A stretch of DNA of 64,000 bases from Zoogloea sp. 1C4 (GTDB lineage: Bacteria; Pseudomonadota; Gammaproteobacteria; Burkholderiales; Rhodocyclaceae): contig NZ_SSXU01000008.1 of NCBI RefSeq assembly GCF_009469605.1, forward strand, positions 1-64,000, in the 5' to 3' direction. How positions within the stretch are numbered: the first letter of the stretch is position 1; the number at the start of each line of letters is the position of its first letter. A model generated the notes under the pieces. The model worked only from the letters and a program-made list of their open reading frames with translations, made no database searches and was not told the DNA's origin. A program made the position numbers and the translations under genes. Below, piece after piece: positions 1-64,000 of the stretch.

Positions 1-77
1 TACTCGCCGCGGTGCTCCAGCACCATGCGCACCGCACGCTCGCGCACCTCAGGGGAAAACTTGTTCGATTTGGTCAT
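1..77 (-). CDS. IS3-family transposase OrfA, 5' end only (runs off window)
   Basis: The minus-strand reading from an ATG at 77 gives MTKSNKFSPEVRERAVRMV and continues to the window edge (25 codons). This is the typical start of an IS3-family OrfA helix-turn-helix protein, which binds the element ends and is joined to OrfB by frameshifting to make the transposase. A purine-rich GAGAGGA ribosome site lies just upstream of the ATG. The rest of the element is outside the window, so intactness cannot be judged. Confidence 0.75.
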   Translation of the reverse strand, partial: MTKSNKFSPEVRERAVRMVLEHRGE

Positions 78-127
78 GGCTCAATCCTCTCAGAGTATTG
101 GGCCTCCACCAAATCCGGGGCGGTTCA
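1..127 (-). mobile_element. IS3-type insertion sequence, left end
   Basis: Read on the minus strand, the sequence starts TGAACCGCCCCGG at about 127, which resembles terminal inverted repeats of IS3-family elements. It leads through about 50 bp into the OrfA start at 77. The outer boundary coincides with the beginning of the 21-bp palindrome array, so the element appears to have inserted at or in that array. The target duplication cannot be checked because the other end lies outside the window. Confidence 0.65.
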
Positions 128-402
128 GTCCGACCTACAACTTGAGCAGGTTCAAGTCCGACTTGAATCGGTTCAACCCGAACTTGCGACCGTTCAAGTC
201 GGACTTGAACCGGTTCAACAAAAACCTGGGATGTCCCAAGTAAAACTTGAACAAGTTCAAGTCGGACTTGAACCCACCTAAGTCCGACTTGCGGTCACGC
301 ACCAACAAGGTGAAGTGGTTCAAGTCCTACTTGAAGTCACTCAAATCGGACTTGAACGATTTCAAGTCTGACTTGAGCGGGCTCAAGTCCGGGATCAACC
401 CA
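128..402. repeat. Array 1: about 13 palindromic units with a 21-bp period
   Basis: Units begin at 130, 151, 172, 193, 214, 235, 256, 277, 298, 319, 340, 361 and 382, exactly 21 bp apart. The best units (151, 193, 256) are perfect or near-perfect palindromes of the form TTCAAGTCSGACTTGAA, with 4-bp linkers between 17-bp cores. Units 214, 235 and 298 are degenerate. Because 21 bp is seven codons, the array stays open in several frames and encodes heptads like FKSDLNR on both strands; I take that as a by-product. It fills the gap between the IS end and the TRAP permease gene. It could be an operator array, a string of small RNA hairpins or a minisatellite; function unknown. Confidence 0.85.
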
Positions 403-456
403 CGATCCCGCCCCCTCACCCACCCTCAACACGCCCCCCGCCCGAACAGCCCACCC

Positions 457-2259
457 ATGCGCCGACTGCCCTTCGACGAAGCCATCGCCTCCGCCGCGCT
501 GCTGCTGATGACCCTGATCCCGCTGGTGGAGATCGCCCTGCGGCCGCTGCACAACATGGGCATCGCCAACGCCCCGATGATCGTCCAGCACCTGGGGCTG
601 GTGCTCGCCATGGCCGGCGCGGTGCTGGCCGAGCGGGGCAACCACCTCACCAGCCTGGGCAACAGCTTTGCCAGCGCCCGCAATCCGGCCGTGCGGCACG
701 CCGCAAACCTCTTCGCCAAGGGCAGCGCGGCGGTGCTGTGCGGGATGCTGGCCGAAGCGAGCTGGCAGTTCGTCGCCAGCGAGATGGACGCCGGCCGGCT
801 GCTGGCCTACGGCCTGCCGGTATGGACGATCCAGGCCCTGATGCCCGTGGGCTTCGTGGTGCTGGGGGTCAAGCTGGGGAGCCGCTGCGCGAGCGGGCTG
901 GCACTGCGCATCGTGCTGGGCGTGGCCCTCACCGCCGCCGGCTACGCCTTTGCCCGGCACTTCGACGGGGCCGAGTTGCCCCTCGCCCCCTTCGCCATCG
1001 GGCTGGTGCTGGCCCTGCTGGCCGGGGCGCCGATCTTTGCGGTGCTGGGTGGGCTGGCCCTGGCGCTGTTCTGGTCCGAAGGCCAGCCGCTGGCGTCGGT
1101 GCCGCTCTCCCACTACCAGATCACGGTGAATCCCTCCCTGCCGGCGCTGCCGCTGTTCACCCTGGCCGGGTTGATCTTTGCCCGCAGCGGTGCCGCCGTT
1201 CGGTTGGGCGCGTTGTTTACCGCCAGCTTTGGCGGCGGCGCCATCGGCTCGTCGATTGCCGCGGCGCTGTTGTGTTCGTTCTTCACCGCCTTCACCGGCG
1301 GCAGCGGCGTCACCATCCTGGCCTTGGGCGGCCTGCTGCTGCCGCTGCTGAAGGACGCCGGCCTGCCCGAGAAGCGCGGCATCAGCCTCGTCACCAGCGC
1401 TAGCGCCCTGGGCGTGCTGCTGGCCCCGTCGGTGCCCCTCATCATGTACGCCATCATCGCCCGGGTGCCCATCAACACCATGTTCCTGGCCGGCGTGCTG
1501 CCGGCGCTGGTGATGGTGTTCTTCCTGCTCACCGTGGGCGGCTACCTGCGCCGGGACGGCATCGCCCAGGTGGAGCGCCCGAAGGCCGACTTCACCGCCG
1601 CCCGCAAGGCGGCCTGGGCGGCCCGCTGGGAGATCCTCGCCCCGGTGGTGGCCATCGGTTCGCTGGCCAGCGGCCTCGCCACCCCCACCGAAAGCGCGGC
1701 GCTCACCGCCGCCTACGCCCTCCTCACCCAGTCCATCGCCCACCGGGAGCTCGACGGGCCGCTGCTGCGCCGCTGCCTGGCCGACTGCGCCCAGGTGATC
1801 GGCGGCGTGATGCTGATCCTCGGCATGGCGCTGGGCCTTACCAACTATCTGGTGGATGCCGGCATTCCCGATGCGGCGGTGGAATGGGTCCAGGGCGCCC
1901 TGCCCAACCGCTTCGCCTTCCTGGTGGCGCTCAATGTGTTTTTGTTTGCGGCCGGTGCGCTGATGGAGATCTACGCCGCCATCGTGGTGCTGGTGCCGCT
2001 GCTCCTGCCGGTGGCGGTGAGCTACGGCATCGACCCGGTGCACTTCGGGGTGATCTTCCTGGCGGTGATGGAGATGGGCTTCCTGTGCCCGCCGGCGGGG
2101 ATGAACATCTTTTTCGCGTCGGCGATGTTCGGCAAGCCGATCCGCGAAGTGGCGGCGTCGGTGCTGCCAGCCCTGGCGGCGATCTTCCTGGGTGCGCTGG
2201 CGATCTCGGCGCTGCCGTGGCTGGCGACGGGCTTGCCGGGGTGGGTGATGGGCGGCTGA
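457..2259 (+). CDS. TRAP transporter permease, fused DctQ-DctM (4TM + 12TM)
   Basis: This 600-residue inner-membrane protein is very hydrophobic throughout. The N-terminal roughly 170 residues look like the small DctQ subunit and the rest like the large DctM subunit, including the family signature GLATPTESAAL near residue 410. TRAP permeases use ion gradients to import organic acids delivered by a periplasmic binding protein; that partner is not in the window, so the substrate is unknown. I chose the ATG at 457 (MRRLPFDEAI) because the upstream in-frame stretch is only the 21-bp repeat array translated as FKSDLN-type heptads. No strong ribosome site is visible. The gene ends 4 bp from the convergent moaE stop codon. 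Confidence 0.85.
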   Translation: MRRLPFDEAIASAALLLMTLIPLVEIALRPLHNMGIANAPMIVQHLGLVLAMAGAVLAERGNHLTSLGNSFASARNPAVRHAANLFAKGSAAVLCGMLAEASWQFVASEMDAGRLLAYGLPVWTIQALMPVGFVVLGVKLGSRCASGLALRIVLGVALTAAGYAFARHFDGAELPLAPFAIGLVLALLAGAPIFAVLGGLALALFWSEGQPLASVPLSHYQITVNPSLPALPLFTLAGLIFARSGAAVRLGALFTASFGGGAIGSSIAAALLCSFFTAFTGGSGVTILALGGLLLPLLKDAGLPEKRGISLVTSASALGVLLAPSVPLIMYAIIARVPINTMFLAGVLPALVMVFFLLTVGGYLRRDGIAQVERPKADFTAARKAAWAARWEILAPVVAIGSLASGLATPTESAALTAAYALLTQSIAHRELDGPLLRRCLADCAQVIGGVMLILGMALGLTNYLVDAGIPDAAVEWVQGALPNRFAFLVALNVFLFAAGALMEIYAAIVVLVPLLLPVAVSYGIDPVHFGVIFLAVMEMGFLCPPAGMNIFFASAMFGKPIREVAASVLPALAAIFLGALAISALPWLATGLPGWVMGG

Positions 2260-2263
2260 GGGC

Positions 2264-2737
2264 TCAGCCGGCCGGCGCCTCCCAGCGGGCGGCGGCCGAA
2301 TCGTCAGCCTCCCGCGCATCCACCCAGCGGCCGCCTTCCGGGGTGTCTTCCTTCTTCCAGAAGGGCGCGCGGGTCTTCAGGTAATCCATGATGAACTCGC
2401 AGGCGGCGAAGGCGTCGCCCCGGTGGCTGCTGGCCACGCCCACGAACACGATGCGCTCGCCAGGCGTGAGGCGGCCGAAGCGGTGGATGACCCGGGTGCC
2501 GAGCAGCTGCCAGCGGCTGCCGGCATCCAAGACGATGGCCTCCAGTGATTTCTCGGTCATGCCCGGGTAGTGCTCGAGGGTCATGGCCGACACTTCGCTG
2601 CCCTCCCCCGCCAGCTTGTCGGCCCGCACGAGGCCGACGAAGCTGGCCACCGCGCCCACGTCGTTACGACCGGCGGAGAGCGCGGCAATCTCTGCGCCGA
2701 CATCGAAGTCGGCTTCCTGCACGCTGACGGAATTCAT
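2264..2737 (-). CDS. moaE: Molybdopterin synthase catalytic subunit MoaE
   Basis: MoaE is the large subunit of molybdopterin synthase, which transfers sulfur from the MoaD C-terminal thiocarboxylate to precursor Z (cPMP) in the cytoplasm. The 157-residue length fits the family. The typical core is visible: VGLVRADKLAGEG near the N-terminus, VIHRFGRLTPGE in the middle and SSHRGDAFAACEFIMDYLK, followed by the Lys-rich APFWKKE region that holds active-site lysines. It is the last gene of the minus-strand Moco operon, 33 bp after moaD, with a GAGG ribosome site. Confidence 0.95.
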   Translation of the reverse strand: MNSVSVQEADFDVGAEIAALSAGRNDVGAVASFVGLVRADKLAGEGSEVSAMTLEHYPGMTEKSLEAIVLDAGSRWQLLGTRVIHRFGRLTPGERIVFVGVASSHRGDAFAACEFIMDYLKTRAPFWKKEDTPEGGRWVDAREADDSAAARWEAPAG

Positions 2738-2770
2738 GGTGGGCCTCGGTGGTGGTGGTGGATGGATGAA

Positions 2771-3025
2771 TTAGCCGCCGGTGACGGGCGGGAAGAAGGC
2801 GATCTCGTCCCGGTCGGCCACGGCGGTGTCGGCGCCGGCCATCTCCTGGTTGATCGCCATCCGCACGTTGCGGCCCACATCCAGCGCCTCCCACGCGCCG
2901 CCGCGCTTGGCGAGGTGGGCACGCAGGTCGCCCAGGGTGGCGATGGTGGCCGGCAGGGTCAGCGTCTCGTGGGAGTAGCCGAGGGTTTCACGGAGGCTGG
3001 CGAAATATAGAACCTTGATGCTCAT
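2771..3025 (-). CDS. moaD: Molybdopterin synthase sulfur carrier MoaD
   Basis: This is an 84-residue ubiquitin-fold protein starting MSIKVLYFASLRE and ending FFPPVTGG. The terminal Gly-Gly is the site of thiocarboxylation and of insertion into MoaE. Start at 3025 gives the normal MoaD length; a longer in-frame extension overlaps moeA in another frame and is not believable. It lies 7 bp downstream of moeA and directly upstream of moaE, so the two synthase subunits are co-expressed. Confidence 0.95.
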   Translation of the reverse strand: MSIKVLYFASLRETLGYSHETLTLPATIATLGDLRAHLAKRGGAWEALDVGRNVRMAINQEMAGADTAVADRDEIAFFPPVTGG

Positions 3026-3032
3026 GACGCGC

Positions 3033-4256
3033 TTACGAAAGAAGTTCGGAATAAGGAATGAAGCGGACCAGATCGCCCGCGGCAACCGGCTGGCCGGCCG
3101 GGTTATCCACGAGGCCATCGGCCCACACGGTTGAGGTGAGGACGCCCGGGCCCTGGTTGGGGAAGAGGTCGACCTTGCCTTCGACACCGATGCGCGCACG
3201 CAGGAACTCCCGGCGGCGGTCCGGCTTGGTCCAGTTGAAGCCGGCCGGCAGCGGAATCGACCGGGGCAGGCAGTCGGCCACGCCCATCGAACGCAGCACG
3301 AAGGGCCGCACCAGCAGCAGGAAGGTGACGAAGCTCGACACGGGGTTGCCAGGCAGGCCGATGAAGGCCGCGCCCTCGCCGCCGGCGGGATCGTTCACCT
3401 GACCGAAGGCCACCGGCTTGCCGGGCTTCATGGCGACGAGCCACAGGTCGAGCCGGCCTTCGGCCTGCACCGCCGGGCGCACGTGGTCTTCTTCGCCCAT
3501 GGACACGCCGCCGCTGGTGACGATCAGATCATTGGCCGCAGCGGCGCTCCGCAGGGCGGCGCGGGTGGCATCCAGGGTATCGGGCACGATGCCCAGGTCT
3601 TCCACCTCGCAGCCGAGGGCTTCGAGGAGGCCGCGCAGCACGTAGCGGTTGGAGTTGTAGATGGCGCCCGGCGGCAGCGGCTCGCCGGGCATCACCAGCT
3701 CGTCGCCGGTGGAGAACAGCGCCACCTTGAGGCGCCGGAACACCGGCAGCGTGGCGCAGCCCACCGACGCGGCAAGGCCCAGCATCTGGGGCGTGAGGCG
3801 CACGCCGGCGGAAAGCACCGTGGAACCCAGCGCGATGTCTTCGCCGGCGCGGCGGACCCACTCGCCCGCGCGGGGTACGTGGTCGATGGTCACGCTGTTG
3901 CCGTCGGCGGTGCACAGCTCCTGCATCACGATGGCGTCGGCGCCATGGGGCACCGGGGCGCCGGTGAAAATGCGCGCGGCGGTACCACGGGCCAGGGTGT
4001 GGCCGACGCTGCCGGCGGGGATGCGCTGGGCCACGGTGAGGCGCGCGCCGGGAGCGGTCACGTCGGCGGTGTTCACCGCGTAGCCGTCCATCGACGAGTT
4101 GTCGAGGGGCGGCACGTTGAGGGACGACACCTGATCGACGGCCAGCACACGGCCGAGGGCTTCGGCGGTGGGCACCTGTTCGATGGCGGAAACGGGCTTG
4201 GCGGCAGCCAGCAGCGCCGCCCGCACGTCGTCGAAGGGACGCATGGGATTGCTCAT
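3033..4256 (-). CDS. moeA: Molybdopterin molybdenumtransferase MoeA
   Basis: A 407-residue protein matching MoeA/Glp, which inserts molybdate into adenylated molybdopterin. Visible landmarks are LNVPPLDNSSMDGYAV near residues 47-62, the MoCF-type motif ALFSTGDELV, IYNSNRYVLRGLLE and TSGGVSMGEEDHV, and IGLPGNPVSS in the C-terminal half. The start codon overlaps the mobB stop codon as ATGA, indicating translational coupling. It is a full-length member with no visible defects. Confidence 0.95.
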   Translation of the reverse strand: MSNPMRPFDDVRAALLAAAKPVSAIEQVPTAEALGRVLAVDQVSSLNVPPLDNSSMDGYAVNTADVTAPGARLTVAQRIPAGSVGHTLARGTAARIFTGAPVPHGADAIVMQELCTADGNSVTIDHVPRAGEWVRRAGEDIALGSTVLSAGVRLTPQMLGLAASVGCATLPVFRRLKVALFSTGDELVMPGEPLPPGAIYNSNRYVLRGLLEALGCEVEDLGIVPDTLDATRAALRSAAAANDLIVTSGGVSMGEEDHVRPAVQAEGRLDLWLVAMKPGKPVAFGQVNDPAGGEGAAFIGLPGNPVSSFVTFLLLVRPFVLRSMGVADCLPRSIPLPAGFNWTKPDRRREFLRARIGVEGKVDLFPNQGPGVLTSTVWADGLVDNPAGQPVAAGDLVRFIPYSELLS

Positions 4257-4747
4257 ATCAGGCCCTGGTGTTGGAGGATGAAATCGGCCACGGCGGCCGG
4301 ATCGTTGAGGTCTAGGCGCGGCAGCGGCGCGTCGAGGGGCACATCCGTGGCGATCGCCACTATGGCCGGGTTGTCGGGGTACTGCAGCGGCTTGCCCACC
4401 GCCGGGCGATGGACTTCGAGCTTGGGGATCTGCACGGCCTTGAAACCCTCGACCAGCACCAGATCGCAGGGCGACAGACGCGCCAGCTGGGCGTCGAGAT
4501 CAGGCTCGGGCTCGCCGCGCAGTTCGTGCATCAGCACCCAGCGCTCGTCGGAGATCAGCAGGATCTCGCTGGCACCGGCCTCCCGGTGGCGCCACGAATC
4601 CTTGCCCGGCTTGTCGATGTCGAAGCCGTGGTGGGCGTGCTTGATGACCGACACCTTGAGGCCGCGGCGGGTGATCTCGGGGATGACCTGCTCGATCAGC
4701 GTGGTCTTGCCCGAGCCGGACCAGCCGGCAAATCCGAAAACCTTCAT
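4253..4747 (-). CDS. mobB: Molybdopterin-guanine dinucleotide biosynthesis adaptor MobB
   Basis: MobB is a small P-loop GTP-binding protein that supports MobA in attaching GMP to molybdopterin. The 164-residue product begins MKVFGFAGWSGSGKTTLIEQ, with a Walker A at residues about 9-17. It also carries the family segments VIKHAHHGFDIDKPGKDS and CDLVLVEGFK. It overlaps the ATP-grasp-like gene upstream and moeA downstream by ATGA junctions, so three consecutive genes are translationally coupled. MobA is not in the window. Confidence 0.92.
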   Translation of the reverse strand: MKVFGFAGWSGSGKTTLIEQVIPEITRRGLKVSVIKHAHHGFDIDKPGKDSWRHREAGASEILLISDERWVLMHELRGEPEPDLDAQLARLSPCDLVLVEGFKAVQIPKLEVHRPAVGKPLQYPDNPAIVAIATDVPLDAPLPRLDLNDPAAVADFILQHQGLI

Positions 4748-6120
4748 GCTGCTCCTTCGTGGCCGCAGGGCACCGCCAGCACCGGGGCGAAGCCGCCGCC
4801 GGGGGTGCGGAAATTGGTGGTCTGGCCGCGATAAAGCCGTGCGGTGACCAGTTGGACCTCGCCCCGATAGACGTAGTTGCGCAGGTCCATCTTGAGCGCC
4901 ACGGCCTCGCCGCCCACCGACAGGCGCCGCTCGGAGGGCGGCACGAGGGCCTGGGCGATGTAGTCGCCGGCGATGATTTCGTCGAAGACGCGACGGGTGA
5001 GCTTGTCGCCCCGATACGCGCCGCGGCTGCCAAAGCCGCTGGCCGGCTTGAAGAACAGACTGCGGCGACGGGCCCAGAAATCCGCCGCCTGCCCGGCCGT
5101 GACGGCCTCGGTGCGCGGCACGCCGGCGGTGATCACCGCGATGTCGGCTTCCGCCGCGCCCATCCGGCGCAGGGCGTCGGGGTTGGAGAGCAGCACCAGG
5201 TTGCGCTTGTCGGCGTACAGGGCGTGGGCGCGGGGGTGCGGCGTGATGACCGCCGAGCCGACCAGCCAGGCTTCCCGCAGCGCGCGGCTGGCGGGGGCGT
5301 CGAAGGAGAAGTCGGTGAGGCGGTTATAGACCAGATCCACCCGTTGACCATGCAGCATCAGCCCGTCGGCGGTGTGCGCCAGCTCGGACGGATCGCAGAT
5401 CCACGCGGCCACGCCGTGGCGCTCGAACAGCCGCTGGAAGAGCAGGAACTCGGGCAGCAGGTACTGGCCCTGGGGCGCCTCGTCGACGATGGCGACCGTG
5501 GTGAGCGGCGCATCGCCCCGCTCCGCCCGCCATTCGGCCTGGAACATCTCGAAGAACACCCGCTCCAGATCGCCCGAGGCGTGGCCCTGCATGGCGCTCA
5601 TGGCCTCGGCCACCTCGTCGCAGCACGCGCGCTGGGCGCGGCCGAGGATGGCGGCGAGCAGCCCGCCGCCGGCGTTGGTGTTGATCTCGATGAGCTGGGG
5701 GCCAGCATCCGAGAGATGGAAGTCGTAGCCGAGGAATACGCCGGATGCGCGGGTGGCGTGGCGGGCGGAGTCCGGCGCGTGGGCCAGCACCGCGTCCTGC
5801 CAGCCGGGCAAGGGCACCACGCGGTGGATGGCGGCAATCAGATCGGCCATCTGCTGCACGTGCGCGGCCGACACGAAGGCCATGGATTCGGCAAACAGGT
5901 GCGGGCGCGACTCGGCGATCATCGCCTGCAGCGCCCCGTCCCGCGGGTCGCGGGCGAGCGCGGCCACCAGCGCCTGACGGTCCAGCGACACGCACTGGCA
6001 GCCGGCGTTGAGGGCTTCGGCGGCGTCGACGCAGTCGTGCCCGGCGTTACCGGCCAGGCGGGCGATGAGGGCGGAGGGCGACGACAGCGCGTTGGCGTTC
6101 GGATCGGTCAAGGACGGCAT
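4744..6120 (-). CDS. Circularly permuted ATP-grasp-like protein of unknown function, first gene of the Moco operon
   Basis: I do not recognise a named function. The 458-residue protein has an ATP-grasp-like layout in permuted order: PQLIEINTNAGGGLL at about 140-155 looks like the metal-binding E-x-N segment of the ATP site, and LFFKPASGFGSRG at about 355-367 looks like the nucleotide-binding lysine/glycine loop. It is followed by KMDLRNYVYRG and RTPGGGFAPV near the end. Such folds usually form amide or peptide bonds using ATP. There is no signal peptide. The stop codon overlaps the mobB start, so it is co-translated with mobB-moeA-moaD-moaE. A role in molybdenum cofactor maturation is inferred from context only. 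The 21-bp array 2 lies immediately upstream. Confidence 0.7.
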   Translation of the reverse strand: MPSLTDPNANALSSPSALIARLAGNAGHDCVDAAEALNAGCQCVSLDRQALVAALARDPRDGALQAMIAESRPHLFAESMAFVSAAHVQQMADLIAAIHRVVPLPGWQDAVLAHAPDSARHATRASGVFLGYDFHLSDAGPQLIEINTNAGGGLLAAILGRAQRACCDEVAEAMSAMQGHASGDLERVFFEMFQAEWRAERGDAPLTTVAIVDEAPQGQYLLPEFLLFQRLFERHGVAAWICDPSELAHTADGLMLHGQRVDLVYNRLTDFSFDAPASRALREAWLVGSAVITPHPRAHALYADKRNLVLLSNPDALRRMGAAEADIAVITAGVPRTEAVTAGQAADFWARRRSLFFKPASGFGSRGAYRGDKLTRRVFDEIIAGDYIAQALVPPSERRLSVGGEAVALKMDLRNYVYRGEVQLVTARLYRGQTTNFRTPGGGFAPVLAVPCGHEGAA

Positions 6121-6185
6121 CGGAGCAAGGTGTCAGGCGCGGGATTGTAGCAGCGGGGGCCGGCGCCGCGCCGGATGGACCGGCC

Positions 6186-6447
6186 AGCCCCGCAAGCAAT
6201 AAAGACTCGTGCACGAACAGTGGCCGCTTGCGCGCGAATCGTGGAGCGTTGCCCGCAAGCGGCGGACATTCGACCGCAAGCAGTTGCCGCTTGCACGCGA
6301 GTGATTTTTGCTCGTGAGCAAATGAAATCCGTTTGCGCGCAAGCAAAAATCACTTGCGCACGAATGGCTGCGGCTTGCGCGCAAATCCGTTTTACTCGCG
6401 GCCAAGCAAATTTTCCTTGATCGCGAATCGGCTTTGCTTGCGCGCGA
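6186..6447. repeat. Array 2: 13 palindromic units with a 21-bp period
   Basis: Units of consensus TYGCGCGCRA begin at 6186, 6207, 6228, 6249, 6270, 6291, 6312, 6333, 6354, 6375, 6396, 6417 and 6438, exactly 21 bp apart. Perfect 10-bp palindromes TTGCGCGCAA occur at 6333 and 6375, and TCGTGCACGA at 6207; others carry one or two changes, and 6186 and 6396 are weakest. The array fills the gap between the dinG-like gene end (6470) and the start of the Moco operon (6120). It has the same period and copy number as array 1 but a different palindrome. No gene is seen in 6121-6469. Confidence 0.85.
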
Positions 6448-6469
6448 ACAAATACAGCGCGTGGGTGGG

Positions 6470-8428
6470 TCAACCCTGCCGCGCGGCCGGCGGCGGCAGA
6501 TCCTCGAGGAAGGCCACCACCTCGGATTCGACCTTGCTGCGGGTCATGGGCGGGAGGCTCTGCCACACCCGGCGGCCGTAGGGCTTGGTGAGCATGCGCG
6601 GGTCGCAGATGGCGAGCACGCCCTTGTCGCGCTCGGTGCGGATCAGCCGGCCGGCGCCCTGCTTGACGTTGATGACCGCCCGCGGGAGCTGGTATTCCAT
6701 GAAGGGGTTGCGGCCGGATTTGTTCATGTGCTCGATGCGCGCGGCGAGCACCGGGTCGTCGGGCGGGGCGAAGGGCAGCTTGTCGATGACCACCACCGAC
6801 AGGGCATCGCCCGGCACATCGACACCTTCCCAGAAGCTCTGGCTGGCCACCAGGATGGCGTTGCCGAGCCGGCGGAAGCGCTCCAGCAGTTCGGTGCGCG
6901 AGCCTTCGCCCTGGATCAGCAGAGGCAGGTCGAGCTTGTCCCGCTCCAGCGCATCGGCGATCAGCTCGTGGATGCGCCGCATGGCGCGCAGCGAGGTGCA
7001 CAGCACGAAGGTGCGGCCCTGGGCGGCGCGGATCAGGGGAATCGCCACCTTGGCAACCGCATCCGGGTAATCCGGGCTGTTGGGCTCGGGCATGTTCTGG
7101 GGCGCGTACAGCACCGCCTGGGCCGGGTAGTCGAAGGGCGAACCCCACACCGCGGTCTCGATGGGCGGCTCGACCCAGTTGAGGCCCAGCTCGCGGCAGT
7201 AGTGGCCAAAATCGCGCCCCACCGCCAGGGTGGCGGACGTGAACACCCAGGCCCGCGGGTGGCCGTCCATCTGGCGCTTGAAGATCGAGGCGATGGACAG
7301 GGGCGTGGCGTTGAGGGCGAGGGTCTGGCTGAACACCTCGACCCAGCGCACCCAGTCGGTGCCCTCCGGCACCTGCCAGCGGGCCAGGCGCTGCTGGATC
7401 TCCTGGGTACGGCGCAGGCAGTTGGCGAGGCCCTCGGAGCGCTCGGCCTGGGATTCCACCAGCGTGCAGAAATCGGTGAGCTCGGCATCGAGCGCGTCGA
7501 CGGCTTCGTGGAACTCCTTGTTGTCGGCGAGCTGGGCGTAGCCGAAGCGGGCGTTTTCGGCCTGCACCGACAGGCGCAGATCCCGCGCGGCTTTTTCGAG
7601 CTTGCGGGTGGCTTCGATGAGGGCGAGGCAATCCCGGGCGGCGGCGACCGTCTCGGAGCGCGTGTCGCGGGCGAGCTCCAGCAGCTGGGCGGTGGACACG
7701 CTCTCGCCGAAGAACAGGCTGGCGGTTTCGGGCAGCTGGTGGGCTTCGTCGAAGATCACCGCGTTGCACGAGGGCAGCAGCTCGCCCATGCCTTCGTCGC
7801 GGAGCATCACGTCGGCAAAGAAGAGGTGGTGATTGACCACCACCACGTCGGCGTCCATCGCGGCGCGGCGGGCGGCGGCGACGAAGCATTCCTTGATGTT
7901 GGGGCATTCCTGCCCCAGGCAGTTGTCCCGGGACGAGGTGGCGAACATCCAGGCGGCGGCATCCTCGGGCACCTCGGGGCACTCGGCCTTGTCGCCGCTC
8001 TGGGTGATCTCCATGAAGCGGCCGATGGCGCGCAGGTGCCCGGCGTCCTCGGGAGTGGTGAAGCGGCCATCCACCAGATTGCGGGCCAGGTGGTAGTGGC
8101 ACACGTAGTTGGCCCGGCCCTTGAGCAGCGCCACGCCCACCGGCACCTTGAGGGCGGCGCGGATGGTGGGCAGATCGCGGTTGAAGAGCTGGTCCTGGAG
8201 GGTTTTGGTGCCGGTGGAGATGATGACCTTGCCGCCGTTGAGCAGTGCGGGCACCAGATAGGCGTAGGTCTTGCCGGTGCCGGTGCCGGCCTCGGCCACC
8301 AGCACGCCGTTCTCCTTGAGGGTGTGGGCGATGTGGGCGGCCATCTCCAGCTGCTGGGGGCGCGGGGAGAAACCGGGGATCGCCGCGGCGAGGGGGCCGT
8401 CGGCGGCAAAGGCTTGTTCTACGTTCAT
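6470..8428 (-). CDS. DinG/YoaA-family ATP-dependent 5'-3' DNA helicase (Fe-S, XPD-like)
   Basis: This 652-residue superfamily 2 helicase resembles E. coli YoaA more than DinG in length. Walker A AGTGTGKT lies at residues 47-54 and the DEAH box appears as VIFDEAHQLPE. Four cysteines at 110, 170, 175 and 181 (NYVC, DNCLGQEC, KEC) are placed as expected for the 4Fe-4S cluster of this family. The C-terminal helicase domain includes QSFWEGVDVPG and QGAGRLIRTERD. These enzymes unwind forked DNA or D-loops in repair. It lies 9 bp after the secretin-domain gene, with which it is probably co-transcribed together with zapE. Confidence 0.9.
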   Translation of the reverse strand: MNVEQAFAADGPLAAAIPGFSPRPQQLEMAAHIAHTLKENGVLVAEAGTGTGKTYAYLVPALLNGGKVIISTGTKTLQDQLFNRDLPTIRAALKVPVGVALLKGRANYVCHYHLARNLVDGRFTTPEDAGHLRAIGRFMEITQSGDKAECPEVPEDAAAWMFATSSRDNCLGQECPNIKECFVAAARRAAMDADVVVVNHHLFFADVMLRDEGMGELLPSCNAVIFDEAHQLPETASLFFGESVSTAQLLELARDTRSETVAAARDCLALIEATRKLEKAARDLRLSVQAENARFGYAQLADNKEFHEAVDALDAELTDFCTLVESQAERSEGLANCLRRTQEIQQRLARWQVPEGTDWVRWVEVFSQTLALNATPLSIASIFKRQMDGHPRAWVFTSATLAVGRDFGHYCRELGLNWVEPPIETAVWGSPFDYPAQAVLYAPQNMPEPNSPDYPDAVAKVAIPLIRAAQGRTFVLCTSLRAMRRIHELIADALERDKLDLPLLIQGEGSRTELLERFRRLGNAILVASQSFWEGVDVPGDALSVVVIDKLPFAPPDDPVLAARIEHMNKSGRNPFMEYQLPRAVINVKQGAGRLIRTERDKGVLAICDPRMLTKPYGRRVWQSLPPMTRSKVESEVVAFLEDLPPPAARQG

Positions 8429-8437
8429 CGGGGAAAT

Positions 8438-9226
8438 CTATTCGAGGGCGTCCACGCGCAGCCACACCTGGCCATCGACGCGGCGGGCACCCTGGGCGTA
8501 GCCGCCGGTGCCGTAGCGGGTGGTCTGGCCGGTGACGGCGCTGCCACCGAGGGGAATCCAGCTGCCAAGGGCGCCGCTGACGGTGGTGGCGAGGCGCGAC
8601 GATTCGACCGCGCCACCTTCGCCGATGCGTTCCATCGACGGGCTGATCTCGATCGTCACCTGGTTGCCGACCACCTGCGGCGCGGCAAGAAAGCCGGTGC
8701 CCACATCCATGTAGCGCACCGAATCCACCTGAACCCCGCCGCCGGGCGCGGCGCGCCATTCGCGGAACATCAGCGGCAGGGACTGGCCGACCTGGATCAG
8801 CGCCCTGCCCCCTTCGACCACCTGCACCTGCTGGCTCACGTCGTCGCGCTGCTCGCTGCTGCCGGCGCCACCGCGGATGATGACGCGGCTGTTGCCGGGC
8901 GCCAGCCGGCCGTCCACGCCCAGGCCGCCGCCGGACGCTTCGCGAACCTCACCCTGGCGCACCGACACCACCAGCCGGCGCAGCGGCGTATCCAGGGCGG
9001 TGATGGCCGCGCGGAGCTCGGCGAGGTTGCCCGGCGAGACCCGCAGCAGGATCTTGTCGTTCATGCTGCTGATCGCCCCGCCCTGCTCCACCGTCGGACG
9101 CAGGCTGGGGACGATCTGCTCCGCCGGGCGATGCCGCAGCGGAATGATCGTGAGGCCGTAGTCAGCCGCTGCCGGCTGCGCCAGCACGGCGCACGCAACG
9201 AGGACGCAGACGGCGGATCGGCGCAT
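8438..9226 (-). CDS. Exported protein with secretin-type N-domains (no secretin pore)
   Basis: A 262-residue protein with a signal peptide (MRRSAVCVLVACAVLAQPAAA, cleavage near residue 21-22). Residues about 25-100 (IIPLRHRPAEQIVPSLRPTV, LAELRAAITALDTPLRRLVV) look like the N1-type modules of type II/III secretins, with conserved ring-building segments. The second half, which includes VEGGRALIQVGQSLPL, resembles the start of a secretin core but is far too short to make a pore. It is found 6 bp after zapE and before the dinG-like helicase. Function unknown; a periplasmic assembly or structural role is only a guess. Confidence 0.7.
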   Translation of the reverse strand: MRRSAVCVLVACAVLAQPAAADYGLTIIPLRHRPAEQIVPSLRPTVEQGGAISSMNDKILLRVSPGNLAELRAAITALDTPLRRLVVSVRQGEVREASGGGLGVDGRLAPGNSRVIIRGGAGSSEQRDDVSQQVQVVEGGRALIQVGQSLPLMFREWRAAPGGGVQVDSVRYMDVGTGFLAAPQVVGNQVTIEISPSMERIGEGGAVESSRLATTVSGALGSWIPLGGSAVTGQTTRYGTGGYAQGARRVDGQVWLRVDALE

Positions 9227-9232
9227 CGGGCG

Positions 9233-10345
9233 TCAGTCGACCCGGTGGGCTTCGGCGAGGTAATCGCGGGAGCGCATCTCGATCAGGCGGCTTACGGTAC
9301 GGTGGAACTCGCTGGCCTGACGGCCTTCCACGTAGAGGTCGTAGGCCTGGCATTCGGCGCTCACCAGCAGCTTGACCCGGTGGTCGTAGAGCACGTCCAC
9401 CAGCCACGTGAAGCGGCGCGCCTCCGAGGCCATCGCCGCGCTCATCTTGGGCACGCGGGAGAGGATCAGCGTGTGGTGCTCGCGGGCGATCTCGAGGTAG
9501 TCGTTCTGGGAGCGGTTGCCGCCGCACAGGGTGTCGAAATCGAACCAGATCACGCCAGCAGCGCGGCGCACCACCTTGAGCTTGCGCTCCAGCACCTCGA
9601 TCTCGCCGGGCTCGCCCTTGGTGCCGGCGATCTGCTCGAAATCCTTGGCGAGATGCTTGTCCGCGGCGTCATCCGCCGGCACCAGGAAGGCGTCCATCTG
9701 CTCCAGGGTGCGCAGGCGGTAGTCGGTGCCGTGATCCACCTCGACCACGTCGAAGCGGCGCTTGATCATCTCGATGGTGGGCAGGAAGTTGATCCGCTGC
9801 AGGCCGTTGGGGTACAGGCCGTCCGGCGGGTAGTTCGAGGTCATCACGAAGATGGTGCCGCGGGCGAACAGCGCGTCGAGCAGCCGGCCGAGGATCATCG
9901 CGTCGGCGATGTCCGACACGTGGAACTCGTCGAAGCACAAGAGGCGCGTCTGGCGGGCGATGCGGTCGGCCACCTTCTGCAGCGGATCGGGCTCGTTGTT
10001 GAGGTTCTTGAGGTCGTTCTGGACTTCCTGCATGAAGGCATGGAAGTGCACCCGGCGCTTGCGCTGATAGGGCACCGAGTCGAAGAAGCAGTCCATCAGG
10101 AAGCTCTTGCCGCGCCCCACGCCACCCCAGAAATACACGCTGCGGGGCTGCTTGGGCCGGGACAGCAGCTTGCGGATGGTGCCGCGCCGCGCCGCCTTGA
10201 AGGCCACGAGTTCGGAATACAGCCCCTGCAGACGCTGGGCCGCCGCCCGCTGGGCGGGATCGGACTTGAAGCCGCGCGCCTTGAGGAGCGACTCGTAGGC
10301 TTCGATCATGCCGTTCTCGGCAACTTTAAGGATTCGGTGCGGCAT
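9233..10345 (-). CDS. zapE: Cell division ATPase ZapE (AFG1/LACE1 family)
   Basis: ZapE is an AAA-like ATPase that associates with the Z-ring in proteobacteria. The protein shows VYFWGGVGRGKSFLMDCFF (Walker A), HFHAFMQEVQ, LLCFDEFHVSDIADAMILG (Walker B), DYRLRTLEQM and ESEARRFTWLVD-like segments in the order expected, ending with SRDYLAEAHRVD. I give the start at 10345 (MPHRILKVAENG, 370 residues); an ATG at 10309 (MIEAYESLL) is equally possible and has a GAGAA sequence before it. It leads a short minus-strand group with the secretin-domain gene and the helicase. Confidence 0.92.
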   Translation of the reverse strand: MPHRILKVAENGMIEAYESLLKARGFKSDPAQRAAAQRLQGLYSELVAFKAARRGTIRKLLSRPKQPRSVYFWGGVGRGKSFLMDCFFDSVPYQRKRRVHFHAFMQEVQNDLKNLNNEPDPLQKVADRIARQTRLLCFDEFHVSDIADAMILGRLLDALFARGTIFVMTSNYPPDGLYPNGLQRINFLPTIEMIKRRFDVVEVDHGTDYRLRTLEQMDAFLVPADDAADKHLAKDFEQIAGTKGEPGEIEVLERKLKVVRRAAGVIWFDFDTLCGGNRSQNDYLEIAREHHTLILSRVPKMSAAMASEARRFTWLVDVLYDHRVKLLVSAECQAYDLYVEGRQASEFHRTVSRLIEMRSRDYLAEAHRVD

Positions 10346-10447
10346 GGTGATGATTCGGTAAAACCAATGGGATCGGGGGCGGGCAGGCATTTTACCGCCT
10401 GACCGCCCCCGGCTGAAGACTGGCCGACCCGAAGGCCGGCCGCTTCA

Positions 10448-11869
10448 TCAGAAGTGCAGCGGACGCTTGTCCACCGCCAGCGCTGCTTCGTGCACCACTT
10501 CCGACAGGGTCGGGTGGGCGTGGCAGATGCGGGCGAGGTCTTCCGAGGCGCCGGCGAACTCCATGGTCACAACGGCTTCGCCGATCAGCTCGGACGCGTT
10601 GGAACCAATGATGTGCACGCCGAGGATACGGTCGGTGTTGGCATCGGCGATCATCTTCACGAAACCGGCCGGGGTGCCGGCACCCAGCGCACGGCCGTTG
10701 GCCATGAACGGGATCTTGCCGACCTTGTAGGCGGCGCCTTCGGCCTTGAGCTGTTGCTCGGTCTTGCCGACCCAGGCGATTTCCGGCGAGGTGTAGATGA
10801 CCCAGGGGATGGTGTCGAAGTTGGTGTGGCCCTTCTGGCCGGCCATGGTTTCGGCCACGGCAACGCCCTCTTCCATCGCCTTGTGGGCCAGCATCGGGCC
10901 GCGCACCACGTCGCCCACCGCCCAGACGCCAGGCAGGTTGGTCTGGTTGTGGCCGTCCACGTCGATGAAGCCACGCTCGTCGATCTTGAGGCCGACCGCT
11001 TCGGCGTTGAGGCCGGCGGTGTTGGGCACGCGACCGACGGAGACGATCAGGCGGTCGAACTCGGCCTTCTGGGCGCCATCCTTGGTTTCGTACTCGACGG
11101 TGACCGACTTCTTGCCGACGGTGACCTTGCCGACCTTGACGGACAGCTTGATGTCGAGGCCCTGCTTGGTGAACAGCTTGAGGGCTTCCTTGGCCACGTC
11201 CTGGTCGGCAGCGCCGAGGAAGGAATCCATGGCTTCGAGGATGGTGACTTCGGAGCCGAGACGGTTCCAGACCGAGCCCATTTCCAGACCGATCACGCCG
11301 GAGCCGATCAGGCCGAGACGCTTGGGCACGGAATCGATGTCGAGGGCGCCGATGTTGTCGCACACCAGCTTGTTGTCCACCGGGATGCCCGGCAGGTGAC
11401 GGGCGGTGGAGCCGGTCGCCACGATGACCTGCTTGGCCTCAACGACTTCCTCGCCGACCTTGACCTGCCAGCCGCCGTCGGTCTTGGCGACGAAGGAACC
11501 GTGACCAGCCAGGAAGGTGACCTTGTTCTTCTTGAACAGGCCCTTGATGCCGGCAGTCAGCTGCTCGACGATCTTGGACTTGCGGCCGATCATCTTGGCC
11601 ACGTCGATCTTCGGCGTGCCAACGCTGATGCCCTGCTCTTCGAAGGCGTGACCGGCTTCTTCAAACAGGTGCGAGGTGTGCAGCAGCGCCTTGGACGGGA
11701 TGCAGCCCACGTTGAGGCAGGTGCCGCCCAGGCGCGGTTCGCCCTTCGGGTCGGCATAGGGATTGGATTCGGCGCAGGCCGTGTTGAAACCGAGTTGCGC
11801 GGCGCGGATCGCTGCCACGTAGCCGCCGGGGCCACCGCCGATAACCAGAACATCGAATTGCTTCGCCAT
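10448..11869 (-). CDS. lpdA: Dihydrolipoamide dehydrogenase (E3 of 2-oxoglutarate dehydrogenase)
   Basis: E3 is the FAD enzyme that reoxidises the lipoyl groups of OdhB with NAD+. FAD-binding [17 protein letters not shown] is near the N-terminus, the redox disulfide is in [13 protein letters not shown], the NAD site includes [16 protein letters not shown], and the C-terminal [13 protein letters not shown] holds the catalytic His-Glu pair. The ATG at 11869 (MAKQFDVLV, 473 residues) has a GGAAG ribosome site 6 bases away and is preferred to an upstream in-frame ATG. It lies 81 bp after odhB, closing the odhA-odhB-lpdA group. Confidence 0.96.
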
Positions 11870-11950
11870 GTGTGTTCTTCCTTGTTCGGATTGAAACAAG
11901 GCACGGCAGCGACAGGAATCCTGCCGCGGCCGTGCCTCGGGTCAGTTAGA

Positions 11951-13135
11951 TCAGACTTCCAGCAGCAGACGGGACGGATCTTCCATCGCTTCCTTCATGG
12001 TCACGAGACCCAGCACGGCTTCGCGGCCGTCGATGATCCGGTGATCGTAGGACATGGCGAGGTAGTTGATCGGACGGACCACGACCTGACCATTTTCGAC
12101 GACGGCACGGTCCTTGGTGGCGTGGATGCCCAGGATCGCAGACTGCGGCGGGTTGATGATCGGGGTGGACATCATCGAACCGAACACACCACCGTTGGAG
12201 ATGGAGAAGGTGCCACCGGTGAGCTCTTCGATGGAGATCTTGCCGTCCTTGGCCTTCTGGCCGTATTCGGCGATCTTCTTCTCGATGTCGGCGATGGACA
12301 TCTGGTCGGCATCACGCAGGATCGGCACCACCAGGCCACGGGGCGAACCGACGGCGATACCGATGTCGATGTAGCCGTGGTAGATGATGTCGTTGCCGTC
12401 AACCGAGGCGTTCAGGATCGGGAACTTCTTCAGGGCAGCAACCGCGGCCTTGACGAAGAAGCCCATGAAGCCCAGACGCACGCCGTGAGCCTTCTCGAAT
12501 TTCTCGGCGTACTGCTTGCGCAGGGCCATGACCGGCGCCATGTTGACTTCGTTGAAGGTCGTCAGGATGGCGTTTTCGTTCTTCGACTGGATCAGGCGCT
12601 CGGCGATACGGGCGCGCAGACGGGTCATCGGAACGCGCTGCTCGGCACGGTCGCCGGTGGCCACGGCAACCGCCGGGGCGGCAGCGGCGGCGGCAGGCTT
12701 GGCCTGGGCAGCAACGGCATCTTCCTTGGTCACACGACCGCCACGGCCGGAGCCGGCGACGTCGGCGGCAGCAATGCCCTTCTCGTCGAGGATCTTGCGG
12801 GCGGACGGGCTGGCGGCGGAAACCGGCGCAGCAGCGGCAGCAGCCGGGGCAGCGGCCGGAGCGGCAGCGGCAGCCGGAGCGCCGGCAGCGGCCTTGGCTT
12901 CGGTGTCGATGGTGGCGATGACTTCACCGGAGGTCACGGAGTCGCCGCCGTTCTTGACGATCTTGACGAGCACGCCATCGGCCGGTGCCGGGGTTTCCAG
13001 CACGACCTTGTCGGTCTCGATGTCGATCAGGTTCTCGTCGCGGGAAACAGCGTCGCCTTCCTTTTTGTGCCAGCTAACCAGCGTGGCTTCGGAGACGGAC
13101 TCGGACAGTTGCGGCACTTTGACTTCGATCAGCAT
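11951..13135 (-). CDS. sucB: 2-oxoglutarate dehydrogenase E2, dihydrolipoyl succinyltransferase
   Basis: The 394-residue core subunit of the 2-oxoglutarate dehydrogenase complex. The lipoyl domain occupies residues 1-75 with the lipoylated lysine at 43 (IETDKVVLE). An Ala/Pro-rich flexible linker follows, then the subunit-binding domain ([14 protein letters not shown]) and the catalytic acyltransferase domain ending with the active-site motif [17 protein letters not shown] ribosome site upstream of the ATG. It follows odhA by 36 bp and is followed by lpdA. Confidence 0.96.
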
Positions 13136-13171
13136 GTTTTCTCCCTTGTGTTCAGTTCGGCATGGATTGCA

Positions 13172-15997
13172 TCAGGCCTTGATTTCGCCGAATGCATTTT
13201 CGATGACAGCCTTTTGTTGCGCGTTGTGCTTGGCGTAGTAGCCGACAGCCGGCGAAGCCGCCGCGGGACGGGCCACAAGCAGGAACTTGTGGTCTTCACC
13301 GAGGTTGCTGTCCAGGTGGTGGCGCGAGGCCAGCCAGTACCAGACACCCTGGTTGCGCGGCTCTTCCTGCACCCACACCACTTCCTTGGCGTTCGGGTAC
13401 TTGTTCACCTCGGCCGCGAAGGCCTCGGCCGGGAACGGATAGAGCTGTTCCATGCGCACGATGGCGATGTCGTCGATGCCCTGGGCACGACGGTGAGCCA
13501 GCAGTTCGTAGTAGATCTTGCCGGAGCACAGCAGGACGCGCTTGACCTTCTTGGCATCGAGATCGTCGATCTCGCCGATGACGGTCTGGAAGGTGCCCTT
13601 GGAGAGCTCTTCCAGCGAGGAGACGGCATCCTTGTGACGCAGCAGGGACTTCGGCGTGATGATCACCAGCGGCTTGCGCAGCTTGCGCAGGGCCTGGCGA
13701 CGCAGCAGGTGGAAGATCTGCGACGGGCCGGACGGGATGCACACTTCCATGTTCATCTCGGCACACAGCTGCATGTAGCGCTCGATACGGGCGGAAGAGT
13801 GCTCGGGGCCCTGACCTTCGTAGCCGTGCGGCAGCATCATCACGAGACCGCACTGACGGCCCCACTTGGCTTCACCGGAGCTGATGAACTGATCCATCAC
13901 CACCTGGGCGCCGTTGGCGAAGTCGCCGAACTGGGCTTCCCAGATCACGAGCTGGTTCGGCTCGGCCGACGCGTAGCCGTATTCGAAGGCCAGCACGGCT
14001 TCTTCGGACAGCACGGAGTCGTAGCAGTAGAACGGGGCCTGGCCGTCGCGAATGTTCTGCAGCGGGTAGTAGGTGCCATCGTGCCACTGGTCACGGTTCT
14101 GATCGTGCAGCGCAGCGTGACGGTGGAAGAAGGTACCACGGCCGACGTCCTCACCCGAGATGCGGATGCCGAAGCCCTGAACCACCAGGCTGGCGTAGGC
14201 GAGGTTTTCGCCCATGCCCCAGTCGAGGGCCAACTTGCCTTCGCCCATCGCCTTGCGATCGTCGATGATCTTCTGGACGCGGGGGTGCAGCACGAAGCCT
14301 TCCGGCGTGGTCGTCAGGGCCTTGGAGAGCCGCTTGAGTTCCGCCATCGGCACCTTGCTGTCGCACTTGTCGGTGTACTTCTTGTTGGCGTACGGGCCCC
14401 AGTCCTGGGAGAACTGGCGCTTGAAGTCGGACAGCACCGGATTGGCCAGCAGCTCGCCCTTGTCGAGGGCTGCGCGGTAATCCTTGATGAACTGTTCCGG
14501 CTCGTCGGCCTGGCAGACGCCCTGGGCAACCAGCTTTTCCGCGTACAGCTTGCGGGTGCCGGGGTGCTTGGCGATCTTCTTGTACATCAGCGGCTGGGTC
14601 ACCATCGGCTCGTCGGCTTCGTTGTGGCCGAGCTTGCGATAGCAGACGATGTCGACAACCACGTCCTTCTTGAACTCCTGACGGTACTCGACAGCCAGGC
14701 CCATGACGAACGCGACGGCTTCCGGATCGTCGCCATTGACGTGGAAGATCGGCGCTTCGGCCATCTTGAAGATGTCCGTGCAGTACAGCGAGGAGCGGTA
14801 ATCGCGCGGATCCGAGGTGGTGAAACCGATCTGGTTGTTCACCACGATGTGGATCGTGCCGCCCGTGCCGTAGCCGCGGGTCTGCGCGAAGTTGAGCATT
14901 TCCTGGTTGACGCCCTGACCAGCAACGGCCGCATCACCGTGGATGATGACGGGCACGACTTCGGACTTACCGTTCTCGCCACGACGGGTCTGACGGGCAT
15001 ACACCGAGCCCTCGACCACCGGATTGACGATTTCCAGGTGCGACGGGTTGAACGCCAGCGTGAGGTGCACCGGACCACCGGCGGTCATCACGTCGCTGGA
15101 GAAGCCCATGTGGTACTTCACGTCACCCGCGGACAGATCGGAAGCAGCCTTGCCTTCGAACTCGGAGAACAGCATGCTCGGGGACTTGCCGAGGGTGTTC
15201 ACCAGCACGTTGAGGCGGCCACGGTGGGCCATGCCGATCACGATTTCCTGGACGCCCTTGCTACCCGCGACGCGGATCAGTTCGTCCATCGCGACGATGG
15301 TGCTCTCACCACCTTCCAGCGAGAAACGCTTCTGACCGACGTATTTGGTGTGCAGGTAACGCTCCATGGTCTCGGCGGCGGTGAGGCGCTCGAGGATGCG
15401 ACGCTGCTTCTGATTGTCGAAGGTCGGACGGCCGCGGGTCGGCTCGAGACGCGCCTGGATCCAGCGCTTCTCACCGATGTCGGTCATGTACATGTACTCG
15501 GCGCCGATGGAGCCGCAGTAGGTCTGACGCACGGCGTCGAGGATCTCGCGCAGGGTGGCGCGATCGCCCGGCAGGCCGTGGAACGAACCGGTGTTGAACG
15601 TCTCGTTGAGATCCGCCTCGGTGAAGCCGTAGTGGGACAGCTCGAGTTCGTGGATCTCGGGACGCTCGGTCCGCTTCAGCGGGTCGAGTTGCGCCCAGCG
15701 GGTGCCCAGGAAACGGTGGGCGTTGATCAGTTGCAGGACGCTGACCTGCTTCTGGTCGGCGCCGCTCGCCACCACGGTGCGCACCGGGCCGCGCTTCGCC
15801 ATGTCGGCAAAGGCGTTGATGATCGGGTAATGGGCTACATCACGGCCGTTGCCCGGCGTGTTCTGCAGCGCGTCGAAATAGGTCCGCCATTCATCGGAGA
15901 CGGAATCCGGATTGTCGAGATAGTTCTCGTAAAGTTCCTCGATGAACGGAGCATTGCTGCCGAACAGTTGGGAGCTCTCAAAAAGCTGTTTCATCAT
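13172..15997 (-). CDS. sucA: 2-oxoglutarate dehydrogenase E1 component
   Basis: A 941-residue thiamine-diphosphate enzyme that decarboxylates 2-oxoglutarate and succinylates the E2 lipoyl group in the TCA cycle; the length matches E. coli SucA (933). Recognisable parts are the N-terminal helix FIEELYENYLDNPDSV, the TPP site region GMAHRGRLNVL and HGDAAVAGQGVNQEM, and the transketolase-like C-terminal half with LPHGYEGQGPEHSSARIERY. Two adjacent ATG codons (15997 and 15994) make the exact start ambiguous by one residue. It is downstream of gltA, separated by a hairpin. Confidence 0.96.
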   Translation of the reverse strand: MMKQLFESSQLFGSNAPFIEELYENYLDNPDSVSDEWRTYFDALQNTPGNGRDVAHYPIINAFADMAKRGPVRTVVASGADQKQVSVLQLINAHRFLGTRWAQLDPLKRTERPEIHELELSHYGFTEADLNETFNTGSFHGLPGDRATLREILDAVRQTYCGSIGAEYMYMTDIGEKRWIQARLEPTRGRPTFDNQKQRRILERLTAAETMERYLHTKYVGQKRFSLEGGESTIVAMDELIRVAGSKGVQEIVIGMAHRGRLNVLVNTLGKSPSMLFSEFEGKAASDLSAGDVKYHMGFSSDVMTAGGPVHLTLAFNPSHLEIVNPVVEGSVYARQTRRGENGKSEVVPVIIHGDAAVAGQGVNQEMLNFAQTRGYGTGGTIHIVVNNQIGFTTSDPRDYRSSLYCTDIFKMAEAPIFHVNGDDPEAVAFVMGLAVEYRQEFKKDVVVDIVCYRKLGHNEADEPMVTQPLMYKKIAKHPGTRKLYAEKLVAQGVCQADEPEQFIKDYRAALDKGELLANPVLSDFKRQFSQDWGPYANKKYTDKCDSKVPMAELKRLSKALTTTPEGFVLHPRVQKIIDDRKAMGEGKLALDWGMGENLAYASLVVQGFGIRISGEDVGRGTFFHRHAALHDQNRDQWHDGTYYPLQNIRDGQAPFYCYDSVLSEEAVLAFEYGYASAEPNQLVIWEAQFGDFANGAQVVMDQFISSGEAKWGRQCGLVMMLPHGYEGQGPEHSSARIERYMQLCAEMNMEVCIPSGPSQIFHLLRRQALRKLRKPLVIITPKSLLRHKDAVSSLEELSKGTFQTVIGEIDDLDAKKVKRVLLCSGKIYYELLAHRRAQGIDDIAIVRMEQLYPFPAEAFAAEVNKYPNAKEVVWVQEEPRNQGVWYWLASRHHLDSNLGEDHKFLLVARPAAASPAVGYYAKHNAQQKAVIENAFGEIKA

Positions 15998-16081
15998 GGG
16001 CGACCACCAGGCTTGTGTCTTGTCTTCTGAGTGTTTATGCGGTGGGGAGAAATCCCTGATTCTGTGTTCTTATGGACAAAC

Positions 16082-16118
16082 GAAGCGGGATGGCCCAATG
16101 ATCGACCATCCCGCGTTC
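16082..16118 (-). terminator. Hairpin between gltA and odhA, possible terminator or attenuator
   Basis: GCGGGATGG at 16085-16093 pairs with CCATCCCGC at 16106-16114, and the flanking CGAA/TTCG extend the stem around a one-base bulge. On the minus strand it is followed by TTCGTTTGTCC, only moderately T-rich. It lies 35 bp beyond the gltA stop, before odhA, so it may reduce read-through between the two TCA transcription units. Confidence 0.5.
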
Positions 16119-16152
16119 GTTTCCCCTGTTTCCCCCTCCCCCTCCGTATTGC

Positions 16153-17448
16153 TTAGCCGCGTTGAGCCAGCGGCACGACGTCGCGACGGGCGGCGCCGAT
16201 GTACAGCTGACGCGGACGACCGATCTTGTATTCCGGATCGGTGATCATTTCTTCCCACTGGGTCATCCAGCCGACGGTACGGGCCAGCGCGAAGATGCAG
16301 GTGAACATGTCGGTCGGGATGCCAAGCGCCTTCTGGACGATGCCGGAGTAGAAGTCCACGTTCGGGTAGAGCTTCTTCTCGACGAAGTACTGGTCTTCCA
16401 GAGCGATCTTTTCGAGTTCCATCGCCAGCTTGAACAGGCGGTCGTTCTCGAGGCCCAGTTCGCCCAGCACGTCGTGGCAGACCTTGCGCATCAGCTTGGC
16501 GCGCGGGTCGAAGTTCTTGTAGACGCGGTGACCGAAGCCCATCAGCTTGAAGCTGTCGTTCTTGTCCTTGGCGCGGGCGATGTACTCGCCGACGCGGGAC
16601 ACGTCACCGATCTCTTCCAGCATGTTCAGGCAGGCTTCGTTCGCACCACCGTGCGCCGGGCCCCACAGGCAGGCGATGCCGGCAGCGATACAGGCGAACG
16701 GGTTGGCACCGGACGAACCGGCCAGACGCACCGTGGAGGTGGAGGCGTTCTGCTCGTGATCGGCGTGCAGCGTGAAGATCACGTCCAGCGCACGGACCAG
16801 CACCGGGTTCGGCACGTACTTTTCGCACGGGTTGCCGAACATCATGCGCATGAAGTTGGCGGTGTAGTCCAACTCGTTGTCCGGGTACATGAACGGCATG
16901 CCGGTGTTGTACTTGTAGGCCATCGCAACAATGGTCGGCAGCTTGGCAACCAGACGGTTGAAGCTGACGTTGCGGTGCTCCACGTCGGAGAAGTCCATGG
17001 CGTCGTGGTAGAACGCGGACAGCGCGCCAACCACACCGGTCATGACGGCCATCGGGTGGGCGTCACGGCGGAAGCCGGAGTAGAACTTGGACAGCTGCTC
17101 GTGCACCATCGTGTGCTTCTTGATGGTGTTCTCGAAGTCGGACTTCTGAGCGGCATTGGGCAGCTCGCCGTTCTTCAACAGGTAGGTGACTTCGAGGAAG
17201 TTGCAGTTGTCGGCCAGTTGCTCGATCGGGTAGCCGCGGTACAGCAGTTCGCCCTTGTCACCGTCAATGTAGGTGACCTTGGACTGGCAGCTGGCCGTGG
17301 ACAGGAAACCGGAGTCGTACGTGAAGTACCCGGTCTTTCCGCCGAGGGTGCGGATATCGATCACATCATTGCCATGCGTCCCCGACATGATCGGAAACTC
17401 TACGGCCTTGCCATCTACGGTCAGTGTAGCAGTACGTTGCGTGGTCAT
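16153..17448 (-). CDS. gltA: Citrate synthase, type II (hexameric class)
   Basis: Condenses acetyl-CoA and oxaloacetate to citrate. The 431-residue product has the N-terminal beta-rich extension of Gram-negative type II enzymes ([20 protein letters not shown]), the catalytic segments [19 protein letters not shown] and [18 protein letters not shown], and ends with [14 protein letters not shown]. It lies 57 bp after sdhE, so it is probably the final gene of the sdhCDAB-sdhE-gltA unit. Confidence 0.97.
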
Positions 17449-17505
17449 ATTTTGGTCCCTTTTCCCTGTTGAAACTCCACAACTCCCTAGCGATGCCCTG
17501 CCCCG

Positions 17506-17742
17506 TCAGCCGGCCCGGAGCAGATCCATCATTTCCTTCCAGCGGTCGTTGGTGACAGGCTGGCTGCCGTTGACCATGGCCCAGAGGTCATGGTCTTCGA
17601 CGAGCAGCAGGTCATCCAGATCCGCCAGTTGATCGTCTGTGAGACGATCGAAGTGCCTTTCGAGGAAGCGCGTGAACACCAGATCGAGCTCCAGAAGAGC
17701 CCGACGGCACTGCCAGCGCACGCGCCCCCGATTGAGCGTCAT
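17506..17742 (-). CDS. sdhE: SdhE, FAD assembly factor for succinate dehydrogenase
   Basis: A 78-residue helical protein of the SdhE/YgfY family, which promotes covalent attachment of FAD to SdhA. The family region is visible as RRALLELDLVFTRFLERHFD and DLDDLLLVEDHDLWAMVNG. Normally the first motif is RGxxE; here it reads R14-A15-L-L-E18, so the conserved glycine is alanine. The start overlaps the sdhB stop as ATGA, so it is translationally coupled to its pathway partner. Confidence 0.9.
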   Translation of the reverse strand: MTLNRGRVRWQCRRALLELDLVFTRFLERHFDRLTDDQLADLDDLLLVEDHDLWAMVNGSQPVTNDRWKEMMDLLRAG

Positions 17743-18452
17743 ACGGCGCGACGGACCATCATGTCCTTGATCTTGCCGATCGCCTTGGTCGGGTTGAGAC
17801 CCTTCGGGCAGACGTCGACGCAGTTCATGATGGAGTGACAGCGGAAGAGGCGGTACGGATCTTCCAGGTTGTCGAGACGCTCACTGGTCGCCTGGTCGCG
17901 GGTGTCGGCGAGGAAGCGGTAAGCCGCCAGCAGGCCGGCCGGACCAACAAACTTGTCCGGATTCCACCAGAACGACGGGCAGCTCGTGGAGCAGCACGCG
18001 CAAAGGATGCACTCGTAGAGACCATTGAGCTCTTCCCGGTCTTCCGGGCTCTGGAGGCGTTCGCGCTCCGGAGCCGGATCGTTGTTGACCAGGTAGGGCT
18101 TGATCGAGTGGTATTGCTTGAAGAACTGGGTCATGTCGACGATCACGTCGCGGATGACCGGCAGGCCGGGCAGCGGGCGGATGGTGATCGGCTGGGCCAG
18201 CTCTTCGACGCTGGTCAGACAGGCCAGACCGTTCTTGCCGTTGATGTTCATGGCGTCGGAGCCACACACACCTTCACGGCAGGAGCGACGGAAGGACAGG
18301 GTGTCGTCCTTGGCCTTCAGACGGACCAGCGCGTCGAGGAGCTTCTTGTCGGACTCTTCGAGTTCGACAGAGATGTCCTGCATGTAGGGCTTGTCGTCCT
18401 TGTCCGGATTGTAGCGGTAGATCTTGAACTGTACGGTTCGCTTGCTGCTCAT
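17739..18452 (-). CDS. sdhB: Succinate dehydrogenase iron-sulfur subunit
   Basis: The 237-residue electron-transfer subunit carries three cluster motifs in order: SCREGVCGSDAMNINGKNGLAC (part of the 2Fe-2S site), CILCACCSTSC (4Fe-4S) and CHSIMNCVDVCPKGLNP (3Fe-4S). It passes electrons from SdhA FAD to ubiquinone at the membrane anchor. A GGAG ribosome site precedes the ATG. It lies 19 bp after sdhA and overlaps sdhE. Confidence 0.97.
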   Translation of the reverse strand: MSSKRTVQFKIYRYNPDKDDKPYMQDISVELEESDKKLLDALVRLKAKDDTLSFRRSCREGVCGSDAMNINGKNGLACLTSVEELAQPITIRPLPGLPVIRDVIVDMTQFFKQYHSIKPYLVNNDPAPERERLQSPEDREELNGLYECILCACCSTSCPSFWWNPDKFVGPAGLLAAYRFLADTRDQATSERLDNLEDPYRLFRCHSIMNCVDVCPKGLNPTKAIGKIKDMMVRRAV

Positions 18453-18471
18453 CTTCTAATCTCCGGAACGC

Positions 18472-20265
18472 TCAGTAGGTACGCTTGGCCAGCGCGATCG
18501 GCTCGACGTCGGCGGACATCGGCTGCAGATTGACCGGCTTGTAGTCGAGGCGGTTGCCCTCGCTGTACCACAGCGTGTGCTTGAGCCAGTTCTTGTCGTC
18601 ACGGCCGTTGGGGGTCTCGGCGCAATCGAGTGCATCATCACGCACGTGGGCGCCGCGGGATTCCTTGCGCGCCTCGGCGGAGATCATGGTCGCCTTGGCG
18701 ACTTCGATCAGGTTGTCGAGTTCGAGGGCTTCGGTACGGGCGGTGTTCCAGACCTTGGACTTGTCCTTGATCTGGGTGTGCTTGGCGCGCTCGGCCACTT
18801 CGAGGATCTTCTCGACGCCTTCCTTCAGCATGTCGGCGAAACGGAACACGCCGGCGTGCTTCTGCATGGTGCGCTGCATGTCCAGACGCACGTCGTTCAC
18901 TTCGACGCCGTTCGTCTGGGTTTCGAGGCGGGCGATACGCGCCAGGGAGACATCGGCAGCGTCATCCGGCAGCGGCTTGAGCGTGAGCTGGCCGGACTTG
19001 AAGTCGGCAACCACGGTTTCGCCGGCGGACTTGCCGAACACCAGCAGATCGAGCAGCGAGTTGGTGCCCAGACGGTTTGCACCGTGCACCGACGCGCAGG
19101 CACATTCGCCGGCGGCGTAGAAGCCGGAAACCGGCACGTTCGGGTTGCCATCCTTCGGAACGATGACCTGACCCTTGTAGTTGGTCGGAATACCGCCCAT
19201 CTGGTAGTGGCAGGTCGGCACGACCGGGATCGGGGCCTTGATCGGATCGACACCAGCAAACTGGATCGAGATTTCACGAATGCCGGGCAGGCGCTTCATG
19301 ATGGTCTCGGGGGACAGGTGGGTGATGTCGAGGAGCACGTGATCCTTCTCGGAACCACAGCCACGGCCTTCGTTGATCTCGGTGACCATCGAACGCGACA
19401 CGACGTCACGGGAGGCCAGATCCTTCAGGTTCGGGGCATAGCGCTCCATGAAGCGCTCGCCGGCGGCGTTACGCAGGATGCCGCCTTCGCCACGCACCCC
19501 TTCGGTGATCAGCACACCAGCGCCGGCCACGCCCGTCGGGTGGAACTGCCAGAACTCCATGTCTTCCAGCGGAATGCCGGCACGAGCCGCCATACCGACA
19601 CCGTCACCGGTGTTGATGAAGGCATTGGTGGAACTGTAGTAGATACGACCGGCACCGCCGGTGGCGAAGATGGTCGCCTTGGCGTGGAAGATCGAAACCT
19701 CACCGGTTTCCATTTCCATGGCGGTCACACCCAGCACATCGCCATCGGCGTTGCGGATCAGGTCCATCGCCATCCATTCGACGAAGAACTGGGTGTTGGC
19801 GCGCACGTTGCGCTGATAAAGCGCGTGCAGCATCGCGTGACCGGTACGGTCGGCCGCGGCACAGGAGCGGGACACCGGGGTCTGGCCGTAATTCTGCGAG
19901 TGCCCGCCGAACGGACGCTGGTAGATCTTGCCGTTGTCGGTACGGTCGAACGGCATGCCGTAGTGTTCGAGTTCGACGACGACTTCGTTGGCCTTCTTGA
20001 CCATGAACTCGATCGCGTCCTGGTCACCCAGCCAGTCCGACCCCTTGACGGTGTCGTACATGTGCCAGTGCCAGTTGTCTTCGGTCGAGTTGCCCAGGGA
20101 AGCGGCAACACCGCCCTGCGCGGCAACAGTGTGGGAGCGGGTCGGGAAGACCTTGGTCAGGACGGCCGTCTTGAGGCCGGCTTCGGAGAGCTGGAGCGCC
20201 GCCCGCAGGCCGGCGCCACCGGCACCGACGATAACCGCGTCAAAAGTATGCTTAGCGACTTTCAC
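18472..20265 (-). CDS. sdhA: Succinate dehydrogenase flavoprotein subunit
   Basis: The 597-residue catalytic subunit oxidises succinate to fumarate. It has the Rossmann FAD motif FDAVIVGAGGAGLRAALQLS, the covalent-FAD histidine region TRSHTVAAQGGVAAS and the substrate-site segments VRGEGGILRN and HANRLGTNSLL-like GANRLGTNSLLDLLVFGK. The start codon is GTG at 20265 (GTG AAA GTC), directly abutting the sdhD stop, with a strong GGAGG ribosome site inside sdhD. Order sdhC-D-A-B-E is the standard proteobacterial one. Confidence 0.97.
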   Translation of the reverse strand: MKVAKHTFDAVIVGAGGAGLRAALQLSEAGLKTAVLTKVFPTRSHTVAAQGGVAASLGNSTEDNWHWHMYDTVKGSDWLGDQDAIEFMVKKANEVVVELEHYGMPFDRTDNGKIYQRPFGGHSQNYGQTPVSRSCAAADRTGHAMLHALYQRNVRANTQFFVEWMAMDLIRNADGDVLGVTAMEMETGEVSIFHAKATIFATGGAGRIYYSSTNAFINTGDGVGMAARAGIPLEDMEFWQFHPTGVAGAGVLITEGVRGEGGILRNAAGERFMERYAPNLKDLASRDVVSRSMVTEINEGRGCGSEKDHVLLDITHLSPETIMKRLPGIREISIQFAGVDPIKAPIPVVPTCHYQMGGIPTNYKGQVIVPKDGNPNVPVSGFYAAGECACASVHGANRLGTNSLLDLLVFGKSAGETVVADFKSGQLTLKPLPDDAADVSLARIARLETQTNGVEVNDVRLDMQRTMQKHAGVFRFADMLKEGVEKILEVAERAKHTQIKDKSKVWNTARTEALELDNLIEVAKATMISAEARKESRGAHVRDDALDCAETPNGRDDKNWLKHTLWYSEGNRLDYKPVNLQPMSADVEPIALAKRTY

Positions 20266-20613
20266 TTACAGCCTCCAGAGAATCTGAGCAGCCCAACCGG
20301 CGTAGCCGATGAGCGCGAGGGCAACGATCGAATGCAGGGTAAGACGGATACCCGTGGGCTTGATGTAGTCCATGAAGATGTCACGCACGCCGATCCAGGC
20401 GTGGAAGAACAGCGACATGAAGAACAGGAAGGTCGCGAACTTCATGAAGCCGCCGCTGAAGACACCGCGCCAGCTCTCGTAGGAGCCATCAGGCATGGTC
20501 AGGACGCAAATTGCAATAATGACGGTATAGAGTGCCATCACGACAGCTGTGACGCGCTGGGCGAGCCAGTCGCGGAAACCGTAGTGGGCACCAACAATGA
20601 CGGGCTTTACCAT
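20266..20613 (-). CDS. sdhD: Succinate dehydrogenase membrane anchor subunit SdhD
   Basis: A 115-residue protein with three hydrophobic segments that, with SdhC, holds heme b and the quinone site. The SdhD family region FHAWIGVRDIFMDYIKP in the second and third helices is visible. The start overlaps the 3' end of sdhC by 7 bases and the stop abuts the sdhA start, so translation is tightly coupled. Confidence 0.93.
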   Translation of the reverse strand: MVKPVIVGAHYGFRDWLAQRVTAVVMALYTVIIAICVLTMPDGSYESWRGVFSGGFMKFATFLFFMSLFFHAWIGVRDIFMDYIKPTGIRLTLHSIVALALIGYAGWAAQILWRL

Positions 20614-20996
20614 AGCTTGGTCACCAGAAGGGCAGTGAGAACGAGACTGACGATCAGCACCATGCGGGCGCTCTTGACCGAAGATTCCTTGTCGACGCCG
20701 ACGTGCAAGTCAAGCAGCAGGAAACGGATGCCGGCACAGAAGTGGTGCAGGTACGCCCACACCAGGCCACTCAGGATGAGTTTGACAAAAGGATTCCCGA
20801 CAATCTTGGCGAATTCAGCATAGGATTCCGGAGAGCCCACGCTGGCGCCGAAGAGCGCAAGCAGCACCGGCAGCATGAGGAACAGACCAGCGCCGCTCAC
20901 CCGATGCAGAATCGAGACCTTCCCGGCAAGCGGGAGCCTGATCTCGTTCAGCGCCAGATGCTTCGGGCGCTGTTTCTTCAAAATCACCTCTGTCAT
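20607..20996 (-). CDS. sdhC: Succinate dehydrogenase cytochrome b556 subunit SdhC
   Basis: The 129-residue large anchor subunit has three membrane helices. The signature SILHRVSGAGLFLMLP covers the first helix, and the heme-ligand histidine region is HHFCAGIRFLLLDLHVG. I chose the ATG at 20996 (MTEVILKKQRPKHLALNEI) because AGAGGG lies 7 bases upstream. It is the first gene of the sdh operon; an upstream TATAAT-like box is at 21053-21058. Confidence 0.95.
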   Translation of the reverse strand: MTEVILKKQRPKHLALNEIRLPLAGKVSILHRVSGAGLFLMLPVLLALFGASVGSPESYAEFAKIVGNPFVKLILSGLVWAYLHHFCAGIRFLLLDLHVGVDKESSVKSARMVLIVSLVLTALLVTKLW

Positions 20997-21052
20997 AAGA
21001 TTTCCCTCTAACAATAGCAACTCGCAAGTCGCTCATTTCCCACACAAACAAA

Positions 21053-21079
21053 ATTATAAGTATATACCCTTACCATCAA
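21053..21079 (-). promoter_or_regulatory. Putative sdh operon promoter
   Basis: On the minus strand a perfect TATAAT (complement of 21053-21058) is preceded by TTGATG (complement of 21074-21079) with a short 15-bp spacer. It stands 57 bp before the sdhC start codon. The spacer region GGTATATACTTATA is AT-rich and dyad-like and might hold a weak relative of the palindrome found upstream of mdh. The call is visual only. Confidence 0.4.
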
Positions 21080-21114
21080 CTGACAGGCCGGGCCCTCCCA
21101 TCAATTCAAAACCG

Positions 21115-21843
21115 TCAATTCAATTCGTTAAGATAATAATGATCCGCCGTCAGATAAAGCCCCCGACGCCATTCAACCGGCCGATCGCCATAGGTGTAGG
21201 TTACCCGTTCGACGGACAGCAGCGGCGTACCTTCCGCGACATTGAGGGTTTCGCTGGTCATCCGGTCGGCCGCAACCGCACGAATCCGCTCTTCGGCACG
21301 GATCATCCGCACGCCGAAGCGGCTTTCGAACAAACTATATAGGGAACCATGCGAGCCCTGCAGAACCTCCATGGTCAGGCCCTGGAAGATCTCACCCGGC
21401 AGATAGATCTCATCCACCACGACCGGCTTTCCGGCAAAACGCAGCAGACGCCGCAGGATGGTGACAGGCGCACCGAGCTCGATGCCCAGCATGCGCGCAG
21501 CCTCATTCCCCGCCTTGGCCTTCCAGCAATCAAGCGGTACGCTTTGCGGATGTGCGAGATCGCCATCCATGGGAACCAGCCGGAGGAATCTGAACAGCGC
21601 ACGGGGATCATTATGGGAAGCGACGTAGGTGCCCTTGCCCTGCTTGCGGACCAGGAGGTTCTCGGCCGCCATTTCATCAATGGCCTTGCGCACCGTACCC
21701 TGGCTTACACTGAAGCGGATGGCGAGTTCCTGCTCGCTGGGAATCGCCTGCCCCGGACGCCACTCGCCGGACTCCAAAGCATTAAGCATCAGATTCTTGA
21801 TCTGACGGTACAGGGGGCTGAAGGTGGGCGAGTCGTGTCGCAT
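21115..21843 (-). CDS. GntR-family (HutC/UTRA) transcriptional regulator
   Basis: A 242-residue regulator with an N-terminal winged helix (PLYRQIKNLMLNALESGEW, PSEQELAIRFSVSQGTVRKA, LLVRKQGKGTYVA at residues about 10-75). The C-terminal UTRA-type ligand domain ends with ERVTYTYGDRPVEWRRGLY. It is divergent from mdh and upstream of sdhCDAB, so it probably controls TCA genes; the 28-bp palindrome at 21885 is its obvious candidate operator. The start is uncertain: ATG at 21843 is used, but a GTG six codons upstream (21861) is also possible. The ligand cannot be inferred. Confidence 0.88.
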   Translation of the reverse strand: MRHDSPTFSPLYRQIKNLMLNALESGEWRPGQAIPSEQELAIRFSVSQGTVRKAIDEMAAENLLVRKQGKGTYVASHNDPRALFRFLRLVPMDGDLAHPQSVPLDCWKAKAGNEAARMLGIELGAPVTILRRLLRFAGKPVVVDEIYLPGEIFQGLTMEVLQGSHGSLYSLFESRFGVRMIRAEERIRAVAADRMTSETLNVAEGTPLLSVERVTYTYGDRPVEWRRGLYLTADHYYLNELN

Positions 21844-21851
21844 GCGTGTAT

Positions 21852-21882
21852 TTGAACACACTTTCGAAAGACAGTCTATAAT
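21852..21882 (+). promoter_or_regulatory. Putative mdh promoter
   Basis: TTGAAC at 21852-21857 and a perfect TATAAT at 21877-21882 are separated by 19 bp. The predicted transcription start would fall inside the 28-bp palindrome that begins at 21885, a layout that fits repression. Confidence 0.45.
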
Positions 21883-21884
21883 CA

Positions 21885-21912
21885 GTCTTATATCTTATAT
21901 AAGATATAAGAC
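21885..21912. promoter_or_regulatory. Perfect 28-bp palindrome, candidate GntR operator
   Basis: The left half GTCTTATATCTTAT is followed at once by its exact reverse complement, with no spacer. It lies in the divergent region between the gntR and mdh genes, just downstream of a TATAAT. GntR-family dimers typically bind AT-rich inverted repeats of this kind. Its AT composition and missing T-tract argue against a terminator. Confidence 0.8.
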
Positions 21913-22071
21913 AAGGAAATTGACAGCCTTTCCAAATGCTCCTACGATTCGAACGTTGACCGGCTCAGCGCCAGCGCCAACCCAAGATCAGCATCGCGGC
22001 GACTCGCTGGCGGCGCGAATCAGCAGTGAATTAGTTTCGATAACACTTTCTATGTAGAGGGAGTTTCAATA

Positions 22072-23064
22072 ATGGCAAAAGCCCCCGTTCGTGTCGCAGT
22101 CACCGGCGCCGCCGGTCAGATCGGTTACAGCCTCCTGTTCCGCATCGCCAGTGGCGAAATGCTGGGCAAGGATCAGCCCGTCATCCTCCAGTTGCTCGAT
22201 CTCCCGCAAGCCCAGAAGGCTGTCAAGGGCGTCATGATGGAACTGGAAGACTGTGCCTTCCCGCTGCTGGCCGGCATGATTGCCACCGACGACCCCAATG
22301 TCGCCTTCAAGGATGCCCAGGTCTGCCTGCTGGTCGGCGCCCGTCCGCGCGGCCCCGGCATGGAGCGCAAGGATCTGCTGACCGAAAACGCCAAGATCTT
22401 CACCGTTCAGGGCGCCGCCATCGGCCAGTACGCCGACCCCAGCGTCAAGGTGCTGGTTGTGGGCAACCCCTGCAACACCAACGCCTACATCGCCAAGGAA
22501 ATCGCCGTCAAGTACGGCCGCGTCAATGCCAAGAACTTCACCGGCATGCTGCGTCTGGACCACAACCGCGCCCTGTCCCAGCTGGCGACCAAGTCCGGCC
22601 GTGACGTTTCCAGCCTGAAGAACCTGGTCGTCTGGGGCAACCACTCACCCACGATGTACGCCGACTACCGCGCCGTCACCTCCAATGGCGACAGCGTCAA
22701 GGGCCTGATCAACGACGACGCCTGGAACCGCGACGTGTTCCTGCCGACCGTCGGCAAGCGTGGCGCTGCGATCATCGAAGCCCGCGGCCTGTCCTCCGCT
22801 GCCTCGGCCGCCAACGCCGCCATCGACCACATCCGTGACTGGGTGCTCGGCTCCAACGGCGAATGGGTCACCATGGGCATCCCGTCCGACGGTTCCTACG
22901 GCATCCCCGAAGGCATCATCTACGGCTTCCCGGTCACCACCGAAAACGGCGAGTACAAGATCGTCCAGGGCCTGGAAATCGACGAGTTCTCCCGTGAGCG
23001 CATGACCCACACCCTCAACGAGCTGCTCGAAGAGCGTGACGGCGTGAAGGATCTGCTGGCCTAA
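22072..23064 (+). CDS. mdh: Malate dehydrogenase
   Basis: A 330-residue NAD-dependent enzyme converting malate to oxaloacetate. The nucleotide site [17 protein letters not shown] is at the N-terminus, followed by [23 protein letters not shown] and the catalytic-histidine motif [12 protein letters not shown]. It belongs to the group closer to cytosolic MDH than to E. coli Mdh. A GAGGGAG ribosome site lies upstream. It is transcribed away from the GntR gene and followed by a rho-independent terminator. Confidence 0.97.
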
Positions 23065-23088
23065 TCGCCGCAGTTCTCAGCCGGTCAG

Positions 23089-23119
23089 AACGCGGGGGCA
23101 GAAATGCTCCCGCGTTTTT
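23089..23119 (+). terminator. Rho-independent terminator after mdh
   Basis: AACGCGGGGGCA pairs with TGCTCCCGCGTT across a GAAA loop (one G-T wobble), and the stem runs into TTTTT. It lies 25 bp past the mdh stop and separates mdh from the lyase gene. Confidence 0.85.
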
Positions 23120-23177
23120 CGTTCACGCCGTTTTTTGCTACCCTCCTCCGCCTGTCAGATCACTTCGAGTATCCGCC

Positions 23178-24167
23178 ATGTCCGCCTTGCCGCATCCCGA
23201 CCACGTGCTCTTCCAGGGCGAAAAGCCCTTCCCCATCCTCCCAGCCGTCGACCATTACGCTGGCAGCGAGAAGCTGATGCGTAAGGCCCTGGGCCTTCAG
23301 CACGAGCTCGGGCCGGTGTTCGACATCACCTGTGACTGCGAGGACGGCGCCCACGCCGGCGCCGAGGCAGAGCACGCGGCGATGGCAGCGGAGATCGTCA
23401 TGTCCGGCGACAACCGCTTCGGCCGCGTTGGTGCCCGCATCCACGACATCACCCACGCCCACTGGGAACAGGACGTGGACATCCTGGTCGGCCAGGCCGG
23501 CGAGCGGCTCGCCTTCCTGACCATCCCCAAGCCCCGCAGCGTCGCCGATGCCGCCCGCCAGATCGAGGCGATCCGCAATGCCGAAGAACGTCACGGCATC
23601 AAACGGGAGATTCCGGTTCATGTGCTCATCGAAACCCACGGCGCCCTGCGAGACGCCTGGGAAATCGCCGCGCTGGATCGCGTGGAATCCCTCGATTTCG
23701 GCCTGATGGATTTCGTCAGCGGCCACCACGGTGCGATTCCCGGCGCCGCGATGCGCAGCCCGGGCCAGTTTGAACATCCGCTGATCATCCGCGCCAAGTG
23801 CGACATCACCGCCGCAGCGCTCGCCAACGGCGTCGTGCCCTCCCACAACGTCACCACCGAACTCAAGGATCTGGCCTACATCCGCCGCGATGCCGAGCGC
23901 GCTCGAAAGGAGTTCGGCTATCTGCGCATGTGGAGCATTCACCCGAACCAGATCATCCCGATTGTCGAAGCCATGCGCCCCGACTTCACCGAGGTCGAAG
24001 AGGCGGCGAGCATCCTGATCGCTGCCCAGGACAAGCACTGGGGTCCGATCCAGCACGCCGGCAAACTGCACGACCGGGCGTCCTACCGTTATTACTGGGA
24101 ACTCCTCAAGCGCGCCCGCAGCACCGGAATGGACATTCCGGGTGACGCCTTGAAGCGATTCTTCTGA
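23178..24167 (+). CDS. HpcH/HpaI aldolase / citrate lyase beta-like (CitE-like) protein
   Basis: A 329-residue TIM-barrel protein of the CitE/malyl-CoA lyase-like superfamily. The family pattern is visible: DITCDCEDGAHAGAE near residue 50, RVGARIHD with the CoA-ester arginine, PVHVLIETHGALRDAW with the metal-binding glutamate, and LDFGLMDFVSGHHGAIP. Members cleave or form acyl-CoA 2-hydroxyacid bonds, but this subgroup has no fixed substrate that I can name. Citrate lyase alpha and gamma subunits are absent, so it is not part of a citrate lyase. Position after mdh suggests a malate- or acyl-CoA-related role. Confidence 0.75.
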   Translation: MSALPHPDHVLFQGEKPFPILPAVDHYAGSEKLMRKALGLQHELGPVFDITCDCEDGAHAGAEAEHAAMAAEIVMSGDNRFGRVGARIHDITHAHWEQDVDILVGQAGERLAFLTIPKPRSVADAARQIEAIRNAEERHGIKREIPVHVLIETHGALRDAWEIAALDRVESLDFGLMDFVSGHHGAIPGAAMRSPGQFEHPLIIRAKCDITAAALANGVVPSHNVTTELKDLAYIRRDAERARKEFGYLRMWSIHPNQIIPIVEAMRPDFTEVEEAASILIAAQDKHWGPIQHAGKLHDRASYRYYWELLKRARSTGMDIPGDALKRFF

Positions 24168-24204
24168 CAATAAAAAACCCGGCGCAAGGCCGGGTTTTTT
24201 ATTG
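24168..24204. terminator. Bidirectional terminator between convergent genes
   Basis: CAATAAAAAACCCGGC and GCCGGGTTTTTTATTG form a long stem around a short loop, with A-tract and T-tract on either side. It serves the CitE-like gene on the plus strand and the oxidoreductase gene on the minus strand. Confidence 0.92.
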
Positions 24205-24217
24205 TGGAAACCGCAGA

Positions 24218-25462
24218 TCAATCAGGCAGCGCAATCTTGTTGTCGGTGCTGAACTGATAGTCGTTGAAGACGTGCTCGGCAGAGAGGATCTGGTAGCTGC
24301 CGTCTTCCGCCTTGCGGGTGGTGTCCTTCAGGCGATAGGTGTAGTGCCCGCAGGTCCAGCAGTCGAAGTTGCGCATGTGGGTGCACAGGCAGGTCTTGTC
24401 CATCACCGACACCCGCTTGGCGCCCGGATGAGCCGCGACTTCGCGGTTGTAGGCCTGGATGTAGGCACAGCTGCCGTTGGCGTCGAGCAGATAGCCATAG
24501 GCCTCGCAGTTCGGGCGGATGCCGGAGCCGATGGCCGGGCTGTTGGTGAGCATCCGCATCGGGTAGCCGGTCGGCGACACCTGATTCACGACGATGTTCT
24601 CTTCGCTGGCGCGGAAATACTCCTGCTGCACCTTCTCGGGCAGACCACATTCGGTGGTGACCGTGAAACGAGTCGCCACCTGCACGGCTGCAGCGCCGTT
24701 TTCGAGGAAAGACACCGCGTCGCTACCGGTAAAGATGCCGCCCGCCGGGATCAGCGGAATGTCGAGTTTCTCGGCGATCAGCCAGGCATGGATCTCGGCA
24801 ACGATGGTGGCCAGGTCGTACTGCGCCCAGTCCATGCCGAAACCCAGGTGACCACCGGCAAGCGGGCCTTCGACCACCACGTAGTCGGGGAGGCGGTTGG
24901 TGCGCGCGCTCTTGCGCAGGAAAAGCTGCAGCGCCCGCAGCGATGACACGATGATGCCCAGCTTGGCATCACGGAAACGGGGATGATCCTCGATCAGCGC
25001 GAACGAACCCAGGTGCAGGCCGGCAGCCAGCGTGATGCCATCGACGCCGGCATCCAGCGCGGTAGCCAGACGCACCCGGAGGGTTTCCTTCGGGGCGTTC
25101 ATCGTGAGCTTTTCCATGCAGTTCACGAAGATCATGCCGGGGCCCTTCTTGGCCTCCATCGTCTTGCCCACGTGCAGGCGGGTCGCCTCGGCAAGCTGGC
25201 CGAGATCGAACTGGACGACCGACTTGTCGGGGTTCTCGACGTTGTACTTGTAGAGCTTGAGCTTTTCCTTGACGTATTTGGTATTGAATCGGCGATCGGC
25301 TACCGTCTTGACCATCGCATCCGAGATGTGACCTATTCCGCCCAGCCGCGCCACTTCCAACGCCAGGTCAGCGGTGGAGATATCCACCCCCATCCCGCCA
25401 ACCACGATGGGCACCAGCTCCTGCTTGCCAAAGCGCAGACGGAAATCATCAACTCGTTTCAT
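24218..25462 (-). CDS. Nitronate monooxygenase / 2-nitropropane dioxygenase-like flavoprotein
   Basis: A 414-residue FMN TIM-barrel protein. Family features are PIVVGGMGVDIS at the N-terminus, VVVEGPLAGGHLGFG, PLIPAGGIFTGSDAVSFLENGAAAVQVATRF and the FMN phosphate site. Characterised relatives oxidise nitronates or act as enoyl reductases, so the substrate is open. The C-terminal extension (about residues 355-372) has an unusual cysteine cluster, DKTCLCTHMRNFDCWTCGHY. I chose the ATG at 25462 (MKRVDDFRLRFG) because AAGGAG lies 6 bases upstream. It is a single-gene unit, convergent with the CitE-like gene. Confidence 0.8.
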   Translation of the reverse strand: MKRVDDFRLRFGKQELVPIVVGGMGVDISTADLALEVARLGGIGHISDAMVKTVADRRFNTKYVKEKLKLYKYNVENPDKSVVQFDLGQLAEATRLHVGKTMEAKKGPGMIFVNCMEKLTMNAPKETLRVRLATALDAGVDGITLAAGLHLGSFALIEDHPRFRDAKLGIIVSSLRALQLFLRKSARTNRLPDYVVVEGPLAGGHLGFGMDWAQYDLATIVAEIHAWLIAEKLDIPLIPAGGIFTGSDAVSFLENGAAAVQVATRFTVTTECGLPEKVQQEYFRASEENIVVNQVSPTGYPMRMLTNSPAIGSGIRPNCEAYGYLLDANGSCAYIQAYNREVAAHPGAKRVSVMDKTCLCTHMRNFDCWTCGHYTYRLKDTTRKAEDGSYQILSAEHVFNDYQFSTDNKIALPD

Positions 25463-25724
25463 GAAACTCCTTCCAGACAGACCTGACGCATCAAGGACGA
25501 TCGCCAAGCGAAATATGTAGCCGAACACATCATTATCCCACCTCACAGCCCCCCTTGAGGCCGTTTAGATCAAGGAAAATTCAATCCAACCCTCAAAACC
25601 GACTGCCGCCCGCTTCAGACCGACAGGCGGCGCGACAGATGGGGGCAAAATTTGTTACCTTCCGGTGTGCGGAAAAAGTCACGTAGTCCGCTAAAATCAC
25701 GGCTCGCTAGCCAACCACTATCAG

Positions 25725-26621
25725 ATGTCGGACTCCTCTCACCCCGCCAAGGAATGCGCTGTACTGTTTGCCGATCTTGTGGGCAGCACACAGCTATATC
25801 AGCGCGTGGGTGACACTTCGGCGTTCGAGGTTGTCGACCGCAGCATCCGCGCCATGCGGATCGCCGTCGAAACCAAGCGTGGCCGCGTCGTCAAGCACAC
25901 CGGCGACGGCCTGATGGCCGTCTTCAGCGATGCCGACAGCGCTGCCGACGCCACCCTGGCGATCCACCAGACCCTGAAGGAACTCCCCAGCACCGCCGAG
26001 CAGCAACGCCTGGCCGTGCGCATCGGTTTTCACTTCGGGGCCGTCGTCGCCAGCGGGACCGACGTGTTTGGCGACACCGTCAATTTCGCCGCCCGCCTGG
26101 CCGAACTCGCGTCGCCGGGCAAGGCCATCACTTCGAGCGAAACCGCCCGCCGGCTCGGGCCCGAATGGCGGTCGGTGCTGCACGCCCTGCCGCCCCGGGT
26201 GATTCGCGGCGTGACCCGCCCGGTGGAGCTGTGTGAGTTGATGTGCGAAGCGGTGGGCGAACTCACCATCGTCCAGAGCGATCACTTCCTGCTCGACACC
26301 GAGCCGGAGCTACGCCTTTATCTCGATTCGACATCTCTGGTGCTCAATTCAACCCGACCGAGCGCCCGCATCGGGCGCGATCCGGCAGCCGATCTGGTCG
26401 TGGGCGACACCCAGTCGTCGCGGCGCCATGCGGAGATCGAACTGCGTGGCGACAAGTTCGTGCTCATCGACCGCAGCAGCAACGGCACCTTCGTTCAGAT
26501 CGAAGGCGAACGGGAGTTCCTGCTGTCTCGCGAGGAAGTCGTCCTGCGGGGCCGCGGCCAGTTTGCCCTCGGCCGCAGCTGCTCCAGCAGCCCCCACGTG
26601 GTCAGCTTCGTCTGCATCTAG
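25725..26621 (+). CDS. Class III adenylate/guanylate cyclase with C-terminal FHA domain
   Basis: A 298-residue soluble protein. Residues 8-185 form a class III cyclase domain: metal aspartates D17 (LFADLVGSTQ) and D61 (KHTGDGLMAVF), the substrate-related K57, and DTVNFAARLAE with the transition-state Asn and Arg. Residues about 205-295 form an FHA phosphothreonine-binding domain with ARIGRDP, SSRRHAEIEL and SSNGTFV. All key residues appear present, so it is likely active. The domain order suggests output coupled to Ser/Thr phosphorylation. A TAAAAT box at 25692 may be its promoter. No neighbour is an obvious partner. Confidence 0.88.
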   Translation: MSDSSHPAKECAVLFADLVGSTQLYQRVGDTSAFEVVDRSIRAMRIAVETKRGRVVKHTGDGLMAVFSDADSAADATLAIHQTLKELPSTAEQQRLAVRIGFHFGAVVASGTDVFGDTVNFAARLAELASPGKAITSSETARRLGPEWRSVLHALPPRVIRGVTRPVELCELMCEAVGELTIVQSDHFLLDTEPELRLYLDSTSLVLNSTRPSARIGRDPAADLVVGDTQSSRRHAEIELRGDKFVLIDRSSNGTFVQIEGEREFLLSREEVVLRGRGQFALGRSCSSSPHVVSFVCI

Positions 26622-26657
26622 GCTGACGCAGGCAGGACACGCCGCCCAGCCAGAACC

Positions 26658-27611
26658 TCACCCCAGCAGCGCCGCCCTCAGCGCATCCCCTGCCCGCTCC
26701 ACCGCCTTCACCGCCTGCGGAAAATACTTTCCCAGCGAGAAGAAGCCGTGGACCATGCCTTCGAACTCATGCACTGCCACTGGCACGCCGGCCTCGCCCA
26801 GCAGCGCCGCGTAGGCCTTGCCGTCATCGGTGAGCGGATCGCATTCGGCGAGGATGAAGGTCGCCGGTGGCAGGCCATCGAAACGCCCGGCGTTGATCGG
26901 CGACGCACGCCAATCATTCCAGTCGTCCTGATTCGGCAGGTAGCGCTCAAAGAACCAGGCGAGGCTCTCGGTATCCAGGAAGTAGCCGCTGGCAAACTCG
27001 CGCCGGGACGGGCGCTGGCTGAGGATGTCGGTGCACGGGTAGATCAGCAGCTGCAGCGCCGCCTGCGGGCCGTTGGCGTTACGCAACTGAAGGGCGGTGA
27101 CGGCGCTCAGCGTGCCACCGGCACTGTCGCCGGCCAGCGCAAAACGGCTCGGGTCGATCCCCAGCAAGGCCGCGTTGGCGAGGCTCCAGGTCACGGCACG
27201 CAGCGCATCCTCAACCGCGGTCGGAAAAGGGTGTTCAGGCGCCAGCCGGTAATCCACCGACAGCACGGCCACGCCACTGAGATGGGCCAACTCGCGGCAC
27301 AGGCCGTCGTAGCTCGCCACGTCGCCGATGCACCAGCCCCCACCGTGAAAATAGAAAGCCACCGGCAGGATCTCGTCCGGACCGGCCGAAAGCGGCCGGT
27401 AAAGCCGCGCCATGATCACGCCATCCTTCGCGTGGGTCGCTGGAATCGGCACTTCGGTCACCGACGACACGGCACGGGCTTCGGGCCCAAAGGTGCCTTG
27501 AAGCTTCTCGAAGGAACGTCGGGCCTGATGCGTATCCAGCTCGTGAAAACGCGGCGCACCGACGCGGTAAATCATGGCAAGCAGGGCCTGGGCTTGGGGG
27601 TCGAGGGCCAT
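26658..27611 (-). CDS. Alpha/beta hydrolase, HSL-type carboxylesterase
   Basis: A 317-residue serine esterase of the hormone-sensitive-lipase family. It has the oxyanion-hole motif YFHGGGWCIGD, the nucleophile GDSAGGT, the Asp region LAECDPLTDDG and the His in GMVHGFFSLGKYF. The family hydrolyses short acyl esters in the cytoplasm. I chose the ATG at 27611 (MALDPQAQALLAM), giving the usual family length. It stands alone between the cyclase gene and the tRNA. Confidence 0.88.
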   Translation of the reverse strand: MALDPQAQALLAMIYRVGAPRFHELDTHQARRSFEKLQGTFGPEARAVSSVTEVPIPATHAKDGVIMARLYRPLSAGPDEILPVAFYFHGGGWCIGDVASYDGLCRELAHLSGVAVLSVDYRLAPEHPFPTAVEDALRAVTWSLANAALLGIDPSRFALAGDSAGGTLSAVTALQLRNANGPQAALQLLIYPCTDILSQRPSRREFASGYFLDTESLAWFFERYLPNQDDWNDWRASPINAGRFDGLPPATFILAECDPLTDDGKAYAALLGEAGVPVAVHEFEGMVHGFFSLGKYFPQAVKAVERAGDALRAALLG

Positions 27612-27737
27612 GGCGGCTAATCCGGGAGCAACAGAAGGGAAAATCAGGACATGCAGAAACCAATCGGGCCAAATTTGCACCAAAAACGGAAAAACCAGCC
27701 CGTTTTTTGCTACAATTTTCTAACCCATTGATTTTAT

Positions 27738-27822
27738 TGGTGCCGGGAGTGGGACTCGAACCCACACACCTTGCGGCGGCGGATTTTGAATCCGCTGCGT
27801 CTACCGATTCCGCCATCCCGGC
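27738..27822 (-). tRNA. tRNA-Leu (anticodon CAA)
   Basis: Reading the minus strand gives acceptor GCCGGGA pairing with TCCCGGC, an anticodon stem GCGGA/TCCGC closing loop TTCAAAA (anticodon CAA), a long variable arm, and a T arm with GGTTCGAGTCC. Discriminator A and CCA are encoded at 27738-27741. This is a class II tRNA, as expected for leucine. Confidence 0.97.
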
Positions 27823-27836
27823 ATGGGAAGCCGCGC

Positions 27837-27865
27837 ATTATCTACGAATCTGCTTATTGCATCAA
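27837..27865 (-). promoter_or_regulatory. tRNA-Leu promoter
   Basis: On the minus strand TTGATG (complement of 27860-27865) and GATAAT (complement of 27837-27842) are separated by exactly 17 bp, followed by a GC-rich discriminator GCGCGG typical of stable RNA promoters. The -10 box is 14 bp from the tRNA 5' end. The promoter overlaps the queA leader on the opposite strand. Confidence 0.7.
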
Positions 27866-27879
27866 CTCGCCCAAGACTC

Positions 27880-30017
<2,138 letters not shown>

Positions 30018-30059
30018 CGCCCGCTCGGGCGCCGGCTTCGCCGGCCGGCGCCTTGCCGC

Positions 30060-30065
30060 TATAAT
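30060..30065 (+). promoter_or_regulatory. Putative -10 box upstream of ribF
   Basis: A perfect TATAAT ends 24 bp before the ribF start codon. The matching -35 is poor and falls in a GC-rich hairpin (GCCGGC TTC GCCGGC) that may also end the queA-tgt transcript. Confidence 0.4.
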
Positions 30066-30089
30066 CGCCCCTTTGCCCGAAATCCGTCC

Positions 30090-31022
30090 ATGCAGGTCTT
30101 CCGTGGAATCCCCGAGCGAGCCCAACATGGCTGCGTGCTGACCATCGGCAACTTCGATGGCGTGCACCGCGGCCATCAGTCGCTGCTGGCGAAGCTCTCC
30201 GCCAAGGCGCTGGCCACCGGTCTGCCCGCTGCGGTGATGACCTTCGAGCCCCACCCGCGGGAATACTTCGCCCACGAGAACCGCCCCCGGCGCCTCACCT
30301 CCCTGCGCGAGAAAATCCAGCTGCTCGAAGCCCGGGGTGTCGACCGCCTCTACATCGCCCGCTTCAACCAGCGCTTCGCCGGCCTCACCGCCGAGGCCTT
30401 CATCGAAGACGTGCTGATCCAGGGTCTCGGCGTACGTCACCTGCTGATTGGCGACGATTTCCGCTTCGGCAAGGGGCGCACCGGCAACTTCGAGATGCTC
30501 CGCAGCGTGGGCGAACAGGTCGGCTTCACCGTCGAGGCCATGCACACCGTCGACCACGAAGGCGAGCGAGTTTCCAGCTCTGCGGTGCGCGCGGCGCTGG
30601 CCGAAGGCGACATGCCCCACGCCGCCCGCCTCCTGGGCCGGCCCTACAGCATCAGCGGGCGCGTGCTCCACGGCGACAAGATCGGCCGCACCATCGGCTT
30701 TCCCACCGCCAACATTCAGCTCAAGCACCGCAGCCCGCCGCTGATGGGCATCTACACCGTCAGCGTCGAAGGCCTCGCCGACAAGCCGTGGCCCGGCGTG
30801 GCCAGCGTCGGCGTGCGCCCCACCATCAACGACGCCGGCCGGCCCAGCCTCGAAGTGCATCTCTTCGACTGGAACACCGAATGCTACGACGCCCACCTGC
30901 GCGTCAATTTCCTGCGCAAGCAGCGCGATGAGGAGCGCTACGACAGCCTCGACGCCCTCACCGCCCAGATCGCCCGCGACGCCGACGAGGCCCGCGCCTA
31001 CTTCGCCCAGAATCCTCTCTGA
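30090..31022 (+). CDS. ribF: Bifunctional riboflavin kinase / FAD synthetase RibF
   Basis: A 310-residue enzyme making FMN and then FAD. The N-terminal nucleotidyltransferase domain has [17 protein letters not shown] and [17 protein letters not shown], and the C-terminal kinase domain has [20 protein letters not shown] followed by [10 protein letters not shown]. It heads a run ribF-ileS-lspA-fkpB-ispH that is widely conserved in proteobacteria. Confidence 0.96.
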
Positions 31023-31044
31023 ATTCCACAGGCCGCATAGAACC

Positions 31045-33849
31045 ATGTCCCAGAAGCGCAACGACCTCAACCTGCCCGACACTCCCTTCCCCATGCGGGG
31101 CGATCTCGCCAAGCGCGAGCCGGGCTGGATCGCCGACTGGCAGCAGAAGAAGCTCTACCAGAAGATCCGCAAGGCCTCGGCCGGCCGCCCGAAGTTCGTC
31201 CTGCACGACGGCCCCCCGTACGCCAACGGCAACCTTCACCTGGGCCATGCCCTCAACAAGATCCTCAAGGACATCATCGTCCGGTCCAAGACACTGGCCG
31301 GGTTCGACGCACCTTACGTGCCCGGCTGGGATTGCCACGGCCTGCCCATCGAGCACAAGATCGAAGTCACCCACGGCAAGGGTCTGCCCGCCGATAAGGT
31401 ACGCGAACTGTGCCGGGCCTACGCCACCGAACAAGTGGCAGTTCAGAAGAAGGAATTCATCCGCCTCGGTGTGCTGGGAGACTGGGACAACCCCTACCTG
31501 ACCATGAACTTCGCCAACGAAGCCGGCGAAGTGCGGGCGCTGGCCGAGATGGTCAAGCGCGGCTGGGTCTTCAAGGGCCTGAAGCCCGTCAACTGGTGTT
31601 TCGACTGCGGCTCCGCGCTGGCCGAGGCCGAGGTTGAATACCAGGACAAGCAGAGCCCCGCCATCGACGTGGGCTTCGTGTGCGCCGAGCCCGAAAAGCT
31701 CGCTGCCGCCTTCGGCCTCGCCGCCCTTCCCGCCGGCAAGGACGCCTACGCCGTCATCTGGACCACCACGCCCTGGACGATCCCGTCCAACCAGGCGCTC
31801 AACGTGCATCCCGAGCACGAATACGCGCTGGTGGACACCCCCCGCGGCCTGCTGGTGCTGATGGCCGAGCTCACCGAATCCAGCCTCAAGCGCTTCGGCC
31901 TCGAAGGCACCGTCGTCGCCAGGACCAACGGCGACAAGCTCGACCACATCACCTTCCGCCACCCGTTCTACGACCGCGTCTCGCCGGTCTTCGTGGCCGA
32001 CTACGTGGGCCTCGATGCCGGTACCGGCATCGTCCACTCGGCCCCGGCCTATGGCGTGGACGACTTCAACTCCTGCAAGGCCAACGGCTTCACCAACGAC
32101 GACATCCTCAACCCGGTGCAGAGCAACGGCGTCTATGCCGAATCCCTGCCCTTCTTCGGCGGCCTGCACATCTGGAAGGCCAACCCGGTCATCGTCGAAA
32201 AGCTGCAGGAAGTGGGCGCGCTGTTCTCCCACGAAAAGATCAGCCACAGCTACATGCACTGCTGGCGCCACAAAACGCCGCTGATCTACCGCGCCACCGC
32301 CCAGTGGTTCGTAGGCATGGATATCAAGCCCAACGGCGGCCCCAGCCTGCGTGAGCTCGCCCTTGGCGGCGTCGATGCCACCCAGTTCTTCCCGTCCTGG
32401 GGCCAGGCCCGCCTGCACGCCATGATCGCCAACCGTCCCGACTGGTGCATCTCGCGCCAGCGTAACTGGGGCGTGCCGATCCCGTTCTTCCTCCACCGCG
32501 AGACCGGCGAACTCCACCCGCGCACCGTCGAGCTGATGGAAGAAGTCGCCAAGCGCATCGAGCAGGAAGGCATCGCCGCCTGGTTCAAGCTCGACGCCGC
32601 CGAGCTGCTGGGTGACGAAGCCGCCCTGTACGAAAAGATCAGCGACACGCTGGACGTGTGGTTCGACTCCGGCACTACCCACTGGCATGTGCTGCGTGGC
32701 TCCCACAATGACGGCCACGCCACCGGCCCGCGCGCCGACCTGTACCTCGAAGGCTCCGACCAGCACCGCGGCTGGTTCCACTCGTCGCTCCTCACCGGCT
32801 GCGCCATCGACGGCCACCCGCCCTACAAGGCGCTGCTGACCCACGGTTTCACCGTCGACCAGCAAGGCCGCAAGATGAGCAAGTCCCTGGGCAACACCAT
32901 CCTGCCCCAGGAAGTCACTGAAAAAATGGGAGCCGAAATCCTCCGCCTGTGGGTTGCCTCGACGGACTATTCGGGCGAGCTCGCCATGTCCAAGGAGATT
33001 CTCGACCGGGTGGTCGAATCCTACCGGCGGATCCGCAACACCCTGCGCTTCCTGCTCGCCAACACCGCTGACTTCAGCCCGCAGGCCGACATGCTGCCGG
33101 TGGAGGAGTGGCTGGAGATCGACCGCTACGCGCTGGCGCTGACCCGCAAACTACAGACCCAGGCCGAGGCCGATTACGGACGCTTCGAGTTCCATCGTGT
33201 CGTCCAAGCGCTGCAGAACTTCGCCTCTGAAGACCTCGGCGCGGTGTATCTCGACATCCTCAAGGATCGCCTCTACACCACCCAGGCCAACTCCACCGCC
33301 CGTCGCGCCGCCCAGAGCGCCCTGTGGCACATCCTCCAGTCGGTGGTCAAACTGATGGCGCCGATCCTCTCCTTCACGGCTGAGGAAATCTGGCTGCTGC
33401 TGGGCAAGGACGCCGACGACAGCGTGATGCTGCACACCTTCCACACCCTGCCGGCCCAGGAAGGCGAAGACACCCTGCTCGACAAATGGACGGCCATCCG
33501 CGCCATCCGCGCCGACGTGCAGAAGGAAATCGAAGCCGTGCGCGCTGCCGGCCAGGTGGGCTCGTCCCTGCAGGCCGAAGTCGAGATCCGCGCCGCGGGC
33601 GGCCGTTACGACCTGCTCGCCAGCCTCGACGACGACCTGCGCTTCGTGCTGATCTGCTCGAAGACCACCCTGGTGAAGGCCGCCGACGAAGCCGCCGAAG
33701 CCATCGTCGTCACCCCGTCCACCCACGCCAAGTGCGACCGCTGCTGGCACTACCGCGCCGATGTCGGCCACGATGCCGCGCATCCGGAACTTTGCGGCCG
33801 CTGCACGTCCAATCTGCACGGTGCCGGCGAAGCCCGCAGCGCCGCCTGA
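31045..33849 (+). CDS. ileS: Isoleucyl-tRNA synthetase
   Basis: A 934-residue class I synthetase. The HIGH signature is in [20 protein letters not shown] (near residue 60), KMSKS is in [10 protein letters not shown] at about 610-614, the editing domain lies between them with [15 protein letters not shown], and the C-terminal zinc finger is CDRCWHYR plus CGRCTSN. The ATG at 31045 ([17 protein letters not shown]) gives the normal length; it is 22 bp after ribF. Confidence 0.98.
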
Positions 33850-33880
33850 CCCCACAACCCGAAAGCCTGGAGCCCCGCCC

Positions 33881-34375
33881 TTGAAACTTCGCCTCGGCAA
33901 CTGGATCGGCCTGTCGGCCATCGTCGTCCTCGTGGATCAACTGACCAAGCATCTGGTGCGCGGCGAGCTGCGCACCGGCGAGGTCATCCACGTCACCGAC
34001 TGGTTCGATCTGGTGCTGGCCTTCAATCCGGGCGCCGCGTTCAGCTTTCTGGCTGATCAGGCCGGCTGGCAGCGCTGGTTCTTCGTCGCCCTCGCCACGG
34101 TCATCTGCGGCTGGCTGCTGCGCCTCCTCGCCCGGCATCAGCACGAGTTCCTGCAGCCGCTGGCCTTTTCGCTCATCATCGGCGGCGCCATTGGCAACGT
34201 CATCGACCGCTTCGTGTTCGGCGCGGTGGTCGACTTCCTGTATTTCCACGTCGGCCGCTACGGATGGCCGGCATTCAACGTGGCGGACTCGGCCATCTGC
34301 GTGGGTGTCACGCTGATGCTCGTCGCCCAGTTCCGCGAAAGCCGCCACGCCCCCATCCAAGAGAAACTTTCATGA
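33881..34375 (+). CDS. lspA: Prolipoprotein signal peptidase LspA (TTG start)
   Basis: The inner-membrane aspartyl protease that cleaves lipoprotein signal peptides. The 164-residue product has four hydrophobic segments and both catalytic-aspartate motifs, [15 protein letters not shown] and [11 protein letters not shown], plus VDQLTKHLV near the N-terminus. The best start is TTG at 33881 (reading [11 protein letters not shown] next), with GGAG 8 bases upstream; no ATG is suitably placed after the ileS stop. The stop overlaps the next gene as ATGA. Confidence 0.94.
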
Positions 34376-34803
34376 CCCAGATCGTCCAGCCCGACAGCCT
34401 TGTCACCCTCCACTACCGGATCTCCCTCGACAACGGCCAGTCGCTCATCAGCACCTTCGAGACCACGCCGGCCACCATGCACCTGGGCCGCGGCGATCTG
34501 CTGCCGACCCTCGAGCGCTGCCTCGCCGGCACCGCCGTGGGCGAACACCACACTTTCCTGCTGCAGCCCGACGAAGCCTTCGGCGCCTATCGCGACGACC
34601 TCGTCGAGAAGGTCCGCCTCGAAGACTTCCCCGATGGCGCCGCCGTCGAACCGCTGGTCATCATGGAGTTCACCGCCCCCGATGGCACCCGCTACCCCGG
34701 CCTGATCCGCGAAGTCGGCGACACCCACGCCACCATCGACTTCAACCACCCGCTGGCCGGCAAGGCGATCCGCTTCGAAGTCCAGATCATCGGCGTCAAC
34801 TGA
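34372..34803 (+). CDS. fkpB: FKBP-type peptidyl-prolyl isomerase (SlpA/FkpB-like)
   Basis: A 143-residue cytoplasmic prolyl isomerase/chaperone. The FKBP part begins [17 protein letters not shown], with the flap insertion containing [19 protein letters not shown], and ends [12 protein letters not shown]. In many proteobacteria this gene sits between lspA and ispH, as here. The start overlaps lspA, so expression is coupled. Confidence 0.93.
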
Positions 34804-34820
34804 GCGACACGAGGAAAGCC

Positions 34821-35753
34821 ATGGAAGTCCTGCTCGCCAATCCCCGCGGTTTCTGCGCCGGCGTCGAACGTGCCATCGAGATCGTCGAACGGGCGCTGGC
34901 CCAGTTTGGCGCACCGATCTACGTGCGCCATGAAGTCGTCCACAACCGCTTCGTCGTCGAAGGCCTGCGCGCCAAGGGCGCCATCTTCATCGAAGACCTC
35001 TCCGACGTGCCCGCCGGCAACACCGTGATCTTCAGCGCCCACGGCGTGCCCCAGTCGGTGCGCGCCGAGGCCGACGCCCGCGGCCTGCGCGTGTTCGATG
35101 CCACCTGCCCGCTGGTCACCAAGGTGCACCTCGAAGTCGGCCGCATGCGCGACCAGGGCCGCGAAGTCATCATGATCGGCCACAAGGGCCACCCGGAAGT
35201 CGAAGGCACCATGGGCCAGGTGAAGGACGGCATCCACCTCGTCGAGAACGCCGCCGACGTGGCGGGCCTCGTCGTCGCCAATCCGGACATGCTCGCCTAC
35301 GTCACCCAGACCACCCTCTCGGTGGACGACGCCGGCGCCATCGTCACGGCCCTGCGCGAGCGCTTCCCGAACATCGTCGGCCCCAAGAAGGACGACATCT
35401 GCTACGCCACGCAAAACCGCCAGGACGCCGTTAAGTTCATGGCGCCCCAGTCCGATCTGGTGCTGGTGGTGGGCTCGGTCAACAGCTCCAACTCCAACCG
35501 TCTGCGTGAAGTGGCCGAGCTCCTCAACGTGCCCGCCTACCTCATCGACAACGCCGAGGCCATCGATCCGGTCTGGATCGTCGGCAAGCGCCGCATCGGC
35601 GTCACCGCCGGCGCGTCGGCGCCGGAAGTGCTGGTCGAATCCGTCATCGCCCGCCTCAAGGCGCTGGGTGCCGCGTCCGTCCGCGCCCTCGAGGGCGTGC
35701 CCGAGCGCATCACCTTCCCGCTGCCCAAGGAACTCCAGACGCCCGCGGCCTGA
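34821..35753 (+). CDS. ispH: 4-hydroxy-3-methylbut-2-enyl diphosphate reductase IspH
   Basis: The last MEP-pathway enzyme, making IPP and DMAPP. The 310-residue protein keeps the three iron-sulfur cysteines C12 ([12 protein letters not shown]), C96 ([11 protein letters not shown]) and C194 ([12 protein letters not shown]), and also TQTTLSVDD and [12 protein letters not shown]. dxs and ispA for the same pathway are at the right end of the window. Confidence 0.97.
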
Positions 35754-35783
35754 GACCGTCCGTCCTCCAACCCCGGAGCCGCC

Positions 35784-36095
35784 ATGCCCTACGTCCAACG
35801 CGATGCCACCGGTCGGGTCGTTGCCCTCTTCACCGAGGCCGGCCCCGGCCACGAGGAAGAGCTCCCCCTCGGCCACCCGGACACCGCCGCCCTCACCGGC
35901 TCGGGCGATTTCGCCCGCCTCGATGCCGACCTCATCCGCGTCATCGAGGACGTGGTGGACGTGCTGATCGACCGAGGCCTGTTGCGCCTCACCGATCTAC
36001 CGCCCGACGCCCAGCGCAAGCTGCTGGCCCGCAAGGGCGCCCGGGCGCGCCTGCGCCAGGGTCTCGATCTCCTCGGGCCCAGCGACATCATCTGA
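35784..36095 (+). CDS. Small conserved protein (often named tryptophan synthase beta-like)
   Basis: A 103-residue soluble protein starting MPYVQRDATGRVVALF. The central part is acidic and helical (DLIRVIEDVVDVLIDRG) and is followed by LRLTDLPPDAQRKLLARKGAR. Proteins of this shape are common in betaproteobacteria and are sometimes called tryptophan synthase beta-like, but nothing here suggests that enzyme activity. It lies 30 bp after ispH and may be its last cotranscribed gene. Confidence 0.7.
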   Translation: MPYVQRDATGRVVALFTEAGPGHEEELPLGHPDTAALTGSGDFARLDADLIRVIEDVVDVLIDRGLLRLTDLPPDAQRKLLARKGARARLRQGLDLLGPSDII

Positions 36096-36306
36096 CGCCC
36101 CACCCCGCCGGGCCCGCCAGGGGCCCGGTAGCACCACCCGGCATGCCCCGCAAAACCGTCCGGCATCGGACGCCTGAAGGCTCAAGTTCCCCCGCCCTCG
36201 CCCGTTATCCCTACAATCCGGACGTCCGCCGGCATCCCCGGCGATCTGCCCAGGCACGGCAAGCCCCTTGCCTGGTCGAGAAACGACCCCATTTACGATT
36301 GTGCCG

Positions 36307-38511
36307 ATGACCGACGCCGCACCTTCCGCTTCTTCCGCCGCCCAAGCAGGCGGCCCTGCCCCCGTCGATGCCGACTGGCATCCGGGCGTGACGATCACCC
36401 ACGACGACCCCCTGCTCGACGCGCTGGTCATCCTCACCCAGATCCACGGCAATCCCTTCACCGGCGCAGCACTCTCCGCCGGCCTGCCGCTGGTCGATAA
36501 CTGCCTCACGCCGTCCCTGCTGCCCCGGGCTGCGGCCCGCGCCGGGCTCTCCGCCCGCATCGTGCGCAAGCCCGTCGAGGCGATCACCCCCAGCCTGCTG
36601 CCGGCAATCCTGCTGCTCCACGACCGCCGCGCCTGCATCCTGCTCGAACGCCTGCCGGATGGCCGCGCCCGGGTGCGTTTCCCCGAGGCCGGCGAATCCG
36701 CCGACATCCTCAGCGGCGAACAGCTCGCCGCCCTCTACACCGGGCTGGTGTGCTTCGTCCGCCCGCGCTTCCGCTTCGAGGCCCGCGCACCTCAGGTCAA
36801 GGCCGTGCGCTCGACCCACTGGTTCTGGGGCACCGTCTTCGAGAACTGGCGGCTCTACCGCGACACGCTGCTGGCGGCGCTGGTGGTCAACCTGTTCGCG
36901 CTCGCCATCCCGATGTTCTCGATGACGGTGTACGACCGGGTCGTGCCCAACCACGCGGTCGAAACCCTGTGGGTGCTGGCCGTCGGGGCGATCCTCGTGC
37001 TCGGCTTCGATTTCTGCCTGCGCACCCTGCGCGCCTACATCGTGGACACCGCCGGCAAGCGCATCGACGTGCAGCTGTCGGCCCGCATCATGGAGCGCGT
37101 GCTCGGCCTGCGGATGGACGCACGTCCAGCCTCGGTCGGCTCGTTTGCCGCCAACCTGCGCGCCTTCGAAGGCGTGCGCGACTTCATCGCCTCGGCCACC
37201 GTCACCACGCTGATCGATCTGCCCTTCGTGCTGCTCTTCCTGGTCGTGATGACCTGGATCTCCCCGTGGCTGCTGGTGCCACCGCTGGTGGGCATGCTCG
37301 CCGTGCTGTTCGTCACCCTGGTCGCCCAGGACAAGATGCACGAACTCACCGAAACCACCTACCGGGCCAGCGCCCAGCGCAACGCCACGCTGGTCGAAAG
37401 CCTCGTGGGCCTCGAAACCCTCAAGACCCTCGGCGCCGAAAGCAGCGTCCAGCGCCAGTGGGAACGCGCCACCCTGTTCATCGCCCAGGTCAGCGGCCGG
37501 CTCAAGCTGCTCTCCTCGGGCACGGTCAACTTCGCCCAGCTCATGCAGCAGCTGGTGAACATCGCGGTGATCATCGTCGGGGTGTATGAGCTCTCGGAAG
37601 GCAACATGTCGATGGGCGGTATCATCGCCGCGTCGATGCTCTCCGGCCGCGCGATGGCCCCCCTGGGCCAGGTGGCCGGGCTGATGATGCAGTACCAGAA
37701 CGCCCGCACCTCCCTCGCCTCGGTGGGCACCCACATGAACCTGCCGGTCGAACGCCCCGAGGGCGCCAGCTTCGTGCATCGCCCCAGCTTCACCGGCGAC
37801 ATCGAGTTCAAGGACGTGAGCTTCTGCTACCCCGGCCGCGACCAGGCCGTGCTCAAGAAGATCAGCTTCCGCCTCAAGGCCGGCGAGAAGGTCGCCATCA
37901 TCGGCCGCATCGGTTCCGGCAAGACCACCATCGAAAAGCTGATCCTCGGCCTCTACCAGCCCACCGAGGGCGCGGTGCTGGTCGATGGCATCGACTCCCG
38001 CCAGATCGACCCCGCCGAGCTGCGCCGCGCCATCGGCTTCGTGCCCCAGGACGTAACCCTCTTCTACGGCACCCTCAAGCAGAACATCGCGATGGGCGCG
38101 CCCTTTGCCGACGACAGCGCGATCCTCGCCGCGGCAGATCTGGCCGGTGTGCGCGAGTTCGCCAACACCCACCCCCAAGGCTTCGAGATGCCCATCGGCG
38201 AGCGGGGCGAATCCCTCTCCGGCGGCCAGCGTCAGGCCGTGGCCATCGCCCGCGCGGTGCTCAACGACCCACCGGTGCTGCTGCTGGACGAACCCTCCAG
38301 CAGCATGGACCACCAGAGCGAGGAAGGCCTCAAGCAGCGCCTGCGCCGCTTTGCCGCCGGCAAGACGATCGTCCTCGTCACCCACCGCACCTCGCTGCTC
38401 GATCTGGTCGACCGGCTGATCGTCCTCGACCAGGGCCAGATCGTCGCCGACGGGCCCAAGGCCCAGGTGGTCGAAGCCCTGCAGCAGGGCCGCATCGGAC
38501 GGGCGGGGTGA
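36307..38511 (+). CDS. lapB: Type I secretion ABC transporter LapB-like
   Basis: A 734-residue inner-membrane exporter for the LapA-like adhesin. Residues about 30-165 form a C39-like domain lacking the catalytic cysteine (LDALVILTQIHGNPFTG), so it binds rather than cleaves substrate. A membrane domain follows (about 185-470). The ATPase domain has Walker A GRIGSGKTTIEKL at about 532, the signature ESLSGGQRQA, Walker B VLLLDEPSSSMD and a switch histidine VTHRTS. The start is ATG 36307; GTG 36301 is an alternative. lapC follows 4 bp later. A TACAAT box at 36212 may be the promoter. Confidence 0.93.
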   Translation: MTDAAPSASSAAQAGGPAPVDADWHPGVTITHDDPLLDALVILTQIHGNPFTGAALSAGLPLVDNCLTPSLLPRAAARAGLSARIVRKPVEAITPSLLPAILLLHDRRACILLERLPDGRARVRFPEAGESADILSGEQLAALYTGLVCFVRPRFRFEARAPQVKAVRSTHWFWGTVFENWRLYRDTLLAALVVNLFALAIPMFSMTVYDRVVPNHAVETLWVLAVGAILVLGFDFCLRTLRAYIVDTAGKRIDVQLSARIMERVLGLRMDARPASVGSFAANLRAFEGVRDFIASATVTTLIDLPFVLLFLVVMTWISPWLLVPPLVGMLAVLFVTLVAQDKMHELTETTYRASAQRNATLVESLVGLETLKTLGAESSVQRQWERATLFIAQVSGRLKLLSSGTVNFAQLMQQLVNIAVIIVGVYELSEGNMSMGGIIAASMLSGRAMAPLGQVAGLMMQYQNARTSLASVGTHMNLPVERPEGASFVHRPSFTGDIEFKDVSFCYPGRDQAVLKKISFRLKAGEKVAIIGRIGSGKTTIEKLILGLYQPTEGAVLVDGIDSRQIDPAELRRAIGFVPQDVTLFYGTLKQNIAMGAPFADDSAILAAADLAGVREFANTHPQGFEMPIGERGESLSGGQRQAVAIARAVLNDPPVLLLDEPSSSMDHQSEEGLKQRLRRFAAGKTIVLVTHRTSLLDLVDRLIVLDQGQIVADGPKAQVVEALQQGRIGRAG

Positions 38512-38515
38512 CACC

Positions 38516-39934
38516 ATGAAAACCCTCTTCCTGCGTCTCGCCGCCCTCTTCCAGCCCGCCTACAACGCGCTCTATCAACGCGCCTCGCGCACCTTCGACC
38601 GCATCCTCGACGGCGTCGAGAAGAAAGAGATCCACGACGACTCCGACTACATGGCCGACGCCGAATGGGCCATGTCCGAGCAAAAGCTGCGCGGCAGCCG
38701 CATCGCCGTGATCCTCACCTTCGCGGCCGTCATCATCCTCATCGTGTGGGCCGCCTTCGCCCAGCTCGACGAAGTCACCCGCGGCGAGGGCAAGGTGATT
38801 CCGTCGCGTCAGGTGCAGGTGATGCAGAGCCTCGACGGCGGCATCGTCTCGGAAATCCTCGTCAAGGAAGGCCAGCAGGTGAAGACCGGCCAGCTCCTCC
38901 TCAAGGTGGACCCGACCCGCTTCGTGTCGTCCCTGCGGGAGAACCGCGCCCAGTACATCGCCCTCCTCGCCAAGTCCGCGCGCCTCACCGCGGTGGCCAG
39001 CGGCAAGGCCTTCGTGCCGCCGCCCGAACTCATCAAGGAAGCGCCGGATCTCGTCGAGCAGGAACGCAGCGCCTACGAAAACAAGCGGCTCGAGCTCGAC
39101 GCCGCCGTCGGCGTGGCCCGCCAGCAGCTTTCCCAGCGCCGTCAGGAGCTCAACGAGCTCACCGCCAAGCGCGAGCAGGCCACCCAGAGCTACAGCCTCA
39201 CCGCGAGAGAACTCGAAGTCACCCGCCCGCTCGCCAAGACCGGCGCGGTGTCCGAGGTCGAGCTCCTGCGCCTCGAGCGTGACGTGGCCCGCTACCGGGG
39301 CGAGCGGGACGCCGCCGGCGCCCAGATCCCGCGCATCCAGGCCGCCATCTCCGAAGCCCAGCGCAAGATCGAGGAAGTCGAGCTCAACCTGCGTAACCAG
39401 GCCCGCAGCGAGCTCTCCGAAACCAACGCCAAGCTGGCCGCGCTGTCGGCCGGCAGCGAAGGCCTCGCCGACCGGGTCAAGCAGGCCGAGATTCGCGCAC
39501 CGATGAACGGCACCGTGAAGCAGCTCTTCGCCAACACCGTGGGCGGCGTGGTGCAGCCCGGCAAGGAGATCATCGAGATCGTCCCGAGCGACGACGCCCT
39601 GCTCCTCGAAGCCCGCGTCCAGCCCAAGGACATCGCCTTCCTGCGCCCTGGCCAGCCGGCGCTGGTGAAGTTCACCGCCTACGATTTCTCGATCTATGGC
39701 GGCCTCGAGGCAACCCTCGAACAGATTGGTGCCGACACCATCACCGACGAAAAGGGCAACGCCTTCTACATCGTGCGGGTGCGCACCACCCGCAGCACCA
39801 TTGGCGACGCGCAGATGCCCATCATCCCCGGCATGGTGGCCGAGGTGGACATCCTCACCGGCAAGAAATCGCTCCTCAGCTATCTGATGAAACCTGTCCT
39901 GCGGGCCAAGGCCAACGCGCTCACCGAGCGCTGA
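38516..39934 (+). CDS. lapC: Type I secretion membrane fusion protein LapC-like (HlyD family)
   Basis: A 472-residue periplasmic adaptor linking LapB to the TolC-like LapE. After a cytoplasmic N-terminus there is one membrane helix (RIAVILTFAAVIILIVWAAF, residues about 62-81), then the split biotinyl-like domain QSLDGGIVSEILVKEGQQV, a long coiled coil (about 180-300) and the closing half IRAPMNGTVKQLF. The C-terminal beta domain includes IIPGMVAEVDILTGKKS, typical of HlyD proteins. Confidence 0.93.
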   Translation: MKTLFLRLAALFQPAYNALYQRASRTFDRILDGVEKKEIHDDSDYMADAEWAMSEQKLRGSRIAVILTFAAVIILIVWAAFAQLDEVTRGEGKVIPSRQVQVMQSLDGGIVSEILVKEGQQVKTGQLLLKVDPTRFVSSLRENRAQYIALLAKSARLTAVASGKAFVPPPELIKEAPDLVEQERSAYENKRLELDAAVGVARQQLSQRRQELNELTAKREQATQSYSLTARELEVTRPLAKTGAVSEVELLRLERDVARYRGERDAAGAQIPRIQAAISEAQRKIEEVELNLRNQARSELSETNAKLAALSAGSEGLADRVKQAEIRAPMNGTVKQLFANTVGGVVQPGKEIIEIVPSDDALLLEARVQPKDIAFLRPGQPALVKFTAYDFSIYGGLEATLEQIGADTITDEKGNAFYIVRVRTTRSTIGDAQMPIIPGMVAEVDILTGKKSLLSYLMKPVLRAKANALTER

Positions 39935-39953
39935 GACCCTGACCACCCCGATC

Positions 39954-40580
39954 ATGACTGCCGAACCGCTCCTCCTCATCACCGATGACGACCTGCTCGC
40001 CCAGCGCTGGCAGGATCTCGCCCCATCCCCGCTACGCGCCCGCGGCATCGACGGGCTCGACGCCTGGCGTGCCGCCGGCCACCGGCTGGTGCTCGTGGAC
40101 CTGGGCTGCGCCCGGGGCGGCACCGCGCCCGTCTGGACGCGCCCGGCCTGGCAGCGCAACGCCAGCGGGCTCGCCATTCTGGCCGCCTCGTCGACCCCCG
40201 ACGACGACGAAGGCCTCGCCGTGCTCAACGCCGGCGCCAGCGGTTACTGCCATTCCCACGCACCCGCCGACACCCTGCGTCAGGCCCTCGACGTGATCGC
40301 CAGCGGCGAACTGTGGGTCGGCCGCGCCCTGCTCTCGCGCCTGCTGCGGCTGGTGGATACGCGCCTGCCCCGCACCGGCCTCGCCGACTGGGCCACGCCG
40401 CTCACCGAGCGCGAGCGCGAAGTCGCCCAGCTGGCTGCCGTCGGTGACAGCAACCTGTCCATTGCCCTGGCCCTTGGCATCACCGAGCGCACCGTCAAGG
40501 CCCACCTCAAGGCCGTCTTCGAAAAGCTCGACCTCTCCGATCGCCTGCAGCTCGCCCTGCGCGTCCACGGCGTACGCTGA
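39954..40580 (+). CDS. LuxR/NarL-type regulator with a non-canonical receiver
   Basis: A 208-residue protein. The C-terminal LuxR helix-turn-helix is clear (TPLTEREREVAQLAAVGD, ERTVKAHLKAVFEKLDLSDR, residues about 142-200). The N-terminal part resembles a receiver: acidic pocket D11-D13 and a possible phosphoacceptor D49 (LVLVDLG). However, the usual lysine after GASGY is replaced (GASGYCHSHAP). It sits between lapC and the adhesin gene, so it probably regulates the locus, perhaps without phosphorylation by a kinase. Confidence 0.8.
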   Translation: MTAEPLLLITDDDLLAQRWQDLAPSPLRARGIDGLDAWRAAGHRLVLVDLGCARGGTAPVWTRPAWQRNASGLAILAASSTPDDDEGLAVLNAGASGYCHSHAPADTLRQALDVIASGELWVGRALLSRLLRLVDTRLPRTGLADWATPLTEREREVAQLAAVGDSNLSIALALGITERTVKAHLKAVFEKLDLSDRLQLALRVHGVR

Positions 40581-40601
40581 GCGCAGGCCCCATCGCGCCC
40601 T

Positions 40602-40625
40602 GCACCGAACCGCCCGGTTCGGTGC
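40602..40625 (+). terminator. GC-rich hairpin after the LuxR-type gene
   Basis: GCACCGAACC pairs perfectly with GGTTCGGTGC across a GCCC loop. No T-tract follows, so it may be a weak terminator or an RNA-stabilising structure between the regulator and the adhesin. The remaining 186 bp to the adhesin start show no gene. Confidence 0.45.
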
Positions 40626-40811
40626 CCCCACCGATTCCCGCCTCAAACCATCGCTGGATGACTGAACCGATGCGTTCAGCCATCCGAGCTTCGCGCTGCC
40701 TGCGCATCCGCGTGGCATTCATCACGCCACCTGTCCTCGTGGACAATACAGAACGCCCTCCCCCCGCCGTAAATTGCAAATCGATTGAAAACCCAAATTC
40801 CGGAGACCGTC

Positions 40812-43800
40812 ATGGCCACCCCGTCCGCCCCGATCAACGCCACCACCAACGCCACCGCCAAGGGCACCGTCGTTTTCGTGCAGGGCGAAGCCTTCCTGCG
40901 CGACGCCGCAGGCAAGCTCACCGCCATCAAGCCGGGCGATCCGGTCGGGGAAGGCCAGGTCATCGTCACGGGGCCGGACTCTGTCGTCGAACTCCAGCTC
41001 GCCACCGGCGCCAAGGTCAGCGTCGGCGCTGATCGCGAGCTTCTGCTGAACGATGACTTCTTCGCCACCACCGTGCCGGAGCGCAGCGAGAACGTCATCT
41101 CCAGCCAGGGCGCCGAGGCCGACAAGATCATCCAGGCCCTGAACAGCGGCAAGGACCCGTTTGAAGGCATCGAAGACCCGGCCGCGGGCCTCGCCGGTGG
41201 CGGCCTGGGCGACCAGACCCACGACTTCGTGCGCCTCGTGCGGGTGCTTGAAGAAGTCACGCCGCTGGCTTTCGCGTACTCGTCCACCAGCGACGGCATC
41301 GACTTCCTGCCGCTCAACGCCGGCGCCGCCACGCCCACGACGACGACCATCGCCAACAACCCGCCGGTGGCCACCCCCGACCCGGCCGTCAGCGCCACCG
41401 AAGACACCCCGGTGAGCTTCCCGGTGCTCGGCAATGACACCGACGCCGACGGCGACCCGCTCACCGTCACCGGCGCCACCGCCAGCAACGGCACCGTCAC
41501 CGTCAATCCGGACGGCAGCCTCAGCTACAAGCCGAACCCCGATTTCCACGGCACCGACACCGTCACCTACACCATCAGCGACGGCAAGGGCGGCACCGCC
41601 ACCACCACCGTGACCATCAACGTAGCGCCGGTGAACGATCCGCCGGTGGCCGTGGCCGACACCGCCACCACTCGCGAAGACACCCCCGTCACCGTCGCCG
41701 TGCTCGGCAACGACACCGACGTGGACGGCGACACCCTGACCGTCACCGGCGCCACCGTCGATCCGGCCAAGGGCAGCGTCACCGTGAATCCGGACGGCAC
41801 CCTGACCTTCACCCCGGCCACCAACGTCAATGGCCCGGTCACGATCACCTACACCATCGACGACGGCAAGGGCGGTACGACCACCGCGACCGCCACCGTC
41901 AATATCGCCCCGGTGAATGACCCGGCCACCGTCTCCGCGGGCGCCGGCAGCGTCAAGGAAGACACCCCGGCCCAGTCCACGACGTCCGGCACGCTCGCCA
42001 TCACTGATCCGGACGCCGGCGAAGCCGCCTTCCAGCCCCAGACCAACACCGCTGGCACCTACGGCAGCTTCACGATTGCCGCCGATGGCGCGTGGTCCTA
42101 CACCCTCGACAACACCAAGCCGAACGTCCAGGCCCTGAAGGAAGGCGAAACCCGCACCGAAACCTTCACCGTCCAGAGCATCGACGGCACCCCGACCACG
42201 GTCACCATCAGCGTCGTCGGCACCAACGACGGTCCCGTCGCCAACCCCGACACCGCCGCCACCAACGAAGACACCCCGATCACCTTTGCCGTCCTCGGCA
42301 ACGACACCGACCCGGACGGCGATCCGCTCACCGTTACCGGCGCCACCGTCGACCCGGCCAAGGGCACCGTCACCGTCAATCCGGACGGCACCCTCACGTT
42401 CAACCCGGCCGCCAACATCAATGGCCCGGTGACGATCACCTACACCATCGCTGACGGCAAGGGCGGCGGCACCACCGGCATCGCCACCATCAATGTCGCG
42501 CCCCAGCCCGACAACGCCGTGCTCGGCACCGGCGCCGGCACCGTCAAGGAAGACACGCCCGCCCAGACCACTGCCAGCGGCACCCTCACGATCACTGATC
42601 CGGACGCCGGCGAAGCCGCCTTCCAGCCGCAGACCAACGTGGCCGGCACCTACGGCAGCTTCAGCGTGGCTGCCACCGGCGCGTGGTCCTACGCCATCGA
42701 CAACACCAAGCCCAACGTCCAGGCCCTGAAGGAAGGCGAGACCCACACCGAAACCTTCACCGTCCAGAGCATCGACGGCACCCCGACCACGGTGACCATC
42801 ACCGTCGTCGGCACCAACGACGGCCCCGTCGCCAATCCCGACACCGCCGCCACCAACGAAGACACCCCGGTCACCTTTGCCGTGCTCGGCAACGACACCG
42901 ACCCTGACGGCGATCCGCTCACCGTCACCGGCGCCACCGTCGACCCGGCCAAGGGCACCGTCACCGTCAATCCCGACGGCACCCTCAGCTTCACCCCGGC
43001 CGCCAACGTCAATGGCCCTGTCACCGTCACCTACACCATCGCCGACGGCAAGGGCGGCACCACCACCGGCATCGCCACCATCAATGTCGCGCCCCAGCCC
43101 GACAACGCCGTGCTCGGCACCGGCGCCGGCACCGTGAAGGAAGACACCCCCGCCCAGACCACTGCCAGCGGCACCCTCACCATCACTGATCCTGACGCCG
43201 GCGAAGCTGCCTTCCAGCCCCAGACCAACGTTGCCGGCGCCTACGGCAGCTTCAACGTTGCTGCCAGCGGCGCGTGGACCTACGCCATCGACAACACCAA
43301 GCCGGTCGTCCAGGCCCTGAAGGAAGGTGAAACCCACACCGAAATCTTCAGCGTCCAGAGCATCGACGGCACCCCGACCACAGTCACCATCACCGTCGTC
43401 GGCACTAACGACGGCCCCGTCGCCAACCCCGACACCGCCAGCACCAACGAAGACACTCCGGTCACCTTCGCTGTCCTCGGCAACGACACCGACCCGGACG
43501 GCGACACCCTCACCGTCACCGGTGCTACCGTCGATCCCACCAAGGGCACGGTCGTCGTCAATCCGGACGGCACCCTCAGCTTCACCCCGGCCGCCAACGT
43601 CAATGGCCCTGTCACCGTCACCTACACCATCACCGACGGCAAGGGCGGCACGACCACGGCCACCGCCACGGTCAACATCGCCCCGCTCAACGACGACCCG
43701 CTCGCCCGCAATGACGTGAATGGTCTGGTCAAGACCGACAGCCTGCCCGCCACCGGCAACGTCATCACCAACCCGGCTGGCATCGACACCGACGTGGACG

Positions 43801-46800
43801 GCGACACCCTCACCGTCACCACCGTTGCCGGCGCACCGGTGAGCGGCGCCACCGTCATCACCGGCCTCTTCGGCACCCTGACGATCCAGGCCGACGGCCA
43901 GTACAGCTACATCCAGGACACCACCAACCCGGCCGTCACCGGCCTGGTCCCGGGCGCCACGCTGCAGGACAGCTTCGCCTACACCGTCGAGGACGGCCAC
44001 GGCGGCAGCGCCAACGCCGTGCTGACGATCAACATCGCCGGCGCCAACACCCCGCCCGTCGCAAGCCCCGACACCGCCAGCACCGACGAAGACAAGCCGG
44101 TCACCTTTGCCGTGCTCGGCAACGACACCGATCCCGAAGGCGACGCGCTCACCGTCACTGGGGCCACCGTCGATCCGACCAAGGGCACGGTCACCGTCAA
44201 TCCGGACGGCACCCTCAGCTTCACCCCGGCCACCAACGTCAATGGCCCGGTGACCATCACCTACACCATCGCCGACGGCAAGGGCGGCACCACCACCGGC
44301 ACCGCCACGGTCAACATCGCCCCGCAGCCCGACAGCGCCACCCTTGGCACCGGCAGCGGCACGGTGAAGGAAGACACCCCGGCTCAGTCCAGCGCCTCCG
44401 GCACCCTCACGATCACCGACCCGGACGCCGGCGAATCCACCTTCAAGCCCCAGACCAGTGTCGCTGGCTCCTACGGCAGCTTCAGCATCGCCACCAACGG
44501 CGCCTGGACCTACGACATCGACAACACCAGGCCGAACGTCCAGGCCCTGAAGGAAGGCGAAACCAAGACCGAAACCTTCACCGTCCAGAGCGCTGATGGC
44601 ACCCCGACGACCGTCACCATCACCGTCGTCGGCACCAACGATGGCCCGGTCGCCCAGCCCGACACCGCCACCACCGAAGAAGACAAGCCAGTCACCTTCG
44701 CGGTCCTCGGCAACGACACCGACCCCGACAGCGATCCGCTCACCGTCACCGGCGCCAGCGTCGACCCGACCAAGGGCAGCGTCACCGTCAATCCGGACGG
44801 CACCCTCAGCTTCAGCCCGGCCGCCAACGTCAATGGCCCCGTCACCGTCACCTACACCATCAGCGACGGCCACGGCGGCACCACCACCGGCACCGCCACC
44901 ATCAACGTCACCCCGCTGCCCGACAACGCGGTGATGAGCGCCGGCACCGGCACCGTCAAGGAAGACACCCCGGCCCAGTCGTCCGCCTCCGGCACCCTCA
45001 CCATCACCGACCCGGACGCTGGCGAAGCCGCCTTCCAGCCCCAGACGAACGTCGCCGGCACCTATGGCACCTTCAGCGTGGCCGCCAACGGCGCCTGGAC
45101 CTACGACATCGACAACACCAGGCCGACTGTCCAGGCCCTGAAGGAAGGCGAAACCAGGACCGAGACCCTCACCGTCCAGAGCGTCGACGGCACCCCGACC
45201 ACGGTGACCATCACCGTCGTCGGCACCAACGACGGCCCGGTCGCCAATCCCGACACCGCCAGCACCAACGAGGACGTCCCCGTCACCTTCGCCGTGCTCG
45301 GCAATGATTCCGACCCCGATGGCGACACCCTCACCGTCACCGGCGCCACCGTCGACCCCGCCAAGGGCACCGTCACGGTCAATCCCGACGGCACCCTGCG
45401 CTTCGTCCCGGCCAACAACGTCAATGGCCCGGTGACCGTCACCTACACCATCGCCGATGGTCACGGCGGCACGACCACCGGCACCGCCACCATCAACGTG
45501 GCGCCGGTCAACGACCCCGCCACCATCAGCAGCGGCGTCGGCAGCGTGCAGGAAGACACCACCCTGATCGCCAAGGGTGTGCTCACCATCACCGACCCCG
45601 ACGCCGGCGAATCCGCCTTCCAGGCCCAGACTGGCACACCGGGTACCTTCGGCGCCTTCTCCATCGACGCCAGCGGTAACTGGACCTACACCCTCGACAA
45701 CGGCAACCCCGTCGTCCAGGCCCTCGCCACCGGCGACAGCCGCACCGAAACCTTCACCGTCCGCGGCGTCGATGGCACCCCCAGCACCGTCGTCGTCACC
45801 ATCCTCGGCACCAACGAAGTCATCGGCGCGCCGGGCCTCGGCGTCGTGAAGGAAGACAACCCGATTACCGCCGACGGCAAGCTCACCGCCAGCGGCGGCG
45901 CCAGCTTCGTGCCGCAACCGGCCACCCCGGGCACCTACGGCAGCCTCACCCTCAACCCGGACGGCAGCTGGACCTACACCCTCAACAACGCGTCCAACCT
46001 CGTCCAGAGCCTCGGCGACGGCCAGACCCGCATCGAAACCTTCCCGGTCGCCCTGTCCGACGGCACCACCAGCACCATCACGATCACCGTCGTCGGCACC
46101 AACGACCCGGCCATCGTCACCCCGGGCCTCGGCACCGTGGTCGAAGACACCCAGCTCACCACCGGCGGCACGCTGGTGATGACCGACGCGGACGCCGGCG
46201 AAACCGGCTTCCGGCCGCAGCCCGTGGTCGCCGGCCTGTACGGCGTGTTCGCCCTCGACACCGCCGGCAACTGGACCTACACCCTCAACAACGCGAACCC
46301 GACCGTCCAGGCCCTCGGCGTTGGCGAGACCCTCACCGAAACCTTCCCCGTCGCCACCCTCGACGGCACGCCCAGCACCGTCACGGTCACCATCCAGGGC
46401 ACCAACGACGGCCCGATCGCCCTGCCCGACACCGCCGCCACCAATGAGGACGTGCCGGTCACCTTCGCGGTCCTCGGCAATGACTCGGACCCGGACGGCG
46501 ATACCGTCACCGTCACCGGCGCCACCGTCGACCCGACCAAGGGCACCGTCGTCGTCAATCCCGACGGCACGCTCACGTTCAACCCTGCCGCCAACGTCAA
46601 TGGCCCGGTCGCCATCACCTACACCATTGCCGATGGCCACGGCGGCACCACCACCGCGACCGCCACGGTGAACATCGCCCCGATCGCCGACCCGGCGATC
46701 CTCGGCACCGGCACCGGCACGGTGAAGGAAGACACCCCGGCCCAGACCAGCGCCTCCGGCACCCTCAGCATCGTCGACCCCGACGCCGGCCAGGCCGCCT

Positions 46801-49800
46801 TCCAGCCCCAGACCAACACCGCCGGCACCTACGGCAGCTTCAGCGTCGCCGCCTCCGGCGCCTGGACTTACGCCATCGACAACACCAAGCCCGTCGTCCA
46901 GGCCCTGAAGGAAGGTGAGACCAAGACCGAAACCTTCACCGTCCAGAGCATCGACGGCACCCCGACCACCGTCACCATCAACGTCGTCGGTACCAACGAT
47001 GGCCCGGTCGCCAACCCCGATACCGCCAGCACCAACGAAGACGTGCCGGTCACCTTCGCCGTCCTCGGCAATGACTCGGACCCCGACGGCGATACCCTCA
47101 CCGTCACCGGCGCCACCGTTGATCCCACCAAGGGCACCGTCACCGTCAATCCGGACGGCACGCTGAGCTTCACCCCGGCCGCCAACGTCAATGGCCCGGT
47201 GACCATCACCTACACCATTGCCGACGGCCACGGCGGCACCACCACCGCGACCGCCACGGTGAACATCGCCCCGATTGCCGATCCGGCAATCCTTGGCACC
47301 GGTACGGGCACCGTCAAGGAAGACACTCCGGCCCAGACCACCGCCTCCGGCACCCTCAGCATCATCGACCCCGACGCTGGCCAGGCCGCCTTCCAGCCCC
47401 AGACCAACGTCGCCGGTACTTACGGCACCTTCTCGGTCGCCACCACCGGCGCCTGGACCTACACCGTCGACAACACCAAGCCCGTCGTCCAGGCCCTGAA
47501 GGAAGGCGAGTCCAAGACCGAAACCTTCACCGTCCAGAGCATCGACGGCACCCCGACCACCGTCACCATCAACGTCGTCGGCACCAACGATGGCCCGGTC
47601 GCTAACCCCGACACCGCCAGCACCAACGAAGACGTCCCGGTCACCTTCGCGGTCCTCGGCAATGACTCGGACCCGGACGGCGATACCCTCACCGTCACCG
47701 GCGCCACCGTCGATCCGACGAAGGGCACCGTCTCGGTCAATCCCGACGGCACCCTCAGCTTCACCCCTGCCGCCAACGTCAATGGCCCGGTCGCCATCAC
47801 CTACACCATTGCCGATGGCCACGGCGGCACCACCACCGCAACCGCCACGGTGAACATCGCCCCGATCGCCGACCCGGCGATCCTCGGCACCGGCACCGGC
47901 ACGGTGAAGGAAGACACCCCGGCCCAGACCACCGCAACCGGCACCCTCAGCATCGTCGACCCCGACGCCGGCCAGGCCGCCTTCCAGCCGCAAACCAACG
48001 TCGCCGGTACTTACGGCACCTTCAGCGTCGCCACCACCGGCGCCTGGACCTACACCGTCGACAACACCAAGCCCGTCGTCCAGGCCCTGAAGGAAGGTGA
48101 AACCCGCACCGAAACCTTCACCGTCCAGAGCATCGACGGCACGACCACCACGGTCACCATCAACGTCGTCGGCACCAACGACGGCCCAGTCGCTAACCCC
48201 GACACCGCCAGCACCAACGAAGACGTGCCGGTCACCTTCGCCGTCCTCGGCAACGATTCGGACCCTGACGGCGACTCCCTCACCGTCACCGGCGCCACCG
48301 TCGACCCGACGAAGGGCACTGTCACGGTCAATCCGGACGGCACGCTCACCTTCAACCCGGCCGCCAACGTCAATGGCCCGGTGACCATCACCTACACCAT
48401 CAGCGACGGCCACGGCGGCACCACCACCGCGACCGCCACGGTGAACATCGCCCCGATCGCCGATCCGGCGATCCTCGGCACCGGCACGGGCACGGTGAAG
48501 GAAGACACGCCCGCGCAGACCACCGCCTCCGGCACCCTGAGCATCGTCGACCCCGACGCCGGCCAGGCCGCCTTCCAGCCGCAAACCAACGTCGCCGGTA
48601 CTTACGGCACCTTCAGCGTCGCCACCACCGGCGCCTGGACCTACACCGTCGACAACACCAAGCCCGTCGTCCAGGCCCTGAAGGAAGGTGAAACCCGCAC
48701 CGAAACCTTCACCGTCCAGAGCATCGACGGCACCCCAACCACCGTCACCATCAATGTCGTCGGCACCAACGATGGTCCGGTCGCCAACAACGACACCGCC
48801 ACGACGAAGGAAGACACGCCTGTCACCTTTGCGGTGCTCGGCAACGATGGCGATCCCGACGGCGACACCCTCACCGTCATCGGTGCCACCGTCGATCCCA
48901 GCCTGGGCACGGTCGTCGTCAATCCGGACGGCACGCTCACGCTCACCTTCAAGCCGGCCATCGACTACAACGGGCCGGTCGAGATCCAGTACACGATCTC
49001 CGACGGCCACGGCGGCACCGCAACGGCCATCGCCACCGTCACGGTCGAACCGATGCCCGACACCGCCATCCTTGGCACCGGCGCCGGTACCGTGCAGGAA
49101 GACACCCCGGCCCAGACCACCGCCACCGGTACGCTGACGATAATCGATCCGGACGCCGGCGAAGCCGTATTCCAGCCCCAGACCAACGTCGCCGGCACCT
49201 ACGGTACGTTCTCGGTCGGCACGGGCGGCGCCTGGATCTACACGATCGACAACAGCCTGCCGGCCGTTCAGGCCCTGAAGGAAACCGACAGCAAGCTCGA
49301 AGTCTTCACCGTCAAGAGCGCCGACGGCACCGAAACCACCGTCACCATCACCGTCAAGGGCACCAACGACGGCCCGGTGGCGCAGCCTGACACCGCAACC
49401 ACCAACGAAGACACCCCGGTCACCTTCGCCGTCCTCGGCAATGACTCGGACCCGGATGGCGACACCGTCACCGTCACCGGCGCCACTGTCGACCCGACCA
49501 AGGGCACCGTCACCGTCAACCCGGACGGCACCCTCACCTTCAATCCGGCCGCCAACGTCAATGGCCCGGTCACCGTCACCTACACCATCTCCGATGGCCA
49601 CGGCGGCACCACCACCGGCACCGCCACTGTCAATGTCGCGCCCCAGCCTGACAACGCCGTACTTGGCACCGGCACCGGCACCGTCAAGGAAGACACGCCC
49701 GCGCAGACCACCGCGACCGGCACCCTGAGCATCGTCGACCCCGACGCCGGCCAGGCCGCCTTCCAGCCCCAGACCAACGTCGCCGGCACCTACGGCACCT

Positions 49801-52800
49801 TCTCCGTCGCCACCACCGGCGCCTGGACTTACACCGTCGACAACACCAAGCCCATCGTCCAGGCCCTGAAGGAAGGTGAGACCAAGACCGAAACCTTCAC
49901 CGTCCAGAGCATCGACGGCACGACCACCACCGTCACCATCAACGTCGTCGGCACCAATGACGGCCCGGTGGCCAACCCCAACACCGCCAGCACCAGCGAG
50001 GACGTCCCCGTCACCTTCGCCGTGCTCGGCAACGACACCGACCCGGACGGCGACACCCTTGTCGTCACCGGCGCCAGCGTCGACCCGGCCAAGGGCACGG
50101 TCACCGTCAATCCGGACGGCACCCTCACCTTCACCCCGGCGACCAACGTCAGCGGCCAGGTGGTCATCAGCTACACCATCAGCGACGGCCACGGTGGCAC
50201 CAGCAGCTCCACCGCCACCATCCTAGTGGCGGCGGTCAACGACGCCCCGGTTGCGCTTGCCGACACCAACACCACCACCGAAGACACGCCGATCACCAGC
50301 ACCGCGCCGGGCGTGCTCGCCAACGACACCGACCCGGACAGCCCGACGCTCACCGTCACCGGCGCCCTCGTCGGCACCACGGGCACCTTCAGCGCGGTCA
50401 GCGGCGCCGGCCTCACCCTGGCCGGCACCTACGGCACCCTGGTGATCCACACCGACGGCAGCTACACCTACACCCCGGGTGCCGCCGCGCAGGCCCTCAA
50501 CACCGGCACCACGGTGCAGGACGTCTTCAGCTACCGGGCCAGCGACGGCGCGCTCACCAGCACCGCCACGCTCACCATCAACGTCACCGGCGCCAACGAC
50601 GCGGCCCAGATCAACGGGCCGCTCGCCGGCTCCGTCAAGGAAGACACCGCCGGCCAGCTCGTCGCCAGCAACTCCCTGTTCGTGACCGACGTGGATAACC
50701 CGGCCGCCTTCAACCCGGCCACCGTCACCGGCACCTACGGCAGCTTCAGCATCAACGCCGCGGGCGACTGGACCTACACCCTCAACAACAGCGCCCCCAA
50801 CGTGCAGGCCCTGAAGGAAGGCGACACTCGCGTCGAAACCTTCACCGTCAGCACGGTGGATGGCACCACCCGCGCCATCACCATCGACGTGCTCGGCACC
50901 AACGAGCGTCCCGCCGTCACCGCCGCCAGCGCCACCGGCAGCGAAGATCCGGCCGCGCCGATCGCCATCAGCCTTGGCGGCGCCGACGTGGATGGCACCG
51001 TCACCCAGCTGACCATCGCCGACCTGCCCGCCCACGGCACCCTGTACCGCGACGCGGCCATGACCCAGCCGATCGCAGCCGGCGCCACCCTCAGCGGCGC
51101 CACCGGCACCGTCTACTTCAAGCCCGACGCCAACTGGAACGGCAACACCAGCTTCCACTACACCGCCACCGACAACAACGGCGGCGTCTCCACCCAGGGC
51201 ACGGCCAGCATCGGCGTCACCGCGGTGAACGACGCCCCGGTTGCCGCCAACGACGTGGGCAGCGTGCTTGAAGACGGCACCCTCACCGTGACCGCCGCCA
51301 ACGGCCTCATCACCAGCACCGCCAACCCCGCCGGCACCGACACCGACGTGGATAGCGCCAGCCTCACCGTCACCCAGATCCGCACCGGCGCCGAAGCCGC
51401 CACGGGCACCGCCGGCACCATCGGCACCGCGCTGGCCGGCACCTACGGCACCCTCACGCTGCAGGGTGACGGCAGCTACGTCTATATCGCCAACAAGGCC
51501 GCGGCCCTGGCCGCCGGTGTCACCGCCACCGACGTCTTCACCTACCGCGTGAGCGACGGCAGCCTCAGCGACACCGCCGAACTGCGCATCACCGTCACCG
51601 GCACCAACGACACCCCGGTCACCGTCGGCACCCTGCCCAACGTCAGCGGCGTGGATGCAAGCGGCGTCAGCATCCCCACCGCCAGCGGCTTCAGCGATCC
51701 GGATAGCGGCGACGTGCTGCACTACACCGCCACCAACCTGCCGGCCGGCCTCACCATCGACCCGACCACCGGCGTGATCACCGGCACCCTCGGCGCCGGC
51801 GCCTCCCAAGGTGGCCCGTACAGCATCGTCGTCACCGCCACCGACGGCAGCGGCGCGAGCGTCAGCCAGACCTTCCAGCTCACCGTCACCAACCCGGCCC
51901 CGACGGCCGCGGCCGACACCCTCGCCGTCTCCGAGAACCTCAGCGCCGGCGGCAACGTCGTCACCGGCGTCGGCATCGGCGGCGACCGGGCCGACAGCGA
52001 CCCGGACGGCGACACCCTCACCGTCACCCGCATCGGCACCGGAACCGGCACCCCGGCCACCGCAGTCACCGCCGCCGGCACCAGCGTCGTCGGCGCCCAC
52101 GGCACCCTGGTGATCCACACCGACGGCAGCTACACCTACACCGCCACCGACAACACCCTGCAGGCCGGCGAGCACGCCACCGACGTCTTCAGCTACACCG
52201 TCTCCGACGGCCAGGGCGGCACCGCCACCACCACGCTCACCGTCGACGTCACCGGCACCAACGACGCCCCGGTGATCGGCGGCACGGCCCTGGGCAACGT
52301 CACCGAAGACGGCACCCAGACCGCCAGCGGCACGCTGACCATCACCGACGCCGACGCAGGCCAGTCCGGCTTCGTCGCCAAGTCCATTGGCGGTACCTAC
52401 GGCTCGCTCACCATCGACGCCAGCGGCAACTGGACTTACACCCTCAACAACGGCGCCGCCAACGTGCAGGGCCTCAAGCAAGGCCAGCAGGTGGTCGACC
52501 GCATCAACGTCACCACCCTCGACGGCACCACCCGCGAGATCGCCATCACCGTCACCGGCACCAACGACGCCCCGGTGGTCGGCACCGGCACCGCCACGGT
52601 GTCGGAAGAAGGCCTCACCAACGGCGCGTCCGACAACTTTGGCACCAGCGACACCACCAACCTCACCACCGCCGGCGGCGTCATCAGCGTCAGCGATGTG
52701 GACGGCAACACCCTCACCGCCACGCTCACCCCGCCGCCGGTCGACCTCACCTCCGGTGGCATGTCGATCAGTTGGACGGGCGCCGGCACCGGCACGCTCA

Positions 52801-55364
52801 TCGGCTCCGCCGGCGGCGTCGAGATCATCCGCGCCACCATCGCCGCCGACGGCACCTACACCGTCAAGCTCTCCGGCCCGGTGGACCACCCCGACAAGAC
52901 CACCGAAGACGTCCGCACCATCAACTTCGGCGTGAATGTCAGCGACGGCGTCACCACCACCACCAGCACCCTGACGGTCAACGTCGAAGACGATGCTCCC
53001 ATCGCCTCCGCCGCCACCCAGGCCATCGCCGTGGCCCCGGCCGACACCAACCTGCTGATCATGCTCGACACCTCGGCGAGCATGACCCTCAAGGACGGCG
53101 TCGGCGGCACCACCCGCCTGTCCAGCGCCATCAGCGCCCTCAACACCCTGCTCGACAGCTACGACAGCTTCGGCGAAGTGCGCGTCCGCCTGGTGACCTT
53201 CAACAGCTCCGCCCGGGAAATCGGCTCCACCTGGTTCACCGTGGCCGAGGCCAAGGCCCAGCTCGCCAAGATCACCGCCACCGGCGGCACCAACTACGAC
53301 TCCGCCATCGCCGCCGGCGAAGCCGCCTTCACCACCGCGGGCAAGCTCGCCTCCGGGCAGAACATCGCCTACTTCCTGTCCGACGGCCAGCCCAACCTGG
53401 GCACCGAGATCGGCACCACCGACGAAACCGGCTGGAAGAGCTACCTGCAGACCAACCAGATCACCAGCTTCGCGCTGGGCATGGGCGTCGCCGCGATCCA
53501 GTCCTACCTCGACCCGATCGCCTACAACGGCGTCACCAGGACCAACCTCGACGGCCAGGTGATCAGCGACTTCAACCAGCTCTCCAGCGCCCTGCAGGCC
53601 ACCGTGCCCACGCCAGCTGCTGGCGAGATCCTCTCGGGCGGCCTGCTGGGCGGCACCAGCGCCTTCGGTGCCGATGGCGGCCACATCCAGTCGATCACCG
53701 TCGATGGCGTCACCTACACCTACAACGACTCCGCCTCCGGCAGCATCACCGTCACCGGCGGCACCAGCCACGGCACCTTCAACACCGCCACCCAGCAGCT
53801 TTCCGTCACCACCGCCGCCGGCGGCACCCTGGTGGTGAACATGAGCAGCGGCAGCTACACCTACACCCCGATCGCCACCGTCAGCAACACCATCCACGAC
53901 GGCTTCGGGTTCACGCTGATCGACAAGGACGGCGACACCGCCGCCTCGACGGTCGATTTCAACATCAGCCGCTCGGCCGAAAACGTGCTCACGGCCACCG
54001 CCACCACCTCGGCCATCGCCACCGGCAACCTCGGCCTAACCGGCGAGTTCTACGGCTACAACGACACCACCAGCAGCACCAACACCCGTGTCCATGCCGA
54101 CGACACCCGCTACGGCAACCTCGACCACATCTCCGACATGGTCGGCATCATCGACGGGCGCAGTGGCCAGACCATCGTCGGCACCTACAACGCCGCCACC
54201 GCCGCCGGCGCGGACGCCACCTTCAGCGCCGACAAGCTCGACTACGGTTTCGGCTACACCACCGGCATCACCACCGCCGGCGCGGTCAATGGCAACCTGG
54301 GCAACAACCCGACGCAGCCTGGCAGCAACCTGGCGATCAACTCCGGCGCGCTGTACAACTTCCTGCGCGGCGGCACCACCGGCGCCGACACCACCGAGCT
54401 CAAGACCACCACCGGCATCGGCTACACCACCGACTCCGGCCTGCGCATGGTCGGCCTGGTCAACCTGGATGGCGGCAGCTACGACATCCGCGTGACCGCC
54501 GACGACGGCTTCCGGCTCAACATCGCCGGCAAGACGGTGGCCATGTTCGACGACATCCAGTCGCCCACCACCCGCGTGTACAGCGGCGTGTCCCTGGCCA
54601 GCGGCCTGCAGCCCATCGAGCTGCTGTACTGGGAACAGGGCGGCAACGCCCGTCTGCGCGTCGAGGTCAAGCTCTCCAGCGAAGCCGACACCGCCTACAA
54701 GACCCTGGGTACCGACGACTTCGCACTGTTCACCCCGACCAGCGCACCCACCCTGTCGGCACTCCAGGACATCATCGAGGATCCCAGCCAGAACGGCCGC
54801 TGGCTCGTCCGCACCGGCGCCCAGCTCGACGGCTCCACCGGCAACGACGACATCACCGGCACAGACGGCCGCGACATCCTCACCGGCGGTGCCGGCAACG
54901 ACATCATCCGCGGTGGCGCCGGCGCCGATCTCATCAGCGGCGGCAGCGGCAACGACACCCTCACCGGTGGCCTCGGCTCCGACACCTTCAAGTGGAGCCT
55001 CGGCGACGCCGGCACCACCGCCAAACCGGCGGTCGATGCCATCACCGACTTCGACAAGGGCGTCACCGGCAGCGCCAGCAGTGGCGGCGACATCCTCGAC
55101 CTGCGCGACCTGCTGCAGGGCGAGAGCCACACTGGCAACGCCACCGGCAACCTGGGCAACTACCTGCACTTCGAGAAATCCGGCGCGGACACCGTGGTGC
55201 ACGTCAGCACCAACGGCGGCTACACCGGCGGCACCTTCGTCGCCGGCGCCACCGACCAGAAGATCGTCCTGCAGGGCGTGGATCTGACCAACAGCGGCGC
55301 CCTCAGCACCGATGCGCAGATCATTCAGGACCTGCTCACCAAGGGCAAACTGAGCGCCGACTGA
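40812..55364 (+). CDS. lapA: Giant LapA-like RTX adhesin (retention module, Big/VCBS repeats, vWA, PA14-like, RTX)
   Basis: A 4850-residue surface adhesin. The start at ATG 40812 (MATPSAPINA) has CGGAG upstream. Residues 1-120 form the LapA-type retention module (GTVVFVQGEAFLRD). It is followed by the LapG-type site D-P-A-A-G at residues 122-126. Residues about 180-4060 are tandem cadherin-like/Big (VLGNDTDPDGDTLTVTGATV) and VCBS (GTVKEDTPAQTTASG) modules, about 16 VCBS copies, many with a 591-bp DNA period. A von Willebrand A domain follows (about 4075-4270) with MIDAS motif DTSAS and GGTNYDSAI. A PA14-like domain covers about 4405-4640, and RTX repeats (GGAGNDIIRGGAGADLISGG, about 4690) with a type I secretion signal end the protein. 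The repeats make the assembly sensitive to error. Confidence 0.93.
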   Translation: MATPSAPINATTNATAKGTVVFVQGEAFLRDAAGKLTAIKPGDPVGEGQVIVTGPDSVVELQLATGAKVSVGADRELLLNDDFFATTVPERSENVISSQGAEADKIIQALNSGKDPFEGIEDPAAGLAGGGLGDQTHDFVRLVRVLEEVTPLAFAYSSTSDGIDFLPLNAGAATPTTTTIANNPPVATPDPAVSATEDTPVSFPVLGNDTDADGDPLTVTGATASNGTVTVNPDGSLSYKPNPDFHGTDTVTYTISDGKGGTATTTVTINVAPVNDPPVAVADTATTREDTPVTVAVLGNDTDVDGDTLTVTGATVDPAKGSVTVNPDGTLTFTPATNVNGPVTITYTIDDGKGGTTTATATVNIAPVNDPATVSAGAGSVKEDTPAQSTTSGTLAITDPDAGEAAFQPQTNTAGTYGSFTIAADGAWSYTLDNTKPNVQALKEGETRTETFTVQSIDGTPTTVTISVVGTNDGPVANPDTAATNEDTPITFAVLGNDTDPDGDPLTVTGATVDPAKGTVTVNPDGTLTFNPAANINGPVTITYTIADGKGGGTTGIATINVAPQPDNAVLGTGAGTVKEDTPAQTTASGTLTITDPDAGEAAFQPQTNVAGTYGSFSVAATGAWSYAIDNTKPNVQALKEGETHTETFTVQSIDGTPTTVTITVVGTNDGPVANPDTAATNEDTPVTFAVLGNDTDPDGDPLTVTGATVDPAKGTVTVNPDGTLSFTPAANVNGPVTVTYTIADGKGGTTTGIATINVAPQPDNAVLGTGAGTVKEDTPAQTTASGTLTITDPDAGEAAFQPQTNVAGAYGSFNVAASGAWTYAIDNTKPVVQALKEGETHTEIFSVQSIDGTPTTVTITVVGTNDGPVANPDTASTNEDTPVTFAVLGNDTDPDGDTLTVTGATVDPTKGTVVVNPDGTLSFTPAANVNGPVTVTYTITDGKGGTTTATATVNIAPLNDDPLARNDVNGLVKTDSLPATGNVITNPAGIDTDVDGDTLTVTTVAGAPVSGATVITGLFGTLTIQADGQYSYIQDTTNPAVTGLVPGATLQDSFAYTVEDGHGGSANAVLTINIAGANTPPVASPDTASTDEDKPVTFAVLGNDTDPEGDALTVTGATVDPTKGTVTVNPDGTLSFTPATNVNGPVTITYTIADGKGGTTTGTATVNIAPQPDSATLGTGSGTVKEDTPAQSSASGTLTITDPDAGESTFKPQTSVAGSYGSFSIATNGAWTYDIDNTRPNVQALKEGETKTETFTVQSADGTPTTVTITVVGTNDGPVAQPDTATTEEDKPVTFAVLGNDTDPDSDPLTVTGASVDPTKGSVTVNPDGTLSFSPAANVNGPVTVTYTISDGHGGTTTGTATINVTPLPDNAVMSAGTGTVKEDTPAQSSASGTLTITDPDAGEAAFQPQTNVAGTYGTFSVAANGAWTYDIDNTRPTVQALKEGETRTETLTVQSVDGTPTTVTITVVGTNDGPVANPDTASTNEDVPVTFAVLGNDSDPDGDTLTVTGATVDPAKGTVTVNPDGTLRFVPANNVNGPVTVTYTIADGHGGTTTGTATINVAPVNDPATISSGVGSVQEDTTLIAKGVLTITDPDAGESAFQAQTGTPGTFGAFSIDASGNWTYTLDNGNPVVQALATGDSRTETFTVRGVDGTPSTVVVTILGTNEVIGAPGLGVVKEDNPITADGKLTASGGASFVPQPATPGTYGSLTLNPDGSWTYTLNNASNLVQSLGDGQTRIETFPVALSDGTTSTITITVVGTNDPAIVTPGLGTVVEDTQLTTGGTLVMTDADAGETGFRPQPVVAGLYGVFALDTAGNWTYTLNNANPTVQALGVGETLTETFPVATLDGTPSTVTVTIQGTNDGPIALPDTAATNEDVPVTFAVLGNDSDPDGDTVTVTGATVDPTKGTVVVNPDGTLTFNPAANVNGPVAITYTIADGHGGTTTATATVNIAPIADPAILGTGTGTVKEDTPAQTSASGTLSIVDPDAGQAAFQPQTNTAGTYGSFSVAASGAWTYAIDNTKPVVQALKEGETKTETFTVQSIDGTPTTVTINVVGTNDGPVANPDTASTNEDVPVTFAVLGNDSDPDGDTLTVTGATVDPTKGTVTVNPDGTLSFTPAANVNGPVTITYTIADGHGGTTTATATVNIAPIADPAILGTGTGTVKEDTPAQTTASGTLSIIDPDAGQAAFQPQTNVAGTYGTFSVATTGAWTYTVDNTKPVVQALKEGESKTETFTVQSIDGTPTTVTINVVGTNDGPVANPDTASTNEDVPVTFAVLGNDSDPDGDTLTVTGATVDPTKGTVSVNPDGTLSFTPAANVNGPVAITYTIADGHGGTTTATATVNIAPIADPAILGTGTGTVKEDTPAQTTATGTLSIVDPDAGQAAFQPQTNVAGTYGTFSVATTGAWTYTVDNTKPVVQALKEGETRTETFTVQSIDGTTTTVTINVVGTNDGPVANPDTASTNEDVPVTFAVLGNDSDPDGDSLTVTGATVDPTKGTVTVNPDGTLTFNPAANVNGPVTITYTISDGHGGTTTATATVNIAPIADPAILGTGTGTVKEDTPAQTTASGTLSIVDPDAGQAAFQPQTNVAGTYGTFSVATTGAWTYTVDNTKPVVQALKEGETRTETFTVQSIDGTPTTVTINVVGTNDGPVANNDTATTKEDTPVTFAVLGNDGDPDGDTLTVIGATVDPSLGTVVVNPDGTLTLTFKPAIDYNGPVEIQYTISDGHGGTATAIATVTVEPMPDTAILGTGAGTVQEDTPAQTTATGTLTIIDPDAGEAVFQPQTNVAGTYGTFSVGTGGAWIYTIDNSLPAVQALKETDSKLEVFTVKSADGTETTVTITVKGTNDGPVAQPDTATTNEDTPVTFAVLGNDSDPDGDTVTVTGATVDPTKGTVTVNPDGTLTFNPAANVNGPVTVTYTISDGHGGTTTGTATVNVAPQPDNAVLGTGTGTVKEDTPAQTTATGTLSIVDPDAGQAAFQPQTNVAGTYGTFSVATTGAWTYTVDNTKPIVQALKEGETKTETFTVQSIDGTTTTVTINVVGTNDGPVANPNTASTSEDVPVTFAVLGNDTDPDGDTLVVTGASVDPAKGTVTVNPDGTLTFTPATNVSGQVVISYTISDGHGGTSSSTATILVAAVNDAPVALADTNTTTEDTPITSTAPGVLANDTDPDSPTLTVTGALVGTTGTFSAVSGAGLTLAGTYGTLVIHTDGSYTYTPGAAAQALNTGTTVQDVFSYRASDGALTSTATLTINVTGANDAAQINGPLAGSVKEDTAGQLVASNSLFVTDVDNPAAFNPATVTGTYGSFSINAAGDWTYTLNNSAPNVQALKEGDTRVETFTVSTVDGTTRAITIDVLGTNERPAVTAASATGSEDPAAPIAISLGGADVDGTVTQLTIADLPAHGTLYRDAAMTQPIAAGATLSGATGTVYFKPDANWNGNTSFHYTATDNNGGVSTQGTASIGVTAVNDAPVAANDVGSVLEDGTLTVTAANGLITSTANPAGTDTDVDSASLTVTQIRTGAEAATGTAGTIGTALAGTYGTLTLQGDGSYVYIANKAAALAAGVTATDVFTYRVSDGSLSDTAELRITVTGTNDTPVTVGTLPNVSGVDASGVSIPTASGFSDPDSGDVLHYTATNLPAGLTIDPTTGVITGTLGAGASQGGPYSIVVTATDGSGASVSQTFQLTVTNPAPTAAADTLAVSENLSAGGNVVTGVGIGGDRADSDPDGDTLTVTRIGTGTGTPATAVTAAGTSVVGAHGTLVIHTDGSYTYTATDNTLQAGEHATDVFSYTVSDGQGGTATTTLTVDVTGTNDAPVIGGTALGNVTEDGTQTASGTLTITDADAGQSGFVAKSIGGTYGSLTIDASGNWTYTLNNGAANVQGLKQGQQVVDRINVTTLDGTTREIAITVTGTNDAPVVGTGTATVSEEGLTNGASDNFGTSDTTNLTTAGGVISVSDVDGNTLTATLTPPPVDLTSGGMSISWTGAGTGTLIGSAGGVEIIRATIAADGTYTVKLSGPVDHPDKTTEDVRTINFGVNVSDGVTTTTSTLTVNVEDDAPIASAATQAIAVAPADTNLLIMLDTSASMTLKDGVGGTTRLSSAISALNTLLDSYDSFGEVRVRLVTFNSSAREIGSTWFTVAEAKAQLAKITATGGTNYDSAIAAGEAAFTTAGKLASGQNIAYFLSDGQPNLGTEIGTTDETGWKSYLQTNQITSFALGMGVAAIQSYLDPIAYNGVTRTNLDGQVISDFNQLSSALQATVPTPAAGEILSGGLLGGTSAFGADGGHIQSITVDGVTYTYNDSASGSITVTGGTSHGTFNTATQQLSVTTAAGGTLVVNMSSGSYTYTPIATVSNTIHDGFGFTLIDKDGDTAASTVDFNISRSAENVLTATATTSAIATGNLGLTGEFYGYNDTTSSTNTRVHADDTRYGNLDHISDMVGIIDGRSGQTIVGTYNAATAAGADATFSADKLDYGFGYTTGITTAGAVNGNLGNNPTQPGSNLAINSGALYNFLRGGTTGADTTELKTTTGIGYTTDSGLRMVGLVNLDGGSYDIRVTADDGFRLNIAGKTVAMFDDIQSPTTRVYSGVSLASGLQPIELLYWEQGGNARLRVEVKLSSEADTAYKTLGTDDFALFTPTSAPTLSALQDIIEDPSQNGRWLVRTGAQLDGSTGNDDITGTDGRDILTGGAGNDIIRGGAGADLISGGSGNDTLTGGLGSDTFKWSLGDAGTTAKPAVDAITDFDKGVTGSASSGGDILDLRDLLQGESHTGNATGNLGNYLHFEKSGADTVVHVSTNGGYTGGTFVAGATDQKIVLQGVDLTNSGALSTDAQIIQDLLTKGKLSAD
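41390..50640 (+). repeat. 591-bp tandem coding repeats (Big + VCBS pairs) in lapA
   Basis: Corresponding positions recur at 42098, 42689 and 43280, at 44510 and 45101, and at 46277, 46868, 47459, 48050 and 48641, all 591 bp apart, which is 197 codons: one cadherin-like/Big domain plus one VCBS domain. The copies between about 46430 and 48800 look nearly identical at the DNA level. Three shorter or divergent modules (around 43680-44040 and 45500-46390) break the phase. Confidence 0.9.
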
Positions 55365-55387
55365 GGCCGCCCCGGCGGCGGGGCGGC

Positions 55388-55497
55388 GTGAGGAGAAAGG
55401 AGTAAGGAGTGAGGAGGTCGGGGGCTGAAACGCGGTGCGCTGGCGATTAAAGGCGCAAGCGGATCGGCCAAGGCCTCCCTACTCCTAGCCTCCTCAC
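55388..55497. repeat. Imperfect inverted repeat (about 23 bp arms) after lapA
   Basis: GTGAGGAGAAAGGAGTAAGG at 55388 onward is matched by a near reverse complement CTCCCTACTCCTAGCC...CTCAC at 55475-55497, with two or three mismatches. The arms enclose about 65 bp with no gene. It could be a MITE-like or REP-like element, or a long hairpin. Confidence 0.5.
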
Positions 55498-55532
55498 CCA
55501 CACCGCCTTCTACCGCCAAAGCGGGCATCACA

Positions 55533-55571
55533 AAAAACGGCAACAATGATCGACTCATTGTTGCCGTTTTT
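55533..55571. terminator. Bidirectional terminator between lapA and lapD
   Basis: AAAAACGGCAACAATGA and TCATTGTTGCCGTTTTT form a perfect 17-bp stem around a 5-base loop. The T/A tracts on both sides make it a terminator for both convergent genes. Confidence 0.92.
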
Positions 55572-55617
55572 GCACATCTGAAGCCTGCGGGCCGCCGCCC
55601 GCGCTGCTCAAACCATC

Positions 55618-57549
55618 TCAGCCCTGGGCGGCCAGCCGGCGCGACGCCTCCGGCCCGGTCATGCCGCCAACCCCCAGCCACGCCGCCGTCGCCCATTCCT
55701 CGGACGAGTGCACCTGCTCGGCGTAAACCACCACGCCCAGCCCCCGCGCCACGTCCACGATGGCCTTCACCAGCCGCTGGTGGCCGACGTTTTCGTGCAG
55801 GCTGGCCACAAAGCTGCCGTCCAGCTTGAGGTAAGCCAGACGGATCGCGTACAGCCGCGGCAGCGCCGCCAGCTGACGCCCGAAGTGCTCGATGCCCAGC
55901 TGCGCGCCGTGACGCGCCAGCACCTCGGCCAGCGCCTCCAGCCCGGCCAGATTGGCATCCAGACCGCGCTCGCTCACCTCCAGCGCAATCCGCGACGCGG
56001 CCGGGCCGGCGGTGGCCAGCAGCACATCCAGCTGCTCGAGGAAGCCCGGCTCGATGAGTGAGCGGGGCGCCACGTTGATCGCCACCGGATCGTTTGATCT
56101 CACCAGCCGCTCGATGCCAAGGCGCACCGCCTCCAGGTCGCAGGCCGACGCCAGGCCCACCCGCACCGCCGCTGGCATGAACTGGCCGGCGGTCATCACG
56201 CTGCCGTCCGCCGTCGGCAGGCGCAGCATGAACTCCCGATGCACCAGGCTGCCATCGCCGGCCAGCACCGGATACTCCACCAGGGTGAACTCCCGCCGCG
56301 CCAGCGCGCCTTCGATCAACTCCCGCCAGGCGCCTTCGCCCGGGGCCGGCGACGGAATGTCCACGCCTTCGCCATTGACCACCAGCGCGTCGATGGACTC
56401 GGCCCGCATCAGCGCCGAATCGACCCGCGCCAGCACGGTGCCCGCCGCCTCGCCGCGCCGGTAGCCCATCACCGCCGCGCGGGCCTTCAGGCCGCCCGCG
56501 TCGCCGGTCTGCAGGTCGAGGGCGGCGATCGCGCTCTGCACCCGCTCGAAAACCCGCCGGCCCTCGTCGAGCCCTTGGCCCGGCAGCAGAATCGCGAAGT
56601 CGGCGCCGCCCACCCGGGCCAGCGACACGTCGTCCACGCCGTCCAGGCTGGCCTGCATCGCCTTGCCCACGGCCATCAGCCATTCGTCGGTGCGGGCCCG
56701 GCCCAGATGCTGGTTGAGCGTTGCCAGATCGGCGATCCGCAGCATGCCCACGCAACCCACGGCCGGCGCATCGGAATCGGCCAGCACCCGGCGCAGCTCG
56801 CCGCTGAAGCACGCCCGATTGAGCAGCCCGGTGCCTGGATCGCGGCTGCCCTCGTCGCGCAGTGCCTCGATCCGCGCCGCCTGCTCGGCAAACAGTGCCC
56901 GCACCCGCTCCGACATGTGGTTGAGCGCCGCCGCCACGCTGCGCAGTTCCACCACCTTGGGCTCGGCCAGCACCCGGAACTGCCCGGTCCCGATCGCCGC
57001 CGCCTGCTCGGCCATCTCGGCCAGCGGTTGCCGCACCCAGCGCAGCAGCGCCGAAACGCCCATCGCCCAGAACAGGCCGATCGCCAGCATCAGGCTGCCC
57101 AGCTGGAGCACACCGTTCCACAGGGAGCGATACGCGTAGCCCCGGGCCGCCTCGACCGACACCAGCCCGATCTGCCGCCAGCCGTCGCTCACCTGGGCCT
57201 GACCCGGGCGCACGTCCATCGGCAGCACGGTGACCAGCCAGCCCGGCACGTCCTCGGGCTGATCCGGCTGGCTGCGCTCGATCTTCACCTTGCCGCTGCT
57301 GTCGATGAAGCGGATCGACCGGTAATGGCCACCGTCGAACAGCGCCGTCACCAGCAGCTCCATCGTCGCCGCGTCCTTCGTCTGCTGGGACATGGATAAG
57401 GCCAGCGACACCGCGCCATCGCTCGACTGGGCCCGCAGCTGTTGCTCGAAGTAGCCGCGGGCCGTCATCAGGCTGACGGCGAACGCGCCCACCAGCACCA
57501 GCCCCATCGCCACCACCACACTCACCCACAATCGCTTCAACAGTGACAT
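55618..57549 (-). CDS. lapD: LapD-like c-di-GMP receptor (degenerate GGDEF and EAL)
   Basis: A 643-residue inner-membrane signalling protein. A first helix (about 8-30) and a second (about 157-178) flank a periplasmic sensory domain, then HAMP. The GGDEF domain keeps DPGTGLLNRACF, but its active site reads RVGGADF, so it should not make c-di-GMP. The EAL domain keeps INVAPRSL and ALEVSERGL, but the metal-binding DDFG loop reads EHFG, so it should not cleave it. That is the expected state of LapD, which binds c-di-GMP and holds LapG. The gene follows lapG by 4 bp. Confidence 0.9.
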   Translation of the reverse strand: MSLLKRLWVSVVVAMGLVLVGAFAVSLMTARGYFEQQLRAQSSDGAVSLALSMSQQTKDAATMELLVTALFDGGHYRSIRFIDSSGKVKIERSQPDQPEDVPGWLVTVLPMDVRPGQAQVSDGWRQIGLVSVEAARGYAYRSLWNGVLQLGSLMLAIGLFWAMGVSALLRWVRQPLAEMAEQAAAIGTGQFRVLAEPKVVELRSVAAALNHMSERVRALFAEQAARIEALRDEGSRDPGTGLLNRACFSGELRRVLADSDAPAVGCVGMLRIADLATLNQHLGRARTDEWLMAVGKAMQASLDGVDDVSLARVGGADFAILLPGQGLDEGRRVFERVQSAIAALDLQTGDAGGLKARAAVMGYRRGEAAGTVLARVDSALMRAESIDALVVNGEGVDIPSPAPGEGAWRELIEGALARREFTLVEYPVLAGDGSLVHREFMLRLPTADGSVMTAGQFMPAAVRVGLASACDLEAVRLGIERLVRSNDPVAINVAPRSLIEPGFLEQLDVLLATAGPAASRIALEVSERGLDANLAGLEALAEVLARHGAQLGIEHFGRQLAALPRLYAIRLAYLKLDGSFVASLHENVGHQRLVKAIVDVARGLGVVVYAEQVHSSEEWATAAWLGVGGMTGPEASRRLAAQG

Positions 57550-57553
57550 GACC

Positions 57554-58258
57554 TTAATCCCTCAAACCTTCTGCATTCATCCGCAGCAACATCTCGCGCC
57601 AGCGGGAGACGCGATCCACCGGCTGTGACGCCTGGGTCGCCCCACCCACGAAGATGCCCTGCATGTTGAAACTGAAAACCGGCGCCAGATCGGGCCGCGC
57701 CGACGCCGGCCGGATGCCGGTGACCAGGTTGTCGAGCACCAGCGGCACCGCGTCGGGCGTGGCGTAGTAGCTCAGCACCATGTGCGCCTGGGTCACGCTG
57801 CTGCCGGCGCCGCCGATCCGCGCCCGCACGTAAGTCATCCGCAGACGATCTTCCGCCACCCCGAGCTCGCGCAGGGTGAAATACTTGGCGAAAACATAGT
57901 CCTCGCAGTCGCCGGAGCCCCGGGCGAGCACCTCCAGCGGCGTCGCCCAGTAATCGGTCTGGCCCCACACCTGGCTGTCCTCGGCAAAGCGGACGCGCCG
58001 GTTGAAGAACTCATTGACCCGCTGGAGCTGCACCTCCTCGGGCAAATCCCGCCAGCTAACCACCGCGCTACGCCAGCCATCCACCGCCTCGGCGGCGGCG
58101 GCGCCAAAGCGCAGCTGCGCCACCTGGCGCATCCGGTCCATGTCGAAGCCGCCCCGTGCCCCGCCGGCGATCAACAGGATCACCGCGCCGCTGGCCGCCG
58201 CGAGACGGCGGCACACCATCGCCGGACGGCCTGGGCGCAAGACGGGAAGGAAGCGCAT
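57554..58258 (-). CDS. lapG: LapG-like periplasmic cysteine protease
   Basis: A 234-residue transglutaminase-like protease that releases LapA-type adhesins by cutting after the Ala-Ala site. The likely catalytic triad is C118 (GSGDCEDYV), H159 (TQAHMVL) and D176 (LVLDNL). The calcium-site region VWGQTDYWATPLE is present. The N-terminus has a hydrophobic export signal (about 14-35); M14 may be the true start. It is upstream of lapD in the same operon and divergent from lapE. Confidence 0.92.
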   Translation of the reverse strand: MRFLPVLRPGRPAMVCRRLAAASGAVILLIAGGARGGFDMDRMRQVAQLRFGAAAAEAVDGWRSAVVSWRDLPEEVQLQRVNEFFNRRVRFAEDSQVWGQTDYWATPLEVLARGSGDCEDYVFAKYFTLRELGVAEDRLRMTYVRARIGGAGSSVTQAHMVLSYYATPDAVPLVLDNLVTGIRPASARPDLAPVFSFNMQGIFVGGATQASQPVDRVSRWREMLLRMNAEGLRD

Positions 58259-58302
58259 CGAAGGGAAGCGGTAAGGCTGTCGCTGGTGTAGGGGAATGTG
58301 TC

Positions 58303-58333
58303 ATGCCGGATGCCACCTTGCGGCATGCCGGCA
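58303..58333. other. Hairpin in the lapG-lapE intergenic region
   Basis: The 319-bp region 58259-58577 holds no gene. It contains a stem TGCCGGATGCC/GGCATGCCGGCA with one bulge, followed by an AT-rich stretch (58360-58420) with TATAAA at 58385-58390 that probably carries the divergent promoters of lapGD and lapE. Confidence 0.35.
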
Positions 58334-58577
58334 GTCCAGGTGTACGGCCTCGCCCTGGAAAAGTTAAATTTCGCCCCCAGGCACTATAAATTGTGAAAAA
58401 TGTTTTCCGTTAGGTGATATTCAAGGGCCAAAAGACCAAAACTCCAAATACTGCGCACCTTCGACAGTTTGTGGCCCGTAGAATCCAATCGCGATAGCCC
58501 ATTCAAATCAACGGCCCCGAACGATCTGCCGGATTCTTTCGCACCAGCACGGCACATTTCGAAACTACGAGACGACA

Positions 58578-60404
58578 ATGTTCAAAGCAACAAAGCTCTC
58601 CGTCTGCCTGACACTCTCCCTGCTCTCCATGGCACCTGTCCACGCGGCGCCGGGCACGATGCGCGACGCGATTGAAAAAGCGATCCTGCGCAATCCGGAA
58701 GTGCTGGCCCGCCTGCACAACTACCAGGCCGCCGATGCCGAACGTGACGTGGTGCGCGGCGGCTACTTCCCCCGTGTCGACCTGCAGGGTTACACCGGCC
58801 GCGAGCGCCGCGAGACGCCCACCACCGGCCCCGACACCTACTCCCGCCCCGGCTACCAGCTGCAACTGCGCCAGCTGGTGTTCGACGGCTTCGCCACGCG
58901 CAACGACGTCAAGCGCCTGGGCTTTGCCCGCGCAACCCGCTATTTCGAGCTCCTCGGCACCACCGACGACACCGCCTTCGAAGCCGCCCGCGCCTACCTC
59001 GACGTGCTGCGCTACCGCGAACTCGCCGGCCTCGCCCAGGAAAACTGGGCCATCCACAAGGAAACCGTCGATCAGATCGAGCGTCGCGTGAAGGCCGGCG
59101 TCGGCCGCCGGGTCGACCTCGAACAGGCCTTCGGCCGTCTGGCCCTCGCCCAGTCCAACTGGCTCACCGAAAGCTCCAACCTCCACGACGTCTCCCAGCG
59201 CTTCCAGCGCATCGTCGGCGAGGCCCCGGCCGACGCCCTCGACAAGCCACCAGTCTTCACCGACAAGCTGCCCACCGAAAAGGACGTGCTGCGCCAGGCC
59301 ATCACCGACAACCCCGGCTTCAAGGCCGCGGTCGCCAACATCCGCGCCTCCCGCGCCAACATCGACGTGCAGCGCGCCAACTACTCGCCGACCGTCGAAG
59401 TGCGCGCCAGCACCGGCATGGACAAGAACCTCCTGGGCGTGACCGGTGAAACCAACACCAACGCCCTGCAGGTCCTGATGAACTGGAACCTCTTCAAGGG
59501 CGGCGCCGACGAAGCCCGCATCCGCCAGTCCCACGAGCAGCTCTACAACGCCACCGACCTGCGCGACAAGGCCTGCCGCGACATCCGCCAGCAGACCGCC
59601 ATCGCCTGGAACGACGTCAAGAAGCTCAAGGAACAGCTGATCTACCTCGAGCAGCACCAGCTCTCCACCGAGAAGGCCCGCGATGCCTACCGTCAGCAGT
59701 TCGACATCGGCCAGCGCAGCCTGCTCGACGTGCTCAACACCGAGAACGAACTGTTCGAGGCCAAGCGCGCCAGCACCCGCGCCCGCTTCGACCTGACCCA
59801 GGCCGAACTGCGCGTCCTCACCCAGACCCACACCATCCTCCCGAGCGTGAAGCTGGCGCCCGTCGCCCGCACCGGCCCGGAAGAAGCCGGCGTCACCGAG
59901 CCCGGCGAAGACGAGACCCTGCTGTGCAGCACCACCCTGCCTGTGGTCGCGCCCCTCGACACCGCGGGCGCCATGCAGGGCCGCACGCCGCCGGCAGCCA
60001 CCCCGCTGCCCGTGGCCGAGGCGGTAGCCGCCAGCGTGGCGAGCACCAGCGCCCCGGCCGCACCGAGCGCAGCGCAGGCGATCGAGCCGCTGGTCAAGTC
60101 ATGGGCCGCCGCCTGGTCGGCCAAGGATGTGGCACGCTACAAGTCGTTCTACTCCAGCGCCTTCAAGCCCGACCAAGGCACCCGCGAGGCCTGGATGGCA
60201 ACCCGTGAAAAGCGCGTCACCAAGCCCGGCGAGATCGCCGTCGAGATCGACAAGCTGAACGTCCGCAGCGTCTCGGCCAGCACCGCCGAAGCCAGCTTCG
60301 TCCAGCAGTACCGCTCGAAGGGCTTCAACGACGCGATGAACAAGACCCTCCAGTACCAGCTGGAAAACGGTCAGTGGAAGATCATCCGCGAGTCCAACCG
60401 CTGA
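58578..60404 (+). CDS. lapE: TolC-like outer membrane protein LapE with C-terminal NTF2-like domain
   Basis: A 608-residue outer-membrane channel for the adhesin. The signal peptide is MFKATKLSVCLTLSLLSMAPVHA. Residues about 25-425 form the TolC fold with two internal repeats, including RQLVFDGFATRNDVKR and MNWNLFKGGADEAR. An Ala/Pro-rich linker (about 440-495) leads to a 110-residue C-terminal domain (VKSWAAAWSAKDVARYKSFYS, QQYRSKGFNDAMNKTLQY) resembling NTF2/SnoaL-like folds. That domain is unusual for TolC proteins. It is separated from lapA by lapD and lapG but fits as the outer-membrane partner. Confidence 0.88.
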   Translation: MFKATKLSVCLTLSLLSMAPVHAAPGTMRDAIEKAILRNPEVLARLHNYQAADAERDVVRGGYFPRVDLQGYTGRERRETPTTGPDTYSRPGYQLQLRQLVFDGFATRNDVKRLGFARATRYFELLGTTDDTAFEAARAYLDVLRYRELAGLAQENWAIHKETVDQIERRVKAGVGRRVDLEQAFGRLALAQSNWLTESSNLHDVSQRFQRIVGEAPADALDKPPVFTDKLPTEKDVLRQAITDNPGFKAAVANIRASRANIDVQRANYSPTVEVRASTGMDKNLLGVTGETNTNALQVLMNWNLFKGGADEARIRQSHEQLYNATDLRDKACRDIRQQTAIAWNDVKKLKEQLIYLEQHQLSTEKARDAYRQQFDIGQRSLLDVLNTENELFEAKRASTRARFDLTQAELRVLTQTHTILPSVKLAPVARTGPEEAGVTEPGEDETLLCSTTLPVVAPLDTAGAMQGRTPPAATPLPVAEAVAASVASTSAPAAPSAAQAIEPLVKSWAAAWSAKDVARYKSFYSSAFKPDQGTREAWMATREKRVTKPGEIAVEIDKLNVRSVSASTAEASFVQQYRSKGFNDAMNKTLQYQLENGQWKIIRESNR

Positions 60405-60437
60405 TCGCCCCACCCGCCCCGCCACCCGCGGGGCACA

Positions 60438-60472
60438 AAAACAAAGGGAGCCACGTGGGCTCCCTTTGTTTT
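60438..60472. terminator. Bidirectional terminator between lapE and the Rieske gene
   Basis: AAAACAAAGGGAGCC pairs perfectly with GGCTCCCTTTGTTTT across a 5-base loop (ACGTG). It separates the convergent genes lapE and the Rieske oxygenase gene. Confidence 0.92.
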
Positions 60473-60510
60473 GGGTGACACACCCAGCAAGGGGCGCCAC
60501 GGATGCGGCA

Positions 60511-61614
60511 TTACAGGTGCGGCTGGATGATCCGGCGATAGAACTCGTGGAAGTGCTGCATCCCGTCTTCGTAGGGCGACTGGTAGGGCCCGACCTCAGA
60601 ACGGCCTTCCTTCATCAGCGCTAGACGGCCACGATCCATCCGCTCGCCGATATCATCGTCCTCGATCGCGGTTTCCATGTAGGCGGCCTGTTCGGCCTCG
60701 ACGAAATCGCGCTCGAATTCGAGGATCTCTTCCGGGTAGTAGAACTCGACGACGTTGGTCGTCTTGTTTACGTCGGTCGGGATCAGGGTGCTCACCACCA
60801 ACACGTTGGGGTACCACTCAACCATGATGTTGGGGAAATAGGTCAACCATATTGCCCCATGTTTCGGCATTTCCCCGCCGTTGTAGTTGAGCACGGCCTC
60901 GTGCCAGCGCTTGTAGGCCGGCGACCCGGGCTTCTTGAGCGAAGTGATGCCCACCCGCTGCACCGAATACCACTCGCCGAACTGCCAGGTGAGATCGTCA
61001 CAGGTGACGAACTGGCCCAGCCCCGGGTGATAGGGCACCACGTGGTAGTCCTCGAGGTACACCTCGATGAAGGTCTTCCAGTTGTAGTTGCACTCGTGGA
61101 TTTCGACCCGATCAAGCTTGTAGCCGTCGAACTTCAGCTCGCCCGCCACCTGCATTCCCGAAAGATCGGCGTTCGCCGAGCGCGGCCCCTTGAAGAGCAG
61201 ACCCTGCCAGTTCTCAAGCTTGTCGCGCTGAAGGTTGAGGCACGGTTTTTCCGGGAAATGCGGCGCACCGATCAGCAGACCGTCGGGGTTGTACGTCCAG
61301 CGGTGGATCGGACAGACGATGTTCCGCTCGGCCGTGCCGGTGCCCTGCAGCATGATCGCCTGACGGTGACGGCAGATGTTGGACATCTGGTAGAAACCGT
61401 CGTCGCGATTGACCAGCAGCTTGGCGTGGTCGCGCCACTCCAGCGAGCGGTACTGGTTGACTTCCGGCACCATCAGCTCGTGGCCGACGTAGCCCGGACC
61501 GGCATCGAAGAGGAGACGCTTCTCCAGCTCGAAGATTTTTTCGTCGAAGTACCACGATACCGGCAACTGGGAAACAGCCGGCGATAGATGTGCCTGAGAA
61601 GCGATATCAGACAT
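60511..61614 (-). CDS. Rieske non-heme iron oxygenase, alpha subunit
   Basis: A 367-residue oxygenase subunit. The Rieske cluster ligands are C81-R-H83 and C101-P-I-H104 (NICRHRQAIMLQ, IVCPIHRWTY). The mononuclear iron site is in TFIEVYLEDYHVVPYHPGLG with H191 and H196. The family hydroxylates or demethylates aromatic and quaternary-amine substrates. No reductase, ferredoxin or beta subunit is nearby, so substrate and electron source are open. It is a single-gene unit divergent from xseB. Confidence 0.88.
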   Translation of the reverse strand: MSDIASQAHLSPAVSQLPVSWYFDEKIFELEKRLLFDAGPGYVGHELMVPEVNQYRSLEWRDHAKLLVNRDDGFYQMSNICRHRQAIMLQGTGTAERNIVCPIHRWTYNPDGLLIGAPHFPEKPCLNLQRDKLENWQGLLFKGPRSANADLSGMQVAGELKFDGYKLDRVEIHECNYNWKTFIEVYLEDYHVVPYHPGLGQFVTCDDLTWQFGEWYSVQRVGITSLKKPGSPAYKRWHEAVLNYNGGEMPKHGAIWLTYFPNIMVEWYPNVLVVSTLIPTDVNKTTNVVEFYYPEEILEFERDFVEAEQAAYMETAIEDDDIGERMDRGRLALMKEGRSEVGPYQSPYEDGMQHFHEFYRRIIQPHL

Positions 61615-61681
61615 CCCGAACCCCCTTGTCGAAAGCGAAAGCCCGAAACGTAAAGCTCGCCATTGTATAGTATTACGCGTT

Positions 61682-61710
61682 TGACCTGAAGCCCGACGAT
61701 AGGCTATTTT
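61682..61710 (+). promoter_or_regulatory. Putative promoter of the xseB-ispA-dxs operon
   Basis: TTGACC at 61682-61687 and CTATTT at 61705-61710 are separated by exactly 17 bp. The -10 is weak. It ends 30 bp before the xseB start codon. Confidence 0.45.
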
Positions 61711-61740
61711 TACGGTTTGCCTCCAGTCAGTTCCGGCAGC

Positions 61741-61968
61741 ATGGTCAAATCATCCGCAAGCAAGCCCGCCAGTTTCGAATCGGCCGTCGCCGAACTCGAA
61801 ACCATCGTCCAGGACATGGAAAACGGGCAACTCCCCCTGGATCAGGCCCTCGCCGCCTACCAGCGCGGCACCGTGCTGCTGCGCCAGTGCCAGGCGCAGC
61901 TGACCAAGGCCGAGCAGACCATCCGGGTGCTCGAAACCGAGAATACGCCGGAAGACACCCAGCCATGA
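61741..61968 (+). CDS. xseB: Exodeoxyribonuclease VII small subunit
   Basis: A 75-residue helical protein (MVKSSASKPASFESAV) with the family core SAVAELETIVQDMENGQLPL and LAAYQRGTVLLRQCQAQL. It forms the nuclease with XseA, which is not in the window. It overlaps ispA by ATGA, the common xseB-ispA-dxs arrangement. Confidence 0.93.
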   Translation: MVKSSASKPASFESAVAELETIVQDMENGQLPLDQALAAYQRGTVLLRQCQAQLTKAEQTIRVLETENTPEDTQP

Positions 61969-62858
61969 GCGCCACCTTCAGCCAATGGATGGGCGACATC
62001 CAGCAGCGCACCGAATCCGCCCTTGATCGCGCCCTCCCCGGCGCCGACATCGCCCCGACCCGCCTCCACGACGCCATGCGCTACGCCGTCCTTGGCGGCG
62101 GCAAGCGGGTCCGTCCGCTGCTCGTGCACGCCGGCGGCCAGCTCACCGGCGCCGCGCCCGAACGCCTCGACCGCGTCGCCTGTGCGATCGAGATGATCCA
62201 CGCCTACTCCCTCGTCCACGACGACATGCCGTGCATGGACGACGACGTGCTGCGCCGCGGCAAGCCCACGGTTCACGTCGAATACGACGAAGCCACCGCA
62301 CTCCTCGTGGGCGACGCGCTGCAGACCCAGGCCTTCCTGCATCTGGCCGACGGCACCGTCTGCGACGACCCGCAACGCCAGATCGCCATGATCCGTCAGC
62401 TCGCCCAGGCCAGCGGCTCCCGCGGCATGTGCGGCGGCCAGGCCATTGATCTGGGCTCGGTCGGCCAGCAGCTCACGCTGCCCGAACTCGAGTTCATGCA
62501 CATCCACAAGACGGGCGCCCTGATCCGGGCCTCGATCAACCTTGGCGTACAATGCGGCCGCAGCCTCGACGAAGCGCAGATGGCCTCCCTCGACCACGTG
62601 GGCAAGGTGATCGGCCTGCTGTTCCAGGTGGTGGACGACATCCTCGACGCCGAGGCCGACACCGCCACGCTGGGCAAAACTGCCGGCAAGGACGCCGCCA
62701 ACGACAAGCCGACCTACGTGAGCCTGCTGGGCGTCACCCGCGCCCGCGAACTCGCCGAAGAGATGTGCCAGGAGGCCCTGGATCGCCTCGCGCCCTTCGG
62801 CGACAGCAGCCAGCGCCTGGCCGAACTGACGCGCTTCATCATCCGCCGCCAGTTCTGA
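61965..62858 (+). CDS. ispA: Farnesyl diphosphate synthase (short-chain polyprenyl synthase)
   Basis: A 297-residue all-helical synthase condensing IPP with DMAPP and GPP. The aspartate-rich motifs are SLVHDDMPCMDDDVLRRGKP and FQVVDDILDAEADT, and GGGKRVRPLLV binds IPP. The start overlaps xseB, and dxs starts 46 bp later, so the unit combines isoprenoid genes. Confidence 0.95.
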   Translation: MSATFSQWMGDIQQRTESALDRALPGADIAPTRLHDAMRYAVLGGGKRVRPLLVHAGGQLTGAAPERLDRVACAIEMIHAYSLVHDDMPCMDDDVLRRGKPTVHVEYDEATALLVGDALQTQAFLHLADGTVCDDPQRQIAMIRQLAQASGSRGMCGGQAIDLGSVGQQLTLPELEFMHIHKTGALIRASINLGVQCGRSLDEAQMASLDHVGKVIGLLFQVVDDILDAEADTATLGKTAGKDAANDKPTYVSLLGVTRARELAEEMCQEALDRLAPFGDSSQRLAELTRFIIRRQF

Positions 62859-62904
62859 GCCACCGCCAACCGAATTTCGCCCATTAACGACCCGGTAACC
62901 CGGA

Positions 62905-64000
62905 ATGCCTCACGCAACGCAGCCCGCCTCTCCCCGCGCCAGCCTGCTGGACCGGATCGCCTCACCCGCGGATCTTCGCAAGCTCGAAGCCAGCGAACTC
63001 CCCGTCCTGGCCGACGAACTGCGCAATTTCCTGATCGATTCCGTCTCCCGTACCGGCGGCCACCTGTCGTCCAACCTCGGCACCGTCGAACTCACCATCG
63101 CCCTGCACTACGTCTTCAACACGCCCGAAGACCGCATCGTGTGGGACGTGGGCCATCAGACCTACGCCCACAAGGTGCTCACCGGCCGCCGTGAGGCCAT
63201 GGCGGGCCTGCGCCAGTACCAGGGCATCTCCGGCTTCCCGCGGCGCTGTGAGAGCGACTACGACACCTTTGGCACCGCCCACTCGTCCACCTCGATCTCG
63301 GCCGCCCTCGGCATGGCCGAAGCGGCCCGCCTGCGCGGTGAAGACCGCCGCGCCATTGCGGTGATCGGCGACGGCGCCATGTCGGCCGGCATGGCCTTCG
63401 AGGCCCTCAACAACGCCGGCGACATCCACGACACCAACCTGCTGGTCATCCTCAACGACAACGAGATGTCCATCTCGCCGCCGGTGGGCGCCCTCAACAA
63501 GCACCTGTCGCGCCTGCTCTCCGGCCGCATCTACAACGGCGCCCGCAAGATCGGCAAGCGCTTCCTCGAAAACCTGCCGCCGCCGGTCTTCGAGCTGGCC
63601 CGCCGCACCGAGGAGCACGTCAAAGGCATGGTCATGCCCGGCACGATGTTCGAGGAGTTCGGCTTCAACTACATCGGCCCCATCGACGGCCACGACCTAG
63701 AATCCCTGCTCCCCACCCTGCAGAACCTGCGCACCCTCAAGGGCCCGCAATTCCTGCACGTGATCACCCGCAAGGGCCAGGGCTACAAGCTCGCCGAGGC
63801 CGACCCGATCCTCTACCACGGCGTCTCCAAGTTCGACCACACCGCAGGCATCGCCACCGGCAAGGATTCCAAGGGCGGCGGCAAGCTCACCTACACCCAG
63901 ATCTTCGGCGACTGGCTGTGCGACATGGCCGCCATCGACAAGCGCCTGGTGGCCATCACCCCGGCGATGCGCGAAGGCTCCGGCATGGTCCGCTTCGCCC
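62905..64000 (+). CDS. dxs: 1-deoxy-D-xylulose-5-phosphate synthase, N-terminal part (runs off window)
   Basis: The first MEP-pathway enzyme, thiamine-diphosphate dependent. The visible 365 residues of an expected 620 or so include [18 protein letters not shown], the TPP site [20 protein letters not shown] with NDNEMSIS, and [11 protein letters not shown]. The ATG at 62905 ([11 protein letters not shown]) is used. The catalytic half lies beyond 64000. Confidence 0.96.

Follow-up and report, generated by a model that had tools for sequence, protein, structure and literature searches.

Two arrays with one geometry

Near the start of a contig of Zoogloea sp. 1C4, two rows of short dyad units share a repeat length but differ in sequence, which raises the question of whether they belong to a class of element defined by geometry and not by sequence. 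They were analyzed in a 64,000-nucleotide stretch of the contig (the window). Array bounds (Table 1) were set by wrap-around alignment. The initial annotation had read a common 21-bp step and about 13 units in each array, and measurement agrees (period 21; 12.3 and 12.6 units). In each array, autocorrelation was strongest at lags of 21 and 42 (∼0.55 and ∼0.52; the strongest other lags reached 0.34 and 0.36). Matches of each array to its own reverse complement recurred at offsets spaced by 21. Joint scores for period plus dyad were 1.24 and 1.08, respectively. The maxima among 300 dinucleotide shuffles per array were 0.74 and 0.79, so a chance origin is ruled out. About nine variable bases separate successive CTTGCGCGCAAG cores in array 2. 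Tandem Repeats Finder reported array 1 and missed array 2, and a search of a plasmid collection matched neither. Array 1 had been called AT-leaning, correctly (50% GC versus 66% for the window); array 2 had been called GC-leaning, but at 56% GC it too is AT-richer than the window, and the description holds merely relative to array 1.

Table 1. Positions of the two arrays and neighboring features in the window.
Feature	Position	Strand	Remarks
Insertion sequence (IS) end beside array 1	1..112	-	by eye; right-hand limit approximate
GTAG-type REP remnant (CAGTCCGACCTAC)	126..138	-	abuts array 1; named after PMC3733652
Array 1	133..391	.	seed A, consensus gACTTGAac.ggtTCAAgTC.; 12.3 units of 21 bp, 0 indels
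Fused DctQ-DctM transporter gene	457..2259	+	downstream of array 1
Conserved gene	4744..6120	-	start adjoins array 2; no Pfam match
Array 2	6189..6453	.	seed B, core CTTGCGCGCAAG; 12.6 units of 21 bp, 0 indels
DinG-like helicase gene	6470..8428	-	3' end adjoins array 2

A proposed class with a fixed period and many seeds

A consensus-free scan for periods 12 to 40 was run, with genes masked, on 1,751,767 bases sampled from Zoogloea (the same genome and relatives). All 18 intergenic matches had period 21, as did all nine that remained after excluding stretches picked by a 21-spaced pattern, both given arrays and their orthologues. Their seeds fell into seven clear groups and two weak ones. The proposal of a class set by geometry, not sequence, is therefore supported: further arrays exist, their period does not vary, and at least seven seed groups share it. 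The class looks real. Seeds are nevertheless partly constrained, with CTTG..CAAG common to seeds A, B and C and CTCAG..CTGAG common to D and E. When the seed-A pattern was searched with a free gap, the spacing was 21 at 11 of 11 places. A seed pattern spaced 19 bp, which serves as an off-period control and not as a test of distribution, gave no match in 296 genomes, this one included. Of four loci matching a seed-D pattern, one is an array, and its contig is that of L045, as length and sequence show; the remaining three probably arose by chance, given counts of 1 and 1 in the controls. No array was found in 763,774 bases sampled from other genera, making Zoogloea the sole genus with arrays so far among the DNA sampled.

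Detector bias was rejected as the cause of the uniform period, since synthetic arrays of 12 different periods between 13 and 35 were recovered in 31 to 40 of 40 trials per period. Note that for synthetic periods 13 to 20 the best period reported was correct in merely 8 to 15 of 40 trials. Without the gene mask, 11 matches appeared at periods 15, 18, 24, 27 and 30; all are multiples of 3 and were taken as codon periodicity, and with the mask applied no non-21 match was left. A known array, C118:128472, was lost to the mask as well, owing to overlap with a small predicted frame. Ten unmasked matches had period 21, of which C75:291943 was dropped because by eye it resembles Ala/Pro-rich coding sequence.

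Repeat families are usually defined by sequence. In these arrays it is the period, the symmetry and the array length that stay constant while the sequence varies, and a catalogue built on sequence would therefore split one class into many unrelated minisatellites. Searches of open-licence PMC text turned up no class of 21-bp dyad arrays defined by geometry, judged by titles and the openings of abstracts. BrickBuilt of Porphyromonas gingivalis, a minisatellite/MITE with 23-nt units, is likewise an intergenic tandem array of short units at many loci in one species, but it is a single sequence carried by a MITE that has a leader and a tail, whereas the Zoogloea arrays have many seeds, period 21 and dyad units (PMC4596501); no common leader, tail or inverted ends were found on the arrays. 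GTAG-tagged REPs are also short intergenic palindromes and often clustered, but they are tagged single palindromes tied to RAYT proteins, and the arrays are untagged, gap-free and of 21 bp (PMC3733652). PARCELs resemble the arrays as tandem dyad repeats with variable palindromic motifs, yet their unit is 75 nt and protein-coding, not 21 bp and non-coding (PMC2996958). CRISPR repeats are 24-48 bp long and separated by unique spacers (PMC3733652), whereas here the full period is 21 bp.

Symmetry and phase within arrays

An array typically comprises about 10 to 18 units of 21 bp, in which a half-site of ∼10.5 bp alternates in orientation, with five to six conserved bases per helical turn. Most arrays show dyad symmetry as a whole, and in most of them direct and inverted similarity between units is nearly equal, the exceptions being array E, whose units are mostly direct copies, and the array of G008 C26. 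Conservation is uneven across columns for seeds A, B and D (χ2 = 244.7, 81.6 and 82.3, 20 df) and not significantly so for seed F (27.2); the Zram/L045 cut-out, which is out of register, was left out of these figures. Conservation drops to its minimum at the symmetry axes, and the strongest component of its Fourier spectrum lies at 10.5 bp. This rhythm is partly forced, since an array of this design has an odd center that cannot be conserved. No covariation of paired arms was found in the arrays.

Across 24 arrays there were 9 indels against 2,261 mismatches (251 mismatches per indel), counts that are partly non-independent, as 6 of the 24 are orthologous to members of the other 18. All nine indels are of 1 bp, and 18 arrays have none. 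Sites are thus kept in helical phase, as in an operator array, although detection requires ∼8 in-phase units and arrays that lost phase stay hidden.

Gain, turnover and placement

Arrays 1 and 2 are each shared with one sister species and absent from the same site in six other species each, showing that both are recent gains. Seed and register were kept in seven of seven orthologous pairs while units turn over, and the seed-B match in G014 is the orthologue of array 2; a length difference of 42 bases, or two units, was seen between orthologues. Of the changes that the initial annotation had proposed to look for among strains, gain was observed at two sites and seed switching in none of the seven pairs. 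Two apparent switches, L052/L083 and L054/L122, were rejected, being explained by an IS end that adjoins the two arrays (judged by eye) and by a distant homologue with 58% identity.

Arrays lie between tandem, convergent and divergent genes (the last in at least three cases). In the 150-bp flanks of the 13 arrays of this genome, a REP was the only common feature, apart from an apparent IS end at C75a, C75b and C58; flanks in other species had in common orthologous genes, one IS end and one paralogue. With free-living bacteria, intergenic arrays and the same sites empty in close relatives, this is a tractable case for studying the origin of helically phased arrays and for asking whether their period is set by selection or by a copying process.

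Interpretation of the arrays

The reading that we tentatively prefer, at somewhat less than even confidence, is that arrays are helically phased, operator-like rows for putative dimeric or polymerizing DNA-binding proteins. Each array would set operator-like dyads in a row along one helix face; a putative dimeric protein would bind them and spread cooperatively; different seeds would be read by different, perhaps paralogous, proteins; and copying in steps of 21 bp, direct or inverted, would renew the units within an array. If half-sites count singly, the arms need not covary, which fits the absent covariation, and an indel would shift later sites off the helix face, which fits the scarcity of indels. 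The single period, the uneven conservation for seeds A, B and D, its 10.5-bp term and the seven orthologous pairs also speak for this reading. ARG boxes and plasmid centromeres are tandem operator or partition arrays of helically phased dyad half-sites bound by cooperative dimers. Those systems have one sequence per protein at few loci, whereas the arrays have many seeds, ∼13 boxes and many loci. Counting against operators, at least seven seeds would need as many specificities, the gene settings are unlike those of promoter operators, the columns of seed F are not significantly uneven, and the mostly direct copies of array E look like plain tandem expansion.

Self-templated expansion is the main rival, at somewhat lower confidence. 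Slippage or hairpin extension would recopy a short local sequence in register, both as direct and as fold-back copies and without function, so that any seed yields a dihedral array, the arrays are neutral minisatellites, and the 21-bp step reflects either two helical turns or a putative enzyme. Many seeds within one genome, the near equality of inverted and direct similarity in most arrays, a 25-bp exact inverted copy in array F, near-identical units in array E at C64, the two-unit difference between orthologues, the two recent gains and the freedom from any one gene setting all speak for it. Alone, however, it leaves unexplained the exclusive period, the excess of mismatches over indels and the concentration of conservation in half-sites. 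We consider it unlikely, though worth stating, that a seed-independent process is active in Zoogloea, in which an enzyme or repair pathway measuring two turns copies a half-site of 10-11 bases alternately forward and inverted, giving new intergenic 21-bp dihedral arrays from different seeds, which proteins that respond to geometry more than to sequence would then keep in phase.

That the arrays act as structured RNA or terminators, forming rows of hairpins in transcripts, is improbable. Array 1 RNA folds well (z = -11.1, 0 of 200 shuffles as good) and array 2 moderately (z = -4.0, 1 of 200), but such folding is expected of any inverted-repeat array. Arms show no covariation, which does not exclude RNA, as any half-site may pair with either neighbor. 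Array 1 lies between same-strand genes resembling a single transporter operon and other arrays between divergent genes, both counting against this reading, and Rfam gave only three sub-threshold miRNA matches in the arrays.

Manufacture or movement by the Y1 transposases that serve GTAG-type REPs is very improbable. The REP word GTAGGTCGG lies within 200 bp of 7 of the 13 arrays of this genome (89 occurrences in 1,164,000 bases overall) and adjoins both weak arrays, a nearness expected because both occupy intergenic space. The genome's two Y1 transposase genes (C118:84853 and C64:183686) are each less than 4 kb from an array, yet are flanked by their own ordinary REPs and not by array units; G008, with three or more arrays, gave no match to a Y1 transposase, and the GTAG tag is missing from the unit consensus of all 24 arrays. 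A coding role as tandem seven-residue peptides is scarcely credible: 21 is divisible by 3 and in 19 of the 24 arrays one or more of the six frames stay open from end to end, but all six frames of array 1 contain stops, the variability follows no 3-base rhythm, and every indel is of 1 bp. As the identity of the arrays, coding sequence, REP/RAYT products, terminators and CRISPR fit poorly.

Neighboring features

The element abutting array 1 is presumably a REP. The IS end beside it reads like the start of an IS3-family OrfA, and the product of the conserved gene adjoining array 2 was taken as ATP-grasp-like, both judged by eye.

The two window arrays

The initial annotation had described two arrays in the window with a common 21-bp period, similar copy number and a dyad design, and all three properties are real. 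Autocorrelation was ∼0.52–0.55 at lags 21 and 42 in both, unit counts were close (see table), and each array matched its own reverse complement at offsets spaced 21. The joint period and dyad score was 1.24 for array 1 and 1.08 for array 2; among 300 dinucleotide shuffles of each array, the highest scores were 0.74 and 0.79.

Further arrays and seeds

Arrays were grouped by seed, the unit motif, with array 1 defining seed A and array 2 seed B. The window is positions 1-64000 of contig C129 in a genome of 5.02 Mb and 140 contigs. Pattern searches of this window genome found more seed-A arrays on contigs C58, C118, C96 and C9, a second seed-B array on C47 and, on C54 and C75, seed C, which is related and weaker. 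A motif-free score, combining self-match at 21 and 42 with complementarity about one dyad class, was applied to 1.264 Mb of this genome including the window. Ten strong period-21 matches were obtained, of which nine were kept; the other, by eye, appears coding. New seeds are listed in the table. Scanning without a gene mask also gave 11 matches at periods of 15, 18, 24, 27 and 30, every one a multiple of 3; we read these as codon periodicity.

Arrays and nearby transposase genes
Feature	Position	Units	Indels	Source or setting
Array 1	window 133-391	12.3	0	
Array 2	window 6189-6453	12.6	0	
Seed E array (new)	C64 ~187637-187972			motif-free scan
Seed E array (new)	C75 ~304443-304715			motif-free scan
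Seed F array (new)	C75:240-491			motif-free scan
Seed G array (new)	C118:82391-82768			motif-free scan
Weaker new seed	C64:245469-245699			masked period scan
Weaker new seed	C118:213212-213484			masked period scan
Y1-family transposase gene, L184	C118:84853-85119			within 4 kb of a 21-bp array
Y1-family transposase gene, L185	C64:183686-184042			within 4 kb of a 21-bp array

Constancy of the period

Periods of 12–40 were scanned in 1,751,767 Zoogloea bases, of which 286,609 were called non-coding after genes were masked with a home-made codon model. A scan free of any consensus had been proposed as a check on elements defined by geometry; this one returned 18 matches with several seeds, and the best period was 21 in all 18. 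Note that five came from stretches picked by patterns with built-in 21-bp spacing (C96, C47, L127, L128 and L138); without these the count was 13 of 13, and it was 9 of 9 once arrays 1 and 2 and their two orthologues on L042 were set aside as well. A known array at C118:128472 was concealed by the mask. Synthetic arrays with a different period were detected about equally often (12 periods, 31–40 of 40 trials for each), the reported period often differing from the true one below 21. When TGAACNNGTTCA was sought with a free gap of 0–28 before a second copy, 4 of 23 Zoogloea genomes (the window's included) yielded 11 places between them, all with a spacing of exactly 21. The equivalent seed-B pattern matched once in each of 2 genomes among the 23, both times at 21, and one match is the array 2 orthologue.

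Internal structure

Twenty-four arrays were placed in dyad register, six of them orthologues of others in the set. Covariation of paired arms was absent at both dyad axes, with 1529 of 3020 cells paired at the even centre (1532.8 permuted) and 1444 of 2780 at the odd centre (1436.5 permuted). Direct and inverted unit similarities were nearly equal in array 1 (12.71 and 12.61) and array 2 (10.58 and 10.59), and were 11.14 and 10.50 over 23 arrays (C64_E left out). Since inverted units are about as similar as direct ones and the arms do not covary, the working unit in most arrays is a half of ∼10.5 bp in alternating orientation. Direct copies are clearly in excess in the two E arrays and in one of genome G008 (contig C26); array F contains a 25-bp exact inverted copy.

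Column-to-column conservation was uneven in seeds A, B, D, E and G and to a lesser degree in C, but not significantly so in F. It is minimal at the axes, and its largest Fourier term is 10.5 bp, partly forced by symmetry. The 24 arrays hold 2,261 mismatches and 9 indels, although arrays that have lost phase would escape the indel count because detection requires about eight in-phase units. Every indel is 1 bp, five fall in the two seed-C arrays, and 18 arrays are indel-free.

Orthologues and gain

Seven orthologous pairs were compared: array 1, array 2 and those on C118, C9 and C96 with partners in the sister MAG.512 (G014), one pair between G006 and G008, and one between Z. ramigera and locus L045. 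The seed was kept in all seven, so the seed switching envisaged in the initial annotation was not found; array gain, also envisaged there, was. In L034, L035, L039, L040, L041 and L047, dinG is separated from the next gene by 58–198 bp without an array, and dctQM is preceded by an array-free gap of at most ∼190 bp in L033, L034, L035, L036, L037 and L041. Given array-free gaps in six loci at each site, arrays 1 and 2 are, on sequence comparison, evidently recent gains. MAG.512 carries both (L042, identical with contig G014:C181). Named relatives of the conserved gene adjoining array 2 occur in Zoogloea (12 loci), a Zoogloeaceae bacterium (1) and Aromatoleum (2).

Four of the seven pairs align without small gaps, and the other three have a 1-bp indel in at least one member. 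Between the C9 array and its counterpart in G014 there is a single gap of 42 bases, equal to two units. Their left units are near identical and their right units far more divergent (14–21 of 21 positions in the first eight units, 11–17 in the last seven); units therefore turn over.

Other species and genera

A seed-D array (TGAGC..GCTCA) directly follows moaE in Z. ramigera (L037) and MAG.273 (L045). In genome G011 an array is centred on GTTAAC; its superperiod is 42 bp and its dyad is weak. Such a superperiod, made of two alternating unit types, characterises the 21-bp array L130:19245-19580 of a Zoogloea other than the window's. Genome G021 carries a GAGGTCGAA..TTCGACCTC array with a short, below-threshold seed-A stretch ∼0.5 kb off, which is the window's situation with a different seed pair.

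Of 60 genomes, 5 contain the seed-A pair pattern; they include the window's and all come from its genus. In 763,774 bases of other genera, under a crude non-coding filter, there were no non-coding arrays at any period of 12–40. This absence is only suggestive, because arbitrary stretches of other Zoogloea (185,280 bases) were likewise empty at the strict threshold and yielded one array (L130) at a looser one. A perfect 15-bp tandem repeat, GGAGCTGTCCCTGTG, lies near position 630 of L165 (G027:C1 near 520630), in another genus of the family.

Origin and precedent

Our tentative reading, which we rate at somewhat less than even odds, is that these are operator-like arrays for a putative DNA-binding protein. 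Such binding would account for the independent half-sites, the phase, conservation at one helical turn, and the persistence of seed and register. Self-templated expansion, which we consider somewhat less likely, accounts for the many seeds, the dihedral symmetry and the sudden birth. The two may also act in sequence, arrays being born through copying and then retained through binding by the putative protein.

In the available portions of the literature searched, no described class is united by period and symmetry with sequence free. The closest known elements are BrickBuilt (PMC4596501), GTAG-type REPs (PMC3733652) and PARCELs (PMC2996958); the Zoogloea arrays miss a tested defining feature of each.

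Genomic context

By a home-made gene caller, the 24 arrays are intergenic in tandem, convergent and divergent settings; six overlap a called frame, in four cases only small low-scoring frames or neighbours' ends. The array 1 orthologue sits between two same-strand genes resembling one transporter operon (the second by eye), which counts against a terminator. Stop codons interrupt array 1 in each of the six frames. Of the 24 arrays, 19 keep one or more frames open, and a 3-base rhythm is absent. RNA folding exceeded that of shuffles (z −11.1 for array 1, −4.0 for array 2), as expected since any inverted-repeat array folds thus.

GTAG-type REPs lie near 7 of the 13 arrays of the window genome and are the only feature common to their flanks, apart from an apparent IS end at C75a, C75b and C58. 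The two Y1-family transposase genes are each flanked by their own GTAG-type palindromes (GTAGGTCGGACTTCAGTCCGAC and GTAGGTCGGGTTAGCGCAGCGTAACCCGAC). The Y1 family had no match in G008, although G008 carries arrays. In Zoogloea oleivorans (L038 15632-15963) several GTAG-type palindromes cluster upstream of dctQM, in the position that array 1 occupies in the window genome.

IS ends directly adjoin several arrays (by eye, IS3-like at window 1-128 and IS256-like at L001 1796 onward, L083 1-235 and L052 1796-2003), and arrays may be favoured landing sites for insertion sequences. Elsewhere, window 41320-55296 holds a long run of large coding repeats, with a 282-bp period and 24-bp and 27-bp repeats, the latter resembling RTX-type glycine/aspartate repeats by eye; it is probably a giant repeat adhesin.
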